Source: Buttiauxella gaviniae ATCC 51604 (lineage in GTDB: Bacteria > Pseudomonadota > Gammaproteobacteria > Enterobacterales > Enterobacteriaceae). Taken from it: a stretch of 64,000 nucleotides of DNA. This document shows positions 1-64,000 of the stretch, one piece after another. Made by a program: the position numbers and the translations under genes. Position 1 is the stretch's first letter, and each line of letters starts with the position of its first letter. Location: NCBI RefSeq assembly GCF_001654835.1, contig NZ_LXEP01000020.1, forward strand, positions 1-64,000. The letters run 5' to 3'. The notes beneath the pieces are model-generated. The model was given only the letters and a program-made list of their open reading frames with translations. It was not told the origin of the DNA and made no database searches.

Positions 1-2072
1 TTATCAATCCCCAAACGTTTCATACGTGAAAGCAACGTCGTGCGTTTTAATCCCAATCGCTGTGCCGCACCACGTGCGCCGGCAACCACACCATTGGTTT
101 CTTTCAGCACACGCAAAATTCTCTGCGCTTCATCTTCGCCTTCGCGGATTTCTTCGCTCGCGACAAGCTGCATCGGTTTTTCTTCCAGCTGCTGGTAGTC
201 CATCTCAGGCAAGGAAAGATGCAACACATTGCCGCGAGTTAACAGAACCGCTCGTTCAATCACATTTTCCAGTTCACGCACATTACCTGGCCAATCCATA
301 CGGCTGAGTGCGCGCAAGGTTTCGGCTGGAATACTGTCAATATTACGGTTCATACGATGGGCGATTTTGAAGGTGAAAGATTTCACCAACAGCGGAATAT
401 CCTCCGGGCGCTCACGGAGCGGTGGCAACATAATCGGGAACACGTTCAGGCGATAATAGAGATCGCTTCGGAATTCACGCTCACTCACCATCTCTTTCAG
501 ATTGCGGTTGGTGGCGGCAATCAGGCGTACATCGACCTGCTGAACTTTGTTGCTGCCAAGGCGTTCAAATTCCTGCTCCTGTAGCACACGCAACAGCTTA
601 GGCTGTAACTCCAGTGGCATATCGCCAACTTCATCAAGGAACAGCGAGCTTTTATCTGCCAGTTCAAACCGCCCGATACGTTGAGTATTTGCACCGGTAA
701 ATGCACCGCGCTCATGACCAAACAAGTCGCTTTCCAGCAACCCGGCAGGCATCGCCGCACAGTTAATTTTCACCATACGACGGCTGTTGCGTTCGCTCAG
801 GTTGTGAATAGCGCGAGCAATCAGCTCTTTACCGGTACCCGTTTCGCCGAGGATCAGCACCGTACTGTCGCTTTTGGCTACCATCTCGACTTGTTTAAGC
901 ACATTCGACATCACGTCGCTGCGGCCAATAATCTCACCAAAATCACTGGCGACATTATTGATTTGCTCGGTGAGATAGAGGTTCTCGTCGACCAGGTTTT
1001 CTTTCAGGCGATTGATTTCCTGATACGCCAGCGCGTTATCTACTGCAATGGCAATACGTTCCGCAATCTGGCGCATAAGCTTGAGGTTTTGCGGAGTAAA
1101 GACGCCCGCTTCACATTGCGCCAGCTTCAACACACCCACAATGTTATTGCCAAAAGTGAGAGGCAGCAGACACAGCGTCTGAATTTGGTTACCCCACATT
1201 TCAAACAACATGCGCTCATATGGCGCGAGTTGGTCACCGTGATGCAGATTCAATAGCAGCATTTCACCGCTTTTGAATACCCGTTCAGAAAGTGTCCCCC
1301 CTAAAGCGACATCACTCTGATCGTGGATTGGCGACTGTTCTTTCACGAAATGGGTGGAATAGACGGTAAGGCGATCTTTGCGGTTTCCGCGTAGCACGAT
1401 ACTTATCGAGTCTATCGAGAAATAGTGGTGAATCTCGTTGGCGATCTCGCTTATAAGTTCATCAAGATCGAGCTTAGAAAGTACCGCGTTTGTCACTGCA
1501 ACCAGGATACGGAAATCGTCACGTTCGCGGCACAGTTGTTGGTAACCTAGATTTGAGTCGATACGGTTTTGGATTTGTTCCGCAGCCAGGGCCACAACAT
1601 GGGCCAGGGTATGCATGCGGTTGAGTTCTTTATCTGTCCAGGCAGTATCGTTGTCGCGAATAAACTCGCAGCCGCCAAAGATTTTCCCTTCTGCGGCAAG
1701 CGGCAACAGACAGTAACGACCAAAGGGCGCATACAGTTCAAGGTTCATCACCTGTGGCCAGGTGTCATTGAACTCTTCCTGAGTACAAATCAACGCTTCC
1801 GGGCGCGAAAGCACACGCCGCACCGGCCCATTAGCCAGCACCATTTCATCTTCGTAATGCAGTTCTTTGCCGTGTTTATCCATGCCATAGAAGGCCACGC
1901 GCTGATGTAGCGGATGATAAAGCAGAATATTCACTCTGTTCGCCAGCGCACCTTGTTTTGCCAATTGAGTCAGGCAATTGGCAAGTGCCGGGAGATCAGG
2001 TTGCTGCAACAGGGTACGCGTAATATCAAATAGGCCCTGCTGCCCGAGATCACTCATCGGTGTGTATGGCAT
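1..2072 (-). CDS. fhlA: Formate hydrogenlyase transcriptional activator FhlA (3' end cut by window)
   Basis: Sigma-54-dependent activator that senses formate and turns on the hyc, hyp and hydN-fdhF transcription units. The frame runs 690 codons and leaves the window a few codons before its expected stop (it reads ...KRLGID). An N-terminal sensory half with GAF-type character precedes an AAA+ domain with Walker A GETGTGKE and the sigma-54 contact loop GAFTGA, then a C-terminal Fis-type helix-turn-helix. An ATG lies nine bases upstream at 2081, but the ATG at 2072 has a GGATGAG Shine-Dalgarno and gives MPYTPMSDLG, which lines up with the E. coli start. It lies downstream of hypE on the same strand, as in E. 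coli, but two stem-loops intervene. Identity is firm; the start choice is fairly sure. Confidence 0.96.
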   Translation of the reverse strand, partial: MPYTPMSDLGQQGLFDITRTLLQQPDLPALANCLTQLAKQGALANRVNILLYHPLHQRVAFYGMDKHGKELHYEDEMVLANGPVRRVLSRPEALICTQEEFNDTWPQVMNLELYAPFGRYCLLPLAAEGKIFGGCEFIRDNDTAWTDKELNRMHTLAHVVALAAEQIQNRIDSNLGYQQLCRERDDFRILVAVTNAVLSKLDLDELISEIANEIHHYFSIDSISIVLRGNRKDRLTVYSTHFVKEQSPIHDQSDVALGGTLSERVFKSGEMLLLNLHHGDQLAPYERMLFEMWGNQIQTLCLLPLTFGNNIVGVLKLAQCEAGVFTPQNLKLMRQIAERIAIAVDNALAYQEINRLKENLVDENLYLTEQINNVASDFGEIIGRSDVMSNVLKQVEMVAKSDSTVLILGETGTGKELIARAIHNLSERNSRRMVKINCAAMPAGLLESDLFGHERGAFTGANTQRIGRFELADKSSLFLDEVGDMPLELQPKLLRVLQEQEFERLGSNKVQQVDVRLIAATNRNLKEMVSEREFRSDLYYRLNVFPIMLPPLRERPEDIPLLVKSFTFKIAHRMNRNIDSIPAETLRALSRMDWPGNVRELENVIERAVLLTRGNVLHLSLPEMDYQQLEEKPMQLVASEEIREGEDEAQRILRVLKETNGVVAGARGAAQRLGLKRTTLLSRMKRLGID

Positions 2073-2083
2073 TTTGCTCATCC

Positions 2084-2111
2084 AAAAAATAGACCCGGTG
2101 AGTTACCGGGT
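2084..2111 (-). terminator. Stem-loop with T-run between hypE and fhlA
   Basis: On the minus strand a 7-bp stem (ACCCGGT/ACCGGGT, 5-nt loop) is followed within a few bases by six T residues, just before fhlA. It has the form of a Rho-independent terminator or attenuator that could reduce read-through from the hyp operon. Confidence 0.45.
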
Positions 2112-2156
2112 AGGGAATATATTTATCATATAAATGGCGCTAGACGCTTTAGTGTA

Positions 2157-2183
2157 GCCAGGACGGCACACAGCGCTCCTGGC
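2157..2183 (-). terminator. Stem-loop just after hypE
   Basis: A perfect 7-bp stem GCCAGGA/TCCTGGC with a 13-nt loop starts about 5 bases beyond the hypE stop. There is no T-run, so it may only stabilise the 3' end of the hyp message. Confidence 0.3.
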
Positions 2184-2188
2184 TTAGG

Positions 2189-3199
2189 TCAACAAATGCG
2201 TGGCAGCGGCTCTGAATGCGGCAAATCTAATGTCCGTTTTACACCATATAGCCCGGCGACACGTACACCTTTACGTTCAACAACATCACCAATAATTGCC
2301 GCGTCCCTTCCTAAAGGGTGAGCACGCAGTGCTGTAAGTACCGCTTCAGCAGATTCACGCTCTACAGCGATAACCAATTTACCTTCATTGGCAAAATTAA
2401 GCGCATCGAGACCAAGCAATTCACAAACACCACGCACCGCCGGGTTCAATGGCAGCTGACTTTCCGCCACTTCCATTCCACAACCACACGACGCTGCAAA
2501 CTCATGCAGTACAGCATTCACGCCGCCGCGCGTCGCGTCACGCAATGCTTTAACCCCGGGAATATTGAGCAGTGGCGCGATCAGAGGTGCCAGCACCGCA
2601 CAGTCACTGATTAGCGCACCTTCCAGACCCAGCGATTCTCGCAGATTTAGGATAGTCGCTCCGTGGTCGCCCAGAGTTCCGCTGACAATCAGCACATCAC
2701 TCACGCCGATCTGTTGCGTACCCCAGTTCAAACCTACGGGAATGGCGCCAATCCCAGCCGTATTGATAAACAGCTTATCTGCCGCTCCACGCTGCACGAC
2801 TTTGGTATCACCGGTAACCACCACAATACCCGCCGCTTTTGCGGTAGCCGCCATACTGGTAACCACACGCTCCAGTGTTTCAAGCGGCAAGCCTTCTTCA
2901 AGGATAAACCCGCAGGATAACCAGCGTGGCGTTGCACCGCTGACAGCTACATCGTTCGCCGTACCGCAAATGGCTAACTTGCCTATATCGCCGCCGGGGA
3001 AAAACAGCGGGTCGATTACATAGCTGTCGGTTGAAAATGCCAGGCGATCGCCGCTTGCGGTGAGTTCAGCCAGCGGTAAACGCGCCTGATCCTCTTGCTC
3101 AGCAAGCCAGGGATTATCAAACGCCTGCATAAACAAGTCAGCTACCAATTTTTGCATTGCCTGGCCGCCGCTGCCGTGGGCCAATTCGATTGTTTTCAT
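2189..3199 (-). CDS. hypE: Hydrogenase maturation protein HypE (thiocarbamoyl dehydratase)
   Basis: HypE receives a carbamoyl group from HypF on its C-terminal cysteine and dehydrates it with ATP to a thiocyanate, the source of the cyanide ligands on the NiFe-site iron. The 336-residue protein is full length. It opens with [12 protein letters not shown], has the glycine-rich ATP-binding segments of the PurM-like fold (for example DATRGGVN), and ends in the conserved PRIC carrying the acceptor cysteine. It overlaps hypD by 4 bases, indicating translational coupling in the hypABCDE operon. Its partners HypF and HypD are both encoded in this window. Confidence 0.97.
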   Translation of the reverse strand: MKTIELAHGSGGQAMQKLVADLFMQAFDNPWLAEQEDQARLPLAELTASGDRLAFSTDSYVIDPLFFPGGDIGKLAICGTANDVAVSGATPRWLSCGFILEEGLPLETLERVVTSMAATAKAAGIVVVTGDTKVVQRGAADKLFINTAGIGAIPVGLNWGTQQIGVSDVLIVSGTLGDHGATILNLRESLGLEGALISDCAVLAPLIAPLLNIPGVKALRDATRGGVNAVLHEFAASCGCGMEVAESQLPLNPAVRGVCELLGLDALNFANEGKLVIAVERESAEAVLTALRAHPLGRDAAIIGDVVERKGVRVAGLYGVKRTLDLPHSEPLPRIC

Positions 3200-4320
3200 G
3201 CTTCACACTCCTGGCTGCGATATTGATACCAGGCAGCACATGCCCCTTCAGATGACACCATCAGTGCGCCAAAGGCATTTTGTGGATTACAGGTTTTGCC
3301 AAACATCGGGCATTGATGCGGTTTGCAGCGCCCGGTGAGCACATCGCCACAACGGGCGAGCGGGTCGTCGTAAACCTGCTGCGGTGCGGGTTTGAAATGA
3401 TCTTCCGCATCGAACTGACGATATTCGTCAGTCAGTTGAACGCCAGAATCGCTAATAGTACCTAGCCCACGCCATTCAGCATCACCACGCACGGTAAAGA
3501 CGTCTGCAATAGCTTCCTGCGCAAGGTTATTACCAGCATCCGGCACCACACGTTTGTATTGGTTCTCCACCTTGCTGTTTTGATGGATTTTTTGCTCAAC
3601 CAGCATCACCACACCTTGCAGCAAATCCAGTGGTTCAAATCCAGCAACCACCAGCGGGCGCTGATGCTCGGTGGCAATAAAATCATAGGCTTCGGTGCCA
3701 ATCACCATACTGACGTGGCCGGGAGCCAGGAAGGCATCAATGCCGTTATCCGGCTGCTCCAGCAAGCTACGCAGCGTTGGAATAAGCGTAATATGCTGGC
3801 AGAAAAAGTAAAAATTATTAATGCCCTGCGCTTTCGCTTGTTTGAGCGTAATCGCGGTGGTCGGCATCGTTGTTTCAAAACCGAGGCCGAAAAATACCAC
3901 TTTGCGATCTGGGTCATGGCTCGCAATCGCCAGGGCGTCCATTGGCGAGTAAACCACGCGCACATCTGCGCCACGCGCTTTGGCCTGCATCAGCGAACCG
4001 TTTTTACCCGGCACACGCATCGCATCGCCAAAAGTGCAAAAAATCACTTCCGGATGGCTGGCGATTTCAATACACGCATCAATGCGCCCCATCGGTAGCA
4101 CGCAAACCGGGCAACCCGGTCCGTGGATAAACTCAATGTTTTCGGGCAGCAACTGGTCGAGGCCAAACTTAAAGATAGCGTGAGTATGGCCGCCACAGAC
4201 TTCCATAATGCGCAGAGGACGCTCGGCGGTGTAAGTCAGTTTTGGGGCGCGTTCACGCAGCACATCAATAAGCTGCATGACTTTTTCCGGCGCACGGTAT
4301 TCGTCAACGAAGTGCATCAT
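3196..4320 (-). CDS. hypD: Hydrogenase maturation protein HypD
   Basis: HypD is an iron-sulfur protein that, with HypC, forms the scaffold on which the Fe(CN)2CO moiety of NiFe hydrogenase is assembled. The 374-residue product carries the expected cysteines: [13 protein letters not shown] (Cys42), GPGCPVC (Cys70 and Cys73) and a C-terminal cysteine-rich segment ([21 protein letters not shown]) typical of its 4Fe-4S cluster. Two consecutive ATG codons make the first residue ambiguous. It overlaps hypE and hypC by 4 bases each. Length and motifs match E. coli HypD. Confidence 0.97.
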
Positions 4321-4577
4321 CCGCGTTCTTCCCCAAACAGCAGGCCGCCGACATCGGGTTCCACTTCGAACATGTTTTGCAGGGCATCTAAGGTGTCGCG
4401 AGCTTCGGCTTCATCAATAATCGCCATCGCAAAACCAACATGAACCAGCACCCACTGGCCGATTTGCGCATCGCCCACCAGCATCAGGTTTACATCGCGT
4501 TTGATACCACACACATCTACTTTGGCGCTGCCGTCTGGCAGTTTTTCAACAATCTGGCCCGGAATGCCTATACACAT
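4317..4577 (-). CDS. hypC: Hydrogenase maturation chaperone HypC
   Basis: Small chaperone that pairs with HypD during Fe(CN)2CO assembly and delivers it to the precursor of the hydrogenase large subunit. The 86-residue frame begins MCIGIPGQ. The N-terminal Met-Cys is the family hallmark, since Cys2 is the functional residue, so the start is placed here and not at the upstream in-frame codon. This start lies inside the last codons of hypB (10-base overlap). The stop overlaps hypD by 4 bases. It is slightly shorter than the usual 90 residues because of a shorter loop before [12 protein letters not shown]. Confidence 0.96.
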
Positions 4578-5431
4578 CGTTGCGTCTCCAGCCAATTAAG
4601 CCACTCATCCATGCCTTCGCCGCTGGTCGCAGAAACCAACAGGATTTCAATATTCGGATTCACCTGGCGGGCGTAGTCGAGGCACTTCTCAACATCGAAC
4701 TGCAAATATGGCAGCAAGTCGATTTTGTTAAGCAGCATTAATGAAGAGGCGGCAAACATATGCGGATACTTAAGCGGTTTGTCTTCACCTTCGGTCACGG
4801 AAAGCACCGCCACTTTATGGCGTTCGCCAAGGTCAAAACTCGCCGGGCACACCAGGTTGCCGACGTTTTCGATAAACAGAATGCCGTTGCGCTCAAGCGG
4901 CAGTCGCTGCATGGCATCACGAATCATCTGCGCGTCGAGATGGCAGCCTTTACCGGTATTCACCTGAATGGCTGGCGTGCCGGTAGCACGAATACGCTCG
5001 GCATCGTTCACCGTTTGCTGATCGCCTTCAATAACGGCGCAAGGCACATTGCCGTGCAGGCGCTTCAGGCTTTCGGTCAGCAATGTGGTTTTGCCGGAAC
5101 CCGGGCTTGAAACCAGGTTCAGGACCAGCTGTTGCTGTTTCGCAAACTGTTCACGGTTATACATTGCGAGCTGGTTATTTTTATCCAGCACGTTAAGTTC
5201 GATTTCCAACATACGTCGCTGAGTCATACCCGGCGCGTGGGTGCCTGCGGCACCGTGGCCATAATGCAGGTCGCCTTGTTCATCGGCGGTGGGGGCAAAT
5301 TTCACCCCTGTAATTTGCATTGTTGCGCGCGCAGCTGGCGCGAAAGGTGCGCTACGGAATCCTGAGTGCGGGTTGCGCTCGTCGCCTTCTATATACAAGT
5401 TGCCTTCAGCGCAACCACAAGTACTACACAT
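4568..5431 (-). CDS. hypB: Hydrogenase nickel incorporation GTPase HypB
   Basis: GTPase that, with HypA, inserts nickel into the hydrogenase large subunit precursor. The 287-residue protein starts at the family N-terminus [10 protein letters not shown], whose Cys2/Cys5/Cys7 form the high-affinity nickel site. The GTPase domain has its P-loop SSPGSGKTT at about residues 108-116 and an NKID motif (LLNKIDLL) further on. There is no long polyhistidine stretch of the kind seen in nickel-storing HypBs. The chosen ATG has a strong GGAGGAG Shine-Dalgarno and overlaps the end of hypA by 8 bases. The longer open frame upstream would run into hypA and is rejected. Confidence 0.97.
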
Positions 5432-5783
5432 GATTCGTCTCCTCCACTTCCAGACGCTTGATCTGCACGCCATCGTCTGCCACTACGCGTAAATTGCTGC
5501 CTTCGCACAACGGGCAGCGCCGTACCAGCTGGGTTAACAAGGTGATGTGTTGCTGGCAGTCGTAGCACCAGCACTCCGCTTCTTGTTGGTGAATATGAAG
5601 CTGGCAGCCTTCGGCTAATGTGTCGCGGCACACTAATTCGAAACAGAACTCCAGTGCGCTTTGCTCAACGCATGAGAAAGCGCCTACTTCAAGCCAAACA
5701 CCAGTAACGCGGGTGGCGCCGTGTTGGCGGGCTTGAGCTTCGATGAGTTCCAGTGCGCGTTGGCAGAGGGTGATTTCGTGCAT
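5424..5783 (-). CDS. hypA: Hydrogenase nickel incorporation protein HypA
   Basis: Nickel metallochaperone of the hydrogenase maturation pathway and HypB partner. The 119-residue protein begins MHEITLC, where His2 is the conserved nickel ligand. Its zinc site comprises CWCYDC (about residues 71-76) and CPLC (about 90-93). It is the first gene of the hyp operon, with GGAGG eight bases before the ATG and a sigma-54 promoter about 30 bases upstream. Confidence 0.97.
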
Positions 5784-5813
5784 ATTGCCTCCGGGGATGT
5801 CTGCTGGAGGTAA

Positions 5814-5829
5814 TGCAAGGATGATGCCA
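5814..5829 (-). promoter_or_regulatory. Sigma-54 promoter of the hyp operon
   Basis: The minus strand reads TGGCATC-ATCC-TTGCA, a near-perfect match to the sigma-54 -24/-12 consensus with the correct GG-N10-GC spacing. It implies a start about 20 bases before the hypA ATG. This agrees with FhlA control of the hyp operon. Confidence 0.88.
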
Positions 5830-5874
5830 GGAATTTGGGGGCGATGCCCATACGAGATATATAGGGTATGGAGG

Positions 5875-6015
5875 TTTTCCGTTCACCCGGACGTTCTTCG
5901 ATCCCGCATGGATTTGTGAACGGTGAACATATCAAGGGGGCTGGCGTGAGCCACCTGGCACGTTCACCGTTCGCAGATATATGTAGGATCGGAGAACTGT
6001 CGGGTGAACGGAAAA
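5875..6015. repeat. Large imperfect inverted repeat between hypA and hycA
   Basis: Outer arms 5875-5904 and 5986-6015 match as inverted repeats at 26 of 30 positions. Inner arms 5916-5928 (GTGAACGGTGAAC) and 5962-5974 match at 12 of 13. The loop contains a further small stem (GGCT/AGCC). Weaker symmetry extends outward to about 5837 and 6056. The structure fills most of the divergent hyp/hyc intergenic region and encodes no protein. It may be a dispersed intergenic repeat or a local cruciform; the family is not recognised with confidence. Confidence 0.75.
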
Positions 6016-6064
6016 TCACCATTCCAAGCATAAGTATAAACAATGGCGACATTCCCCCGTCAAA

Positions 6065-6088
6065 CATGACGAAATGACATGTCATTCC
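6065..6088. promoter_or_regulatory. Candidate FhlA upstream activating sequence for hyc
   Basis: The segment CATGACGAAATG, followed by ACATGTCAT, lies about 70-80 bases upstream of the hyc sigma-54 promoter. ACGAAATG matches the recalled half-site of the proposed FhlA palindrome (CATTTCGTACGAAATG). Position and pattern are suggestive only. Confidence 0.4.
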
Positions 6089-6117
6089 TGTGGCTATTTG
6101 TATCTTATTAATACAAA

Positions 6118-6130
6118 AATCAATAATTTC
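6118..6130 (+). promoter_or_regulatory. Possible IHF site
   Basis: AATCAATAATTTC fits the IHF consensus WATCAANNNNTTR except the last base. It lies in an AT-rich stretch between the candidate activator site and the -24/-12 promoter, where IHF would bend DNA for a sigma-54 promoter. Confidence 0.35.
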
Positions 6131-6145
6131 AACAAAATACAATAT

Positions 6146-6161
6146 TGGCACGAAACGTGCT
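6146..6161 (+). promoter_or_regulatory. Sigma-54 promoter of the hyc operon
   Basis: TGGCACG-AAAC-GTGCT has the -24 GG and -12 GC doublets at correct spacing. The -24 half is perfect and the -12 half is weaker (GTGCT in place of TTGCA). The predicted start is about 25 bases before hycA. Confidence 0.85.
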
Positions 6162-6197
6162 CTGTAGACGCAACAGCAAAAACAGAGTGATTTAATA

Positions 6198-6653
6198 ATG
6201 AACATTTGGGAACTGAGCGAAAAAGCCGAATACATTGCCGACAAGCACCAGCGCTTGCTCGCGCAATGGCAACATTACTGCAATAGCTTGATTCAGGGCA
6301 TCACCCTTTCTAAAGCAAAACTGCATCACGCCGTAGGGTGCAATCCTGATGATTCCCTGCGCTTCTTCTTATTTGACCATTTCGTCATTCACGTGCGCCT
6401 GGCCGAAGGCTTCAACAGCCATACCATCGAGTACTACGTTGAGAAGCGTAATGGCGAAGATAGAGTATTGATTGCCAAAGCAATCCTTGATGACGAAGGC
6501 CGCATCGATAACAGCATCAGCAACCGTAACCGTGAAAGTGTTCTCGAGCATTACCTCGAAAAAATTCACCCGGTGTACGAAAGCTTGTACAGCGCCGTTC
6601 ACACCGATACTCCGGTATCGATGGGGCAGCTACAACAAAGCGCTCAGGCCTGA
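6198..6653 (+). CDS. hycA: Formate hydrogenlyase regulatory protein HycA
   Basis: First gene of the hyc operon. In E. coli HycA antagonises FhlA and so provides negative feedback on the formate regulon. The 151-residue product begins MNIWELSEKAEYIA and keeps the family stretches YCNSLIQGITLSKA and GFNSHTIEYYVE. It has no recognisable catalytic motif. An 87-base gap with a perfect palindrome separates it from hycB. Confidence 0.94.
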   Translation: MNIWELSEKAEYIADKHQRLLAQWQHYCNSLIQGITLSKAKLHHAVGCNPDDSLRFFLFDHFVIHVRLAEGFNSHTIEYYVEKRNGEDRVLIAKAILDDEGRIDNSISNRNRESVLEHYLEKIHPVYESLYSAVHTDTPVSMGQLQQSAQA

Positions 6654-6675
6654 TAGCCATGTTGGGTGTCGAAAA

Positions 6676-6690
6676 CTGTCGAAACGACAG
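6676..6690. promoter_or_regulatory. Palindrome in the hycA-hycB gap, candidate second FhlA site
   Basis: CTGTCG-AAA-CGACAG is a perfect inverted repeat with 6-bp arms, preceded at 6667 by another TGTCGAAAA. E. coli also has an FhlA-bound site in the hycA-hycB intergenic region, so this is a natural candidate; binding is inferred. Confidence 0.45.
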
Positions 6691-6740
6691 CCGTCGGCAC
6701 AGTTTCGTCAAAATTGATGACGTGTTCTAAGGAAGACCTG

Positions 6741-7346
6741 GTGAATCGCTTTATTATCGCCGACTCCAAACTTTGCATGGGTTGCCACACCTGTGAGGCG
6801 GCTTGCTCTGAAACGCACCGTCTGCATGGCCTGCAATCTATGCCGCGCCTGAAAGTCATGCGTGATGCTAATGATTCCGCACCGCAAATGTGCCACCACT
6901 GCGAAGATGCGCCTTGCGCGGGCGTTTGCCCGGCTAATGCCATCACCCGCATCGATGGGGCCGTACAGCTTAATGAAAGCCTGTGCGTAAGTTGCAAACT
7001 GTGCGCTATCGCCTGCCCATTCGGCTCTATCGAATTCTCCGGCAGCCGTCCTATTCATATCCCGGCAAACGCTAACAGCCCGAAAGCGCCACCTGCGCCA
7101 CCGGCCCCTGCGCGTGTCAGTACGCTTATTGACTGGGTGCCTGGCATTCGCGCAATCGCGGTGAAATGCGACATGTGCAGTTTCGATGAAGATGGTCCGG
7201 CGTGCGTACGCACCTGCCCAACCAAAGCGCTGCGCGTGGTTGATAACAATGACATTGCCAAATCAAGCAAACTTAAACGTGAACTGACTCTGGGCACGAC
7301 GCTTGGCGATCTCACTCTGTTTACCCAACCAGAGGTGAAAAAATGA
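6741..7346 (+). CDS. hycB: Hydrogenase 3 electron-transfer subunit HycB (four 4Fe-4S clusters)
   Basis: Ferredoxin-like subunit that links formate dehydrogenase H to hydrogenase 3. The start is a GTG giving (M)NRFIIADSKLCMGC, 201 residues, with AAGGA upstream. The longer frame from 6666 runs through the palindromic spacer and is rejected. Cysteine clusters are CMGCHTCEAAC, CHHCEDAPCAGVCP, CVSCKLCAIACP and CDMC...CVRTCP, consistent with four clusters. A proline/alanine-rich linker (KAPPAPPAPAR) separates the last two. It overlaps hycC by 4 bases and is a homologue of HydN, encoded downstream. Confidence 0.96.
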   Translation: MNRFIIADSKLCMGCHTCEAACSETHRLHGLQSMPRLKVMRDANDSAPQMCHHCEDAPCAGVCPANAITRIDGAVQLNESLCVSCKLCAIACPFGSIEFSGSRPIHIPANANSPKAPPAPPAPARVSTLIDWVPGIRAIAVKCDMCSFDEDGPACVRTCPTKALRVVDNNDIAKSSKLKRELTLGTTLGDLTLFTQPEVKK

Positions 7347-9151
7347 GTGCTTTTATCCTGATTCATTGGGCGCTGATGGGCTTTCTGCTAAGTGCAATTC
7401 TGGCAGGTATCACGGCATTTAATAAACCGCTGAGCGGCGTTATTGCTGGGCTTGGTGGCGCAATTAGCTCTGTACTGGTACTGATTGCCGGTTTCGATGC
7501 GTTAACCGGGTTTAGCGGTATGGCGCAAGTTTGGCAGTTGCATCTACAGCTCAACGCCTTTAACGGCATCTGGCTGGTAACGCTGGGTCTGCCGGGTCTG
7601 TTTATCTCTCTGTTTAATATCGACTGGCATCGTCATCACGCCGTTAAAGCTAATGGCTTGTTGGTAAACCTGGTGATGGCCGCAGCGGTGGCAGCACTGG
7701 TGGCCGATAATATCGGCATGTTAGTTGTGCTGGCAGAAATTGTCGCACTGAGCGGCTACTTCCTGACTGGCTGCCAGAAGTCCGGGCAGTTGTGGTTTGC
7801 GCTGGGCCGTCTCGGCACCGTGCTGCTGGCGGTTGCGTGCTGGTTGCTGTGGAACCAGTACGGCACGTTGAGTTACGCCGAATTGCACCTGATGACCAAC
7901 GGCGCGCCGATTAGCTCTGTTGTCTGGCTGCTGGGCCTGGTTGGTTTTGGTTTGATGGCAGGCATTATCCCACTTCATGGTTGGGTACCTCAGGCACACG
8001 CCAATGCATCTGCTCCGGCTGCTGCATTATTCTCTGCCGTTGTGCTGAAAATTGGCCTGTACGGCATCATGAGTTTCTCGCTCATCAGCAACACTATGCC
8101 GCTGTGGTGGGGTGTTCTGGTCGTCATTCTGGGGATGATTACTGCGTTTATTGGCGGCCTGTATGCGCTGATGGAACACAATATCAACCGTCTGCTGGCT
8201 TACCACTCCCTTGAGAATATCGGCATTATTCTACTCGGCCTGGGCTGCGGCATGATGGGTCTTGCGCTGAATGAATCCACGCTGGTTGCGCTCGGCATGA
8301 TTGGTGGCCTGTATCACCTGTTCAACCATAGCGTATTCAAAACCACGTTGTTCCTTGGCGCAGGCGCGGTGTGGTTCCGTACTGGTCATCGCGACATCGA
8401 AAAACTCGGTGGTATCGGCAAGCGTATGCCGCTGATTTCCATCGCAATGCTTGTTGGCTTAATGGCGATGGCCGCACTGCCTCCGCTTAATGGCTTTGCT
8501 GGCGAGTGGGTTATTTACCAGTCGTTCTTCCACCTTGGCACCTTGCCGCTGTTTATCGCACGTTTCTTAGGCCCAATGCTGGCTGTAGGCCTGGCGATTA
8601 CTGGCGCACTGGCAGTGATGTGTATGGCGAAAGTCTATGGCGTCACCTTCCTTGGCGCACCACGCACACCAGAAGCTGAAAACGCGACGTCTGCACCGTT
8701 CCTGATGAACCTGAGTGTGGCGGCCCTTGCAGCATGTTGTGTGATTGCCGGTGTTGCCGCTCCTTGGCTGATTCCACTGCTGCAAAACGCGATTCCACTG
8801 CCGCTGGAAACCGCAAACACCACCGTTTCACAACCGATGATCACCCTGCTGCTGATTGCCAGCCCACTGCTGCCATTCATTCTGATGGTGATTTTCCGTG
8901 GCGATCGCCTGCCAAACCGTTCGCGCGGCACGGCCTGGGTTTGTGGCTACGACCACGAACAAGCGATGGTGATTACTGCGGGTGGTTTTGCTCAACCAGT
9001 CAAAGCGGCGTTCGCGCCACTGCTGAAACTGCGCAAAACCCTGAACCCGGTGAAATGGGTACCTGGCTGGCAGTGTGATTGCCTTGCCGGTACGTTCCGT
9101 CGCCTGGCGATGATCGAACTGGCCGTGTTGCTGGTTGCGGTTTGCGCTTAA
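7343..9151 (+). CDS. hycC: Hydrogenase 3 membrane subunit HycC (NuoL/MrpA-like)
   Basis: Large integral membrane subunit related to the antiporter-like subunits of complex I (Proton_antipo_M). The 602-residue protein is almost entirely hydrophobic helices. It contains the family segments PLHGWVPQAHANASAPAAALFSAV split around residues 210-235, a central helix with LYHLFNHSVFKTTLF, and PPLNGFAGEW. The lysine and histidine residues in those helices correspond to the putative proton pathway. It anchors the formate hydrogenlyase complex in the cytoplasmic membrane together with HycD. Confidence 0.97.
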   Translation: MSAFILIHWALMGFLLSAILAGITAFNKPLSGVIAGLGGAISSVLVLIAGFDALTGFSGMAQVWQLHLQLNAFNGIWLVTLGLPGLFISLFNIDWHRHHAVKANGLLVNLVMAAAVAALVADNIGMLVVLAEIVALSGYFLTGCQKSGQLWFALGRLGTVLLAVACWLLWNQYGTLSYAELHLMTNGAPISSVVWLLGLVGFGLMAGIIPLHGWVPQAHANASAPAAALFSAVVLKIGLYGIMSFSLISNTMPLWWGVLVVILGMITAFIGGLYALMEHNINRLLAYHSLENIGIILLGLGCGMMGLALNESTLVALGMIGGLYHLFNHSVFKTTLFLGAGAVWFRTGHRDIEKLGGIGKRMPLISIAMLVGLMAMAALPPLNGFAGEWVIYQSFFHLGTLPLFIARFLGPMLAVGLAITGALAVMCMAKVYGVTFLGAPRTPEAENATSAPFLMNLSVAALAACCVIAGVAAPWLIPLLQNAIPLPLETANTTVSQPMITLLLIASPLLPFILMVIFRGDRLPNRSRGTAWVCGYDHEQAMVITAGGFAQPVKAAFAPLLKLRKTLNPVKWVPGWQCDCLAGTFRRLAMIELAVLLVAVCA

Positions 9152-9161
9152 GGAGCCTGAG

Positions 9162-10088
9162 ATGAATACCATTTTCTTTTCGTTGATTCAGGCGCTGGTT
9201 CTGTTTGCCGTCGCGCCACTGCTGTCCGGTATTACCCGCGTCACTCGCGCCCGCATGCACAACCGCCGTGGGCCGGGCGTGATGCAGGAATACCGTGACC
9301 TGTTCAAATTGTTCAGCCGCCAAAGCGTGGCCCCGGCCGCGTCCGGTTGGGTGTTCCGTCTGATGCCGTTTGTGATGGTTGGCGTGATGCTGACCATTGC
9401 TACCGCACTGCCGGTCGTCACGCTCTATTCACCACTGCCTTCACTGGGTGATTTGATAACGCTTATCTACCTATTCGCCATCGCGCGTTTCTTCTTTGCA
9501 ATTGCAGGCCTGGATACCGGTAGCCCGTTTACCGGCATTGGTGCCAGCCGTGAAGCGATGCTTGGTGTGCTGGTTGAGCCTATCCTGATTCTGGGGTTGT
9601 GGGTTGCGGCACAAGTTGCTGGCAGCACACATATCAGCAATATCGCCTCCACCATCTACCACTGGCCTGCCGCGCAGAGTTTGACGCTGATTCTGGCACT
9701 CGCTGCTTGTGCCTTCGCCACGTTTATCGAAATGGGCAAGCTGCCGTTCGACCTCGCAGAAGCTGAGCAAGAGTTGCAGGAAGGCCCGCTGACCGAGTAC
9801 AGCGGCGCAGGTTTTGCGGTGCTGAAATGGGGGATTTCCCTCAAGCAATTGGTCGTGCTGCAGATGTTTGTTGGCGTGTTTTTGCCATGGGGCCAGATGA
9901 GCGAATTTAGCTGGGGCGGCCTCGTGATTGCGCTGGTTCTGGCGGCAGTAAAACTGGTTGCTGGCGTGCTGATTATCGCGCTGTTTGAAAACAGCATGGC
10001 GCGCTTGCGCATGCTGGAAGCCTCAACAGTTACCTGGGCCGGTTTTGGCTTTGCCTTTTTAGCCTTCGTCTCCTTGCTGGCGGCGTGA
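9162..10088 (+). CDS. hycD: Hydrogenase 3 membrane subunit HycD (NuoH-like)
   Basis: Membrane anchor homologous to complex I subunit NuoH, joining the soluble hydrogenase arm to HycC. The start is set at MNTIFFSLIQAL (308 residues) behind AGGAG, 10 bases after the hycC stop. The longer frame overlaps hycC and is not used. It has about eight hydrophobic helices and the conserved NuoH-type loop rich in acidic residues (FIEMGKLPFDLAEAEQELQEGPLTEYSG, shown in part: LPFDLAEAEQELQEGPLTEY). Confidence 0.96.
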   Translation: MNTIFFSLIQALVLFAVAPLLSGITRVTRARMHNRRGPGVMQEYRDLFKLFSRQSVAPAASGWVFRLMPFVMVGVMLTIATALPVVTLYSPLPSLGDLITLIYLFAIARFFFAIAGLDTGSPFTGIGASREAMLGVLVEPILILGLWVAAQVAGSTHISNIASTIYHWPAAQSLTLILALAACAFATFIEMGKLPFDLAEAEQELQEGPLTEYSGAGFAVLKWGISLKQLVVLQMFVGVFLPWGQMSEFSWGGLVIALVLAAVKLVAGVLIIALFENSMARLRMLEASTVTWAGFGFAFLAFVSLLAA

Positions 10089-10105
10089 TTTAAGAGAATT
10101 TATCT

Positions 10106-11815
10106 ATGTCTGAAGAAAAGATTGGTCAACATTATCTCGCCGCACTGCATAAGCAATTTCCTCATGCGGTGATCGACGAAGCGTGGCAAACCAAAGACCA
10201 AATCACCGTCACCGTGAAGCTCAACATGCTGCCAGAAGTGGTGGAGTGGCTTTACTACCAGCAAGGCGGTTGGTTATCCGTATTGTTCGGTAACGACGAA
10301 CGCCAGTTGTGCGGCAATTATGCGGTGTATTACGTGCTTTCGATGGAAACCGGCGTGAAATGCTGGATCACCGTGCGCGTAGAAGTCGACGCTGACAAAC
10401 CAGAGTTCCCATCCGTTACACCACGCGTTCCTGCTGCGGTTTGGGGTGAGCGTGAAGTGCGTGATATGTACGGCCTGCAACCTGTTGGCCTGCCGGATGA
10501 GCGCCGTTTAGTGCTGCCAGATGATTGGCCAGATGACCTGTATCCACTGCGTAAAGACAGCATGGATTACCGTCAGCGCCCGGCACCAACCAGCGATCAG
10601 GAAACTTACCAGTTCATCAATGAGTTGGGCAGCAAGAAGAACAACGTGGTGCCGATTGGCCCACTGCACGTAACCAGCGATGAACCAGGTCACTTCCGTC
10701 TGTTCGTTGATGGCGAAAACATTATCGACGCCGATTACCGCCTGTTCTACGTCCACCGTGGCATGGAAAAACTGGCTGAAACCCGCATGGGTTACAACGA
10801 AGTCACCTTCTTGTCTGACCGCGTATGTGGCATCTGCGGCTTCGCCCACAGCACCGCGTACACCACCTCAGTTGAGAACGCGATGGGTATCGTGGTGCCA
10901 GAACGCGCCCAGATGATCCGCGCCATCTTGCTGGAAGTTGAACGCCTGCACAGCCACCTGCTGAACCTCGGCCTGGCTTGTCACTTTGTTGGCTTCGACT
11001 CAGGCTTTATGCAGTTCTTCCGCGTGCGTGAGATGTCCATGAAAATGGCGGAAATCCTCACCGGCGCACGTAAGACTTATGGCCTGAACCTGATCGGCGG
11101 GATTCGTCGCGATCTGTTGAAAGATGACATGATCCAGACGCGCCAGCTTGCCCAACAGATGCGTCGCGAAGTGAAAGATCTGGTCGATATTCTGATGACC
11201 ACGCCAAACATCGAACAGCGCACCGTCGGCATTGGCCGCCTTGACCCGCAAATCGCCCGCGATTTCAGTAACGTCGGCCCAATGGTTCGCGCCAGCGGTC
11301 ACGCTCGTGATACCCGCGCTGATCACCCGTTCGTTGGTTACGGTTTGCTGCCAATGGAAGTTCACAGCGAAACAGGCTGCGACGTGCTTTCACGCCTGAA
11401 AGTGCGTATCAACGAAGTCTATACCGCGTTGAACATGATTGATTTCGGTCTCGATAACCTGCCTGGCGGCCCACTGGCTGTAGATGGTTTCACCTACATT
11501 CCAAACCGCTTCGCCCTTGGCTTCTCCGAAGCACCACGCGGTGACGATATTCACTGGTCAATGACTGGCGATAACCAGAAGTTGTATCGCTGGCGCTGCC
11601 GTGCGGCAACGTATGCCAACTGGCCAACTCTGCGTTACATGCTGCGCGGTAACACCGTTTCTGATGCGCCATTGATCATCGGCAGCCTGGATCCTTGCTA
11701 CTCATGTACCGACCGCATGACGATTGTCGATGTGCGTAAGCGCAAGACCAAAGTGGTGCCGTACAAAGAGCTTGAGCGCTACAGCATTGAGCGCACCAAT
11801 TCGCCGCTGAAATAA
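10106..11815 (+). CDS. hycE: Hydrogenase 3 large (NiFe catalytic) subunit HycE, precursor
   Basis: Catalytic subunit that reduces protons to H2. At 569 residues it equals the E. coli protein. The N-terminal third is NuoC-like (about 1-170) and the rest is NuoD/NiFe large subunit-like. The NiFe site cysteines are visible: RVCGICGFAH (Cys241, Cys244) and DPCYSCTDR (Cys531, Cys534). Arg537 is followed by a 32-residue tail starting MTIVDVRK, the extension that HycI removes after nickel insertion. It is separated from hycD by 17 bases with a GAGAAT-type ribosome site. Confidence 0.98.
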   Translation: MSEEKIGQHYLAALHKQFPHAVIDEAWQTKDQITVTVKLNMLPEVVEWLYYQQGGWLSVLFGNDERQLCGNYAVYYVLSMETGVKCWITVRVEVDADKPEFPSVTPRVPAAVWGEREVRDMYGLQPVGLPDERRLVLPDDWPDDLYPLRKDSMDYRQRPAPTSDQETYQFINELGSKKNNVVPIGPLHVTSDEPGHFRLFVDGENIIDADYRLFYVHRGMEKLAETRMGYNEVTFLSDRVCGICGFAHSTAYTTSVENAMGIVVPERAQMIRAILLEVERLHSHLLNLGLACHFVGFDSGFMQFFRVREMSMKMAEILTGARKTYGLNLIGGIRRDLLKDDMIQTRQLAQQMRREVKDLVDILMTTPNIEQRTVGIGRLDPQIARDFSNVGPMVRASGHARDTRADHPFVGYGLLPMEVHSETGCDVLSRLKVRINEVYTALNMIDFGLDNLPGGPLAVDGFTYIPNRFALGFSEAPRGDDIHWSMTGDNQKLYRWRCRAATYANWPTLRYMLRGNTVSDAPLIIGSLDPCYSCTDRMTIVDVRKRKTKVVPYKELERYSIERTNSPLK

Positions 11816-11827
11816 GCTGGAGTCACC

Positions 11828-12373
11828 ATGTTTAACTTCATCAAAAAAGCCATTAAAGGCGGCGTGGCCACTGAGTCGTACCCGCTACAACCGATAGCCG
11901 TGGATCCGAACTTCCGTGGTAAACCGGAACATAATCCACAGCAATGTATCGGCTGTGCGGCGTGTGTTAACGCCTGCCCATCGAACGCATTAACGGTGGA
12001 AACCGACCTCATGGCGGGGCAACTGGCGTGGACCTTCAACCTTGGGCGCTGCATTTTCTGCGCGCGCTGTGAAGAAGTTTGCCCAACGGCTGCCATCAAG
12101 CTTTCTCAGGAATACGAACTGGCCGTCTGGAACAAAGCCGACTTCCTGCAACAGGCGCGTTTTGACCTGTGCAACTGCCGCCAGTGCAGCAAGCCTTTCG
12201 CGGTACAAAAAGAGATTGATTACGCGATTGCCTTGCTTGAGCACAATGGCGACAAGCTTGCCGAAGCGCATCGCACCTCGTTTGAAACTTGCCCGGAATG
12301 CAAACGCCAGCAAAGCCTGGTCTCTTCCGACCAAATCGATCTTAGCCGCCAGATAAGAGAGGTGCGCTCATGA
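11828..12373 (+). CDS. hycF: Hydrogenase 3 ferredoxin subunit HycF (NuoI-like)
   Basis: Iron-sulfur subunit of the soluble arm, homologous to NuoI. The 181-residue protein has two 4Fe-4S motifs, [12 protein letters not shown] and [12 protein letters not shown] (about residues 40-85). Further cysteine pairs follow (CNCRQC and CPECKRQ), which resemble a zinc or extra metal site. It passes electrons between HycB and HycG. The stop overlaps the hycG start by 4 bases. Confidence 0.96.
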
Positions 12374-13134
12374 GTATGTTACTCGGTCCACGTGACGATA
12401 AAGGCATGCCAGTACCAATGACGGTGGATGAATCCATCGCCAGCATGAAAGCCTCACTGCTCAAAAAAATTAAGCGTTCCGCGTATGTTTATCGCGTTGA
12501 CTGTGGCGGTTGCAACGGCTGCGAAATTGAAATTTTTGCTACCCTTTCGCCACTTTTCGATGCAGAACGCTTCGGGATTAAAGTTGTTCCATCTCCTCGT
12601 CACGCGGATATTTTACTGTTTACCGGCGCTGTGACTCGCGCCATGCGTTCCCCCGCGCTACGTGCCTGGGAATCAGCGCCGGACCCTAAAATTTGCATCT
12701 CCTACGGCGCGTGCGGTAACAGCGGCGGTATCTTCCACGACCTGTATTGCGTCTGGGGCGGCACCGACAAAATCGTTCCGGTGGATGTCTATATTCCGGG
12801 TTGCCCTCCAACGCCTGCGGCAACGCTGTATGGTTTTGCGATGGCGCTTGGTCTGCTGGAGCAAAAAATCCACGCGCGTGAAGCCAGTGAAATGGATGCA
12901 CAACCGGCGCAAATTCTGCACCCGGATATGGTTCAGCCATTGCGTGTTCGTATCGACCGTGCCGCACGCAGCCTTGCGGGTTATCGCTATGGCCGCCAGA
13001 TTGCTGACAGCTATATGGAAAACCTCACCGCCGGTGGCGGTAGTGTTCAGCAATGGCTGGCACACGAGAACGATCCGCGTTTGACTGAAATCGTCACGCA
13101 TCTGGAAGCACTGGTTAAGCAGGAGCGCGTGTAA
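12370..13134 (+). CDS. hycG: Hydrogenase 3 small subunit HycG (NuoB-like)
   Basis: Small subunit carrying the 4Fe-4S cluster next to the NiFe centre, homologous to NuoB. The 254-residue product has the CGGCNGCE motif (Cys45/48/51), GACGNSGG and the PGCPPTP signature that complete the cluster. It lacks a twin-arginine signal peptide, as expected for a cytoplasmic-facing hydrogenase. It overlaps hycF by 4 bases and touches hycH by one base. Confidence 0.97.
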
Positions 13135-13544
13135 TGAGCGAGTCGGTGGTGTTTTGCCAGCTTAGCCGTAAGTTTGTCGATGAAAACGACAACACACCGA
13201 GTGATGCGCAACAGGTGGTTTATTACAGCCTGGCAATCGGCCACCATCTCGGCGTTATCGACTGCCTGAAAGAGAATCTGGTTTGCTCGTATGAGCCTTA
13301 CAAAGCGTGGATTTCCACGCTTGAAGAAGGCAGCGAAGCGCGGCGCAAAATGGAAGGTGTGCCGCGTTACGGTGAAATCGTTATCGACCAAAGCCACGTG
13401 GTTTTACTGGCGAAAGCGTTTGATGCCGCCAAACCCACGCAAACTGAGCAGCAGCAAGAGTGGAGCCAGGAATTGCTCGATATGCTGCAAGCTATTCAAC
13501 AAGAACCCGCCATTTATTTGATGGTACGGAGACGCTATGACTAA
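13134..13544 (+). CDS. hycH: Formate hydrogenlyase maturation protein HycH
   Basis: A 136-residue accessory protein, the same length as in E. coli, needed there for assembly of active hydrogenase 3 rather than being part of the final complex. It has no cofactor motif. Recognisable family features are the opening SVVFCQLSRKFVDE and the central YGEIVIDQSHVVLLA. The stop codon overlaps the start of hycI by 8 bases. Confidence 0.94.
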   Translation: MSESVVFCQLSRKFVDENDNTPSDAQQVVYYSLAIGHHLGVIDCLKENLVCSYEPYKAWISTLEEGSEARRKMEGVPRYGEIVIDQSHVVLLAKAFDAAKPTQTEQQQEWSQELLDMLQAIQQEPAIYLMVRRRYD

Positions 13545-14010
13545 CGTTTTACTGTGTGTCGGCAACAGCATGATGGGTGACGATGGCGCAGGCCCGCTAC
13601 TTGCCGAGAAATGCCAGGCCGCCCCACAAGGCGACTGGATTGTTATTGACGGCGGCACCGCTCCTGAAAATGATGTGGTGGCAATTCGCGAATTGCGCCC
13701 GGAAAGATTGCTGCTGGTTGATGCCACAGATATGGGACTGAACCCAGGCGAAATCCGTGTCATCGACCCGGACGATATCGCTGAAATGTTTATGATGACC
13801 ACCCACAACATGCCGCTTAACTATTTAATCGATCAGATTAAAGAAGATGTTGGCGAGGTGATTTTCCTCGGCATTCAGCCTGATATTGTCGGCTTTTACT
13901 ACCCGATGACCGACGCGATAAAAGCGGCGGTGGAAACGGTGTATCAACGTCTGGCGGGCTGGGAAGCTAAAGGCGGTTTTGCGGATTTAGAAGCGCCGGA
14001 GTTCGAGTAA
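13537..14010 (+). CDS. hycI: Hydrogenase 3 maturation endopeptidase HycI
   Basis: Nickel-dependent protease that cleaves the C-terminal 32 residues of pre-HycE after Arg537. The 157-residue product shows the HupD/HyaD-family GNSMMGDDGAGPLLAEK with the metal-ligand aspartate/glutamate near residue 16, and TTHNMPL with the conserved histidine. It is the last gene of the hyc operon; a REP-like repeat follows at once. Confidence 0.96.
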   Translation: MTNVLLCVGNSMMGDDGAGPLLAEKCQAAPQGDWIVIDGGTAPENDVVAIRELRPERLLLVDATDMGLNPGEIRVIDPDDIAEMFMMTTHNMPLNYLIDQIKEDVGEVIFLGIQPDIVGFYYPMTDAIKAAVETVYQRLAGWEAKGGFADLEAPEFE

Positions 14011-14015
14011 TAGTT

Positions 14016-14079
14016 GCCGGGTGACGCTGCGCTTATCTGACTTGCAGGTTTTGTAGGTTTAGCGCAGCAGCATCCGACC
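14016..14079. repeat. REP-like palindromic element after hycI
   Basis: Inverted arms (GGGTGACGCTGCGCTTATC... and ...TTTAGCGCAGCAGCATCC) around GCAGGTTTTGTAGG. It is one of several related elements in the window (17696, 34194, 47943, 55226). Confidence 0.7.
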
Positions 14080-14087
14080 ATTTGATC

Positions 14088-14372
14088 TCACATGTACTGA
14101 ATATTGAGTGAGATCTTTGCGCCACAGGCTGCAGCATAGCGTTCAAGCGTCTTCACGCTAGCGCTAAGTGGGTTCTTCTCAAGACGGCTAATACCTGATG
14201 AATTTGTCCCGAGTTTGTTAGCCAACTCTGTTTTCGAAAGCCCTGCTCTTTCACGCATTTCATAAAGTGCCTGAATCAGCATCAGCTCCTGATCGGCTTC
14301 GTTATATGCCTGAACGGACTCCGCATCAGAAAGCATTTTTGTTTTCAATTCATCAAGAGAGAGTGGTTTCAC
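14088..14372 (-). CDS. XRE-family antitoxin of a HigBA-like module
   Basis: A 94-residue DNA-binding protein. An acidic N-terminal region (LSLDELKTKMLSDAES) is followed by a helix-turn-helix of the XRE/HTH_3 type, about residues 43-85 (LSKTELANKLGTNSSGISRLE). Its start overlaps the stop of the upstream toxin gene by 4 bases. Toxin first, antitoxin second is the HigBA order. It is expected to neutralise the toxin and repress its own promoter. It stands on the opposite strand to all flanking FHL genes and has no role in hydrogen metabolism that can be inferred. Confidence 0.88.
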   Translation of the reverse strand: MKPLSLDELKTKMLSDAESVQAYNEADQELMLIQALYEMRERAGLSKTELANKLGTNSSGISRLEKNPLSASVKTLERYAAACGAKISLNIQYM

Positions 14373-14683
14373 TTCATAAACTCCTTCAGCCTTAACCGGG
14401 CAATGTCGATTGCGTTAGCCGGCGTCTTAGCTGTCTTTTTCGTAAAGGCATGCAAAATATAAATGGTTTGCCCATAACTAAAAGCATAGACCGCTCGAGC
14501 AATATCTTTGTCACCAACTCGTAGTTCGAAAAGCCCATTTCCCAGGACTCGGCTATGAGGCATTTTTAGCTGATTACCTTCAGATGCCAGACGTTCAATT
14601 AAGCGAAACATGCGGCCTCGCAATTGTGAAGGCAAAGCAACAAGTTCTTCAGCAGCAGCTCCATGCGTCAATATTGTATACAT
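14369..14683 (-). CDS. RelE/HigB-type toxin (phage-derived Gp49-like family)
   Basis: A 104-residue basic protein with the RelE-superfamily pattern. It has a central strand VLGNGLFELRVGDKDIARAVYAF, and YILHAFTKKTAKTPANAIDIA near the C-terminus, typical of the HigB/Gp49-like group (PF05973) that act as ribosome-dependent mRNA interferases. It is co-transcribed with the antitoxin gene. Its promoter must lie in the same gap as the hydN promoter. Toxicity is inferred from family membership. Confidence 0.87.
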   Translation of the reverse strand: MYTILTHGAAAEELVALPSQLRGRMFRLIERLASEGNQLKMPHSRVLGNGLFELRVGDKDIARAVYAFSYGQTIYILHAFTKKTAKTPANAIDIARLRLKEFMK

Positions 14684-14881
14684 TCTAACCCCTCCGTTCC
14701 CTGAAACATATCAAGAGGGGAAGCTTTCCCTAATCAATTTCTCTACTTATTGGCACGAACTGCGAGCAGCTTTCCAGAACTCTCTGTCATCTGCCCAAAT
14801 GACATCGTCAAATGTGTCGAAGTCACTGTCACCCCTCCCCCGATCAATACGCAAAGCCTTGAATCACGCTAGTTTCAAAGT

Positions 14882-14897
14882 TGGCACACTTTATGTA
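14882..14897 (+). promoter_or_regulatory. Probable sigma-54 promoter of hydN-fdhF
   Basis: TGGCACA-CTTT-ATGTA matches the -24 element fully, but the -12 doublet is GT where GC is expected. It lies 47 bases before the hydN start. TGTCA/TGACA and TGTCG motifs at about 14786-14834 could be FhlA sites. Confidence 0.55.
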
Positions 14898-14943
14898 TGC
14901 CTAGAGCAGTCTTATAAAAAAACACTCTATCCAGGAGTCTATG

Positions 14944-15489
14944 ATGAACCGTTTCATCATTGCTGATTCGAGCAAATGTATTGGCTGTCGCACTTGCGAA
15001 GTGGCCTGTGTCGTAGCACATCAGGAAGCACAAGATTGCGCGGTATTAACACCGCAAACCTTCCTTCCACGTATTCATGTGATTAAAGGCGTGAATGTTT
15101 CCACCGCGACAATGTGCCGCCAGTGCGAAGACGCACCATGCGCCAACGTTTGTCCTAATGGCGCAATCAGCCGCGAGCATGGGTTTGTGAATGTGATGCA
15201 AGAACGTTGCATCGGCTGCAAAACCTGTGTGGTTGCCTGCCCGTATGGCGCAATGGAAGTGGTTGTTCGCCCTGTTGTACGTAACAGCGGTGCAGGTCTT
15301 AACGTGATGGCAGAAAAAGCCGAAGCGAATAAATGCGACCTTTGCCACACCCGTTCAGAAGGCCCGGCATGTATGGAAGCCTGCCCAACCAACGCAATTA
15401 TCTGTGTTGATCGCAATAAACTTGAACAAATGAGTGCCGAAAAACGCCGCCGTGCTGCGTTCGATGCAACTTCATCCCTGATTTTCTAA
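14944..15489 (+). CDS. hydN: Electron-transport protein HydN (four 4Fe-4S ferredoxin)
   Basis: HycB-like ferredoxin needed for full formate dehydrogenase H activity in E. coli. Two ATG codons abut (14941 and 14944). The second is chosen because AGGAG sits six bases before it and it gives MNRFIIADSSKCIGC, the family N-terminus. Cysteine clusters are CIGCRTCEVAC, CRQCEDAPCANVCP, CIGCKTCVVACP and CDLC...CMEACP. The C-terminus extends a few residues beyond the E. coli form, ending ATSSLIF. It lies 52 bases upstream of fdhF with no clear intervening promoter. Confidence 0.96.
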   Translation: MNRFIIADSSKCIGCRTCEVACVVAHQEAQDCAVLTPQTFLPRIHVIKGVNVSTATMCRQCEDAPCANVCPNGAISREHGFVNVMQERCIGCKTCVVACPYGAMEVVVRPVVRNSGAGLNVMAEKAEANKCDLCHTRSEGPACMEACPTNAIICVDRNKLEQMSAEKRRRAAFDATSSLIF

Positions 15490-15541
15490 TTTCATCCCCT
15501 GACGGGAACGAAATTTTCAACTTTTAACAGGTCTGTTACTG

Positions 15542-17692
15542 ATGAAAAAAATTACCAGCGTCTGCCCTTACTGTGGTGCAGGCTGCAAACTGAAACTGGT
15601 TGTTGAGAAGAACAAAATTATCCGTGCCGAAGCGGCTGATGGCGTGACTAACCAAAATGAACTCTGCCTGAAAGGCTATTACGGCTGGGATTTTCTCAAC
15701 GATACCAAGCTGCTAACACCGCGTCTGACGCAGCCAATGATCCGCTATGAAAAAGGCGGCAAGCTTCAGCCGGTGAGCTGGGAAGAGGCGATTAGCTACA
15801 CGGCTAAACGCCTGAAAGCTATCAAAGAGCAGCATGGCCCACGCTCAATTATGACGACAGGCTCGTCACGTGGGACAGGTAACGAAACCAACTATGTGAT
15901 GCAGAAGTTTGCACGCGGTGTGCTGCATACCAACAACGTTGACTGCTGTGCGCGTGTTTGCCACGGGCCGTCGGTCGCAGGTTTGCAGGTGACGCTGGGT
16001 AATGGCGCGATGAGTAACTCCATCGGCGATATCGAAAACTCAAAATGCCTGTTGGTGTTCGGCTATAACTGCGCCGATTCGCACCCGATCGTGGCGCGTC
16101 GTGTGATTAAAGCCAAAGAACATGGCGCGAAAATCATTGTTTGCGATCCGCGCCGGATCGAAACCGCGCGTATTGCCGATCAGCATCTGCAACTGAAAAA
16201 CGGCTGCAATATGGCGCTGGTGAATGCCTTTGGTTACGTGCTGCTCGAAGAGAATCTCTACGACACCGAGTACGTTGCGAAATTTGCCGAAGGTCTGGAC
16301 GCTTACCGTGAAGTGGTTAAAGGCTACGCGCCAGAAGACGTTGAGCACCTGACCGGTGTTCCGGCGCACCAGGTGCGTCAGGCAATGCGTACTTTTGCCG
16401 CCGCACCTTCAGCCACCATTATGTGGGGTATGGGCGTGACACAGTTCGGCCAGGCGGTTGACGTAGTGAAAGGGCTTTCAAGCCTTGCGCTGCTGACTGG
16501 AAACCTCGGGCGTGAAAACGTCGGCGTTGGCCCGGTTCGTGGCCAGAACAACGTGCAGGGCGCGTGTGACATGGGCGTGCTACCAAACCAGTTCCCGGGT
16601 TACCAGGATGTGGTTGACCCAGAAGTACGTGCGAAATTCGCCAAAGCCTGGGGCATCAACGTTGAAGATATGGACGACCAGGTTGGCGTGCGTATCACCG
16701 AAGTACCGCATATGGCTATCCATGGCGAGATGAAAGCCTACTACATCATGGGCGAAGACCCGTTGCAGACCGAAGCCGATCTTGGCCTGGTACGCAAAGG
16801 TTTTGAAGCGCTCGATTTTGTCGTCGTGCAGGACATCTTTATGACCAAAACCGCTGAAGTGGCCGACGTTATTTTGCCAGCCACTTCCTGGGGCGAACAC
16901 GGCGGCGTGTTTACTTGTGCTGACCGCGGTTTCCAGCGTTTTGAAAAAGCCATTGATGCGAAGTACAACGTCAAACGTGACTGGGAAATTATCAGCCTGC
17001 TCGCCACCGAGATGGGCTACCCAATGCACTACGACAACAACCAGCAAATCTGGGACGAACTGCGTGAACTCTGCCCGCTTTTCTATGGCGTAACCTACGA
17101 GAAAATGGGCGATATGGGCCATGTACAGTGGCCGTGTCCGACACTTGATCACCCGGGTACGCCGTATCTCTACAAAGACAGCAAGTTCGACACCCCAACC
17201 GGCAAAGGCCAGCTGTTTGCTGCGCAGTGGCGTGCGCCAGCCGAAGTACCGGATGCCGAATATCCACTGGTGCTGTGCACCGTGCGTGAAGTCGGCCACT
17301 ACTCCTGCCGTTCAATGACCGGGAACTGTGCTGCATTGCAGACTCTGGCCGATGAACCTGGTTTTGTGCAGATGAACCCGACAGATGCCAACCTGCTTGG
17401 GATTAAAGACAAGCAACTGGTGTGGGTCAGTTCGCGTCGCGGCAAAGTTATCAGCCGTGCCGAAGTGAACGAGCGCATTAACGTGGGCTCGGTGTACATG
17501 ACTTACCAGTGGTGGATTGGGGCTTGTAATGAGCTGACTCAGGACAACCTTGACCCGATATCCAAAACACCGGAAACCAAGTATTGCGCGGTCAACGTCA
17601 GCCAAATTGCCGACCAGCAGTGGGCAGAAAACTACGCTCAGACGACGTATAGCGATATGAAAGCGCGTTTGCGCCAGGCAGTAGAAGCTTAA
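15542..17692 (+). CDS. fdhF: Formate dehydrogenase H, cysteine (non-selenocysteine) variant
   Basis: Molybdopterin enzyme that oxidises formate to CO2 and feeds electrons to hydrogenase 3. The 716-residue protein matches the E. coli enzyme along its length. The N-terminal 4Fe-4S ligands are VCPYCGAGC (Cys8, 11, 15) and LCLKG (Cys42), with the electron-path Lys44. The catalytic segment is [15 protein letters not shown]: residue 140 is cysteine (TGC at 15959-15961) where E. coli FdhF has selenocysteine encoded by TGA, followed by the conserved His141. The substrate arginine region [11 protein letters not shown] is intact. No frameshift or internal stop is present. Cysteine versions of this enzyme are known to work, but more slowly. 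Confidence 0.97.
15973..15989 (+). other. Degenerate SECIS-like hairpin after the Cys140 codon
   Basis: The sequence GGTCGCAGGTTTGCAGG occupies the place of the E. coli fdhF SECIS apical hairpin (recalled as GGUUGCAGGUCUGCACC). The upper GC/GC pairs and the GU of the loop persist. The essential bulged U is now C, and the lower GGU/ACC pairs are broken (ACC became AGG). Confidence 0.6.
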
Positions 17693-17695
17693 AAC

Positions 17696-17762
17696 GGTGG
17701 ATGACGCTGCGCTAATCCCTCCTACGGGTTTTGTAGGTCGGATTAGCGTAAGCGACATCCGA
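17696..17762. repeat. REP-like palindromic element between fdhF and hypF
   Basis: GGTGGATGACGCTGCGCTAATC and GGATTAGCGTAAGCGACATCC form the arms around CTACGGGTTTTGTAGG. It starts at the fdhF stop and fills most of the spacer before hypF. Confidence 0.75.
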
Positions 17763-17789
17763 AAAAATTTCCCCATACGAGTACCAATA

Positions 17790-20027
17790 GTGAATTTTAA
17801 CGGCGTGATGCTACGCATTCGCGGCAAAGTACAGGGCGTTGGCTTCAGGCCATTCGTCTGGCAACTGGCACAACTTCTCAAACTCACAGGCGATGTCTGC
17901 AATGACGGCGCCGGTGTGTTGGTGCGCCTGACTTCCCCCGCCGATGCGTTTATCACCCAGCTTCACGCCAAATGCCCGCCACTGGCGCGTATCGATAGCA
18001 TTGAACAATCGACAATGCTGTGGGAAACACGCCCCCATGATTTCACCATTCGCCACAGCGCGAGCAGCTCGATGGACACGCAAATCGTTCCGGATGCCGC
18101 AACCTGTCCGGATTGCCTGCGCGAGCTGAATGACCCGCACGATCGTCGCTACCGTTATCCGTTTATCAACTGCACCCACTGTGGCCCGCGCTTTACGATA
18201 ATTAATGCCATGCCCTATGACCGCCCAAACACGGTGATGGCTGCGTTCCCGCTCTGCCCGGCGTGCGAAAAAGAGTACCGCGACCCAATGGACCGCCGCT
18301 TCCATGCCCAGCCTGTCGCCTGCCCTGAGTGCGGGCCGCAAATTAGCTGGCAATGTGGCGAGCAAAAACTTGCGCGCGAAGAGGCGTTACAAGCAGCCAT
18401 TGCAGCGTTAAAAGACGGGAAAATCGTCGCGATTAAAGGGCTGGGTGGGTTCCACCTGGCGGTTGATGCAAGCAACGATGCCGCCGTTTCGCGCTTACGC
18501 GCCCGCAAACATCGCCCTTCTAAACCGCTGGCTGTCATGCTGCCCGATTCGCACCGGTTGCCCGCAGAGGTAACGGCACAGCTCAACACGCCAGCGGCAC
18601 CGATTGTGCTAATGGCGAAATCTGCTTTGCACGGGTTAAGCACGTTTATCGCCCCGGGCCTAAGCGAAGTTGGCGTGATGTTACCCGCCAACCCGCTACA
18701 ACACCTTTTGATGCAGGATTTTGGCGGCCCGCTGGTGATGACATCCGGCAATTTAAACGGCAAACCGCCCGCCATAACCAATCAGCAGGCGGTTGAAGAG
18801 TTGGCTGAGATTGCCGACGGCTGGTTGCTGCACAACCGCGATATCGTCCAGCGCATGGATGATTCCGTGGTACGGGCAAACGGTGAGATGCTGCGTCGTG
18901 CCAGAGGTTTTGTGCCAGATGCACTTCCGTTACCCCCAGGTTTTGACGCACTGCCGCCAATTCTGGCGTTAGGCTCTGACCTGAAAAACACCTTCTGCTT
19001 GCTGCGCGGCAACCAGGCGGTGCTGAGCCAGCATCTGGGCGATCTCGCTGAAGAAGGCGTGGAACAGCAGTGGCAAAAAGCGCGCACGTTAATGTGTGAG
19101 ACTTATGATTTTAAAGCGCAATACGTCGCGATAGATGCGCATCCCGGCTACCACAGCTCCCGCATCGGGAAAGAAATGGGTTTGCCAGTGAGCACCGTTT
19201 TACATCATCACGCTCACGCGGTGGCGTGTATGGCTGAACACAACTGGCCACAGGATGCTGGCGATGTGATTGCCCTAACTCTTGATGGCATTGGTTATGG
19301 CGAGAACGACCAGCTGTGGGGCGGCGAATGCCTGCGGGTTAACTATCGCGACTGTGAACATCTCGGGGGCTTGCCTGCAGTGGCGCTGCCTGGTGGTGAC
19401 CTCGCCGCTCGCCAGCCATGGCGTAACCTGCTCGCCCATTGCCTGGCGTTTGTACATGGCTGGCAACGCCACCCGGAAACGGCCGTCATTCGCGCACAAA
19501 ACTGGCCATTGCTGGCCACTGCCATTGAACGTGGCATTAATGCGCCAGTCGCCTCCTCCACGGGCCGCCTTTTCGATGCCGCCGCAGCGGCGCTGCACTG
19601 CACGCCCTTACAGCAAAGCTATGAAGGGGAAGCCGCCTGCCGCTTCGAAGCACTGGCGTCACAAAGTCGCGGGTGCCTCCACCCCGTTACGCTGCCGGTT
19701 ATCGCAGGCCAGCTCGACATGGCGACATTCTGGCAGCAGTGGTTGAGCTGGCATGATTGCGCGTCCGCTCGTGCCTGGGCATTTCATGACGCCCTGGCAA
19801 AAGGTTTTGCTGATTTAGCCCGCAGCCATGCGCAAAGGCTCGCCATAAAGACTCTCGTCTTCAGCGGCGGCGTGCTGCATAACCGCCTGATGCGCGAAAG
19901 ATTTTCGTATCACCTAGCAGATTTCAACCTGCTCTTCCCGACACAGTTGCCTGCCGGTGACGGTGCCCTTGCATTGGGCCAGGCGCTTGTTGCCGCCGCC
20001 CGTATCACCCTTCCCCCACAAGGATAA
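17790..20027 (+). CDS. hypF: Carbamoyltransferase HypF
   Basis: HypF converts carbamoyl phosphate to a carbamoyl adenylate and transfers the group to HypE, the first step to the cyanide ligands of NiFe hydrogenases. The start is a GTG giving (M)[18 protein letters not shown], 745 residues; the longer frame runs back through the REP-like element. An ATG at 17808 is an alternative. Domains in order are acylphosphatase ([11 protein letters not shown]), two zinc fingers (CPDC...CTHC and CPAC...CPEC), a YrdC-like domain ([14 protein letters not shown]), and a Kae1-like domain with [15 protein letters not shown] and [11 protein letters not shown]. It is directly followed by a nickel permease gene. 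Confidence 0.96.
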
Positions 20028-20028
20028 A

Positions 20029-21054
20029 ATGATGTTATTGCGTGTTCTTCGTGATAATCCGCGTGCCGCTGTTTTGTTGGTGGTTTTAGTCGCAGCCAAT
20101 CTTGCCGCCTGGGCCTGGGCGCTGGTTTCGTTTCACCACAGCACCGCGCTGATGGCCGCCAGTCTACTGGCCTGGTGCTACGGTTTGCGCCATGCGGTGG
20201 ACGCCGACCATATCGCGGCAATTGATAACGTGACGCGCAAGATGATGCAGCAAGGGAAACGCCCGTTTGGTATCGGCGCCTGGTTCTCACTCGGCCATTC
20301 CAGCATTGTGGTGCTGGCGTCTATCGCGATTGCCGCAACCGCGGCAGCATTTCAAAATGATATGGACTGGTTCCATGATGTGGGCGGCGTGATTGGCACT
20401 GCCGTATCGGCGTGTTTCTTGCTGGCAATGGCGCTGGTCAATCTGGTGATTTTACGCGGCGTATGGCGCAATTTCCGTCAGTTAAAACGTGGCGAGTCGC
20501 TGTCTGCCGAAAACACCGATTTTAACGGCGGCGGCATGATGAGCTGGCTATTCCGCTCCACGTTTAAGCTGATTAGCAAAAGCTGGCATATGTATCTGGT
20601 CGGTTTTTTGTTTGGTCTGGGTTTTGATACCGCAACAGAAATTGGCGTATTGGGCATTTCTGCCGCCAGCGCATCCAGCGGGATGTCGATATGGTCGATT
20701 CTGGTGTTCCCAGCGCTGTTTGCCAGCGGCATGGCGCTGATTGATACGCTCGACAATATGATTATGGTTGGCGCTTATGGCTGGGCGTTTAACAAGCCGC
20801 AGCGCAAGCTCTATTACAACATGACGATTACGGGCACATCGGTTGTCGTGGCGCTGTTTATTGGTGGCATGGAAGCGTTAGGGTTGTTAGCGGATAAATT
20901 CAACCTGCACTCCGGTATGTGGAAGTGGGTCGATGCGCTAAATGAAAACCTCGGCAATGCGGGCTTTATTGTGGTTGGGCTGTTTATTGGCTGCTGGATT
21001 GTGTCGATGCTGAACTACCGTTGGAAGGGGTACGATTCGTTGGTGGTTCGCTAA
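20029..21054 (+). CDS. High-affinity nickel/cobalt permease (NiCoT, HoxN/NixA family)
   Basis: Membrane transporter of nickel or cobalt into the cytoplasm. The 341-residue protein has about eight hydrophobic segments and the NiCoT signature RHAVDADHIAAIDNVTR (about residues 54-70) in the second helix. It also has the family motifs LGHSSIV and LGFDTATEIG. The first of two adjacent ATG codons is only 2 bases past the hypF stop, sharing AAGGA upstream (the second, at 20032, has better spacing). Coupling to hypF and the FHL cluster points to nickel supply for HycE. Nickel versus cobalt preference cannot be read from the sequence. Confidence 0.93.
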   Translation: MMLLRVLRDNPRAAVLLVVLVAANLAAWAWALVSFHHSTALMAASLLAWCYGLRHAVDADHIAAIDNVTRKMMQQGKRPFGIGAWFSLGHSSIVVLASIAIAATAAAFQNDMDWFHDVGGVIGTAVSACFLLAMALVNLVILRGVWRNFRQLKRGESLSAENTDFNGGGMMSWLFRSTFKLISKSWHMYLVGFLFGLGFDTATEIGVLGISAASASSGMSIWSILVFPALFASGMALIDTLDNMIMVGAYGWAFNKPQRKLYYNMTITGTSVVVALFIGGMEALGLLADKFNLHSGMWKWVDALNENLGNAGFIVVGLFIGCWIVSMLNYRWKGYDSLVVR

Positions 21055-21061
21055 TCAGGCA

Positions 21062-21089
21062 AACCTTCTCCCTTTCCAGGGAGAAGGTT
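21062..21089. terminator. Bidirectional terminator between nickel permease and avtA
   Basis: Perfect 12-bp stem AACCTTCTCCCT/AGGGAGAAGGTT with a 4-nt loop, in the 43-base gap between convergent genes. Confidence 0.75.
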
Positions 21090-21097
21090 ATTAGAAT

Positions 21098-22351
21098 TTA
21101 CTTCGCTTCAGCCCACGCGCGTTCAATCTCTTCAGCAAGAATCTTCACACCCGCTTCTATTTTCTCCGGCTCCGGCACATAGTTCATGCGCATGCACTGA
21201 TGCGTGTGCGGCCACGGCTTATCAAGTCCTGGGAAGAAGTAATCCCCCGGCACCATCAATACACCGCGCTTTTTCAGGCGCTGATAAAGCAGCTCGGTCG
21301 AAATCGGCAGGTCTTTAAACCACAACCAAAGGAAAATCGCCCCTTCTGGCTTGTGGATCAGGCAGCGTTCTGGCGATAAATAGCGGCGAATAACCGCGAT
21401 CGTGTCCTGAACACGCTGGTAATAGAACGGTTTGATCACTGTTTCAGACAAGCGCAGCAAGTCGTTACGCTTAATCATTTCAGTGGCCATTGCCGGGCCA
21501 ACCCCGCCAGGAGCCAGGCTGATAATGCCGTTCATATTGGTGATAGCGGAAATGATTTTTTCATTGGCGATGATGATGCCACAGCGGCTACCCGGCAAGC
21601 CGAGCTTCGACAGACTCATGCAAAGGATAATGTTCGGATTCCACAACGGGCGTGCCTCGGTGAAAATAATGCCCGGGAACGGTACGCCATATGCGTTATC
21701 AATCACCAGTGGAATACCGTGCTGGTGCGCCAGAGCGTCGAGTTTAATCAGCTCTTCATCGGTAATGACGTTGCCCGTCGGGTTGGTTGGGCGCGACACG
21801 CAAATCATGCCGGTATCCGGGCCAATGTGCAGGTGTTCAAAATCGACGTGATATTTAAACTGGCCTTCTGGCAGCAGCTCGATATTTGGGCGCGTAGAGA
21901 CAAACAGGTCTTCTTCAAGGCCTGAATCGGCATAACCGATGTACTCCGGAGCGAGCGGGAACAGGACTTTTTTAGTGCTGCCATCCGCATAACGACCCGC
22001 GAACAGATTAAACAAGTAGAAAAATGCGCTTTGGCTACCATTAGTCAGTGCAATATTCTGTGGAGCAATATCCCAACCTAATTCTGTACGCAGCATTTCT
22101 GCAAGCGCGCCAAGTAACTCACTTTTCCCCTGCGGACCGTCGTAATTGCATAGTGCATCGGTCATTTTCCCGTTTGCCAGCATGTCTGCCAGTAGATCCT
22201 GGAAGTAGTCGTTCATCGCAGGAATTTGGGCAGGATTACCGCCACCGAGCATGATAGCTCCAGGTGTGCGTAGGCCGTCGTTGAGGTCCTCCATCAGGCG
22301 TGTAATGCCTGCATGGCGGGTAAATTTGTCGCCGAAAAGTGAAAACGTCAT
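21098..22351 (-). CDS. avtA: Valine-pyruvate aminotransferase AvtA
   Basis: PLP-dependent transaminase that makes alanine from pyruvate with valine as amino donor (transaminase C). The 417 residues equal the E. coli length. Visible class I aminotransferase features are the substrate-side GGGNPA, NPTGN (about residue 190), IDNAYG with the cofactor aspartate, and SLSKLGLPGSR with the PLP lysine. It lies downstream of malS on the same strand, as in E. coli, with a REP-like element in the 190-base gap. Confidence 0.96.
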   Translation of the reverse strand: MTFSLFGDKFTRHAGITRLMEDLNDGLRTPGAIMLGGGNPAQIPAMNDYFQDLLADMLANGKMTDALCNYDGPQGKSELLGALAEMLRTELGWDIAPQNIALTNGSQSAFFYLFNLFAGRYADGSTKKVLFPLAPEYIGYADSGLEEDLFVSTRPNIELLPEGQFKYHVDFEHLHIGPDTGMICVSRPTNPTGNVITDEELIKLDALAHQHGIPLVIDNAYGVPFPGIIFTEARPLWNPNIILCMSLSKLGLPGSRCGIIIANEKIISAITNMNGIISLAPGGVGPAMATEMIKRNDLLRLSETVIKPFYYQRVQDTIAVIRRYLSPERCLIHKPEGAIFLWLWFKDLPISTELLYQRLKKRGVLMVPGDYFFPGLDKPWPHTHQCMRMNYVPEPEKIEAGVKILAEEIERAWAEAK

Positions 22352-22482
22352 AGCGTAGATCTGTCTTTGACTATCAAAAAGAGGCTAACCATAGCGCCGG
22401 AGAAGACATGGTGCAAACGCATTAAGGATAGTTGCAGTCATGGAATATGCTGCTTTAGATAAGATAAAAAGCATTAAGTACT

Positions 22483-22536
22483 GCGCTTCGCTTTGCGGCC
22501 TACAAGTGCATTTGTAGAGCGGGTAAGCGAAGCGCC
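22483..22536. repeat. REP-like palindrome between malS and avtA
   Basis: GCGCTTCGCTTTGCGGCCTA and GAGCGGGTAAGCGAAGCGCC form an imperfect stem around AAGTGCATTTGT. It lies just after the malS stop. Confidence 0.65.
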
Positions 22537-22541
22537 ATTCG

Positions 22542-24560
22542 TTATTGATTCCCCGCCCAAACGACCATTACTTTGTCGCCTGCAGATTCACGGCTAAAGC
22601 CGTACCCTTGCTTCATGCTCAGTGTGTTCTGCATGCCCGCGCCAATTGCCGGGTGGCGGGCTCGGAACTGGCTGATTTTCTGCCAGTGCGACAGAGTGGC
22701 AACATTTTGCCCCCAGTTCATATCAGAACGAGTTCCCTGAAGCGGGTCGGAACCTGTCGGGCCAAATGGGCGCTCAGTCTCATCACCATAGAAAATCTGC
22801 ACCGCTCCAGGTGCCAGCAACAGCAATTCGGCCGCACGCTGACCGCCTTCGCGGAACAGGCGAGTATCATGCGAGGAAAGGTAGCTAAGCACATTGAAAT
22901 CCTGCAACTTAGTCGCCATCTGCTGCCAGGTGAGATCGATGTTTGCCAGGCAATCCACCGCTTTTGCCGCTTGTTCCTGATAATCAAAATTGATCATCGC
23001 GTCAAAGCCGCTGTTGTAGTAATCGCTCCGCATCACGCCGTGGCCCCAGGACTCACCCGTCATCCAGAACGGCGCATCATCCAGCTTTTTATCTGGATTA
23101 GCTTTTTTCCATTCGGCCAGTGCAGTAACAGATTGCTCTTTAAGCTGCTGCCAGCCGGCTTTTTCGACATGCTTTGCCGTATCCACCCGGAATCCGTCGA
23201 TGCCGTAATCACGCACCCATTGGCTGAGCCAATGCGTCAGATAATCTCGCACCGTAGCACCCGCCATTTCTTTTGCTTTGGTATCGGGTTTATTGCGATA
23301 AAAGATCGGCAAGCCCGCCGGTTGTGTGGATTCCGTTTTTAAATCAGGCAGGAAGGCCAACGACATGGTGAGGTCGTCAAATCCAGGGGAGTCGTAATTG
23401 CCAATATCGGTGCGAATCCAGTTTTTCCCCCACCAGTTTTGCCAGGCCGTTTTATCACCAAAGTTGATGTAATCATTAAAGGAGTGCCAGCTCTGGCCAG
23501 GGCCTGGTTTCCAGTCTGTCCAGTGCTTGCCGAGGGTTTTAGTCAGCTCGTCATCTTTAAGATACAGCGCACCAAAATCGTACTCCTGCATATCGGCAAG
23601 CGTTGCATAACCTGTATGGTTCATCACGATGTCGAACAAAATTCGAATGCCGCGTTTATGGGCTTCGTCTACCAGCGTACGTAGTTCGTCCTCAGTCCCC
23701 ATATTGGCATCGAGTTTTGTCCAGTCCATGGTGTAGTAACCATGGTAGGCGTAGTGTGGGAAATCCCCTTTTGTGCCGCCACCAACCCAACCGTGAATTT
23801 GCTCGAGAGGCGAGCTTATCCACAATGCGTTCACACCCAGTTGCTGTAGATAATCGAGTTTTTGGGTTAGTCCAGCCAGGTCACCACCGTGGAACGTGCC
23901 GATCTCTTGCATTCCATCTTTATGGCGGCCATAGCTGTTATCGTTTTTCGGATTCCCATTCTCAAAGCGGTCAGTCAGCACAAAATAGACCGTCGCGTTG
24001 TGCCAGCTAAACGGAGCGGTCTGTTTGGTAGAGGCTGATTCCAGAAGCAACAGGCCGTTGCTATTTGCCGCAGGCATCAGCATAACCTGGCCTTGTTTCA
24101 CCGTGGCGGTGGCACCACTGTAGAAATCACGCACTTCGCTGCCCTCTGCGAAGGTTTTACTGACATCAATGGTCAACGGTTTACCATCCCATTTCGGGCA
24201 CTGACGGGTGACATCAACAGGAGCGGCTTGTGCCTCGCTATTGACGCTCAGGATGAGCGTAGGAGTGCCACTGCGCGTATCAATTTGAACCCGATACTCT
24301 CCTTCACGAAATAAACGCCAGACGGGTGCTTCCCCTTCGCAAGGTTTAAGCGACAGCGCCTGGTTAAGTTTGATTGATTCCGCAGGTTGCCAGCATGACT
24401 GATCTGATTTAAGACTGAGCGGTAATATGCCTTTCGCAAGCTTACCTTCGCTCACAAATAGCCCTGGATTTTGCTCTTTAAACGCAGGTAAACCGGGAGC
24501 TGTCCAGGCGGCTTGTACCAGTCCAGGGAACAGGAGAAATAGCAGAGGTAATTTTTTCAT
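22542..24560 (-). CDS. malS: Periplasmic alpha-amylase MalS
   Basis: Exported alpha-amylase that cuts maltodextrins in the periplasm for the maltose system. The 672-residue precursor begins with a signal peptide (MKKLPLLFLLFPGLVQA). Glycoside hydrolase family 13 motifs are present in order: DIVMNHTG, GFRVDTAKHVE with the nucleophile aspartate, TGESWGHG with the acid/base glutamate, and LSSHDTRLF. An N-terminal beta-rich domain with cysteines precedes the barrel. MalT-box-like repeats lie 55-90 bases upstream. Confidence 0.96.
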   Translation of the reverse strand: MKKLPLLFLLFPGLVQAAWTAPGLPAFKEQNPGLFVSEGKLAKGILPLSLKSDQSCWQPAESIKLNQALSLKPCEGEAPVWRLFREGEYRVQIDTRSGTPTLILSVNSEAQAAPVDVTRQCPKWDGKPLTIDVSKTFAEGSEVRDFYSGATATVKQGQVMLMPAANSNGLLLLESASTKQTAPFSWHNATVYFVLTDRFENGNPKNDNSYGRHKDGMQEIGTFHGGDLAGLTQKLDYLQQLGVNALWISSPLEQIHGWVGGGTKGDFPHYAYHGYYTMDWTKLDANMGTEDELRTLVDEAHKRGIRILFDIVMNHTGYATLADMQEYDFGALYLKDDELTKTLGKHWTDWKPGPGQSWHSFNDYINFGDKTAWQNWWGKNWIRTDIGNYDSPGFDDLTMSLAFLPDLKTESTQPAGLPIFYRNKPDTKAKEMAGATVRDYLTHWLSQWVRDYGIDGFRVDTAKHVEKAGWQQLKEQSVTALAEWKKANPDKKLDDAPFWMTGESWGHGVMRSDYYNSGFDAMINFDYQEQAAKAVDCLANIDLTWQQMATKLQDFNVLSYLSSHDTRLFREGGQRAAELLLLAPGAVQIFYGDETERPFGPTGSDPLQGTRSDMNWGQNVATLSHWQKISQFRARHPAIGAGMQNTLSMKQGYGFSRESAGDKVMVVWAGNQ

Positions 24561-24617
24561 AGGGTTAAGCCCGTGTTTATCTTTTATTCAGTTTGGCACT
24601 GTTTTAATTAACTGAAT

Positions 24618-24648
24618 TCATCCTCAAAATGGATAGTTGGGGATGAGA
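24618..24648. promoter_or_regulatory. Two MalT-box-like sites upstream of malS
   Basis: GGGGATGAGA at 24639-24648 and the inverted TCATCCTC (GAGGATGA) at 24618-24625 resemble the MalT box GGGGA(T/G)GAGG. They lie in the 314-base malS-bax gap, which otherwise holds only AT-rich promoter sequence. Confidence 0.55.
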
Positions 24649-24874
24649 TAATAGGGTGAGTGACGGGGTTATCAGTTTGCTCAAATATGGGATAACCATC
24701 GCATATTACGATACTTTTTACCGTCATAAGAAGATCGTACGTGACATCAATTAAGAATCGGATTATTTATTTTGGTGCTCAGAAGGTCTAAATTTGTTAG
24801 TATCCGCGTTTACTTTATTCGAAACCTTTTATAAATAAGGCACTGGAAACGTAACGATCCGACCAGGAGATCTA

Positions 24875-25708
24875 ATGATATCAACCCATTTCCGACGATT
24901 TGGGGCTGCGATACTTATGTTACTCACCTTCAGTTTTTCAACTGGGGTATTAGCAAGTAAACATGAGCCAAAATCGCATAAAGCCCACATAGTTAAGACC
25001 AAAAGCACAACGACACACAGTAAGAAATTGGTAAGTAGTAAAAAAGAGTATTCTCGCAATAGTGAAATTGCATCGCTCCCTGACTTGCGAAAATACCCTT
25101 CCGGAACACCTAGAAAAAAAGCGTTTCTCCGGACGGTCATGCCATATATTACTAGTCAAAATGCAGCGATTACTGCAGACCGTAACTGGTTGGTTTCTAA
25201 GCAGTATGAAAAACGCTGGTCACCATCAGAGCGTACTCGCTTGAAAGGAATTACCCAGCGCTACAAAATTGCGTGGAATGGTAATACTAAGCGTGTGCCG
25301 TGGAATACGCTGATGGAAAAAGTCGACATCATTCCTACCAACATGGTGGCAACGATGGCTGCAGCTGAAAGCGGCTGGGGTACGTCTAAACTTGCCCGTA
25401 GCAATAACAACTTGTTTGGTATGAAGTGCAGCAAGCGCCATTGCAACAGCGAACCAGGTAAAGTTAAAGGCTATTTGCATTACGATTCAGTTAAAGAAGG
25501 CGTTAACGCTTACGTAACAAATTTGAATACGCACCCGGCCTATAATTCCTTCCGTAAATCACGTGCGCAATTGCGTAAAGCGGACCAGGAAGTGACTGCC
25601 AGCAATATGATTCATAAGCTGAAAGGGTATTCTACAAAAGGTAGTAGCTATAACAATTACCTATTTGCGATGTACCAAACCAATCAGCGGTTTATGGCAC
25701 CGAACTAA
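24875..25708 (+). CDS. bax: Bax family putative glucosaminidase
   Basis: The 277-residue exported protein of the Bax family. It has a hydrophobic signal (about residues 8-27, ending STGVLA), a basic serine/lysine-rich linker, then a glucosaminidase domain (PF01832-like). The domain has AAAESGWGTSKLARSNNNLFG carrying the catalytic glutamate (shown: AAAESGWGTSKLARSNNN) and YDSVKEGVNAYVTNLNTHPAY. It probably hydrolyses peptidoglycan in the periplasm; the cellular role is not established by sequence. It diverges from malS and converges on xylR. Confidence 0.94.
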   Translation: MISTHFRRFGAAILMLLTFSFSTGVLASKHEPKSHKAHIVKTKSTTTHSKKLVSSKKEYSRNSEIASLPDLRKYPSGTPRKKAFLRTVMPYITSQNAAITADRNWLVSKQYEKRWSPSERTRLKGITQRYKIAWNGNTKRVPWNTLMEKVDIIPTNMVATMAAAESGWGTSKLARSNNNLFGMKCSKRHCNSEPGKVKGYLHYDSVKEGVNAYVTNLNTHPAYNSFRKSRAQLRKADQEVTASNMIHKLKGYSTKGSSYNNYLFAMYQTNQRFMAPN

Positions 25709-25744
25709 TTAAAAAAATAGAATGTTAATAATAAGTAATAATTC

Positions 25745-25772
25745 ACGCCTTCAATTCGAAGGCGTTTTTTTT
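25745..25772. terminator. Rho-independent terminator after bax
   Basis: ACGCCTTC/GAAGGCGT stem with AATTC loop followed by seven T residues, 36 bases after bax. It may also serve xylR from the other side. Confidence 0.88.
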
Positions 25773-25786
25773 GCTTAACTCATTCA

Positions 25787-26965
25787 CTAAACCAATATTT
25801 CACTATGCCTTTCACGATGATCTTTCGGCGTTGAGTCATACTCTTTTTTAAATACCGAATAGAAATATTGCAGTGATGGGTAACCGCACATTTGCGATAT
25901 TTCATTGATAGACAAAGACGTAGACACCAGCAAACTGCGCGCTTTTTCTAACTTTTCGGTGTGAATTATTGTATGAATCGTCTCACCAACTTCTTCTTTA
26001 AACCGCTTCTCGAGATTCGAACGCGAGATCCCTACCGCATCCAAAACTTGCTCAACTTTGATACCTTTACAGGCATGGTTTCGGATGTAGTGCATTGCCT
26101 GAATCACTGCGGGATCATGCAAAGAACGGTAATCCGTTGAACGGCGTTCAACCACACGCACCGGCGGCACCAGAATGCGTTGTAAAGCAAGTGGTTCATT
26201 GTCCATCAAACGATGCAACAACTTTGCGGCCTGGTAGCCCATCTGCCTTGTCCCCTGCGCAACCGATGAGAGCGCCACGCGCGATAGGTAACGCGTTAGT
26301 TCTTCGTTATCTATCCCAATCACACAGAGTTTCTCCGGCACAGGGATATGCAGATGTTCGCAAACTTGCAGCAGGTGACGTGCACGTGCATCCGTCACGG
26401 CAATAATCCCCGTTTGCGGAGGGAGTGTTTGCACCCAATCCGCCAGGCGGTTTTGCGCATGCTGCCAATTCTCGGGGGCCGTTTCTATACCCTGATAAAC
26501 CACACCCCGGTATTTTTCTTTTGCCACAAGTTGGTTAAAAGCGTACTCACGCTCCATTGCCCAACGCTTGCCACTGGAGTTCGGCAAACCATAGAAGGCG
26601 AAACGTTGAACGCCCTTCTCTTTTAGATGCAAAAATGCACTTTCCACCAGGGCATGGTTGTCGGTAGCTATGTAATGTACGGGTGGATAGTGTTCTGGCA
26701 AATGGTAGGACCCTCCTACACCAACAATCGGAACATCCGCCCCATCTAATAAACGCTGGATTTCAGTATCATCAAAATCGGCAATCACACCGTCGCCTAG
26801 CCACTCTTTGATATTGTCTATGCGGGCACGAAAATCTTCTTCAATAAAAATGTCCCACTCAGATTGAGACGCCTGCAAGTATTCTCCAACTCCCTCCACT
26901 ACCTGGCGGTCGTAGGCTTTGTTGGCATTGAATAACAACGTAATGCGATGACGTTTCTCAAACAT
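25787..26965 (-). CDS. xylR: Xylose operon regulatory protein XylR
   Basis: Xylose-responsive activator of xylAB and xylFGH. The 392-residue product starts MFEKRHRITLLFNAN; the longer frame reaches back through a hairpin into the xylH end and is rejected. The N-terminal two-thirds are a LacI/periplasmic-binding-like sugar domain (VPIVGVGGSY, VIGIDNEELTRYLS). The last 100 residues are an AraC-type double helix-turn-helix (GISRSNLEKRFKEEVG, SINEISQMCGYPSLQYFYSVF). It lies downstream of xylH on the same strand, after a strong stem-loop. Confidence 0.97.
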   Translation of the reverse strand: MFEKRHRITLLFNANKAYDRQVVEGVGEYLQASQSEWDIFIEEDFRARIDNIKEWLGDGVIADFDDTEIQRLLDGADVPIVGVGGSYHLPEHYPPVHYIATDNHALVESAFLHLKEKGVQRFAFYGLPNSSGKRWAMEREYAFNQLVAKEKYRGVVYQGIETAPENWQHAQNRLADWVQTLPPQTGIIAVTDARARHLLQVCEHLHIPVPEKLCVIGIDNEELTRYLSRVALSSVAQGTRQMGYQAAKLLHRLMDNEPLALQRILVPPVRVVERRSTDYRSLHDPAVIQAMHYIRNHACKGIKVEQVLDAVGISRSNLEKRFKEEVGETIHTIIHTEKLEKARSLLVSTSLSINEISQMCGYPSLQYFYSVFKKEYDSTPKDHRERHSEILV

Positions 26966-27013
26966 GCTTTTATTCCCTGATAACAAAACATTAAACTCAA
27001 TACCACAATTGCA

Positions 27014-27044
27014 ACAATGCCGGGAAACATCGCCCCGGCATTGT
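27014..27044 (-). terminator. Stem-loop between xylH and xylR
   Basis: Perfect 11-bp stem ACAATGCCGGG/CCCGGCATTGT with a 9-nt loop, 15 bases after xylH. It lacks a T-run; it likely stabilises xylFGH mRNA or limits read-through into xylR. Confidence 0.5.
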
Positions 27045-27058
27045 GAACATTTGCACAC

Positions 27059-28240
27059 TTACGCTTTGCGTTTTGTTGCTGAATCCATCCACACAGCCAG
27101 CAATAAAATGGCACCTTTTACGATGTATTGCCAAAACGTAGGGACATCCATCATGCTCATGCCGTTATCCAGCGAAGCCATGATAAATGCCCCCATCACC
27201 GCCCCAGCAACGCTTCCCACACCGCCAGCAAGACTCGTACCGCCAATGACACATGCTGCAATGGCATCCAGTTCAGCAATGTTCCCGGCAGACGGAGAGC
27301 CAGCCCCCAATCGCGAGCTGAGAATTAACCCGGCAATCGCCACCATCAAACCGTTTATGGCAAACACCGCAAGCTTGGTGCGCTCTACATTTATACCCGA
27401 TAGCCGCGCCGCCTCGATATTGCCGCCAATCGCGTAAATACGTCTGCCAAACGCTGTGCGAGTCGCCATAAACATTGCCGCTAGCAGTAATAACGTGAGG
27501 ATCAGCACAGGTGTAGGTACGCCACGGTAATCATTGAGTAGCCAGATAGCCCCCAACACGATAACTGCTGTGATGGCTTGTCGCCCTACGACACCTGTGG
27601 AGGCGGGTGTTTCCAGCCCCAGAGCCTGGCGTCGAGTGCGCATCCGCCATTGCCAGGCAACAAAAATCACCAGCCCTAAAGTGCCAATACCAAAGCCAAT
27701 ACCATCTGGCAGGTAACTTTGCCCGATTTGCGACATCGCCGCACTGGTTGGCGACACGGTGGTGCCATTAGTAATGCCAATCAGCACACCGCGAAACGCC
27801 AGCATCCCGGCAAGCGTCACGATAAATGACGGCACTTTGCGATACGCCACCCACCAACCGTTCCACGCACCTAAAACGAGGCCAAGAACCAGCGTTACGG
27901 CAATCGTGAGCGGTAAAGGCCAGCCCAGCCAGACATCAAAAATGGCGGCCACTCCGCCCAGCAGACCCATCATCGAGCCAACAGACAGATCGATTTCTGC
28001 CGAAATGATGACGAACACCATGCCGACCGCCAGAATCCCGGTGATCGCGGTTTGGCGTAACAAATTGGAGATATTTCTGGCACTGAGATAAGCGCCTTCG
28101 GTGGTCCAGGTAAAGAACAGCATAATCACCACAATCGCCGCGATCATGACAAAAACCTGGAGATTAAGTGCCCGCAGTCCGGCAAAAGGTGATGCCGTAG
28201 GTGCCGTGAGTTTCATTTCAGACGGATTACTTTTCGACAT
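27059..28240 (-). CDS. xylH: Xylose ABC transporter permease XylH
   Basis: Membrane component of the D-xylose importer XylFGH. The 393-residue protein has about ten hydrophobic helices and belongs to the BPD_transp_2 (ribose/xylose type) permeases. It shows [16 protein letters not shown] and a late [16 protein letters not shown] loop that contacts the ATPase. Length equals E. coli XylH. Its start overlaps the end of xylG by 14 bases. Confidence 0.97.
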
Positions 28241-29759
28241 GCTTTTCGCTCCTCAGTGCAGCTTCCAGAACCTGCTCCTGGGTCAGGTTATTATTAATCA
28301 GATTGGCTTTGATTCGCCCCTCATGCATCACCAGCACTCTGTCACTCAGACCGAGCACTTCCGGCAATTCCGATGAGATAACAATGACCGCAATACCTTG
28401 CTGAACCAGCTGATTAATAAGTTTGTAGATTTCGTATTTCGCGCCGATATCAATGCCACGCGTGGGTTCGTCGAGAATCAAAATGCGTGGATTGAGAAGC
28501 AGGCAACGCGCAAGAATGGCTTTTTGCTGGTTGCCACCGCTCAGGCGACCGATTGCCAATTCTGGTGATGACGTTTTAACTTTCAGTCGCCCAATCGATT
28601 GCAGAATGCAGTTTTGTTCGGCAGCGTCATCCAGGTGAGTTAACGCGCCAGAAAACTGGCTTAATGCGGCAAGTGTGATGTTTTGCCCAACAGCCATGAC
28701 CGGCACGATGCCATCTTTTTTGCGATCTTCTGGCACCATCGCAATGCCGTGAGCTATCGCCTGCTGGCAATTGCCGATAGTGACCGGTTGATTATCAATG
28801 AAAATACGACCTTCAGACTTGCCCGGCCAGACGCCAAACAGACACTGCACAGCTTCGGTACGCCCTGCGCCGACCAAGCCTGCTATCCCAAGAATTTCAC
28901 CTTTATGCAGTGAAAACGAAATGTCATTGACTCGCTTGATATGCCGATTGACCGGGTGCCAGGCAGTGAGGTGCTCAACGCGCAGCACTTCTTCACCAGT
29001 CTGATGCGGTTCATTAGGATAAAGCGCCGTAAGCTCGCGCCCCACCATCATGGTGATGATGTCTTCTTCACGCATCAATGCCGCATCCCGTGTACCAATC
29101 GGCTGCCCATCGCGGATAACGCAAATGGTGTCGGAAATAGCTTTCACTTCATTGAGTTTGTGGGAGATGTAAATACAGGCAATACCATGAGCCTGTAGAT
29201 CACGAATAATTGCTAGTAGCACCCCAGTTTCTTGCTCAGTTAGTGATGCCGTAGGCTCATCCAGAATGAGTAAGCGCACTTGTTTATTAAGCGCTTTGGC
29301 AATTTCGACCAATTGCTGCTGCCCAAGTCCCAGCGAACCGACGCGCGTATCCGGGGAAATATTCAGGCTCACCTGCGCCAGCAATTTTTGGCAGCGCAGC
29401 GTCATGCTGTCGTAATCCAGCACGCCATATTGTGAAAGCTCAGCACCGAGGAAAATATTCTCGAGTACTGTTAAGTGTTTAACCAGAGCCAGCTCCTGGT
29501 GAATAATCGCAATACCTTTGCGTTCGGTATCGCGGATATGGCTCGCCTGAAGTTTTTCACCGGCGAACCATATGTCACCTTCGTAACTGCCGTAGGGATA
29601 GATACCGCACAGCACTTTCATCAGCGTGGATTTACCAGAGCCGTTTTCACCACAAAGGGACATCACTTCACCGGCATCCACCGCCAGGCTGACGTTATCC
29701 ACTGCTTTCACAACGCCGAAAGCTTTGGTGATATTTTTCATTTCCAGTAAACAAGGCAT
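28227..29759 (-). CDS. xylG: Xylose ABC transporter ATP-binding protein XylG
   Basis: Energising subunit of the xylose importer, with two fused ABC domains in 510 residues as in RbsA-type ATPases. The first has Walker [10 protein letters not shown] and [15 protein letters not shown]; the second has [24 protein letters not shown] and [11 protein letters not shown]. The degenerate second Walker A is normal for this group. The gene lies 58 bases downstream of xylF, separated by a GC-rich stem-loop. Confidence 0.97.
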
Positions 29760-29787
29760 GACCCCTCCTTACCTGCTTTAAAGGTAT

Positions 29788-29810
29788 CGCCCGCGCAAAA
29801 AACACGGGCG
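29788..29810 (-). terminator. Stem-loop in the xylF-xylG gap
   Basis: CGCCCG/CGGGCG stem around an A-rich loop, seven bases after the xylF stop. Such hairpins often protect the binding-protein message in ABC operons, letting xylF exceed xylG and xylH. Confidence 0.5.
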
Positions 29811-29817
29811 GAGTGGG

Positions 29818-30810
29818 TTATAGCTCGTTCTTCTTGTGGAAACCGTCTGCCACAACGGTGCTGTCGATATTGGCTTTATCGACTTCGATAGGTGTCAGTA
29901 GACGCGAGGGAACATCTTTAATGCCATTGTTCAATACAGCATCAGATGCAGGTTGTTTGCCTTCTCCTAATTCCACGGCAATTTCAGCGGCGGTATTTGC
30001 CAATTTGGTGATGGGCTTATATACGGTCATGGTTTGCGTACCGGCAATAATGCGCTTCACCCCGGCAAGATCAGCATCCTGCCCGGAAATCGCCACTTTG
30101 CCAGCCAGACCCTGCGCACTTAACGCCTGTATTGCACCACCCGCAGTGGCATCATTTGATGCCACCACTGCATCAATTTTGTTGTTATTAGCGGTGAGGG
30201 CATTTTCCATAATTTTCAATGCATTCTCAGGCAGCCAACCATCAGCCCATTGGTCGCCGACAACCTTTATTTTTCCACTATCAATATAAGGTTTTAATAC
30301 TTTCATCTGCCCGGCGCGGAACAGTTTTGCATTATTATCAACAGGCGAGCCACCCATTAAAAAATAATTACCAGAAGGCACTTTATTAACAATACTTTGC
30401 GCCTGCAATTCGCCGACTTTTTCATTATCGAAAGAGATGTAATAGTCAATGTCGGCATTATTAATCATGCGATCATAAGCTAATACTTTTATCCCTTCTC
30501 TTTTTGCTTCGGCAATCACATTACTTAATACCTGGCCGTTGTAAGGGATAATGACCAACACATCTACGCCACGGTTAATCATGTTTTCGATTTGTGACAT
30601 TTGCGTTTCTTCGTTGCCATTAGCGGATTGTACAAAGACTTTCGCGCCCAACGATTCGGCTTTTTTAACAAAAATATCGCGGTCTTTCTGCCAGCGTTCA
30701 AGACGTAAATCATCGATTGCCATACCGATTTTAACTTCTTTAGCGATACCGCTGATGCTGGTAAGGACGAGCGAGGCACACAACGTTAGTAAAAGGTTCT
30801 TAATCTTCAT
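29818..30810 (-). CDS. xylF: D-xylose periplasmic binding protein XylF
   Basis: High-affinity xylose receptor of the XylFGH importer. The 330-residue precursor has a signal peptide (MKIKNLLLTLCASLVLTSISGIA) followed by a type I periplasmic sugar-binding fold beginning KEVKIGMAIDDLRLERW. Family segments include SANGNEETQMSQIENMINRG and ASNDATAGGAIQAL. It is the first gene of the operon and is divergent from xylA across a 376-base control region. Confidence 0.97.
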   Translation of the reverse strand: MKIKNLLLTLCASLVLTSISGIAKEVKIGMAIDDLRLERWQKDRDIFVKKAESLGAKVFVQSANGNEETQMSQIENMINRGVDVLVIIPYNGQVLSNVIAEAKREGIKVLAYDRMINNADIDYYISFDNEKVGELQAQSIVNKVPSGNYFLMGGSPVDNNAKLFRAGQMKVLKPYIDSGKIKVVGDQWADGWLPENALKIMENALTANNNKIDAVVASNDATAGGAIQALSAQGLAGKVAISGQDADLAGVKRIIAGTQTMTVYKPITKLANTAAEIAVELGEGKQPASDAVLNNGIKDVPSRLLTPIEVDKANIDSTVVADGFHKKNEL

Positions 30811-31003
30811 TTTGTTATACCTGTAGGGTGAAATAAATCGGATTAAATATTATTAACATCTGTCGACCGGGCAATTGTTGTCTGTGAATGGCAATCCAGC
30901 AATTACAGATTTTTATCTTCTCATTACGTTTTTTTGTTTAATTGTTAATTTATGATGGCGATCGTACTTTAATTTATAAATCCATTTCATTGCGATATTT
31001 ACT

Positions 31004-31039
31004 GGAATAATGCTCGAGTTGTTTTTTGGTTTATTTTCA
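31004..31039 (-). promoter_or_regulatory. Possible XylR operator for xylF
   Basis: Read on the minus strand, GAAAATAAACC followed by ACAACTCGAGCA resembles the GAAATAAC/GAGCAAC pattern of the xylA-side site. It sits on the xylF side of the CRP site, as in E. coli. The rest of the 376-base gap is AT-rich promoter DNA. Confidence 0.35.
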
Positions 31040-31047
31040 TCATTTTT

Positions 31048-31063
31048 TGCGAGATGGCGCACG
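31048..31063. promoter_or_regulatory. CRP site in the xylA-xylF control region
   Basis: TGCGA-GATGGC-GCACG has the CRP spacing, with a degenerate TGTGA/TCACA pair. It lies between the two XylR-type sites, matching the E. coli arrangement of a shared CRP site. Confidence 0.55.
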
Positions 31064-31089
31064 TTTGAGCATTCTCTTAATCGTAGTGT

Positions 31090-31110
31090 GAAATAACGTA
31101 ATTGAGCAAC
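31090..31110 (+). promoter_or_regulatory. XylR operator for xylA
   Basis: GAAATAACGTAATTGAGCAAC closely resembles the E. coli xylA operator as recalled (GAAATAACATAATTGAGCAAC, 21 positions). It begins about 97 bases before the xylA start. Confidence 0.65.
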
Positions 31111-31186
31111 GTCGGAGGAAAATACAGGATAGTTACAGAATCTCTTACTTGCCGCCCCCCTCTTGATTATGATTACGGAGTCAATT

Positions 31187-32509
31187 ATGCAAGCCTATTT
31201 CGACCAACTTGAACGTGTACGTTTTGAAGGTACTAAATCCACTAACCCTCTGGCCTTCCGCCACTACAATCCGGACGAAATTGTTCTGGGTAAACGCATG
31301 GAAGAGCACCTGCGTTTTGCCGCCTGTTACTGGCATAACTTCTGCTGGAACGGTGCCGACATGTTTGGTGCCGGTTCCTTTGAACGTCCATGGCAACAAG
31401 CAGGCGATGCATTAGGCCTGGCAAAACTGAAAGCGGATGTGGCGTTTGAATTCTTCCACAAACTGAATGTGCCGTATTACTGCTTCCATGATGTGGACGT
31501 ATCGCCAGAAGGCACGTCACTGAAAGAGTATCTGAACAACTTCGCACAAATGACCGACGTGCTGGCGCAAAAGCAGCAAGAAAGCGGTGTGAAATTGCTG
31601 TGGGGTACCGCTAACTGCTTCACCAATCCACGCTTTGGTGCGGGTGCGGCAACCAACCCGGATCCGGAAGTGTTTTCCTGGGCCGCCACGCAAGTGGTGA
31701 CCGCGATGAACGCCACTCACAAACTGGGCGGTGAAAACTATGTGCTTTGGGGTGGTCGTGAAGGCTACGAATCCCTGCTCAATACCGATTTGCGTCAAGA
31801 ACGCGAGCAAATTGGCCGCTTCTTGCAAATGGTCGTTGAGCACAAACACAAAATTGGTTTCCGTGGCACGTTGCTTATCGAACCAAAACCACAAGAACCA
31901 ACGAAGCATCAGTACGATTACGATGTCGCCACGGTTTATGGTTTCCTGAAACAATTTGGTCTGGAAAAAGAGATCAAAGTAAATATCGAAGCAAACCACG
32001 CAACACTTGCGGGTCACTCGTTCCATCACGAAATCGCCAGTGCTATTGCCCTGGGCATCTTTGGTTCAGTTGATGCCAACCGTGGCGACCCGCAATTGGG
32101 CTGGGATACCGACCAGTTCCCAAATAGCGTGGAAGAAAACTCATTAGTGATGTACGAAATCCTGAAAGCAGGTGGTTTCACCACGGGCGGCCTGAACTTT
32201 GATGCCAAAGTGCGCCGCCAAAGCACCGATAAATACGATCTGTTCTATGGTCATATTGGGGCCATGGATGTGATGGCACTATCGCTGAAAATTGCGGCTC
32301 GTATGATTGAAGACGGTGAACTGGATAAACGCGTTGCGAAGCGTTATGCCGGTTGGAATGGTGAACTGGGCCAGCAAATTCTGAAAGGACAAATGTCTCT
32401 TGCGCAGATTGCACAGTACGCTGAGCAGCATAACCTGGCACCGCAGCATCAAAGCGGGCATCAGGAGTTACTGGAAAACCTGGTGAATCATTATCTTTTT
32501 GATAAATAA
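31187..32509 (+). CDS. xylA: Xylose isomerase XylA
   Basis: Converts D-xylose to D-xylulose using divalent metal ions. The 440-residue length equals the E. coli enzyme. The start [11 protein letters not shown] is chosen over an upstream in-frame ATG because GGAG lies six bases before it. Conserved segments include [12 protein letters not shown] with the catalytic histidine, [22 protein letters not shown] and [17 protein letters not shown] with metal ligands, and GSVDANRGD. It is separated from xylB by an ERIC-like element. Confidence 0.98.
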
Positions 32510-32545
32510 ATTTAAGCCGTAGTCATGAAGTGCAACCTGTAGCGA

Positions 32546-32684
32546 ATGCCCTAAATAATTCGAATTGCAGGACAAAAGGCTTCAGCATTTTGAACAGTGC
32601 TTGCGCTGGCCCCAACGGGGCGAGGCTCTGCCGAGTAACGCGGCAAAGGATCTCACCCCTGAAACTTGAAGTATGAAGGGCATA
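32546..32684. repeat. ERIC-type element with variant centre, xylA-xylB gap
   Basis: ERIC ends are clear (ATGCCCTAAATAATTCGAATTGCAGG... and ...ACTTGAAGTATGAAGGGCAT, shown in part). The usual centre is replaced by CGCTGGCCCCAACGGGGCG and GCCGAGTAAC. These resemble the insert of the long ERIC at 55296, so it looks like an insertion-bearing ERIC with part of its core deleted. Confidence 0.75.
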
Positions 32685-32699
32685 TAAGTAGGAGTCGGT

Positions 32700-34154
32700 A
32701 TGTACATAGGAATCGATCTCGGAACATCGGGTGTTAAAGCGATTTTGCTGGACGAGCAAGGCGAGGTGTTGGCATCACGCACTGAAACACTGACTGTTTC
32801 ACGCCCCCACCCGTTGTGGTCTGAGCAAGATCCAGAGCACTGGTGGCAAGCGACAGACAGAGCAATGAAAGCACTTGGCGAGCAGCATTCTCTTCAGGGC
32901 GTGAAAGCGCTGGGGATTGCCGGGCAAATGCATGGCGCAACCCTGCTTGATAAACAGCAGAACGTTTTACGCCCGGCGATTTTGTGGAACGATGGCCGCT
33001 GCGGTGAAGAATGTGCGCTGCTGGAAGCCGCCGTACCAGAATCTCGCAAGATTACCGGCAACCTGATGATGCCAGGTTTTACTGCGCCGAAGCTGCTATG
33101 GGTTCAACGCCATGAGCCTGAGGTTTTCGCGCAAATAGATAAAGTCCTGTTACCGAAAGATTACCTGCGTTTGCGCATGACCGGTGTGTTCGCCAGCGAT
33201 ATGTCCGATGCGGCAGGCACCATGTGGTTGGATGTCGCGAAGCGCGACTGGAACGACAAAATGCTCGACGCCTGCCAGCTGAGCCGCCAGCAAATGCCTG
33301 AATTATTCGAAGGCAGTGAAATCACCGGCAAGCTGAAAGAAGACGTGGCAAAAGCCTGGAATATGTCCGCCGTGCCAGTTGTTGCAGGCGGTGGGGATAA
33401 CGCCGCAGGGGCTGTTGGCGTAGGCATGATGGATGTCGGCCAGACAATGTTGTCGCTGGGCACATCTGGCGTTTACTTTGCCGTTAGCGATGGCTTTCGC
33501 AGTAAGCCTGAAAGCGCCGTACACAGTTTCTGCCACGCGCTGCCAAACCGCTGGCACTTGATGTCCGTGATGCTAAGCGCCGCATCCTGCCTTGACTGGG
33601 CTGCAAAACTCACCGGGTTAGATACCGTTCCAGCATTACTGGCAGCTGCTGAAAAAGCGAATGAGGAAGCAGGCGATGTGTGGTTCCTGCCGTATCTTTC
33701 CGGCGAGCGTACTCCGCATAACAATCCTCAGGCAAAAGGGGTTTTCTTTGGCCTGACACATCAACATGGCCCGGCAGAGTTGGCTCGTGCAGTGCTTGAG
33801 GGGGTGGGTTATGCGCTGGCTGAAGGTATGGACGTGGTGCATTCCTGTGGAGTGACACCACAAAGCGTGACGCTAATCGGAGGCGGTGCGCGTAGCCCGT
33901 ACTGGCGGCAAATGCTGGCAGATATTAGTGGGCAAACGCTGGATTACCGTACGGGAGGTGATGTAGGCCCAGCGTTGGGTGCGGCGCGTCTGGCTCAAAT
34001 CGCCATGTCACCAGATAAACCTTTGCAATCAATGCTTGGGCAGTTACCGTTTGAGCAGCAACACAAGCCAGATATGGCACGCCATGAGCGTTACAAAACT
34101 CGCCGTAAAGTGTTTAGCCAGATTTATCAGCAGATTTTGCCTTTGATGTCATAG
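32700..34154 (+). CDS. xylB: Xylulokinase XylB
   Basis: Phosphorylates D-xylulose to xylulose 5-phosphate with ATP. The 484-residue length equals the E. coli enzyme. The FGGY-kinase fold is seen in the N-terminal phosphate loop MYIGIDLGTSGVKAILLDEQG, the substrate motif GQMHGATLLD, AILWNDGRC, and the C-terminal ATP site LIGGGARSPYWRQMLADI. A ribosome site (TAGGAG) lies nine bases ahead. The ERIC element splits it from xylA, so co-expression depends on read-through. Confidence 0.98.
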   Translation: MYIGIDLGTSGVKAILLDEQGEVLASRTETLTVSRPHPLWSEQDPEHWWQATDRAMKALGEQHSLQGVKALGIAGQMHGATLLDKQQNVLRPAILWNDGRCGEECALLEAAVPESRKITGNLMMPGFTAPKLLWVQRHEPEVFAQIDKVLLPKDYLRLRMTGVFASDMSDAAGTMWLDVAKRDWNDKMLDACQLSRQQMPELFEGSEITGKLKEDVAKAWNMSAVPVVAGGGDNAAGAVGVGMMDVGQTMLSLGTSGVYFAVSDGFRSKPESAVHSFCHALPNRWHLMSVMLSAASCLDWAAKLTGLDTVPALLAAAEKANEEAGDVWFLPYLSGERTPHNNPQAKGVFFGLTHQHGPAELARAVLEGVGYALAEGMDVVHSCGVTPQSVTLIGGGARSPYWRQMLADISGQTLDYRTGGDVGPALGAARLAQIAMSPDKPLQSMLGQLPFEQQHKPDMARHERYKTRRKVFSQIYQQILPLMS

Positions 34155-34164
34155 AGATATTTTG

Positions 34165-34188
34165 CTGGGCGGTGATGTGCCCGCCCAG
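34165..34188 (+). terminator. Stem-loop after xylB
   Basis: Perfect 8-bp GC-rich stem CTGGGCGG/CCGCCCAG with an 8-nt loop, 10 bases past the xylB stop. The T-tail is poor. Confidence 0.5.
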
Positions 34189-34193
34189 TAAAT

Positions 34194-34264
34194 GTCGGAT
34201 GTCGCTGCGCTAATCCGACCTACGGAAAACTGTTGTTGGGTGGATTAGCGTTAGCGATATCCAC
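34194..34264. repeat. REP-like palindrome between xylB and gntU
   Basis: GTCGGATGTCGCTGCGCTAA and TTAGCGTTAGCGATATCCACC form the arms. It sits at the junction of the xyl and gnt blocks, which are far apart in E. coli K-12. Confidence 0.72.
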
Positions 34265-34273
34265 CTCGAATGC

Positions 34274-35614
34274 TTAAGATAGCAGCGAGAACGCAATCAT
34301 TCCAACAACCGCACCCGTGGTGCCGAGGATGGTTTCCATCATGGTCCAGGTCTTCAGGGTTTGCCCTTCGGTTGCACCAGTGAATTTACCAAACAACCAG
34401 AAACCAGCGTCGTTAACGTGGCTCACAACAATAGAACCACCCGCGATACAAATCGACAAAGCAGCCATTTGTGCGCCGTTATAGTTCAGCTGCTCAATAA
34501 CCGGCATCACAAGACCAACGGCGGTCAGGCAAGCAACCGTCGCTGAACCCTGAATAATGCGAACCGCAGCAGCCAGCACAAAACAGGTTAAAGCAATGGG
34601 CAAACCTAAACCCGTCAGTGCTTCGCCCAGTGCAGGGCCAACGCCAGAATCCACCAGCACTTGTTTAAACACCCCGCCCGCACCGATAACCAGCAAGATA
34701 ATGCCAGCCGGTTGCAGCGCGTGGCCGCAGATTTCCATGACCTTTTCTTTCGCCATTCCCTGACGATATGCCAGGCCATAAATAGCCACCAGACACGCCA
34801 CCAGAATCGCGGTGAACGGATGACCAATAAACTCAAGCCATTCGTACAGCGTGGAACCCTGTTCGACGAAACGTGCAGCAATGGTTTTCATGCCAACCAG
34901 CACCAGCGGCAGCAGAATAAGCGACAGGCTGAAGCCGAACGATGGCAGTTTGCCTTCGCCCAGATGCGGTTCGGTGATGTCGTCAGGAATATGCAGTTCG
35001 ACGTATTTACTGATGAAGTTACCAAACAACGGCCCGGCGATAATCATACTTGGAATGGCGGCGCACAGGCCCAGCAGAATCATCCAGCCAAAGTCGGCGT
35101 GCATCTGGGAGGCGAGCAGCATTGGCGCAGGCCCTGGCAGCAGAAATGCTGCGGCAGCGGCGACACCTGCGAACAGAGGAATAACTAATTTGACCAGGTT
35201 TGTTCCGGTATGACGGGCCATAGAAAACGCCACGCTAATCAGCAGAACAATGGCAACTTCGAAGAACAACGGTAGCGCACAAATCAAACCCGCGAGGCCA
35301 ATCGCGTAATGTGCGCGACTCTTGCCAAAAGCCTTCAGCATTTTGACGGCTATCTGGTCTACGGCACCTGTTTCATGAAGGATCTTGCCAAACATCGCAC
35401 CGAGTGCGACGACGATGGCCAGAAATCCAAGGGTGCCACCCATGCCTTTTTCCATGGTTGCCGCGATTTTATCGAGCGGCATCCCGGAAAATATCCCTGC
35501 ACCAATTGAAACCACCATCAAAGCGACGAAGGCATGCATACGAGCCTTCATCACTAAAAACAGCAGCAGTAAAACCGAACCTACTGCTGTTAAAACAAGT
35601 GTTAATGTACTCAC
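34274..35614 (-). CDS. gntU: Low-affinity gluconate permease GntU
   Basis: Gluconate:H+ symporter of the GntP family. The 446-residue protein, equal in length to E. coli GntU, has about 12-14 hydrophobic helices and the family blocks MGGTLGFLAIVVALGAMFGK, ALPLFFEVAIVLL, LPGPAPMLLASQ and IIQGSATVACLTAVGL. The close N-terminal match (TLTLVLTAVGSVLLLLFLVM) identifies it as GntU rather than GntT. It overlaps gntK by 4 bases in a gntKU operon. Confidence 0.95.
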   Translation of the reverse strand: MSTLTLVLTAVGSVLLLLFLVMKARMHAFVALMVVSIGAGIFSGMPLDKIAATMEKGMGGTLGFLAIVVALGAMFGKILHETGAVDQIAVKMLKAFGKSRAHYAIGLAGLICALPLFFEVAIVLLISVAFSMARHTGTNLVKLVIPLFAGVAAAAAFLLPGPAPMLLASQMHADFGWMILLGLCAAIPSMIIAGPLFGNFISKYVELHIPDDITEPHLGEGKLPSFGFSLSLILLPLVLVGMKTIAARFVEQGSTLYEWLEFIGHPFTAILVACLVAIYGLAYRQGMAKEKVMEICGHALQPAGIILLVIGAGGVFKQVLVDSGVGPALGEALTGLGLPIALTCFVLAAAVRIIQGSATVACLTAVGLVMPVIEQLNYNGAQMAALSICIAGGSIVVSHVNDAGFWLFGKFTGATEGQTLKTWTMMETILGTTGAVVGMIAFSLLS

Positions 35615-36144
35615 TGCGCACTGCCTTCATTAATCACATCAATAGTGCTGGCCACCACGCCTTCCAGCGTTTGGTCAATATCCACCACCAGAACATCAGG
35701 TTCGTCAGCTTTTGGTTCTTCCAGCGTTTCAAACTGAGTGACCAACATCTGAGTTTTGAAGAAGTGACCTTTACGTGCTTTCAGACGGTTTTCAATGACT
35801 TCAAAATCCCCTTTCATGTAGATGAAAGAGAGATTTGGGTTACCGTCGCGCAATTGGTCGCGATAAACCTTTTTCAGTGCGGAGCAAACAATCAGGGAGA
35901 CTTTATTGGTGCGTTGCATGGCGAAAGCCGCGTCATTTAACGCTTGCAGCCATGGTTTGCGGTCTTCATCGTTGAGCGGCTCACCGGATGCCATTTTCAT
36001 GATATTGCAGCGAGGATGCAGGAAGTCACCGTCAAGGAACGCGGCTTTGAGTTGATGTGCTACTTCACTTGCAACAGCAGATTTACCGCTGCCAGAAACG
36101 CCCATCAGGACGTAGATATGGTGGTCATGGTTGGTAGTGCTCAT
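35611..36144 (-). CDS. gntK: Thermoresistant gluconokinase GntK
   Basis: Phosphorylates gluconate to 6-phosphogluconate. The 177-residue protein starts MSTTNHDHHIYVLMGVSGSGKSAVAS, with Walker A GVSGSGKS at about residues 15-22. A longer frame extends upstream into the neighbouring ERIC element and is rejected. Family segments LDGDFLHPRCNIMKMASGEPLND and CSALKKVYRD are intact. The 5' leader contains a complete ERIC repeat, with GntR operators and a CRP site beyond it. Confidence 0.96.
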   Translation of the reverse strand: MSTTNHDHHIYVLMGVSGSGKSAVASEVAHQLKAAFLDGDFLHPRCNIMKMASGEPLNDEDRKPWLQALNDAAFAMQRTNKVSLIVCSALKKVYRDQLRDGNPNLSFIYMKGDFEVIENRLKARKGHFFKTQMLVTQFETLEEPKADEPDVLVVDIDQTLEGVVASTIDVINEGSAQ

Positions 36145-36161
36145 AGCGTAGCTCCGACTGT

Positions 36162-36288
36162 TATACCCTTCATTCTTCAAGCTACCTCTTTGTTGGCTGC
36201 GTTCACTCGTCCGAATCACTTAGTTTACTAAGTTCATCGGAACTCCTTCTCTTGCCGCCGCGATGCAACTCGAATTATTTTGGGAATA
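36162..36288. repeat. ERIC element in the gntK leader
   Basis: A 127-base element, the canonical ERIC length, in inverse orientation (TATACCCTTCATTCTTCAAG ... CAACTCGAATTATTTTGGG). It starts 17 bases before the gntK ATG, between the coding start and the operators. Confidence 0.9.
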
Positions 36289-36295
36289 TTAAAAC

Positions 36296-36323
36296 TGTTA
36301 CGGGTAACTGTTATCGGTAACAT
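36296..36323. promoter_or_regulatory. Two tandem GntR operators
   Basis: TGTTACGGGTAAC (36296-36308) and TGTTATCGGTAACAT (36309-36323) match the recalled GntR palindrome ATGTTACCCGTAACAT. A possible promoter (TTGCTT, 17 bases, GACAAT) overlaps on the minus strand. They allow GntR to repress gntKU. Confidence 0.7.
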
Positions 36324-36377
36324 TGTCTAAGCTGATTGCGCAATAAGCAATAACCATTAGCTTGCAAAGCGTATAAC

Positions 36378-36393
36378 TGTGAACCAAATCAAA
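36378..36393. promoter_or_regulatory. CRP site upstream of gntK
   Basis: TGTGA-ACCAAA-TCAAA has CRP spacing and lies upstream of the presumed gntK promoter, fitting catabolite control of gntKU. Confidence 0.6.
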
Positions 36394-36406
36394 AAATACT
36401 GCCACT

Positions 36407-36521
36407 CCCCCTAAATAATTCGAGGTGCAGGAAGGCCGTAAGTCCCCAGGAACATAGATAACTATGTGACTGGGGCGCGCGGGTGCAGCTAACACACCTG
36501 CACCTTGAAGTATGACGGGGG
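36407..36521. repeat. ERIC element downstream of gntR
   Basis: CCCCCTAAATAATTCGAGG ... CTTGAAGTATGACGGGGG with a central stem around CATAGATAACTATG. About 115 bases, slightly shortened. It abuts the gntR stop at 36524-36526. Confidence 0.88.
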
Positions 36522-36523
36522 AA

Positions 36524-37519
36524 TTAAATTGAACCGCCGGGAGAGAGAGTAAAACCTAAATCTAACATCTGCGGCGTAACAGTTTCGCCACGTATCCGCG
36601 CCAGCAAACGCTCAGCACCAATACGCCCCATACGTTCACGCGGCGTCAGTACGCTGGCAAGACGCGGTTCCATTACCTGCCCAATATCGTGGCCGTGGAA
36701 ACCGGCAATCGCCATATCTTTTGGAATACTCAAGCCTTGACGCTGGCATTCAAATGCCGCACCAATGGCTAAGTCATCGTTAGTACAGAAGATGCTATCG
36801 AGCTGCGGATATTCACGCCTGGCCTGACGGAACAATTCAATACCGGTGGAATATGAGGAGGAGTTTTCGACCATTACACTATATGGCACAAGCCCGGCAT
36901 CGTTCATCGCCTGCTCATAGCCTTTTTTCTTAATCACAGTACGTTCATCAAGACGTGCACCGAGATACGCTACATGGCGGTGGCCACGCGCAATAATGGC
37001 GGCAGTCATCTGGCGTGCTGCTTCGAAGTTATCAAACCCTACGGCAATATCCAGGCACGGCGAAATGCTGTCCATCAATTCAACAACTGGGATACCCGCC
37101 ACTTCAATCATTTTTAAGGTGCGCGGAGTATGGGTACGCTCGGTAAGGATAAGACCGTCGATATTCCAGGAAAGCATTGATTCCAGACGCTCTTCTTCCA
37201 ACTCCGGTTTGTAGCCGTAGTGAGCAAGCATGGTCTGGTAGCCGTAAGCATCGACAACGTTTTCAATACCACGAAGCACTTCAGCGAAAACCTGGTTGGT
37301 AAGCGAAGGCAACAACACGCCGATTGCGCGACTGGTAGAATTGGAGAGGATGTCTGGTGCGCGGTTCGGAATATAGCCAAGTTCATCAAGGGCTGCGGCA
37401 ATTTTTACCTGTAACGCAGCGGAAACCTGGTCAGGGTTACGCAAAAAGCGACTGACCGTCATTTTGGTTATGCCAACGCGGTCTGCAACGTCCTGTAATA
37501 CCGGTCTTTTCTTTTTCAT
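36524..37519 (-). CDS. gntR: Gluconate utilisation repressor GntR
   Basis: LacI-family repressor of gluconate genes, released by gluconate. The 331-residue protein starts MKKKRPVLQDVADRVGITKM; an upstream in-frame start adds ten residues without a better ribosome site, whereas CAGGA lies just ahead of this ATG. The helix-turn-helix (about 7-27) and hinge (YIPNRAPDILSNSTSRAIGVLLP, in part) are followed by the periplasmic-binding-like effector domain. Length equals E. coli GntR. It is separated from gntK by two ERIC elements and the gntK control region. Confidence 0.97.
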   Translation of the reverse strand: MKKKRPVLQDVADRVGITKMTVSRFLRNPDQVSAALQVKIAAALDELGYIPNRAPDILSNSTSRAIGVLLPSLTNQVFAEVLRGIENVVDAYGYQTMLAHYGYKPELEEERLESMLSWNIDGLILTERTHTPRTLKMIEVAGIPVVELMDSISPCLDIAVGFDNFEAARQMTAAIIARGHRHVAYLGARLDERTVIKKKGYEQAMNDAGLVPYSVMVENSSSYSTGIELFRQARREYPQLDSIFCTNDDLAIGAAFECQRQGLSIPKDMAIAGFHGHDIGQVMEPRLASVLTPRERMGRIGAERLLARIRGETVTPQMLDLGFTLSPGGSI

Positions 37520-37570
37520 TGTCCTGCTGTGCGGGTTAACTATCGACAACGAAGTTTAGCACGGACAAAG

Positions 37571-37603
37571 CACAACCTTCCCCTGTTTCCGAGGAAGGTT
37601 GTG
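37571..37603 (-). terminator. Terminator-like stem-loop after yhhW
   Basis: Perfect 11-bp stem CACAACCTTCC/GGAAGGTTGTG with an 11-nt loop in the yhhW-gntR gap. Confidence 0.6.
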
Positions 37604-37624
37604 ACCGGTAACTAACGGTATTTA

Positions 37625-38320
37625 TTACACTGGAGGTAAATCGAACAACAGAATCTCACTCGCTTCGTTAGCATGAATCGAAATCGCTTGTTCGTCCCAC
37701 ACGGCGATAGCATCGCTGGTTTTGGCCTGAGTGCCATTAATCGACACATCACCTTTCACGACCTGAATCCAGATACGGCGTTCAGCCGGAATCTGATAAA
37801 CAGATTGTTCGTCTTTCGCCAGCGCCCAACGCGACAGTTCCATATCCTGATTCACCAGCAAGGAACCCTCACGTGCATCCGGTGAAAGCACCAGTTGGCG
37901 GCCTTGCGGTGCATCGAAACGACGTTGGTCGTAACGCGGCGTGATGCCAGTTTTGTCTGGAATGATCCAGATTTGGTACAAACGCAGGCGCTCAGTTTTG
38001 CTTGGGTTGTACTCGGAGTGAGTAATCCCGGTGCCGGCGCTCATAATCTGGAACTCACCCGCAGGAACCTTCTCTTCATTCCCCATGCTGTCCCGGTGTG
38101 CAACCGCGCCTTCCAGCACATAGGTCAGGATTTCCATGTCCTTGTGCGGATGGGTACCGAATCCTTCTCCAGCGTCCACTACGTCTTCGTTAATCACACG
38201 TAATGCCGAGAAACCCATGAAATTGGCATCGTAATAGTTAGCGAATGAGAAGGTGTGCCAGCTATCCAACCAACCATGATTCGCATGACCACGTTCTTCA
38301 GCTTTTCTTAAAAAGATCAT
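37625..38320 (-). CDS. yhhW: Pirin-family quercetinase-like protein YhhW
   Basis: Bicupin metalloprotein; E. coli YhhW has quercetin 2,3-dioxygenase activity in vitro, but its natural substrate is unknown. The 231-residue protein starts MIFLRKAEERGHANHGWLDS, the second of two nearby ATGs, eight bases after GGAG. The metal-binding segment GFGTHPHKDMEILTYVLEG (His-X-His...Glu) and SAGTGITHSEYN are intact. Confidence 0.94.
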   Translation of the reverse strand: MIFLRKAEERGHANHGWLDSWHTFSFANYYDANFMGFSALRVINEDVVDAGEGFGTHPHKDMEILTYVLEGAVAHRDSMGNEEKVPAGEFQIMSAGTGITHSEYNPSKTERLRLYQIWIIPDKTGITPRYDQRRFDAPQGRQLVLSPDAREGSLLVNQDMELSRWALAKDEQSVYQIPAERRIWIQVVKGDVSINGTQAKTSDAIAVWDEQAISIHANEASEILLFDLPPV

Positions 38321-38395
38321 CTTCATTTCTCCGCAATTCGTTTGATGGGCTAAGTGTGGACCCGAATCGGAAATGATCATAGAGGGTGAAAATTG

Positions 38396-38433
38396 ACGCC
38401 TCTGTTCAAAAAAAGTGAACGAGTCAGAGGCGT
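38396..38433 (-). terminator. Terminator after yhhX
   Basis: Stem ACGCCTCTG/CAGAGGCGT with an inner GTTC/GAAC pairing; A/T-rich tails on both sides. It ends 11 bases from the yhhX stop. Confidence 0.7.
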
Positions 38434-38444
38434 AAAATTTCTGG

Positions 38445-39482
38445 TTAAGCGAGGGTCACAGTAGAAGGTGCAGCTTGCTCGAAACCACGTTCGAGGATCT
38501 CAAGGTTGGTTAATGCTTCAATTTCTCTGACGTAATTTGGCCTGCCGTTAACAATGGTTTCGTACAGCGCGTCGTATACACGCCCGTAGTCTCCCGCTTC
38601 CGGTTTCAGCTCTTCGCGCACGGTTTCGCCCACGTCGTTGACATATTCAAGCAAGCCTACGCTGCTGTCTGCAGCAAAGCCCGGTTCACCCGGCATGATG
38701 TAAGCCTTGAGGCTGGTTTCTTGCTGGTCGATGCCGAACTTAATGAACGAACCTTTGGTGCCGTGAACTAGGAATTTCGGGTAATCGATTTTGACTAAAT
38801 GGCTGGTTTTGACGATGGCTTTCATATCGCCATAGAAAAGCTGCGCTTCAAAAGTATCGTCCGGGTTGGCTTTATTACGCACGCTACGAATATCGTAGGC
38901 AACGTGATCGGGGCGGCCAAACAGCGAGATGATTTGGTCCATGGTATGCACACCGAGGCCATAGAACGCACCATCTGCCGGCAGCCCTGGTTTAGTTTCC
39001 GCAACCGGGCGATACATATCAAAGTGACTTTCAATTTCAACGATATCGCCAAGCTTTCCGCTTTCGATGGCTTTTTTCATCGTCAGGAAACAGGAGTCAA
39101 AACGGCGATTCTGGTAAGGCGTGACGGTCAGCCCTTTGGCTTTCGCCAGTTCGAACAACTCTTTGGCTTCAGCAAGTGTCGGGGTAAACGGTTTTTCCAC
39201 CAGCACATTTTTGCCTGCTTCCAGCGCGCGTTTCGCGTAATCAAAGTGGCTATCAGCGTGGGTGCAAACCACCACCAGCTTGACCTGCGGGTCGTTCAGC
39301 ACTTCGTCCAGATCGCTGGTGAAATGAATGTGGTTATATTCCGGCTGCTGCTCGATATCCGGCTTTTCATTGCGGCGGAAGATATGGGCAACGTGGAATT
39401 TATCTTTGCGGACCAGAACGTAAGGGAGGTGGTAACGCGTGGTACTTTTGCCAAAACCTATAAAAGCGCAGTGTAGGGTCAT
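38445..39482 (-). CDS. yhhX: Gfo/Idh/MocA-family oxidoreductase YhhX
   Basis: Predicted NAD(P)-dependent oxidoreductase of unknown substrate. The 345-residue protein starts MTLHCAFIGFGKSTTRYHLP, with AAGGA eight bases upstream. The Rossmann motif GFGKS is near the N-terminus, VEKPFTPT carries the family lysine at about residue 93, and the substrate domain has GVHTMDQIISLFG. It lies upstream of ryhB on the same strand, as in E. coli, now with an ERIC element between them. Confidence 0.95.
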   Translation of the reverse strand: MTLHCAFIGFGKSTTRYHLPYVLVRKDKFHVAHIFRRNEKPDIEQQPEYNHIHFTSDLDEVLNDPQVKLVVVCTHADSHFDYAKRALEAGKNVLVEKPFTPTLAEAKELFELAKAKGLTVTPYQNRRFDSCFLTMKKAIESGKLGDIVEIESHFDMYRPVAETKPGLPADGAFYGLGVHTMDQIISLFGRPDHVAYDIRSVRNKANPDDTFEAQLFYGDMKAIVKTSHLVKIDYPKFLVHGTKGSFIKFGIDQQETSLKAYIMPGEPGFAADSSVGLLEYVNDVGETVREELKPEAGDYGRVYDALYETIVNGRPNYVREIEALTNLEILERGFEQAAPSTVTLA

Positions 39483-39531
39483 TGCTTCGTCCTTTTTGAC
39501 TTTGAATTGCAATTACCATACTTGAGTCTTT

Positions 39532-39562
39532 GGCGGATGTCGCGGCGCTAAGCCGTCCTACG
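39532..39562. repeat. Half REP-like unit upstream of yhhX
   Basis: GGCGGATGTCGCGGCGCTAAGCCGTCCTACG is a single arm resembling the paired elements elsewhere (31 bases, shown here as GGCGGATGTCGCGGCGCTAA and the rest). Confidence 0.5.
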
Positions 39563-39593
39563 AAAACAATGTTTTTATAATAAAGAGCGAGGG

Positions 39594-39722
39594 TTTTGCC
39601 CAAATTATTTGGAGTTGTAGCAAGGCGGCAAGGGAACGAATCCCGATGAGCTTACTTATGTAAGTGATTCGGGTGAGTGAGTGCAGCCAACACAGCTACA
39701 GCTTCAAATAAGCAGGGCAAAA
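39594..39722. repeat. ERIC element abutting ryhB
   Basis: TTTTGCCCAAATTATTTGGA ... TTCAAATAAGCAGGGCAAAA, with core stem CTTACTTATGTAAG. Its final A residues merge with the T-run of the ryhB terminator. Confidence 0.88.
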
Positions 39723-39815
39723 AAAAAGCCAGCAGAGCTGGCTAAAGTAATACTGGAAGCAATGTGAGCAATGTCGTGCTTTCAGGATGTCTCCGTAGGG
39801 GTCTCCCCTGAATGC
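39720..39815 (-). ncRNA. ryhB: Small regulatory RNA RyhB
   Basis: Fur-repressed, Hfq-dependent RNA that shuts down iron-using proteins when iron is scarce. The minus strand contains the conserved core CTGAAAGCACGACATTGC followed by TCACATTGCTTCCAGTATTA, almost identical to E. coli RyhB as recalled. It ends with the stem AGCCAGC/GCTGGCT and eight T residues. The 5' stem-loop is divergent but keeps its outline (TCAGG...CCTGA around GGGG-AGA-CCCC). The 5' end is estimated from the Fur box and promoter. It sits between yhhX and yhhY as in E. coli. Confidence 0.95.
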
Positions 39816-39820
39816 ATGGC

Positions 39821-39842
39821 AATAATAATCATTATCATTCGC
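39821..39842. promoter_or_regulatory. Fur box of ryhB
   Basis: The minus strand reads GCGAATGATAATGATTATTATT, matching the Fur consensus GATAATGATAATCATTATC closely and lying over the presumed ryhB promoter. Confidence 0.85.
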
Positions 39843-39938
39843 ACTTGTCTACTTTTTTTTAGAAAAAATTGGCAGTTGACGAAAATTAAAAAGTCAATAA
39901 TGTTGAAGGGGTTACCTAACCAATTGAGGATAAAAGGA

Positions 39939-40442
39939 ATGAGTGAAATCGTGATACGCCATGCTGAATTAAGAGATCTTGATGCTTTACGTCAGATTAA
40001 CGCCCAGCCAGAGGTTTATCACAACACGCTACAAATTCCTCATCCTTCGCTAGAAATGTGGGAAGAACGAATGAAGCATCCACCTTCTGGACGCAAAAGC
40101 CTGGTGGCTTGCATCGACGATGTGGTTATGGGCCATTTAGTTCTGTCTGTTGAACCCAACCCGCGCCGCAGCCACGTTGCGACTTTCGGGATGAGTGTTT
40201 GTATGAAACATCGCAATCTTGGTGTCGCCAGCGCGCTGATGGCAGCCATGACCGACCTGTGTGATAACTGGCTGCGCATCGAACGCATTGAGTTGACGGT
40301 GTTTGTTGATAACGCGCCTGCCCTGGCGGTGTACCGGAAATTCGGTTTCGAGGTTGAAGGTACCGGTAAGAATTACGCGCTGCGCAATGGTCAGTATGTG
40401 GATGCGTATTATATGGCGCGCCACAAAGTGAACATGCAGTGA
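39939..40442 (+). CDS. yhhY: GNAT N-acetyltransferase YhhY (amino-acid acetyltransferase type)
   Basis: GNAT-family acetyltransferase; in E. coli the orthologue (AaaT) acetylates some amino acids and analogues. The 167-residue protein starts MSEIVIRHAELRDLDALRQI, with GAGGA eight bases ahead; the longer frame crosses ryhB and its Fur box and is rejected. The acetyl-CoA region is KHRNLGVASALMAAM, followed by VDNAPALAVYRKFGFEVEG. Confidence 0.94.
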   Translation: MSEIVIRHAELRDLDALRQINAQPEVYHNTLQIPHPSLEMWEERMKHPPSGRKSLVACIDDVVMGHLVLSVEPNPRRSHVATFGMSVCMKHRNLGVASALMAAMTDLCDNWLRIERIELTVFVDNAPALAVYRKFGFEVEGTGKNYALRNGQYVDAYYMARHKVNMQ

Positions 40443-40448
40443 AGGCCA

Positions 40449-40469
40449 CGGGGGAGTTCATCTCCCCCG
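40449..40469. terminator. Bidirectional terminator between yhhY and msrA
   Basis: CGGGGGAG/CTCCCCCG stem with a TTCAT loop between convergent genes, followed by T-rich sequence on the plus strand. Confidence 0.75.
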
Positions 40470-40475
40470 CTTAAT

Positions 40476-41201
40476 TTATTCTTTTACCAGTACAGCCTGC
40501 TCACGGTAGTTGTGTGGAAAGTACTGCTGCAATTCTTTAATTTTCGGCAAATCATTCACCACAATGTACGGGTGATTCGGATTGTCGTTTAAGAAGTTTT
40601 GATGGTAAGCCTCCGCCGGATAAAAATGCCCATTACTTTCCACTTTCGTCACTATCGGCTTGCTGTAACTATGGCTGCCATTCAGTTGTGCGATATACGC
40701 TTTCACCACTTCGGACTGCTGCGCATTCATCGGAAACACAGCTGAACGATATTGCGTTCCGGTATCCGGACCTTGTCTATTTAGTTCGGTTGGATTATGG
40801 CCAACAGAAAAGAAGATATGCAGCAATTCACCGTATGTCACCTGAGTTGGGTCGTAAGTGACCTGGACAGTTTCCGCATGGCCCGTATCGCCATTACTAA
40901 CCTGATCGTAATTCGCGGTCTGCGCATCGCCACCAGCATAGCCAGATACTGCGTTAGTCACACCTTTAACGTGCTGGAATACACCCTGAACTCCCCAGAA
41001 GCAGCCACCAGAGAACAGCGCAATTTCGCTGTGTGATGAGCCAGGTGCTTCATCGCGTGCAGGCGCAGGAATAACCACAGCGGGTTCAGCTCCTCCCATC
41101 GACCAGGCACTGCTCTGAAAGGCAAACGCGGATGCCGCCACCAAGCCCACAATTAAGCTGTAATTACGCAGAGACAGAATACTTTTTCGGTTAATTTTCA
41201 T
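40476..41201 (-). CDS. msrA: Exported peptide methionine sulfoxide reductase A
   Basis: Reduces methionine-S-sulfoxide in proteins. The 241-residue protein has a basic N-terminus and hydrophobic segment (SLIVGLVAASAFAFQSSAWS), a Sec-type signal or anchor, then the MsrA domain with GGCFWG (catalytic cysteine about residue 67), TGHAETVQV and YHQNFL. The ATG at 41201 is preferred over a GTG four codons upstream. It lies 30 bases downstream of the msrB-type gene, so together they form a cell-envelope repair unit. This is a different copy from the usual cytoplasmic msrA; the symbol is by family. Confidence 0.88.
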   Translation of the reverse strand: MKINRKSILSLRNYSLIVGLVAASAFAFQSSAWSMGGAEPAVVIPAPARDEAPGSSHSEIALFSGGCFWGVQGVFQHVKGVTNAVSGYAGGDAQTANYDQVSNGDTGHAETVQVTYDPTQVTYGELLHIFFSVGHNPTELNRQGPDTGTQYRSAVFPMNAQQSEVVKAYIAQLNGSHSYSKPIVTKVESNGHFYPAEAYHQNFLNDNPNHPYIVVNDLPKIKELQQYFPHNYREQAVLVKE

Positions 41202-41231
41202 GGTGAGACTCACTTACAGGTTATGCCTGAC

Positions 41232-41741
41232 TTAAACCGCTTTTGGAGTAAATATCATCGCCAACCCATTCATGCAGTAGCGCAAGCCCGTGGGTTTTGG
41301 GCCATCATCAAATACATGCCCGAGATGCCCACCGCAGCGGCGGCAGTGCACTTCGTCGCGCACCATACCCAACGAAATATCCCGGCTGGTGAGTGCTGCA
41401 TTGGGTAAAGGCTGCCAGAAACTCGGCCAACCTGTATGGCTGTCGAATTTAGTCTCTGAAGAAAAAAGGGGAAGCTTGCATCCGGCGCAGGAAAATTCAC
41501 CCTTGCGGTGCTCATCATTCAATGGGCTGGTATAGGGCCGCTCGGTGCCCGCTTCGCGCAAAATATAAAATTGCGCGTCACTTAAGCGTTGATGCCACTG
41601 GGCATCTGTTAGCGTGAATTCAAATTTTTCAGCCAATGCCTGCGCAACAGCTTTGCGGGAAAACAGCGATGGTAACAACCCCATCAACGCCACGCCTGAA
41701 ACCACACTACTTCCCAGCAGGAAATTACGTCGGTTGATCAT
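41232..41741 (-). CDS. msrB: Tat-exported peptide methionine sulfoxide reductase B
   Basis: Reduces methionine-R-sulfoxide in proteins. The 169-residue precursor opens [20 protein letters not shown], a twin-arginine signal ending near AVAQA. The MsrB domain has the zinc pairs CAGC and [12 protein letters not shown], and the catalytic cysteine in GLRYCMNG. An ATG immediately upstream (41744) is an equal alternative; the much longer open frame is rejected. It is transcribed before msrA. The symbol is by family; this is not the ordinary cytoplasmic copy. Confidence 0.88.
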
Positions 41742-41880
41742 CATTACCTCAACTTTTCCAGTATCTGATGTCACCAAACTACAAAAGAACAAGTCTCCGA
41801 ATCCTCCCGAAAGATTAAACTTTTTGAGACAACTGGACTTATCAGCGCCGAGATGAGTAATGAAAGGAATAGTCTGCGAA

Positions 41881-41911
41881 AACACCACTCCCCAGCGGGA
41901 GGAGTGGTGTT
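41881..41911 (-). terminator. Terminator after ggt
   Basis: Perfect 11-bp stem AACACCACTCC/GGAGTGGTGTT with a 9-nt loop, six bases past the ggt stop, with T residues following on the minus strand. Confidence 0.8.
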
Positions 41912-41916
41912 ATTGA

Positions 41917-43683
41917 TTAATAACCAGCGGCGAGATCATCAACCGAACGCGGGTCAGATGCGCCATATAGCGAGCCATCTGGCCCAACCATAATACTTTG
42001 CGTACTGCCCATCGCCTCTTTCACCTGGACGTTCTGCCCTTTATCTTTCAGCAGCTTAAGTGTATCCGGGCTAAAGCCTTTTTCGACTCTTAACTCATCA
42101 GGCAACCATTGATGATGGAAACGTGGTGCATTAGTTGCTTCAGCGACGTTCATTCCATAATCGATGGTATTCATCACCATTTGCAGCACAGTAGTGATGA
42201 TTCGGCTACCACCCGGGCTACCTGTAACCAGCCAGGTTTTGCCATCTTTCACCACAATAGTTGGCGACATCGACGACAGCGGGCGTTTATGCGGCCCAAC
42301 GGCATTAGCATCGCCACCGACCAGCCCATAAACGTTCGGCACGCCCGGTTTAGCCGAGAAGTCATCCATTTGGTTATTCATCAGAATGCCGGTGTTGCCT
42401 GCAACAATGCCGGTGCCAAATACAGTATTGAGCGTATAGGTCACTGCAACGGCGTTGCCATCTTTATCCACCACGGAGAAATGAGTGGTCTGGTTACTTT
42501 CATACGGCGCGAGTTTACCGGGTTTGATTTCACTCGACGGGCGCGCTTTGTTGATGTCTATCTGTTCCGCCAGTGATTTGGCATAGGCTTTGTTAGTTAG
42601 CGCCTGCCACGGCACTTTCACAAAGTCAGGGTCACCGAGGTATTCCGAGCGATCCGCATAAGCATATTTTTCAGCTTCAGCGGTAAGCTGCATCGCATTG
42701 GCACTGCCGAAACCATATTTACCGAGATCAAAGTTTTCCAGAATATTAAGGATTTCAACGATGTGAATGCCGCCAGATGACGGGGGAGGCATAGAGAAAA
42801 TCTGGTAGCCACGGTAGTCACCGCTGATTGGCGCACGTTCGACAGCCTTGTAATTCGCCAGATCGGCCTTGCTAATTAACCCCCCATTTTTTGCCATTTC
42901 ATCGGCAATCTGGTCGGCAATGGCCCCTTTATAGAAGGCATCAGGGCCATTTTCGGCAATCATCTCCAGGCTTTTGGCGAGGTTCGACTGCACCAGTTTG
43001 TCGCCCTTTTGCAGCGGTTCCCCATCAGCTTTCCAGAAAATAGCTTTGCTGTTTGGGTGATTAGGGAGCACTTCTGCGCCATATACTTTCAGGTCTTCCG
43101 CCAGTGCATCATTCACTGTGAAACCATCTTGCGCCAGTTTGATGGCGGGCTGGATAACTTTGTTGAGCGGCAAAGTACCGTACTTTTCCAGGGCCATTGA
43201 GAAGCCTGCCACTGTGCCTGGTGTGCCTGAAGCAAGATGAGAAGTAAGGGATTTTTTGCTGTCAGCATTGCCCTGCGCATCGAGGAACATATCGCGCGTG
43301 GCTTTTTCTGGCGCCATTTCACGGAAATCAATGGCGGTGGTTTTGCCATCTTTGGTTCGCAGCATCATAAAGCCGCCGCCACCAATATTACCCGCCTGCG
43401 GGTGTGTTACCGCTAGCGCAAAGCCCACGGCAACGGCGGCATCTACCGCGTTGCCACCCTGTTTAAGGATATCGACACCCACTTGTGTTGCGAGTGAATC
43501 TTGCGAGGCCACCATGCCATTTTCAGCACGTACCGGGTGATATACGTCCGCTTCCACACCGTAGGAAACAGGAGCTGCAACCGGAGGGGGCGCAGCACTA
43601 ACGCAGAGGCACAGTCCTATCATCAGCGCGGGAACGGTCATCCAGCGCAGAATTTCTAAACGAATCTTTTTCCACTGCTTCAT
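41917..43683 (-). CDS. ggt: Gamma-glutamyltranspeptidase Ggt
   Basis: Periplasmic N-terminal nucleophile hydrolase that cleaves glutathione and gamma-glutamyl compounds. The precursor is 588 residues from MKQWKKIRLEILRWM, with GGAG nine bases ahead and a signal sequence ending near SAAPPP. A much longer open frame runs back through an ERIC element and is rejected; an ATG five codons upstream is possible. The self-cleavage site and catalytic threonine are in SNQTTHFSVVDKDGN. The substrate loops GGGGFMMLR, MPPPSSGGIH and SPGGSRIITTVLQM are intact. Confidence 0.96.
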   Translation of the reverse strand: MKQWKKIRLEILRWMTVPALMIGLCLCVSAAPPPVAAPVSYGVEADVYHPVRAENGMVASQDSLATQVGVDILKQGGNAVDAAVAVGFALAVTHPQAGNIGGGGFMMLRTKDGKTTAIDFREMAPEKATRDMFLDAQGNADSKKSLTSHLASGTPGTVAGFSMALEKYGTLPLNKVIQPAIKLAQDGFTVNDALAEDLKVYGAEVLPNHPNSKAIFWKADGEPLQKGDKLVQSNLAKSLEMIAENGPDAFYKGAIADQIADEMAKNGGLISKADLANYKAVERAPISGDYRGYQIFSMPPPSSGGIHIVEILNILENFDLGKYGFGSANAMQLTAEAEKYAYADRSEYLGDPDFVKVPWQALTNKAYAKSLAEQIDINKARPSSEIKPGKLAPYESNQTTHFSVVDKDGNAVAVTYTLNTVFGTGIVAGNTGILMNNQMDDFSAKPGVPNVYGLVGGDANAVGPHKRPLSSMSPTIVVKDGKTWLVTGSPGGSRIITTVLQMVMNTIDYGMNVAEATNAPRFHHQWLPDELRVEKGFSPDTLKLLKDKGQNVQVKEAMGSTQSIMVGPDGSLYGASDPRSVDDLAAGY

Positions 43684-43705
43684 CGTTGTTTTCTCCATAT
43701 ATTTA

Positions 43706-43834
43706 TAAAACCCTATGGATTTCATGGTGCAGGAAGGCGGCAAGCGAACGAATCCCGATGAGCTTAGTGGACTAAGTGATTCGGGTGAGTGAACGTAGCC
43801 AACGCATCTGTAACGTGAAAGACGACGGGTTTTA
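43706..43834. repeat. ERIC element upstream of ggt
   Basis: TAAAACCCTATGGATTTCATG ... GTGAAAGACGACGGGTTTTA (each arm given in part) with the core stem CTTAGTGGACTAAG. About 129 bases, in the divergent ggt-yhhA gap, between the ggt start and any promoter further upstream. Confidence 0.85.
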
Positions 43835-43935
43835 GAGTCAATCGCCCATAAAGCCTGGTCCATAATTCCTAAATAATCTTCGCAACTACGGAAAACGATT
43901 AAACTTAGTAGATCCCCCAAATGGAGGAAGTGAAG

Positions 43936-44388
43936 ATGAAAAAAATACTCATGCTGGCGGCTGTGCTGCCATTGACCTGTTTGGCACAGCCGATTAATAC
44001 CCTGAATAATCCAAACCAACCGGATTACCAGATCCCAAGTCAGCAACGCATGCAGCAGCAGATGCAAACGCAGCAGATACAGCAAAAAGGGATGTTGAAT
44101 CAGCAGTTACAAACGCAGACGCGTATGCAACAACAGCATTTGGAAGGGCAGATAAACAATAATTCCCAGCAGGACGTCTTTAAGGTGAAAAAAACGCTGC
44201 CGAATGAGATGGAAGTAGGAACGCAGCAGGTGTTGCCAAATAACAACGGCGGGATGTTGAGTGGAAGTAGCAGTACAAGCAGTCAGGATCACATGCTGCA
44301 ACCGAAAAGCAATGGCAGCATGCTTAACCAAAGTAATCACTCAGCGCCATTACAGCCGAGTATTCCGCTGAAAACTATTGGGCCGTAA
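43936..44388 (+). CDS. yhhA: Exported glutamine-rich protein YhhA (DUF2756)
   Basis: Small secreted protein of unknown function. The 150-residue product starts [20 protein letters not shown], a clear signal peptide, with GGAGGAAG upstream; the five-codon longer frame is not used. The mature part is dominated by glutamine and asparagine ([20 protein letters not shown]), then a low-complexity Ser/Asn/Leu tail. It matches E. coli YhhA in the N-terminal half; the C-terminal half appears more divergent. Its 3' end overlaps convergent ugpQ by 14 bases. Confidence 0.9.
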
Positions 44389-45118
44389 AATCAGCGCCAA
44401 TCTGGTCAATACGGTCGGTACAAATGGTATCAACTCCCCAGCGCAGCAGCGTTGCTGCTCGTTGGGGAGCATTCACCGTATAAACCAGAATATGCAGTCC
44501 CGCCGCTTTAAGCTCATTCACACGAGACTCATCAAGCAATTGATGGTTCAAGTGAATGGAAACGCAGCCAAGTCGGGTGGTCAGTTCCCGCCAGTCATCA
44601 CGCCATTCATCGAGTAACAACCCGCGTGGGAGTTCAGGCACGGCATTTTGCGCCGCCTCCAACGCTTCGATAGAAAACGAAGACAGCAACGGTGCGGTTT
44701 GCCCCTGCCATAATTCAATGGCTGCCAGAGCGATAACTTGCCCGGTTTGCGTATCGGTGCCGGTCGACGGCTTGATTTCGATGTTTGCCATCATGCCGTG
44801 CTGTTTACAGCGTGCGGCAACCTGCGAAAGCAGAGGCAATGGCTCGCCTTTAAACTCACCGCTAAACCAGCTTCCGGCATCAACATTCAGCAGCTTATCC
44901 CACGGCAAATCGCCCGCAATTCCCCAGCCATTACTGGTGCGCTCAAGCGTGTCGTCGTGCAGCAGGAAGATTTGCCCGTCTTGTGAAAGTTTGGCATCAA
45001 ACTCAATCATGGTATGACCGTAGCGCGCACCAACATCAATGGCTGCCAGCGTGTTTTCCGGTGCCAGTTTTCCGCCGCCACGATGGGCCGCGACTTTTGG
45101 GTATGGCCAGTTACTCAT
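44375..45118 (-). CDS. ugpQ: Glycerophosphodiester phosphodiesterase UgpQ
   Basis: Cytoplasmic enzyme that hydrolyses glycerophosphodiesters to glycerol 3-phosphate and alcohol. The 247-residue length equals E. coli UgpQ. GDPD motifs are visible: [17 protein letters not shown] (catalytic His, Arg, Glu), [23 protein letters not shown] and NIEIKP. It is the last gene of ugpBAECQ and overlaps ugpC by 4 bases. Confidence 0.97.
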
Positions 45119-46185
45119 AAACGTTGTCCATTTTCTTTATCAAAGAAATGTAGATTATTTTCAGGCAGATGCAGCCAAAGCGTGCTGCCAGGTTGCGGGC
45201 GCTCCTGGTGCGACAGGCGCACCACCATTTTTTGCTCGCCCCAACGCCCGTGCACTAAATTATCCGCGCCGAGCATCTCCAGCGTGTCCACTATAAAGGG
45301 GATTCCACCTGCGGTTTGTGAGCTTAGCGCAATATGTTCCGGGCGGATACCCAGGGTTACAGCCCGTCCTCGTTGCAGGTTTGCCGCATTTCCCAGTGGT
45401 AACGCCATGCCGCCTGCCAGCTCAAAGCGTGAGCCATCAGCACTGATATTCCCTTCCAGCAAGTTCATGGCCGGTGAGCCGATAAAACTCGCCACAAAGC
45501 GGCTTGCCGGGCGTTCGTAGACTTCAACTGGCGTGCCGATTTGCTCGGCGACGCCCTTGTTCATCACCATCACACGCTGCGCCAGTGTCATCGCTTCAAC
45601 CTGGTCGTGTGTGACGTACAAACTGGTCGTCTTCAGGCGGCGGTGTAGCTGTTGTAATTCCAGGCGCATCTGCACACGCAGCTTGGCATCAAGGTTTGAG
45701 AGTGGTTCATCAAACAGGAAAACAGCCGGATCCCGCACAATCGCGCGCCCCATTGCCACACGCTGGCGTTGGCCACCGGAAAGCTCACGCGGGCGGCGTT
45801 TAAGTAAACCATCGAGCTCCAGAATTCGGGCCGCTTCCACCACTTTCTGCTGGATGTGTGCTTTGCCCATGCCACGGATTTTCAGCCCCCAGGCCATGTT
45901 TTCTTCCACACTCATATGTGGATACAGCGCGTAGTTCTGGAACACCATCGCGATGCCGCGTTCTTTCGGCTCCATTTCGGTGACGCGCTGGCGATCAATC
46001 CAGATATCACCACTGGTAACACGCTCAAGGCCGGCGACCATACGCAGCAATGTTGATTTGCCGCAGCCCGACGGGCCAACCATCACGATAAATTCGCCGT
46101 CTGCCACATCCAGCGTTAACGGTTGAATCACTTGGGTTTTGTTATCCCAGCTTTTGCTTACTGCCTGTAGTTTTAATCCTGCCAT
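45115..46185 (-). CDS. ugpC: sn-Glycerol-3-phosphate ABC transporter ATPase UgpC
   Basis: Energises import of sn-glycerol 3-phosphate and its diesters. The 356-residue protein is a MalK-type ATPase: Walker [10 protein letters not shown] (about 37-45), Q-loop, signature [14 protein letters not shown], Walker [13 protein letters not shown], and a C-terminal TOBE/regulatory domain. It overlaps ugpQ and is 3 bases from ugpE. Confidence 0.97.
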
Positions 46186-46188
46186 GGG

Positions 46189-47034
46189 TTACTTCTCACT
46201 ATCAACAAGGCCACGCACAAACGCGCGTTGCATGGCTAAAACAATAATTACCGGCGGAATCAGCGTCAGCAGCATCGCCGCCATCACCTGGTTCCACTGT
46301 GTAGAGCCTTCGCCAGACGACATCATCCCTTTAATACCCGCGACAGCCGTACCGAGGTTAACGTCGCTGATAATCAGCAACGGCCACAGATACTGGTTCC
46401 AGCCGTAGATAAAGGTGATGACGAACAGCGCTGCGAGGTTGGTTTTTGAGAGCGGCAGCACGATGTCGCGGAAGAAACGCATCGGCGATGCACCGTCGAT
46501 ACGCGCCGCTTCCATAAGCTCGTCAGGCAGCGTCATAAAGAACTGGCGGAACAAGAAGGTTGCGGTCGCTGATGCCATTAACGGCAGCGTCAGGCCGGTG
46601 TAGCTATCGAGCATTTTGAGATTGGCGATCACTTCCACCGTCGGGAAAATACGCACTTCAACCGGCAGCATCAGAGTGATAAAAATCATCCAGAAGAACA
46701 GGTTACGCAGCGGAAAGCGGAACCAGACAATGGCGAAAGCGGAGAGCATGGAAACCGTGATTTTGCCGATGGTAATCACCATCGCCATGACAAAACTGTT
46801 CAGCAGCATCAGGCCAAATGGCGCACTGTTGGCACCCACGCCGTGCGTCCAGATATAGCCCATGTTTTCCAGCAGATGCGTGCCCGGAATCAGCGTCATT
46901 GGCGTCTGAAAAACGGCTTCGTTATCCAGCGTTGCCGCCACAAATGCGACGTACAGCGGGAACAGAATCACGATGATGCCAAGAATCAGCATGGTGTGGC
47001 TGAAAATCGTCAGCCCACGGCGGTTCTCAATCAT
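46189..47034 (-). CDS. ugpE: sn-Glycerol-3-phosphate ABC transporter permease UgpE
   Basis: Inner-membrane permease of the Ugp importer, MalG-like. The 281-residue protein has six hydrophobic helices and the ATPase-contact EAA loop [24 protein letters not shown] (in part: [20 protein letters not shown]). Length equals the E. coli protein. It overlaps ugpA by 4 bases. Confidence 0.97.
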
Positions 47035-47918
47035 TGGTAGCGTACCTTACGTTCCACAAAGCGAAACTGAACTACGGTCAGGATGATCACCAGCAGCATT
47101 AACACCACTGATTGCGCTGCCGACGCGGAGAGATCGAGTCCGGCAAAACCTTCGCGATAAATTTTGTAGATAAGCGTGGTGGTCGCCTGCACTGGCCCAC
47201 CGCCTGTTGCGGCGTCGATAACCGGAAAGGTGTCGAAAAAGGCATAAACCAGGTTTACCACCAGCAGGAAGAAACTGACCGGGGCAATCAACGGCAGCGA
47301 CAACTTGAAGAAGCGGCGCACCGGGCCTGCTCCGTCAATGGAAGCGGCTTCGACCAGGGATCGAGGAATCGACTGCAGGGCGGCAAAGAAGAACAAGAAG
47401 TTGTAGCTGATTTGCTTCCAGACCGAAGCAAACACCACGAGGAACATCGCCTGGCCACTGTTTTGCGCGTGGTTCCAGTGGTAACCAAACTGCTCAAGAA
47501 CGTGGGTTAGCAGGCCGCGCCCAGGGTTAAACAAGAAGATCCACAATACGGCGGCAATCGCCGGGGCCACCGCATACGGCAGCAGCATGAGCGTTTGGTA
47601 AATACGACTGCCACGAATCACGTAATCCGTCAGGGCGGCGAAAAACAGTGATACCAGCAGGCCGCTACCCGCCACTAATCCACTGAAAATTAAGGTGGTG
47701 TAGAAAGAGTCGAGATAGTAGCTGTCGTGGAAAAGCTGTTTGAAGTTATCCAGCCCGACAAAAGTACTCGAAAGCCCAAACGGATCGACATTCTGGAGTG
47801 AATACCACAGCGCTTCGCCCGCAGGCCAGATGAAAAAGATAATGGTGATAACCAGTTGCGGCAGGACAAGGGCATACGGAAGCCAGCTGGAACGAAACAC
47901 CGGACGAGATGATGACAT
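47031..47918 (-). CDS. ugpA: sn-Glycerol-3-phosphate ABC transporter permease UgpA
   Basis: MalF-like permease partner of UgpE. The 295-residue protein has six predicted helices and the EAA loop [20 protein letters not shown]. Length equals E. coli UgpA. A REP-like element fills the gap to ugpB. Confidence 0.97.
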
Positions 47919-47942
47919 AGTGTTGCTCTTATAGAGATTAAT

Positions 47943-48013
47943 GGTGGATGTCGCATGCGCTAATCCACCCTACAACGGCTTTCGTGGGTCGGATAAGCGA
48001 AGCGCCATCCGAC
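47943..48013. repeat. REP-like palindrome between ugpB and ugpA
   Basis: GGTGGATGTCGCATGCGCTAA and GGATAAGCGAAGCGCCATCC arms around CTACAACGGCTTTCGTGG. Its place after the binding-protein gene suits 3'-end protection of ugpB mRNA. Confidence 0.75.
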
Positions 48014-48024
48014 ACCAACAAAAC

Positions 48025-49344
48025 TTAAGACTTCGTCGACTGCTCGAAACGGCGCAGCAGCTGATTTCCACGTTCAACCGCGCTATCTAACGCCTGTTGA
48101 GGGGTTTTCTTACCGGTCCATACCGATTCCAGTTCTTCATCTACGATGGTACGAATCTGTGGCATGTTGCCCAGACGCAGACCTTTGGTGAATGGCAATG
48201 GCGGCTTGTTCATCATCTGGCGCGTAGCGATATCAGCACCTGGATTTTTCTCGTAGAAGCCTTGTTCGCGCGTCAGGTCATACGCAGCTTTGGTAATTGG
48301 CAGATAACCTGTTTTCTGGTGCCACTCAGCGGCGATTTCTGGCTGAGCAAGGAACTGCATAAACTCGGCAACGCCTTTGTATGTTGCGGCGTCTTTACCC
48401 TGCATAACCCACAGACTTGCCCCACCGATAATGGCGTTTTGTGGTGCGTTCGGAATGGTTGAGTCGTAAGGCATCATGCCCACGCCGTAGTTGAATTTGG
48501 CGTAATGGCGGATATCAGCAAGCGAACCGGAAGAGGCGGTTGTGATGGCGCAATCACCGTTGTAGAACTTCTCGGTGGACTCATCTTTACGGCCAAAGTA
48601 GCTAAAATCACCTTTCTTATTCAGCTCTTCCAGCAGAGCGATGTGTTTCACCTGCTCTGGTTTATTGAATTCCAGCACGGCGTCAGTACCATCAAAACCG
48701 TTGTTTTTGGTCGCAACCGGCAAGCCGTTCCACGCGCTGAAGTTTTCAATTTGAATCCAGCCCTGCCAGCCGCTGGCATAACCACATTTCATGCCTGCCG
48801 CTTTAAGTTTTGCGGTGTATTCAGCCAGGTCCTGCCAGGTTTTTGGCGGCTGGTCCGGGTTGAGGCCAGCTTTCTTAAAGGCATCTTTGTTGTAATACAG
48901 CACTGGCGTGGAGCTGTTGAAAGGCTGGGAAAGCAGATGCCCGGTTTTCGCGTCGGTGTAGTAACCGGAAACCGTCGGCACAAATTGGGATTCGTCGAAC
49001 TTAATGCCCGCATCGTTAAACACTTCATACACAGGCTTGATAGCTTTCGAGGCCATCATGGTCGCCGTGCCTACTTCGTAAACCTGCAAAATAGCTGGCG
49101 CATTACCCGAGCGGAAAGCCGCAATCCCTGCCGCCAGGTTTTGTTCGTAGTTACCTTTATAAACCGGAACAATTTTGTAGTCTGGATGCGTCTGGTTAAA
49201 GCGTTGAGCCAGTGAATCAACTTCTTTGCCCAGTTCGCCTTCCATTGAATGCCAGAACGGAATGGAGGTGGCGGCGATAGCGCTGCTGCTAAATACGCAT
49301 CCTAGCGCAAGGCAAATTGCGGTGTGTCGTAACGATGCAGTCAT
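48025..49344 (-). CDS. ugpB: sn-Glycerol-3-phosphate periplasmic binding protein UgpB
   Basis: Periplasmic receptor for sn-glycerol 3-phosphate and glycerophosphocholine. The 439-residue precursor has a signal peptide ([20 protein letters not shown]...AIA) and a type II extracellular solute-binding fold, starting [20 protein letters not shown]. Ligand-region segments such as [18 protein letters not shown] and [12 protein letters not shown] are conserved. It is first in the operon, preceded by tandem PhoB-type boxes, so phosphate starvation should induce it. Confidence 0.97.
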
Positions 49345-49413
49345 GTCTTATCTCTCGAATTATTTTGAGTTGAATAAGTTGCGCGAAAATACGCGTTTTT
49401 GTTCGCATCAAAA

Positions 49414-49457
49414 CATGACATGCGCGAATGACAGAAAAATAACCGTGAGGTGACAGG
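49414..49457 (-). promoter_or_regulatory. Tandem PhoB boxes upstream of ugpB
   Basis: On the minus strand CTGTCAC, CGGTTAT, CTGTCAT and CATGTCAT recur at about 11-base steps, the layout of consecutive pho-box half-sites (consensus CTGTCAT). They lie 70-113 bases before the ugpB ATG. Confidence 0.75.
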
Positions 49458-49502
49458 ATCGTTACGATGAAGTGAAGGAATTATGACTGGAGGCAAAATG
49501 TC

Positions 49503-49530
49503 ATAAAAAAAGGAGCCAAAAGGCTCCTTA
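49503..49530 (-). terminator. Terminator after livF
   Basis: AGGAGCC/GGCTCCT stem followed by seven T residues on the minus strand, 17 bases past the livF stop. Confidence 0.9.
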
Positions 49531-49546
49531 GGTTTGAAGCGATAAA

Positions 49547-50260
<714 letters not shown>

Positions 50261-50261
50261 A

Positions 50262-51029
50262 TTAAGCCTCACCCAAATATGCACGGATTACGTCAGGGTT
50301 ATTACGGATTTGCTCCGGCGTGCCATTCGCAAGCGGCGTCCCCTGGTTTACCACGTAAATCCTGTCAGAAATGCCCATCACCAGTTTCATATCGTGCTCG
50401 ATTAACAGCACGGTGGTGTTGTGATGGTTGCGTAACTCCATGATTAATTCATCGAGCTCATGCGTTTCTTTCGGGTTAAGGCCAGCCGCTGGTTCATCAA
50501 GCATCAGAATTTCTGGCTGAGTCACCATGCAACGTGCAATCTCAAGGCGGCGTTGATCGCCATACGCCAGGTTGCTCGCCTGGCGGTTAGCCTGCTCAAG
50601 TAGGCCAATACGATCAAGCCAAGTTGCAGCGCGGTCCAGCGCTTCGCTTTGTGAGCGGCGAAAAGCAGGCGTTTTCAAAAGACCTGAGAACACACCCGTT
50701 TTCAGCTGCATATGCTGAGCAACCAGCAAGTTTTCAATCACGGTCATTTCACGGAACAGACGAACGTGTTGGAAAGTACGCACCACGCCCATTCGTGCAA
50801 TTTGTTGACCCGGCAGCCCTTCAAGGTGCTGATCACGCAACAGAATCGTACCGCCTGATGGCTTGTAGAAGCCGGTCAGGCAGTTAAACACCGTGGTTTT
50901 ACCGGCACCGTTAGGGCCGATTAACGAAACAATTTCTTGTGGATGCAGTTCCAGAGAAACATTGTTTACGGCGAGCAGGCCGCCAAAACGCATCATCAAG
51001 CCGTTTACGGATAACAATGGCTGACTCAT
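50262..51029 (-). CDS. livG: Branched-chain amino acid ABC transporter ATPase LivG
   Basis: Second ATPase of the branched-chain amino acid importer, 255 residues as in E. coli. Walker [10 protein letters not shown], the long BCAA-ATPase Q-loop region, signature [14 protein letters not shown] and Walker [13 protein letters not shown] are present. It overlaps livM by 4 bases and sits one base from livF. Confidence 0.97.
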
Positions 51030-52312
51030 GCCTGCTCTCCTTTCACTTGTTCCACTTGCTCTTTTTTAAGCTTCAATTGCGGACGCGACATTGGCAGCAA
51101 GCCTTGTGGACGCCAAATCATCATCAGCACCATCAAGCCACCAAGTACCAACATGCTGTATTCGTTCAGATCACGCATCAATTCACGCGACACCACCAGC
51201 AGCACGGCGGCGAGGATAACGGCAAATTGCGAGCCCATACCACCCAGTACGACAATCGCCAGCACGAATGCGGATTCGGCAAAGGTGAACGATTCCGGGC
51301 TAACAAAGCCCTGACGTGCAGCAAACAGCGTACCGGCAAAGCCTGCAAACGCGGCGCTGATGGTAAACGCGGTCAGTTTGATGCGCGTTGGGTTCAGGCC
51401 AAGCGAACGGCAAGCGATTTCATCTTCACGCAACGCTTCCCACGCGCGGCCCAGCGGCATACGCAGCAGTCGGTTAATCACAAACAGCGACAGCACAACC
51501 AGCAACAGCGCAACGAGGTACAGGAAGATAATCCTGTCGCCGGGGTTGTATGCGACGTTAAAGAAGTTGCTGAAAGTGTCCCAACCGCCTTCACGCGTAC
51601 TGCGGCTGAATTCCAGACCGAACAACGTAGGTTTTGGGATCTGGCTGATACCGTTCGGGCCACCGGTAATTTCGGTGTTGTTGAGCAGCAAAATACGGAC
51701 GATTTCACCAAAGCCGAGCGTCACAATCGCAAGGTAGTCGCCCCGTAAACGCAACACCGGGAAGCCGAGCAGGAAACCTGCCGCCGCAGACACCAGGCCG
51801 GCGATTGGCAAGCATGTCCAGAACCCTAAACCGTAGTAGTGGTTGAGCAGCGCAAAGGTATAAGCGCCGATGGCATAAAAACCGCCGTAGCCCAGAACCA
51901 GTAAGCCAGACAAACCGACAACCACGTTCAGGCCAAGACCGAGAATGATATAAATCATGGTCAGCGTGGCGATATCCACCGTACCGCGTGACACCACAAA
52001 CGGCCACGCAACAGCGAGCACCAACAGTGCCGCCAGGAACAGTTTTTGTTTCGGCGTAGAACCGTCTAACGCAGGCAGCACAAACTTCGGCCCGGAGACT
52101 TTTTTCATACCTTTCTGGAATGCAGGGCGCAGTAACTGGAAGACGAAGACAATCGCCGTACCAATCAACACCCATTCCCAGCGCACCGTTTCAGCGCTGT
52201 GGACTACAAGCTTAGTGCCATCAAGACTTAGCTGAACGCCCATAAAGACGCCCGCCAGCACGAAAAATATGGCCGCCGAAAGCAGCGCCAAAACAACATG
52301 CATCGGTTTCAT
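51026..52312 (-). CDS. livM: Branched-chain amino acid ABC transporter permease LivM
   Basis: Inner-membrane permease of the Liv importer. The 428-residue protein has an N-terminal membrane extension typical of enterobacterial LivM, then the BPD_transp_2 domain with [20 protein letters not shown] and [17 protein letters not shown] basic C-terminal tail ends [13 protein letters not shown]. It overlaps livH and livG by 4 bases each. Confidence 0.97.
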
Positions 52313-53235
52313 ACTTTTTCTACCTCCGGGCGACCCAGGATACCGGTAGGCATAACCAGCAGAACCACGATGAGCAGCGCAAAGGAGACAACATCTTTAT
52401 ATTCAGTGCTCAGATACGCGGAGGTCAGCGCTTCTGCAACACCTAAAATCAGGCCACCAATCATCGCACCAGGAATACTGCCGATACCGCCAAGAACCGC
52501 TGCGGTGAAGGCTTTCATCCCGGCCATAAAACCGATGTATGGGTTGATAACGCCGTAGAATTGGCCCAGTAGAACACCCGCTACCGCAGCCATGGCTGCG
52601 CCAATCACGAAGGTCAGGGAGATAACGCGGTCGGTGTTAATTCCGAGCAGGCTCGCCATTTTCAAATCTTCTGCGCACGCACGGCACGCACGACCCATGC
52701 GGGAGTAGCGAATAAACAGCGTCAGCGCCAGCATCGCAAGGAATGTCACCACCCAAATCACCAACTGCATGGTGGTAATGGTTGCGGTAAAGTTGTCGCT
52801 AGCACCGACGACCCACTGGCCGTTAAACAGGCTTGGCAGCGCAATATCACGTGAACCTTCAGTCAGGCTGACGTAGTTTTGCAAGAAGATGGACATCCCG
52901 ATAGCAGAGATCAGTGCAATCAGACGCTTAGAATTACGCACAGGCTTATAAGCAACACGTTCGATGCTCCAGCCGTAGGCACTGGCGATGACAATAGCAC
53001 CAATGAAACCTGCACCCACCAGCATCCAGCCCACATCAATGCCCATCATCATCAGCGCTGCGATGATCATAAACGAGACGTAGCTGCCGATCATATACAC
53101 CTCGCCGTGGGCGAAGTTGATCATGCCGATAATGCCGTAAACCATGGTGTAACCGATAGCAATCAGCGCGTAAGTACTGCCCAGCGTGACGCCGTTAAAC
53201 ATCTGTTGCAGGAAGTAGAGGAACTGCTCGGACAT
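52309..53235 (-). CDS. livH: Branched-chain amino acid ABC transporter permease LivH
   Basis: Permease partner of LivM; 308 residues as in E. coli, with about eight helices. Conserved segments are [20 protein letters not shown] and [18 protein letters not shown]. It follows livK after a 71-base gap with a GC-rich stem-loop. Confidence 0.97.
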
Positions 53236-53257
53236 ACAATAACCTTATTTATACCCT

Positions 53258-53279
53258 CTCCGGCGCATAGCCGCCGGAG
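53258..53279 (-). terminator. Stem-loop in the livK-livH gap
   Basis: CTCCGGCG/CGCCGGAG stem with a 6-nt loop. No T-run; it probably protects the livK message and lowers read-through to livHMGF. Confidence 0.6.
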
Positions 53280-53306
53280 AAGTGGGATGACCCAGAATTG
53301 CCGCTA

Positions 53307-54419
53307 CTATTTCGTCGCTACAGAAGACGAACCGTCGGCATGCCACTGGAAGACACCAAAATCAAATCCCTTCAGATCGCCTTTCTCATCCCAGTTCAGC
53401 GGCCCAATCACGGTTTTCGCACCGTTTGCTTTCAAATCTTTGATTAAATCAGCAGGTTCTGCACTACCCGTGCGCTCAAGCGAGGTCGCCAGAGACTGCA
53501 CGGCTGCGTAAGTGATCCAGACATACGGGCCGCTCGGATCTTTCTTCTCAGCTTTCAACTCGTCTACGATAGCTTTGTTCGCCGGGTCCTGGTCATAGCG
53601 TTTTGGCATGGTCACTAACATACCTTCACCTGCTGCACCCGCGATGTTAGACAGTGACGCGTTACCCACGCCTTCTGGCCCCATAAACTGGGTTTTCAGG
53701 CCAACAGCACGTGCCTGGCGCAGAATCTGCCCCATTTCCGGGTAGTAGCCACCGTAATAAACGAAGTCGATGTTTTCTTTTTGCAGACGCGCAACCAGCG
53801 TGGAAAAGTCTTTATCGCCCGCAGTGATACCGTCGAAGAAGACGATGTTCGCGCCGCCTTTTTTCAAGCCGTCTTGTACAGAGCGTGCCAGGCCTTCACC
53901 ATATTGCTGTTTGTCATGAATGACCGCGATGCGCTTCGGTTTCACAGTGTCGAGAATGTATTTAGACGCCGTTGGGCCCTGGGAAGAATCCAGGCCAGCG
54001 GTACGCATAATCATTTTGTAACCACGGGCAGTCAGCTCTGGGTTCGTTGCACCCGGAGTGATCATCAGGATGCCTTCGTCTTCGTAGATATCAGACGCAG
54101 GCTGAGTGGAAGAGGAGCAAAGGTGGCCAATGACATAACGCACACCGTCGTTAACGATTTTGTTGGCAACGGCTACCGCTTGTTTCGGATCACAAGCATC
54201 GTCGTATTCAACCGCAACCAGTTTGTCGCCTTTGATGCCGCCTTTAGCGTTGATGTCTTTAATTGCCTGGCGCGCGCCGTTGAATTCCATATCGCCCCAC
54301 TGCGCAACCGGGCCAGACATTGCACCAACAACCGCAACTTTGATGTCTGCTGCGGTTGCCGCGTGAGACACCGCCAGCGCAATAACTCCAGCGAGTAATG
54401 TCTTCGCGTTCATTTTCAT
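53307..54419 (-). CDS. livK: Leucine-specific periplasmic binding protein LivK
   Basis: Periplasmic receptor that delivers leucine to LivHMGF. The 370-residue precursor has a signal peptide ending HAATA before [20 protein letters not shown]; the Trp in that last segment is typical of LivK, whereas LivJ has Tyr. The Leu/Ile/Val-binding domain ([19 protein letters not shown]) is shared with LivJ encoded nearby. The second Met is an alternative start. Assignment as LivK rests on operon position and this segment. Confidence 0.95.
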
Positions 54420-54835
54420 AGATCCAATTCCTGTTCGTGATTATGTGGTTTTATAGTGACCAAAAAACGCACTGTGTGTTTTTTAGCCTTTAACCATTTT
54501 TATGAGCGCCTTTAAGGGCTTAGCGCCAAAATTTACAATTTTTAAAGCTAAACTCTCTATTTTTCAGGCTATTAAGCAAAGATATTATTCTGTATTTGCT
54601 CATAGTTAAACAAAAAAAAGCAGCTTTTTCAGCATAAAATAGCGATACAAAGAGCGGAATAAATCACTAGGTTTTAGGGTTTTATACTGACCATATTTCA
54701 ATCTACCGCTTATCGAACTGGCATACGTTTGCCGTAAAAATTAATCGTCTGGTATATGACAGATAAAAGATAAAGCGTCTGGCGCAAATAAATTGGTTAC
54801 ACTCGGGGTTTTCCCGCTTTTTGGTTAGCTCGCTT
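54420..54835. promoter_or_regulatory. livK/panM divergent control region
   Basis: A 416-base AT-rich gap. It holds a hairpin at 54462-54484 (minus strand AAAAAACAC/GCGTTTTTT), shaped like a terminator or attenuator 43 bases before livK, and several AT-rich promoter-like stretches. No repeat element or small gene was found in it. Confidence 0.4.
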
Positions 54836-55216
54836 ATGAAACTCACCATCATTCGTCTGTTTGAGTGTAGTGCTCAGGATGAGATTGATCTTGCTAAGAT
54901 CTGGCCGGAATACTCCAGCGCTTCGCTTGCTTTGACTGATACTCACAGAATTTACGCTGCAAAATTTAATGACCGACTGCTCGGCGCGGTGCGGGTTACG
55001 CTCGCGGGCAATGAAGCCGCGCTGGATTCGCTGCGGGTACGTGAAATCACCCGTCGCCGTGGCGTTGGGCAGTATCTGGTCGAAGAAGTAATTCGTGATA
55101 ATCCTGACATCACCGGTTGGTGGATGAGCGACGCGGGAGTAGAAGACCGCGATGTGATGAATGCGTTTATGGAAGCGGTAGGGTTTACTGCTGAGAATAG
55201 CGGTTGGGGAAAGTGA
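54836..55216 (+). CDS. panM: PanD maturation factor / regulator PanM (PanZ)
   Basis: GNAT-fold protein that triggers self-cleavage of pro-PanD (aspartate decarboxylase) and, with acetyl-CoA, regulates it, linking CoA level to pantothenate synthesis. The 126-residue product starts MKLTIIRLFECSAQDEIDLA; five upstream codons of the longer frame lack a ribosome site. The acetyl-CoA loop REITRRRGVGQYLVEEV and the following WWMSDAGVEDRDVMNAFMEA match the family. It is flanked by livK and livJ as in E. coli. Confidence 0.94.
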   Translation: MKLTIIRLFECSAQDEIDLAKIWPEYSSASLALTDTHRIYAAKFNDRLLGAVRVTLAGNEAALDSLRVREITRRRGVGQYLVEEVIRDNPDITGWWMSDAGVEDRDVMNAFMEAVGFTAENSGWGK

Positions 55217-55225
55217 TATAGAAGC

Positions 55226-55254
55226 GTCGGATGACGCTTCGCTTATCCGACCTA
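55226..55254. repeat. Single REP-like unit after panM
   Basis: GTCGGATGACGCTTCGCTTATC followed by CGACCTAC, nine bases after the panM stop. A single unit without a partner. Confidence 0.65.
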
Positions 55255-55295
55255 CAAAAATGGGGGGATATAACTGTAATTGTTATCACTCCCCT

Positions 55296-55498
55296 ATTTA
55301 TCGAAGCATTTCGCGTTGCAGGAAGGCGGCAAGTTGTGAAATCCCCGGGAGCTTACTCCAGTAAGTGACCGGGGTTAACAAATCTCTCAGGAACAGATTT
55401 GAACGCTGCTTGCAGCGGCCCTACAAGGGCGAGGCCCAAGGATGGGCCGAGTAACAACGCAGCCAACGCATCTGCGGCGCGAAAGGTGCCCGATAAAT
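55296..55498. repeat. Long ERIC element with internal insertion
   Basis: ERIC ends are ATTTATCG... and ...CGATAAAT, with the core GGAGCTTACTCCAGTAAGTG. About 75 extra bases sit after GGGGTTA, including GCTGCTTGCAGCGG and GGCCCAAGGATGGGCC hairpins. ERIC sequence resumes at CGCAGCCAACGCATCTGCGG. The element ends on the livJ stop codon. Confidence 0.85.
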
Positions 55499-56601
55499 TA
55501 TTTGGCGTCGGTAGCAGTACCGTTCGCATGCCAGGTAAACACACCAAACTCGAACCCTTTCAGGTCACCCTTCTGATCCCAGCTCAACGGACCCATTACA
55601 GTATCAACCGTTGCGCCTTTCAGGTACGTCGCGATTTCAGCCGGATCTTCTGACTTGTTCAGGCCTGCAGCCAGAGATTGCAGTGCTGCGTATGTGGTCC
55701 ATACGAACGCACCACTTGGATCTTGTTTCTTCGCTTTAATCGCATCTACAACCGGTTTGTTCGCCGGAACCTGGTCGTAGTTCTTCGGCTTAGTCACTAA
55801 CAAGCCTTCGGCTGATTCACCCGCGATGTTAGACAGCGAAACGTTCGCCACACCTTCTGGACCCATGAACTGAGTTTTCAGGCCTGCTGCACGAGACTGA
55901 CGCAGGATCTGGCCCATTTCCGGGTGGTAGCCACCGTAGTAAACGAAGTCGATGTTCTCTTTCTTCAGGCGTGCCACCAGCGTTGAGAAGTCTTTCTCGC
56001 CTGCGGTGATACCGTCAAAGAACACCACGTTAGCGCCGCCTTTTTTCAGGTTGTCCTGAACCGAGCGCGCCAGGCCTTCGCCATACTGCTGCTTGTCATG
56101 AATTACCGCGATATTTTTCGGTTTTACATGCTCAAGGATGTATTTTGCCGCCGTTGGGCCCTGATCGGAGTCCAGGCCGGTGGTGCGCATTGTCAATTTG
56201 TAACCACGCGCGGTCAGCTCAGGCGCTGTTGCCGCTGGTGTAATCATCAGAATACCTTCGTCTTCGTAGATGTCAGACGCAGGCTGAGTGGAAGAAGAAC
56301 ACAGGTGACCGATAACATATTTGATGCCGTCGTTAACCACTTTGTTGGCGACCGCTACCGCTTGTTTCGGGTCACAAGCATCGTCGTATTTAGTGATAAC
56401 CAGTTTGTCGCCTTTGATGCCGCCTTTGGCATTAATGTCAGCAACCGCTTGTTCTGCACCGGTAAACTCCTGGTCGCCATACTGTGCAACCGGGCCAGAC
56501 ATCGCCCCAACTACCGCTACTTTGATGTCCTTAGCAAATGCCGCGTTGCTCATCGCAAGCGCAATACAACCCGCCAATAACGCTTTGCCCTTCATTTTCA
56601 T
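55498..56601 (-). CDS. livJ: Leu/Ile/Val periplasmic binding protein LivJ
   Basis: Periplasmic receptor for leucine, isoleucine and valine that uses the LivHMGF membrane complex. The 367-residue length equals E. coli LivJ. The signal peptide ends SNAAFA before [20 protein letters not shown], followed by the LIV-binding fold with [19 protein letters not shown] and [20 protein letters not shown]. It is a clear paralogue of LivK, divided from it by panM. Confidence 0.97.
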
Positions 56602-56778
56602 CCTGAGATCCCCATTCTTATTCTGATTGATATTTGTTGTGTTGTTTTGGCACGATTTTATTTTTCATTTACGAATACCGCGTGTGCCTTCGCCGCACTC
56701 AGAGTTAAAAACATACCCGAATTTGCGGCTTTTGGAATAACAATTTTTTCACAAGTTGAATGGGAAAGTGACGGGCAT

Positions 56779-56809
56779 AAAAAAACCGCCCCGGAAGGCG
56801 GTTTTTTAT
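56779..56809 (-). terminator. Terminator after rpoH
   Basis: AAAAAACCGCC/GGCGGTTTTTT symmetric stem with a 5-nt loop region, T-run on both strands, 14 bases past the rpoH stop. Confidence 0.9.
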
Positions 56810-56822
56810 CTGACGAAATAAC

Positions 56823-57677
56823 TTACGCTTCGATAGCCATGCGCAGTTTTTTCATCGCGTTCTTTTCAAGCTGACGCACACGCTCAGCGGAAACGCCGTA
56901 GCGGTCGGCCAGTTCTTGCAGCGTGCTTTTGTTGTCTTCGTCGAGCCAACGGGCACGGATAATATCCTGGCTGCGTTCATCCAGTCCCAGCATAGCGTCG
57001 CTGAGTTTATCAGCCGCGTGCGATTCCCAGTTGTCGTCTTCAATGCCATCGGCAAAGTTAGAAGACTTATCCTGCAAGAACAGCACAGGAGCCATTGGCG
57101 CGCTGTCTGAATCGTCGTCGTTGCCCATGTCAAACGTCATGTCCTGCGCCGCCATTCGAGATTCCATTTCACGGACATCTTTGCTGGAAACCCCCAGCTC
57201 GTTGGCGACCATTTCCACTTCGTCCTGGTTGAACCAACCCAGACGTTGTTTAGTTTTACGCAGGTTAAAGAACAACTTACGTTGCGCTTTAGTGGTTGCC
57301 ACTTTCACAATACGCCAGTTACGCAGAACGTATTCGTGAATTTCAGCTTTGATCCAGTGCACGGCGAACGACACCAGACGGACACCCACTTCCGGGTTAA
57401 AGCGGCGCACAGCCTTCATCAGGCCGATGTTGCCTTCCTGAATCAAGTCAGCCTGCGGCAAGCCATAGCCCGAGTAATTACGAGCGATATGAACAACAAA
57501 GCGCAGGTGAGACAGGATCAGCCTTTTCGCTGCTTCCAGATCGCCCTGGTAATGCAGCTTTTCAGCCAGCTCCTTCTCTTCCTCAGCCGTTAACATCGGC
57601 CAGGAATTAGCGGCCCGGATATAAGATTCCAGGTTACCAACAGGGGCTAAAGCTAAATTTTGCATTTCTTTGGTCAT
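56823..57677 (-). CDS. rpoH: Heat-shock sigma factor RpoH (sigma-32)
   Basis: Directs RNA polymerase to heat-shock promoters. The 284-residue length equals E. coli sigma-32. Region 2 ([40 protein letters not shown]) is followed by the RpoH box [17 protein letters not shown]. Region 4 has the helix-turn-helix [21 protein letters not shown]. Upstream are a sigma-E type promoter and a DnaA box. Confidence 0.98.
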
Positions 57678-57769
57678 TCAAACCCTCTCTTAAGACTAAC
57701 GTACAGGTTGCTACACCATGCTGCACCTGACCACACGTCAAGCGCCAAACCGTACCATCCACAGTAAAC

Positions 57770-57797
57770 TCAGACAGTGATGTTATCCACAAGTTCA
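57770..57797 (-). promoter_or_regulatory. Sigma-E promoter and DnaA box of rpoH
   Basis: On the minus strand GAACTT, a 16-base spacer and TCTGA match the sigma-E consensus and the recalled E. coli rpoH P3. A perfect DnaA box (TTATCCACA on the plus strand, 57783-57791) lies inside it. Confidence 0.75.
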
Positions 57798-57933
57798 CTG
57801 TAAAGCTGTGCATATATTACACACAAAATGTGACAGAGCTATGAAACTGGGCAGGAGAAACACATACCGAGGTGGGAGCGTGTCCCCTGCTGACGGGTAA
57901 TTCGTAGCAGGGAACAAGTATATCAAAAAATTT

Positions 57934-58989
57934 TTACTCTGGGGTAAAACGACGTAAATGTTGTACCGTTGCGATCCATGCCGCCAACCATCCACTCATG
58001 GACGCAACCAGCAGTAACAGCAGGCATTCATCGAAGCCTAAACCGGTAAGATCGAACTTAGTTCCAAACACTTGCGCCACTTCTGTCACCGCAGAAGATA
58101 ACCGCCACACCAGAACTTCGGTCAGGATCAGCGATAAAAATGCCCCGCTGAAACCTAACAACGCACCGCCATATAAAAACGGACGCAGGATGAATCCATC
58201 CGTCGCACCAATCAGTTTCTGCACGTTGATGGAGTCGCGGCGGGCAAAAATGCTCAGGCGCACACTGTTACCGATGACCAGGAACACTGCGGCAACCATC
58301 AGCACACCAATCATCGCAGCTACGCGGCCCACAAGGCCTGTCAGCGACGCCAGCCGTGCAAACCAGCTGTCATCCATGCGCACTTCGTCTACACCGTTAA
58401 TACGGGCGACGCGGTCACGCAAAGTGTTCAGGTGGTCGGTGGTCTGGAAATCGAGTTTCGGGTTAACCACGGCAACCGCAGGCAGCGGGTTTTCTTCCAG
58501 CATATCCAGCGCGCCACCAAAGCCCGACCAGTTGCGGAACTCACCCAGCGCTTCGTCACGGGAAAGATAGTTAACTTTATCGACGCCCTCTTCTGCCTGA
58601 ATCGCGCCAACCACTTGCTGCGCGGCATTGTCATCCAGCGCTTTATCGAGGTAAACCGTGATTTGTGGGGAAGGATAATACTGTGTGGCGGCTTGATTCA
58701 CGTTCTTGTAAACCATGTAGCACACGCTAGGCAGCGTCAGGGAGATGGCGATAACCATCACCGTCAGGAAAGTAGCTAATGGCTTGCTGCGCAGGTCTTG
58801 TAAAGCGCCCTGCCAGGCGTAACGGAACTGTTCGTTCACGCCACCTTTTAGAGATTTGCTTTTCGACTGAGGCCCTTTGCCACGTTTTTTCACCGAGCGA
58901 CCTAAATCCCCTAGCTTATTCAGCGAGTTGATTTTATCCAGCTTGTTGCTGAAGCGCTTTATGTGATTGAGCGCGCTGCGTTTATTCAC
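57934..58989 (-). CDS. ftsX: Cell division protein FtsX
   Basis: Membrane half of the FtsEX complex, which links the septal ring to peptidoglycan hydrolases through EnvC. The start is GTG, (M)[15 protein letters not shown], with GGAGG ahead; the ten-codon longer frame lies within ftsE. The 351-residue protein has a basic variable N-terminus ([17 protein letters not shown]), a first helix [20 protein letters not shown], a periplasmic loop and three C-terminal helices of the MacB/FtsX fold. It overlaps ftsE by 8 bases. Confidence 0.97.
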
Positions 58990-59650
58990 CTGCCAGGCCT
59001 CCATGCAAATGACCGTCACTTAACGTCAACATGCGATAATTACGGCGGGATATCAGCCCCATGTCGTGCGTCGCCATCAAAACGGTTACACCCACCCGGT
59101 TGAACTCTTCGAACAGACGCAAAATCCCTTCCGAGAGTGCGTCATCGAGGTTACCGGTTGGTTCATCCGCCAATAAAACGGCGGGCTTGTTCACCACAGC
59201 GCGGGCAATCCCCACACGCTGCTGTTCACCACCAGAGAGTTGGATCGGGAAATTCTTCGCTTTATCTAGCAGGCCGACTTTATCCAGTGCCGCACTAACG
59301 CGACGGCGAATATCTTCGCCACTGGCACCCGCGATGATCAGCGGGATTGCCACGTTGTCATAAACGGTTCTGTCCATCAACAGATGGTGATCCTGGAAGA
59401 TCATTCCAATCTGGCGACGCAGGAACGGCACTTCGCGGCTCTTGAGGCGGCTAATATCATGGCCGCCAAAAGCAATTTTCCCGGCGCTTGGCCGCTCAAT
59501 ACCGCAGATAAGCTTGAGCAGGGTACTTTTCCCCGCGCCTGAGTGGCCGGTCAGGAAAGCCATCTCGCCAGGTTGCATATGGAAGGTCACTCCCTGCAAC
59601 GCTTGTCTCCCACCGAGATAGGCCTTACTAACGTGTTCAAAGCGAATCAT
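58982..59650 (-). CDS. ftsE: Cell division ATP-binding protein FtsE
   Basis: ATPase partner of FtsX; 222 residues as in E. coli. Walker [11 protein letters not shown]-loop, signature [14 protein letters not shown] and Walker [13 protein letters not shown] are intact. It is 2 bases downstream of ftsY and overlaps ftsX in the ftsYEX operon. Confidence 0.98.
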
Positions 59651-59652
59651 TG

Positions 59653-61335
59653 TTAATCCTCTCGGGCAAAAAGTGCCTCAATAAAATCGCCCGCATTAAA
59701 CGGACGCAAGTCCTCAATACGCTCGCCGACGCCAATATAGCGAATCGGAATACCAAACTGATCGGCAACGGAGAAAATCACGCCGCCTTTGGCTGTACCA
59801 TCGAGTTTGGTTAGCGTAATGCCTGTCAATCCAACGGCTTCATGGAACAATTTAGCCTGGCTAATCGCATTCTGCCCGGTGCTGGCATCGAGGGTGAGCA
59901 TAACCTCATGCGGTGCATCCCCGTCCAGTTTTTTCATCACGCGAACAATTTTCTTCAGCTCTTCCATCAGGTGCGATTTGTTCTGCAAACGCCCAGCGGT
60001 ATCCGCCAGAAGGACGTCGACATTACGTGCTTTCGCGGCCTGAATGGCATCGAAAATCACTGAGGCGGAATCAGCCCCTGTGTGCTGAGCAATAACAGGA
60101 ATATTGTTACGATCGCCCCACACCTGCAGTTGTTCCACGGCAGCGGCGCGGAAGGTATCACCCGCGGCCAGCATCACCGACTTGCCTTCCTGCTGGAACT
60201 GACGAGCCAGTTTACCGATAGTGGTGGTTTTACCCACGCCGTTAACGCCAACCATGAGGATAACGAATGGCGTTTTGCCTTCAACTTTCAGCGGCTCATC
60301 AACTTTCGCGAGTATTTCGCCCATCTCTTCTTTCAGCAGACCGTACAACGCTTCTGCGTCACGCAACTCTTTACGGCTCGCGCCTTCTGTCAGATTTGTG
60401 ATGATTTTGCGCGTGGTTTCAACACCAACGTCAGCGATTAGCAGCTGCTCTTCGAGTTCTTCAAACAGATCATCGTCGATTTTCTTGCCGCGGAACAGAC
60501 TGATAAATCCGGAACCGAGGTTCTGTTTGGTTTTAATCAGGCTGCGTTTAAGGCGAGCAAAGAAACCTTCTTTGGTTGGTCGCTCTTGTTCGTGCTGGAC
60601 CTCTTCGGCTTGAGTCTCCTCAGGCTCCAGTTCCTCCGCAGCTTCTTCAACGATAGCGGCGGCAACTGAAACGTCTTCAACGACGTCTTCTACCGGAGCT
60701 TCTTCAACAACAACTTCTTCAACCGCAATATCTTCAACTACGATAGCTTCAACCGGAGCGACTGCAACCTCTTCAGGTTCAACAAGTTCTTCAGTCTCGA
60801 CAACCGGTTCGGCTTCAACGACCGCTTCGACAACAGTTTCAGATACGACAGGTTCTTGCTCAGGCCGCCACTCTTCTAATGATTCAACCTGCGCCGCTTC
60901 TGGCGTGACTATCTCTTCAGGAACCAGCAACTCTTCGTGTTCGACCGCAGCTTGCGCGGTAACTTCTGGTTCTGGTTCTGGTTCTGGAATAATTTCCGCT
61001 TCAACCGCAGCCACTTCGCTTTCGACGAGTTTTTCAGTGACTTCTACGATCTCTTCAGCGAAGGCTTCAGGTTCTTCATGCTTTTCAAGCACAACAGGTT
61101 CAGCTTCAGGTAAAACTTCTGGCTGAATCTCAGTTTGCGCTTCTGGCTTAATCTCTTCTGGCTGTGCAGTTTCGTCAGCGGCTTGCGGTTGTTCAGCTTC
61201 AATAATTTGCTCAACAACTTCTTCGGCAACCGGTTGTTCTTCTGCTACTTTTTGTTCTGGTTCTTGTTCAGAAGCCTGCTCTTTCTGGCCAAAGCCTAAC
61301 CATGAAAAAAAGCCACGTTTTTTCTCTTTCGCCAT
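59653..61335 (-). CDS. ftsY: Signal recognition particle receptor FtsY
   Basis: GTPase receptor that docks the SRP-ribosome complex at the membrane. The 560-residue protein starts MAKEKKRGFFSWLGFGQKEQ, dropping four upstream codons. The N-terminal acidic A domain (about residues 20-260) is rich in Glu, Val, Ala and Pro, with PEPEPEPE and repeated VVE/VEE runs. It is about 60 residues longer than the E. coli protein (497 total, as recalled). The N domain begins near PTKEGFFARLKRSLIKTKQN. The G domain has GVNGVGKTT, DTAGRLQNK and TKLDGTAKGG. Confidence 0.97.
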   Translation of the reverse strand: MAKEKKRGFFSWLGFGQKEQASEQEPEQKVAEEQPVAEEVVEQIIEAEQPQAADETAQPEEIKPEAQTEIQPEVLPEAEPVVLEKHEEPEAFAEEIVEVTEKLVESEVAAVEAEIIPEPEPEPEVTAQAAVEHEELLVPEEIVTPEAAQVESLEEWRPEQEPVVSETVVEAVVEAEPVVETEELVEPEEVAVAPVEAIVVEDIAVEEVVVEEAPVEDVVEDVSVAAAIVEEAAEELEPEETQAEEVQHEQERPTKEGFFARLKRSLIKTKQNLGSGFISLFRGKKIDDDLFEELEEQLLIADVGVETTRKIITNLTEGASRKELRDAEALYGLLKEEMGEILAKVDEPLKVEGKTPFVILMVGVNGVGKTTTIGKLARQFQQEGKSVMLAAGDTFRAAAVEQLQVWGDRNNIPVIAQHTGADSASVIFDAIQAAKARNVDVLLADTAGRLQNKSHLMEELKKIVRVMKKLDGDAPHEVMLTLDASTGQNAISQAKLFHEAVGLTGITLTKLDGTAKGGVIFSVADQFGIPIRYIGVGERIEDLRPFNAGDFIEALFARED

Positions 61336-61495
61336 TTGCGAACACACCCCTCGCTGTTAATTCATGGCACAGGCCCGATTGAGCATGCCACGGGCACTGA
61401 AAATAATTATCTAATGAATGCCTTAGTCTATCACTTTCCCCGCCTTACACACACCGTTACACTAGACGGCAAGAAATTGCATCGCAGTGAGTCTC

Positions 61496-62089
61496 ATGAA
61501 AAAACCGCAATCTACTGGCACCGGCCAGATCCGTATTATTGGTGGCCAATGGCGCGGCCGCAAACTGCCCGTTCCAGACAGCCCTGGCCTGCGTCCTACC
61601 ACGGACAGAGTGCGTGAAACGCTGTTTAACTGGCTGGCACCCACCATGGTCGATGCCACTGTGCTGGACTGTTTTGCAGGAAGCGGTGCGTTGGGACTTG
61701 AAGCCTTGTCGCGTTACGCGAGCCGTGCCACATTGCTGGAGATGGATCGCAATGTTTCACAGCAGTTGCAAAAAAATCTCGCCACGCTGAAAGCGACCAA
61801 CGGAAAAGTCGTGAACACCAACACGCTTAATTTTCTGGCGCAGCCCGGTGAACCGCACAGCATCGTTTTTGTTGACCCACCATTCCGCAAAGGCTTGCTG
61901 GAAGAGACATTAGCCTTACTGGAAAGTAATGGCTGGCTGGCTAACGAAGCGCTGATTTACGTTGAAAGCGAAGTGGAAAACGGAACGCCAGCGGTGCCTG
62001 GAAGCTGGTCATTGCATCGTGAAAAAGTCGCGGGACAGGTCGCATATCGTTTGTATAGCCGTGAAATTCAAGGAGCAGAGTCATGCTGA
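61496..62089 (+). CDS. rsmD: 16S rRNA m2G966 methyltransferase RsmD
   Basis: Methylates G966 of 16S rRNA in the 30S subunit using S-adenosylmethionine. The 197-residue protein starts MKKPQSTGTGQIRIIGGQWR; a GTG three codons upstream is possible. The AdoMet motif LDCFAGSGALGLEALSRYAS and the catalytic DPPF (FVDPPFRKG) are intact. It is divergent from ftsY across a 160-base gap and overlaps yhhL by 7 bases. Confidence 0.97.
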   Translation: MKKPQSTGTGQIRIIGGQWRGRKLPVPDSPGLRPTTDRVRETLFNWLAPTMVDATVLDCFAGSGALGLEALSRYASRATLLEMDRNVSQQLQKNLATLKATNGKVVNTNTLNFLAQPGEPHSIVFVDPPFRKGLLEETLALLESNGWLANEALIYVESEVENGTPAVPGSWSLHREKVAGQVAYRLYSREIQGAESC

Positions 62090-62352
62090 TTAACATAGGC
62101 CGATTGCTGATGCTCGGCGTCTGGGCATTTTTGTTACTAAATATTGTCCATCCCTTCCCACGCCCGCTGAATATCTTCATTAACGTCGCGCTGATCTTCA
62201 CCATGTTGATGCATGGTATGCAGTTAGCGTTGCTGAAATCGACTCAGCCAAAAGGCAGCCCACCGTTGAGCCGCGCTCAGCAGATTAAGATTTTCATTTT
62301 TGGGGTGTTTGAACTGCTGGTCTGGCAGAAGAAGCTCCGCCAGGGCAAATAA
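62083..62352 (+). CDS. yhhL: Small inner-membrane protein YhhL (DUF1145)
   Basis: An 89-residue membrane protein of unknown function. It has two hydrophobic segments near the N-terminus (LLMLGVWAFLLLNIVHPF, IFINVALIFTMLMHGMQLAL) and a third weaker one (IFIFGVFELLVW), ending in a basic tail. Its length equals E. coli YhhL and it is translationally coupled to rsmD. Confidence 0.93.
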   Translation: MLINIGRLLMLGVWAFLLLNIVHPFPRPLNIFINVALIFTMLMHGMQLALLKSTQPKGSPPLSRAQQIKIFIFGVFELLVWQKKLRQGK

Positions 62353-62374
62353 TCATAATGCGGTGCCACCAGGC

Positions 62375-62460
62375 GTAATTGTTGCAGCCAGTTTGGACAC
62401 GGACAGCGCGGAGGAACCGGAGCGTACACGCAGTACGTGAGGATTCCGAGCACTGCCCTG
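62375..62460. repeat. Intergenic hairpin-rich repeat-like sequence between yhhL and yhhM
   Basis: The 138-base gap holds GGACACGGACAGCGCGGAGG, then a stem around GTACACGCAGTAC, and GGATTCCGAGCACTGCCC. The style resembles a dispersed sequence found after other enterobacterial genes, but the family name is not known to me. Confidence 0.4.
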
Positions 62461-62490
62461 GTCAAAAATGGCAAATAAAATAGCCTGTTA

Positions 62491-62847
62491 TTAGTCGGGG
62501 ATGAAGCCCACAAAGCGCGTTCCCTTGTACTGCAAAGTCCCTGCGTCCCCCACGCTCATCGAGTGATACTGCTCTGCCGTCACGCGCATTTTTAGTTCCA
62601 TTCCGCCACTTTGTGGGCGAAACCAAACCTCATAACGCATTGTATCTTCGACAGGTGTGACCTGGCGCTGTCGTGTACGACGATCGGTGGTTGGCGATTC
62701 ACGTTTTGTCGCCACCAATACGCTTCTTTCCATCACCGGCGCCGCATCATTTTCAGCATTCTGACGGCGCTGCTGCACAAAGCGAAAAGACGCCGCCACG
62801 ACGATAACCGCAACAACAGCAATGAAGAAAAGTGGCATTTTACTCAT
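62491..62847 (-). CDS. yhhM: Membrane-anchored protein YhhM (DUF2500)
   Basis: A 118-residue protein of unknown function. One N-terminal transmembrane segment (LFFIAVVAVIVVAASFRFV) is followed by a basic linker (ATKRESPTTDRRTRQR) and a small beta-rich domain ending VGDAGTLQYKGTRFVGFIPD. Length matches E. coli YhhM. It converges on yhhL. Confidence 0.92.
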   Translation of the reverse strand: MSKMPLFFIAVVAVIVVAASFRFVQQRRQNAENDAAPVMERSVLVATKRESPTTDRRTRQRQVTPVEDTMRYEVWFRPQSGGMELKMRVTAEQYHSMSVGDAGTLQYKGTRFVGFIPD

Positions 62848-62973
62848 AGATTTATCTCGATTTGTCAGGCACTTTTAAGAATACCCTGCACGCAGTGGCG
62901 TTGTCATCTGACGATGTTAACCACTAGACTGACAGGTAGCATCGTGCTTTTTGTGCGATACATTTAAATTCAA

Positions 62974-63096
62974 TGTCCTTTAGCATTCGAGTTGCAGGTA
63001 GGCGGCAAGGGAGCTAATCCCCAGGAGCTTACTTGAGTAAGTGACTGGGGTTAGTGAGCGCAGCCAACACCCCTGCAACTTGAAGGATGAAGGGCA
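62974..63096. repeat. ERIC element between yhhM and yhhN
   Basis: GAGTTGCAGGTAGGCGGCAAGG, CCCCAGGAGCTTACTTGAGTAAG and CTTGCAACTTGAAGGATGAAGGG-type end (parts given) follow the ERIC consensus closely. It ends 15 bases before yhhN. Confidence 0.88.
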
Positions 63097-63111
63097 GAAA
63101 AGGGACATGCT

Positions 63112-63738
63112 ATGCTTTGGTCATTCATCGCCGTATTCTTCTCCGGTTGGCTGTACGTTGATGCCTCCTACCGTGGGCCAACCTGGCAACGCTGGGTCTT
63201 CAAACCTGTCACCCTTTTGCTTTTATTACTGCTGGCCTGGCAAGCACCGATGTTCAACGCAACTGGCTATTTGATCCTCGCGGGGCTTGCGGCAACGCTG
63301 CTCGGTGACGCTCTCACCCTGCTTCCAACCCAGCGCATGTTGTATGCCATCGGGGCGTTTTTCCTGTCGCACCTGTTGTATACCCTCTATTTTGCCAGCC
63401 AAATGACGTTCAGTTTCTTCTGGCCTTTGCCGCTGGTTCTGCTGGTTATTGGCGCGCTACTGACCGCCGTCATCTGGACACGCCTCGAAACCTTCCGTTG
63501 GCCGATTCTGACGTTTATCGGCATGACGCTGGTGATGGTGTGGCTGGCCGGTGAGCTCTATTTCTTCCTGCCAACACGCCCGAGTTTCTCAGGCTTTATT
63601 GGCGCAACGCTGCTGCTGTTGGGCAACATAGTCTGGCTGGGCAGCCATTACCGCCGCCGCTTCACAGGTGACAGCGCCATCGCTGCGGCATGCTATTTTG
63701 CCGGGCACTTTATGATTGTCCGCGCTCTGTATATTTGA
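63112..63738 (+). CDS. yhhN: Inner-membrane protein YhhN (TMEM86/lysoplasmalogenase-like)
   Basis: A 208-residue polytopic membrane protein of the YhhN/TMEM86 family; eukaryotic members hydrolyse lysoplasmalogens, while the bacterial function is unsettled. About seven or eight hydrophobic helices are visible. The family-conserved acidic positions are in [14 protein letters not shown] and [23 protein letters not shown] (in part). The ATG follows AGGGA; the ERIC element supplies the sequence just upstream. Confidence 0.94.
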
Positions 63739-63744
63739 CCTTGC

Positions 63745-63762
63745 GGGCGGTATTTACCGCCC
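63745..63762 (+). terminator. Stem-loop after yhhN
   Basis: GGGCGGT/ACCGCCC stem with a short ATTT loop followed by TAAAATTT, 6 bases past yhhN. Confidence 0.65.
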
Positions 63763-63776
63763 CTAAAATTTCCCTC

Positions 63777-63808
63777 TTGACTCTGGAGTCAACTCCAGAG
63801 AGTAACAT
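63777..63808 (+). promoter_or_regulatory. ZntR-regulated promoter of zntA
   Basis: TTGACT and TAACAT are separated by 20 bases, the overlong spacer of MerR-family promoters. The spacer holds the perfect palindrome CTCTGGAGT-TGA-type operator (CTCTGGAGTCAACTCCAGAG). It closely matches the E. coli zntA promoter. Confidence 0.88.
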
Positions 63809-63844
63809 GCGTAATGAGAACATTATCATTACCCAGGAGGGCGC

Positions 63845-64000
63845 ATGCTCAACTCCCCAAAAACACCACAATTTGCGAAGGCAAAGCTCAGCCCGTTGCC
63901 GATAAAAACGGACGCATGCCATGGTAATGATTGCTGTAGCAACGCCACTGTAGCCCCGGAAACAGAAATGCTGCCTGATACCGGCGAACGTTATAGCTGG
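63845..64000 (+). CDS. zntA: Zn/Cd/Pb-exporting P-type ATPase ZntA (5' part only)
   Basis: Only the first 52 codons are in the window; the gene runs off the right edge. The N-terminus reads MLNSPKTPQFAKAKLSPLPI, then a short cysteine-bearing stretch (ACHGNDCCSN) equivalent to the CCCDGAC region of E. coli ZntA. It ends at GERYSW, which precedes the heavy-metal-associated domain. A ribosome site GGAGG lies just upstream. Identity rests on this N-terminus plus the ZntR-type promoter and the yhhN neighbour. Confidence 0.9.
   Translation, partial: MLNSPKTPQFAKAKLSPLPIKTDACHGNDCCSNATVAPETEMLPDTGERYSW

Follow-up and report, generated by a model that had tools for sequence, protein, structure and literature searches.

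The exchange of selenocysteine (Sec) for cysteine in Escherichia coli FdhF, the catalytic subunit of formate dehydrogenase H (FDH-H), is the standard case for the use of selenium, yet natural cysteine relatives of this enzyme work. The penalty for the exchange in E. coli is reported as 20-fold (PMC6004506, PMC3349551), as a fall in turnover of more than two orders of magnitude (PMC6288185) and as approximately 5000-fold (PMC4150793). When the Cys-type fdhF of Pectobacterium was deleted, hydrogen production was reported to drop approximately 500-fold, which indicates that a Cys-FdhF can drive a formate hydrogenlyase (FHL), and the same source puts the share of species with FHL genes that use the Cys enzyme at more than 50% (PMC7384014). 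Dickeya and Pectobacterium are described as having Cys formate dehydrogenases and no sel genes (PMC3349551), and the fdhF transcripts of Treponema primitia are reported to respond to selenium (PMC6288185). Both Cys-FdhF in an FHL (Pectobacterium, Serratia) and Sec/Cys pairs of FdhF (Acetobacterium, Treponema) are therefore already published. For Buttiauxella, a search of the PMC literature for formate hydrogenlyase matched a single paper, on earthworm gut contents (PMC6752017). The gene described here, from Buttiauxella gaviniae, is most likely, to judge by its sequence and context, an FHL formate dehydrogenase that needs no selenium and works alongside a Sec isoenzyme. As a single gene it is ordinary, Cys-FdhF being common; its interest comes from residue 384 and from the hydN-hypF gene order.

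Codon 140 and the surrounding FHL locus

The window analysed is a stretch of 64,000 nucleotides from B. gaviniae ATCC 51604 (NZ_LXEP01000020.1, positions 1 to 64,000). Its fdhF (15542..17692, + strand) encodes a Cys-type FDH-H catalytic subunit of 716 amino acids without an internal stop. The protein is full-length, matching NCBIfam TIGR01591 over residues 7-686 with 907.9 bits (curated cut-off 666.25), and its best PDB match and closest solved structure is E. coli FDH-H (1aa6). Codon 140, read directly in both genes, is TGC (Cys; 15959..15961, + strand) in the window, as a preliminary description of this DNA had stated, and TGA (Sec) in E. coli fdhF. The remaining active-site residues had been called intact, and this was confirmed. 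Cys8, Cys11, Cys15 and Cys42, the [4Fe-4S] cysteines, and Lys44, His141, Arg333 and Gln335, further known residues of the site, are all kept, and all are invariant across 217 distinct sequences (117 Cys and 100 TGA). A sequencing error at 15961 had been considered possible; it is unlikely, and was rejected, because none of the 12 Buttiauxella genomes (L001, L009-L019) has a stop in this frame, and codon 140 is TGC in 11 of them and TGT in one.

The description of the gene as embedded in a full FHL locus also holds, with a gene content running from fhlA to a nickel transporter gene. On one strand lie fhlA and hypEDCBA, and on the other hycABCDEFGHI, hydN, fdhF, hypF and the transporter gene. 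The product of fhlA (3..2072, − strand), at the contig edge, is 73% identical to E. coli FhlA, the formate-sensing sigma-54 activator (PMC3349551). hypEDCBA lies at 2189..5783 (− strand), and a sigma-54-like site of hypA with one mismatch was found at 5814..5829 (− strand). The genes hycABCDEFGHI (6198..14010, + strand; HycA with a Pfam match) identify the locus as FHL-1, of the hydrogenase 3 type, and hycA has a sigma-54-like site with one mismatch 52 bp upstream (6146..6161, + strand). Additional hyf membrane genes were sought beside the hyc locus of the window, and none was found. The ferredoxin-like protein encoded by hydN (14941..15489, + strand; NCBIfam NF007658, 371 bits, cut-off 260) is required in E. 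coli for full FDH-H activity (PMC6004506). Upstream of hydN is a weak sigma-54-like site, TGGCACACTTTATGTA (14882..14897, + strand), with two mismatches and without the GC of the −12 box. The hypF reading frame (17697..20027, + strand; NCBIfam TIGR00143) probably starts in truth at the ATG near 17808, the listed GTG being too early, because similarity to the family sets in only at residue 39. The HoxN/NixA-type nickel transporter gene (19957..21054, + strand; NCBIfam TIGR00802) has a match from residue 70 and an uncertain start.

Two features of the intergenic regions were noted. Between hycI and hydN (14088-14683, − strand) lies a pair of genes with HTH (PF01381) and Gp49-like (PF05973) matches, resembling a toxin-antitoxin pair. 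As the hycI-hydN gap varies in length among loci, being comparably long in L040-L042 and L044 and short in L043 and the Cedecea loci, the pair may be an insertion within Buttiauxella. Between fdhF and hypF, a REP-like palindromic stretch was seen by eye (17697-17808).

The Sec paralogue and the distribution of both types

The same genome encodes another full-length FdhF, whose frame contains one TGA (G000:C25:71722-73857). It is 65% identical to window FdhF and 87.5% identical to E. coli FdhF; for the Cys type of L009, a near-copy 99% identical to the window protein, the identity to E. coli FdhF is 66.3%. In the tree, E. coli FdhF and the TGA copy group together, and window FdhF lies in a different clade. 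The preliminary description had thought loss of the Sec machinery possible and had proposed a search for selA, selB and TGA codons in fdnG and fdoG. Both sel genes are present and adjacent (G000:C19:1680-4861). Two formate-dehydrogenase-like frames of more than 1000 residues, on contigs C17 and C31, contain one in-frame TGA each and would, by their length and TGA, be FdnG and FdoG. With the TGA copy of fdhF, three formate-dehydrogenase-like genes besides the window fdhF thus carry in-frame TGA, and loss of the machinery was rejected, being refuted as regards selA and selB. Both paralogues and selA/selB therefore occur in one genome, as in a Sec/Cys isoenzyme pair. A second Sec-type fdhF serving the FHL had been named as a finding that would count against the earlier account; the TGA copy exists, and its service to the FHL is presumed.

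In other genomes the two types may be closer neighbours. TGA- and Cys-type fdhF lie inside one FHL locus in L058, L059, L071 and L108 (Franconibacter, Silvania and Hafnia alvei), the TGA copy standing after the nickel transporter gene or, in Hafnia, before hydN. Three FdhF genes, two of the TGA type and one of the Cys type, were found in each of G063, G072, G076, G077, G079, G083 and G109.

The window gene has neither an in-frame TGA at codon 140 nor the codons of a SECIS loop. The apical loop of its SECIS-equivalent stretch (15962..16000, + strand) reads GCA GGT TTG CAG, and the TGA copy carries the frozen loop, GCA GGT CTG CAC. For the TGA genes, codons were counted in segments that have the motif CCARV-HGP. 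Of 82 distinct segments, all have GGT for Gly147 and CTG for Leu148 (82/82 each), and Ala146, where it occurs, is GCA in 70/70. In 116 Cys segments, the codon entropy at 146, 147 and 148 is 1.45, 1.76 and 2.08 bits, with residues that are nearly always identical. Because codons 146-148 vary in the Cys genes and are frozen in the TGA genes, the Sec signal does not constrain the Cys genes. In a separate TGA clade (motif HCARV-HAP), outside the count, four members have GGT CTG at 147/148 and TCC or GCC at 146. Folding energy was rejected as a test for SECIS, with z scores against shuffles of 0.20 for the Cys stretch, 0.03 for the SECIS of the TGA copy and −0.71 for that of E. coli; it does not discriminate, because these two SECIS elements also fold no better than shuffles.

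Sigma-54-like sites (at most two mismatches, at most 300 bp upstream) were found for 34/34 TGA-fdhF stretches, representing 33 genes since L058 and L146 are the same one. They were also found for 24/24 solo Cys-fdhF genes, that is, those without an FHL gene in the flanking stretch (26 solo loci, with L096 and L111 left out). The background was 85/2000 random 300-bp stretches. The TGA copy of this genome has the site TGGCATAGATAATGCA and E. coli fdhF has TGGCATAAAAGATGCA, with a core common to both. Under a looser rule without a computed background, some site was present upstream of 19/19 hydN genes, chosen from the 53 in which hydN precedes fdhF. Both paralogues appear to belong to the formate (FhlA/sigma-54) regulon.

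Sixty relatives, the genome itself included, were searched at E 1e-200, and 23 had a match. Both types were present in the 12 members of the genus, that is, in all 12 Buttiauxella genomes, and in three others; four relatives were Cys-only and four TGA-only. SelB over the cut-off was found in one of the Cys-only relatives (G027) and not in the other three (G025, G032, G034). A scan of named genomes with the window gene yielded 590 loci, of which the best 80 were analysed; the nearest, at 99%, are from Buttiauxella brennerae and B. massiliensis. Codon 140, read by motif, is TGC or TGT in 78 of these 80 primary matches, TGA in L118 (Shewanella fodinae) and unread by the motif in L111. Fifty named Cys-FdhF genomes from the same 80 loci were searched with the TGA-FdhF of B. 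gaviniae (E 1e-200): 34 have a TGA-FdhF, 15 have none, and G107 has fragments only besides its Cys copy. SelB is present in 34/34 of the former and in 8/15 of those without TGA-FdhF. It is absent from seven of the 50, all among the 15, and SelA is absent from the same seven (49 of the 50 and the B. gaviniae genome searched). An even sample of the order gave 58 genomes with a match out of 394 (two best candidates scored per genome), and none of 368 other genomes in a class-level sample matched at E 1e-170, so that no outgroup was available.

Cys-FdhF is an old group spanning many genera, mostly in a hydN-fdhF(Cys)-hypF cassette of the hyc locus. Window FdhF belongs to this group and does not represent a fresh mutation of an E. 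coli-type gene; the Cys-to-Sec difference at position 140 is neither recent nor unusual, Cys-FdhF being widespread in Enterobacterales. A single clade of all Cys rows was rejected by the AU test (p 6e-5). The tree was rooted by hand on the Thr-bearing TGA clade described below and its deep branches are weakly supported, so that the oldest change may have gone in either direction.

The cassette was found in 48 of the best 80 of the 590 loci; 26 are solo and six have other arrangements. In E. coli K-12 the order is ascBFG, hydN, hypF, norW, and the gap from hydN to hypF measures 152 bp. At this hydN-hypF place, in the same asc context, fdhF(Cys) is found in loci of Kluyvera, Kosakonia, Superficieibacter, Pseudocitrobacter and Pseudescherichia. 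The hydN-hypF pair of E. coli is the same place as the cassette, minus fdhF; inspection of its gap by eye found no fdhF remnant. HydN was sought in 31 genomes, 15 with solo Cys-fdhF, seven TGA-only and nine others. hydN is followed by hypF in 15/15 of the solo genomes (15 of the 26 solo loci). Among the TGA-only genomes, hydN-hypF is present in G012, G013 and G800, hydN stands beside TGA-fdhF in G014, the only HydN-like gene of G028 is more distant and stands without hypF, and the search gave no match in G692 and G739. The nine others, with hydN and Cys-fdhF, have hydN-hypF (six) or hydN-fdhF (three). When 18 solo loci (17 of the 26, plus one from a Klebsiella plasmid record) were grouped by their surroundings, three distinct neighbourhoods emerged, with seven, six and five loci. 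This record (L257, NZ_CP079610.1), a 36-kb Klebsiella pneumoniae sequence filed as a plasmid, shares the neighbourhood of its solo Cys-fdhF with genome contigs of Klebsiella and Raoultella.

Window fdhF matches 5369/5426 E. coli genomes, at a median of one place and a maximum of two, and the best place always has 60-80% DNA identity; one place at this identity is what a genome with no fdhF other than the Sec type should give. The most economical history suggested by gene order would be that the cassette is old in the group and that fdhF left it, moving in Enterobacter, Klebsiella and Citrobacter and being lost in E. coli. A presumed former fdhF between hydN and hypF suggests why these two share an operon in E. 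coli, and also why HydN affects an E. coli formate dehydrogenase that is encoded elsewhere.

Residue 384 and the ligand at position 140

Compensation elsewhere in the protein had been suggested for the Cys enzyme, together with an alignment in search of co-varying residues. The alignment gave one candidate, E. coli position 384, which corresponds to codon 386 (ACC, Thr; 16697..16699, + strand) in the window. Among the 217 distinct sequences, a set from which identical proteins, frames shorter than 640 residues and those that the motif failed to recognise had been removed, this residue is Thr in 117/117 Cys enzymes; in the TGA enzymes it is Ser in 92/100 and Thr in eight. This residue, which switches together with Cys/Sec in the main clade, lends the suggestion some support and makes compensation plausible; its compensating role would be read from sequence, and eight of 100 TGA enzymes break the rule. 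A perfect rule (114/114 Thr and 69/69 Ser) was rejected, as the narrow motif that produced it missed the TGA clade DHCARV-HAP, and a wider motif recovered the eight. These form one separate clade (five representatives, support 100). In the tree of 84 representatives, the 79 outside this clade are exclusively Cys-Thr (50) or Sec-Ser (29). Codon 140 and residue 384 change together on four lineages: the main Sec clade, L190 (f207), L191/L193 (f9) and Shewanella (L118, L166, L177). Over the full set the codon needs five changes and the residue four. A single base separates the Thr codons (ACN) from the Ser codons generally used (AGC/AGT).

The Shewanella-type rows (S. fodinae and family f6) are TGA-type genes nested among Cys-type rows on branches with support 96-100, with Ser at 384, and two of the three, L118 and L177, carry GCA GGT CTG as SECIS loop within a Cys-like protein context. 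The rows look as if either Cys had been switched to Sec or a copy had been converted.

Of the residues that might be tuned to Cys, Thr384 (386 in the window) is the best candidate. It is possible, at somewhat under even odds, that position 384 is a tuning switch, the Cys enzyme requiring Thr in order to work and Ser having been favoured with Sec in this lineage. A similar weight, a little short of one half, attaches to the view that Thr or Ser tracks ancestry and not the ligand, as the eight TGA sequences with Thr in their own clade would suggest. More distant solved formate dehydrogenases, compared by eye, have Thr with Cys (7qv7, 7bkb) or Pro whichever the ligand (with Cys in 9wxb, and in 9t1s, where the ligand is printed X and taken as Sec). 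The supported branches provide just four independent pairs; over the full set, three of them agree, none opposes and the fourth shows no difference (p 0.25), and without the exceptional clade 4/4 agree (p 0.125, the smallest possible), so that with four pairs the sign test is unable to reach 0.05. Against ancestry, 79/79 main-clade representatives obey the rule over four switches, and in simulation on the same tree 0/160,000 columns segregated like 384, which is the one real column to do so; this simulation used one simple model, and the bounds of the main clade were drawn with the exceptions already known. The PMC literature searched, which covers few subscription papers, gave no statement on residue 384 of FdhF, and the S384 of PMC4150793 is an intein residue. 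If position 384 is a tuning switch, one extra substitution may let an FHL formate dehydrogenase drop selenium without loss of rate; the co-switching residue makes an old question on selenium use testable.

Use of the hydrogenase and comparison with known systems

The window gene would encode the selenium-independent FDH-H isoenzyme of an FHL-1 locus, with electrons passing from formate through Cys-FdhF and HycB to hydrogenase 3 and with cysteine as the molybdenum ligand. The genome has one hydrogenase large subunit of the FHL type, the sole other match being 27% identical; because of this, and because both paralogues look like FhlA/sigma-54 regulon members, the two FdhF probably share the hydrogenase. 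The Sec enzyme would be used when selenium is available, and the Cys enzyme regardless of selenium supply. We put the probability of the overall reading, an isoenzyme from an old Cys group beside a Sec paralogue and selA/selB, with the hydrogenase probably shared, at about 0.75.

The two enzymes may dock differently, or with different strength. In E. coli FHL, a salt bridge is reported between FdhF Glu621 and HycF Arg122 (PMC9474812). Window FdhF and window HycF both have Lys at these places, so that the bridge is impossible as such, and the possible difference follows because the TGA-FdhF of the same genome keeps Glu at 621. Glu occurs there in 6/117 Cys types and 44/100 TGA types.

An arrangement in which the enzymes split their tasks irrespective of selenium, Cys-FdhF being the FHL subunit and Sec-FdhF serving other partners, would agree with the position of the Cys gene between hydN and hypF in those 48 of the best 80 loci and with interactions of FdhF with other proteins reported in PMC9474812. 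We consider it rather unlikely, since the sigma-54-like site of the TGA-fdhF in this genome has the same core as that of E. coli fdhF, and the product of this gene retains Glu621, the HycF contact residue in E. coli. That Cys-FdhF is a slow relic and Sec-FdhF does the work is very improbable: although the E. coli Cys enzyme is reportedly far less active, by published figures that disagree, the 117 Cys sequences do not vary at the catalytic residues examined, and the Cys group spans many genera, with 15 of the 50 genomes from the best 80 of 590 loci having no TGA type. Pectobacterium FHL-2, moreover, is reported to depend on its Cys enzyme. The E. coli penalty need not apply to natural Cys enzymes, because a selenium-free enzyme of the same family, from T. 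kivui, is reported to be very fast (PMC6288185).

Window FdhF and its locus can be set beside described systems. E. coli FDH-H (1aa6, 1fdo, 2iv2, 7z0t) resembles window FdhF in family, length, Fe-S cysteines, Lys44, His141, Arg333 and Gln335. It differs in having Sec140, Ser384 and a SECIS, where the window gene has Cys140 and Thr386 without SECIS constraint, and E. coli fdhF stands alone, whereas window fdhF lies between hydN and hypF. A figure legend in PMC3349551 treats E. coli fdhF as an orthologue located elsewhere; in the present tree, by contrast, E. coli FdhF and the window group are in different clades. Pectobacterium atrosepticum FdhF (ECA1250, FHL-2; PMC7384014), likened to window FdhF by its published description while the tree has no row named Pectobacterium, also has Cys140, and hypF (ECA1251) and hoxN (ECA1252) follow it in numbering, like the window order. 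It works with hydrogenase 4 (hyf) in a genome reportedly without Sec machinery, whereas the window has hyc and its genome selA/selB and a Sec paralogue. In Serratia liquefaciens, known here from its description (PMC6004506), hydN adjoins a Cys-type fdhF as in the window; in two other Serratia genomes (G101, G102) SelB is present and no TGA-FdhF was found. Both types in one genome, as here, are reported for Acetobacterium woodii (FdhF1, Cys; FdhF2, Sec) and T. primitia (fdhFcys, fdhFsec; PMC6288185). Those pairs belong to [FeFe] hydrogenase clusters for CO2 reduction, whereas the window locus is a [NiFe] FHL-1, and the paralogues are 65% identical in B. gaviniae compared with a reported 80% in A. 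woodii (PMC6288185).
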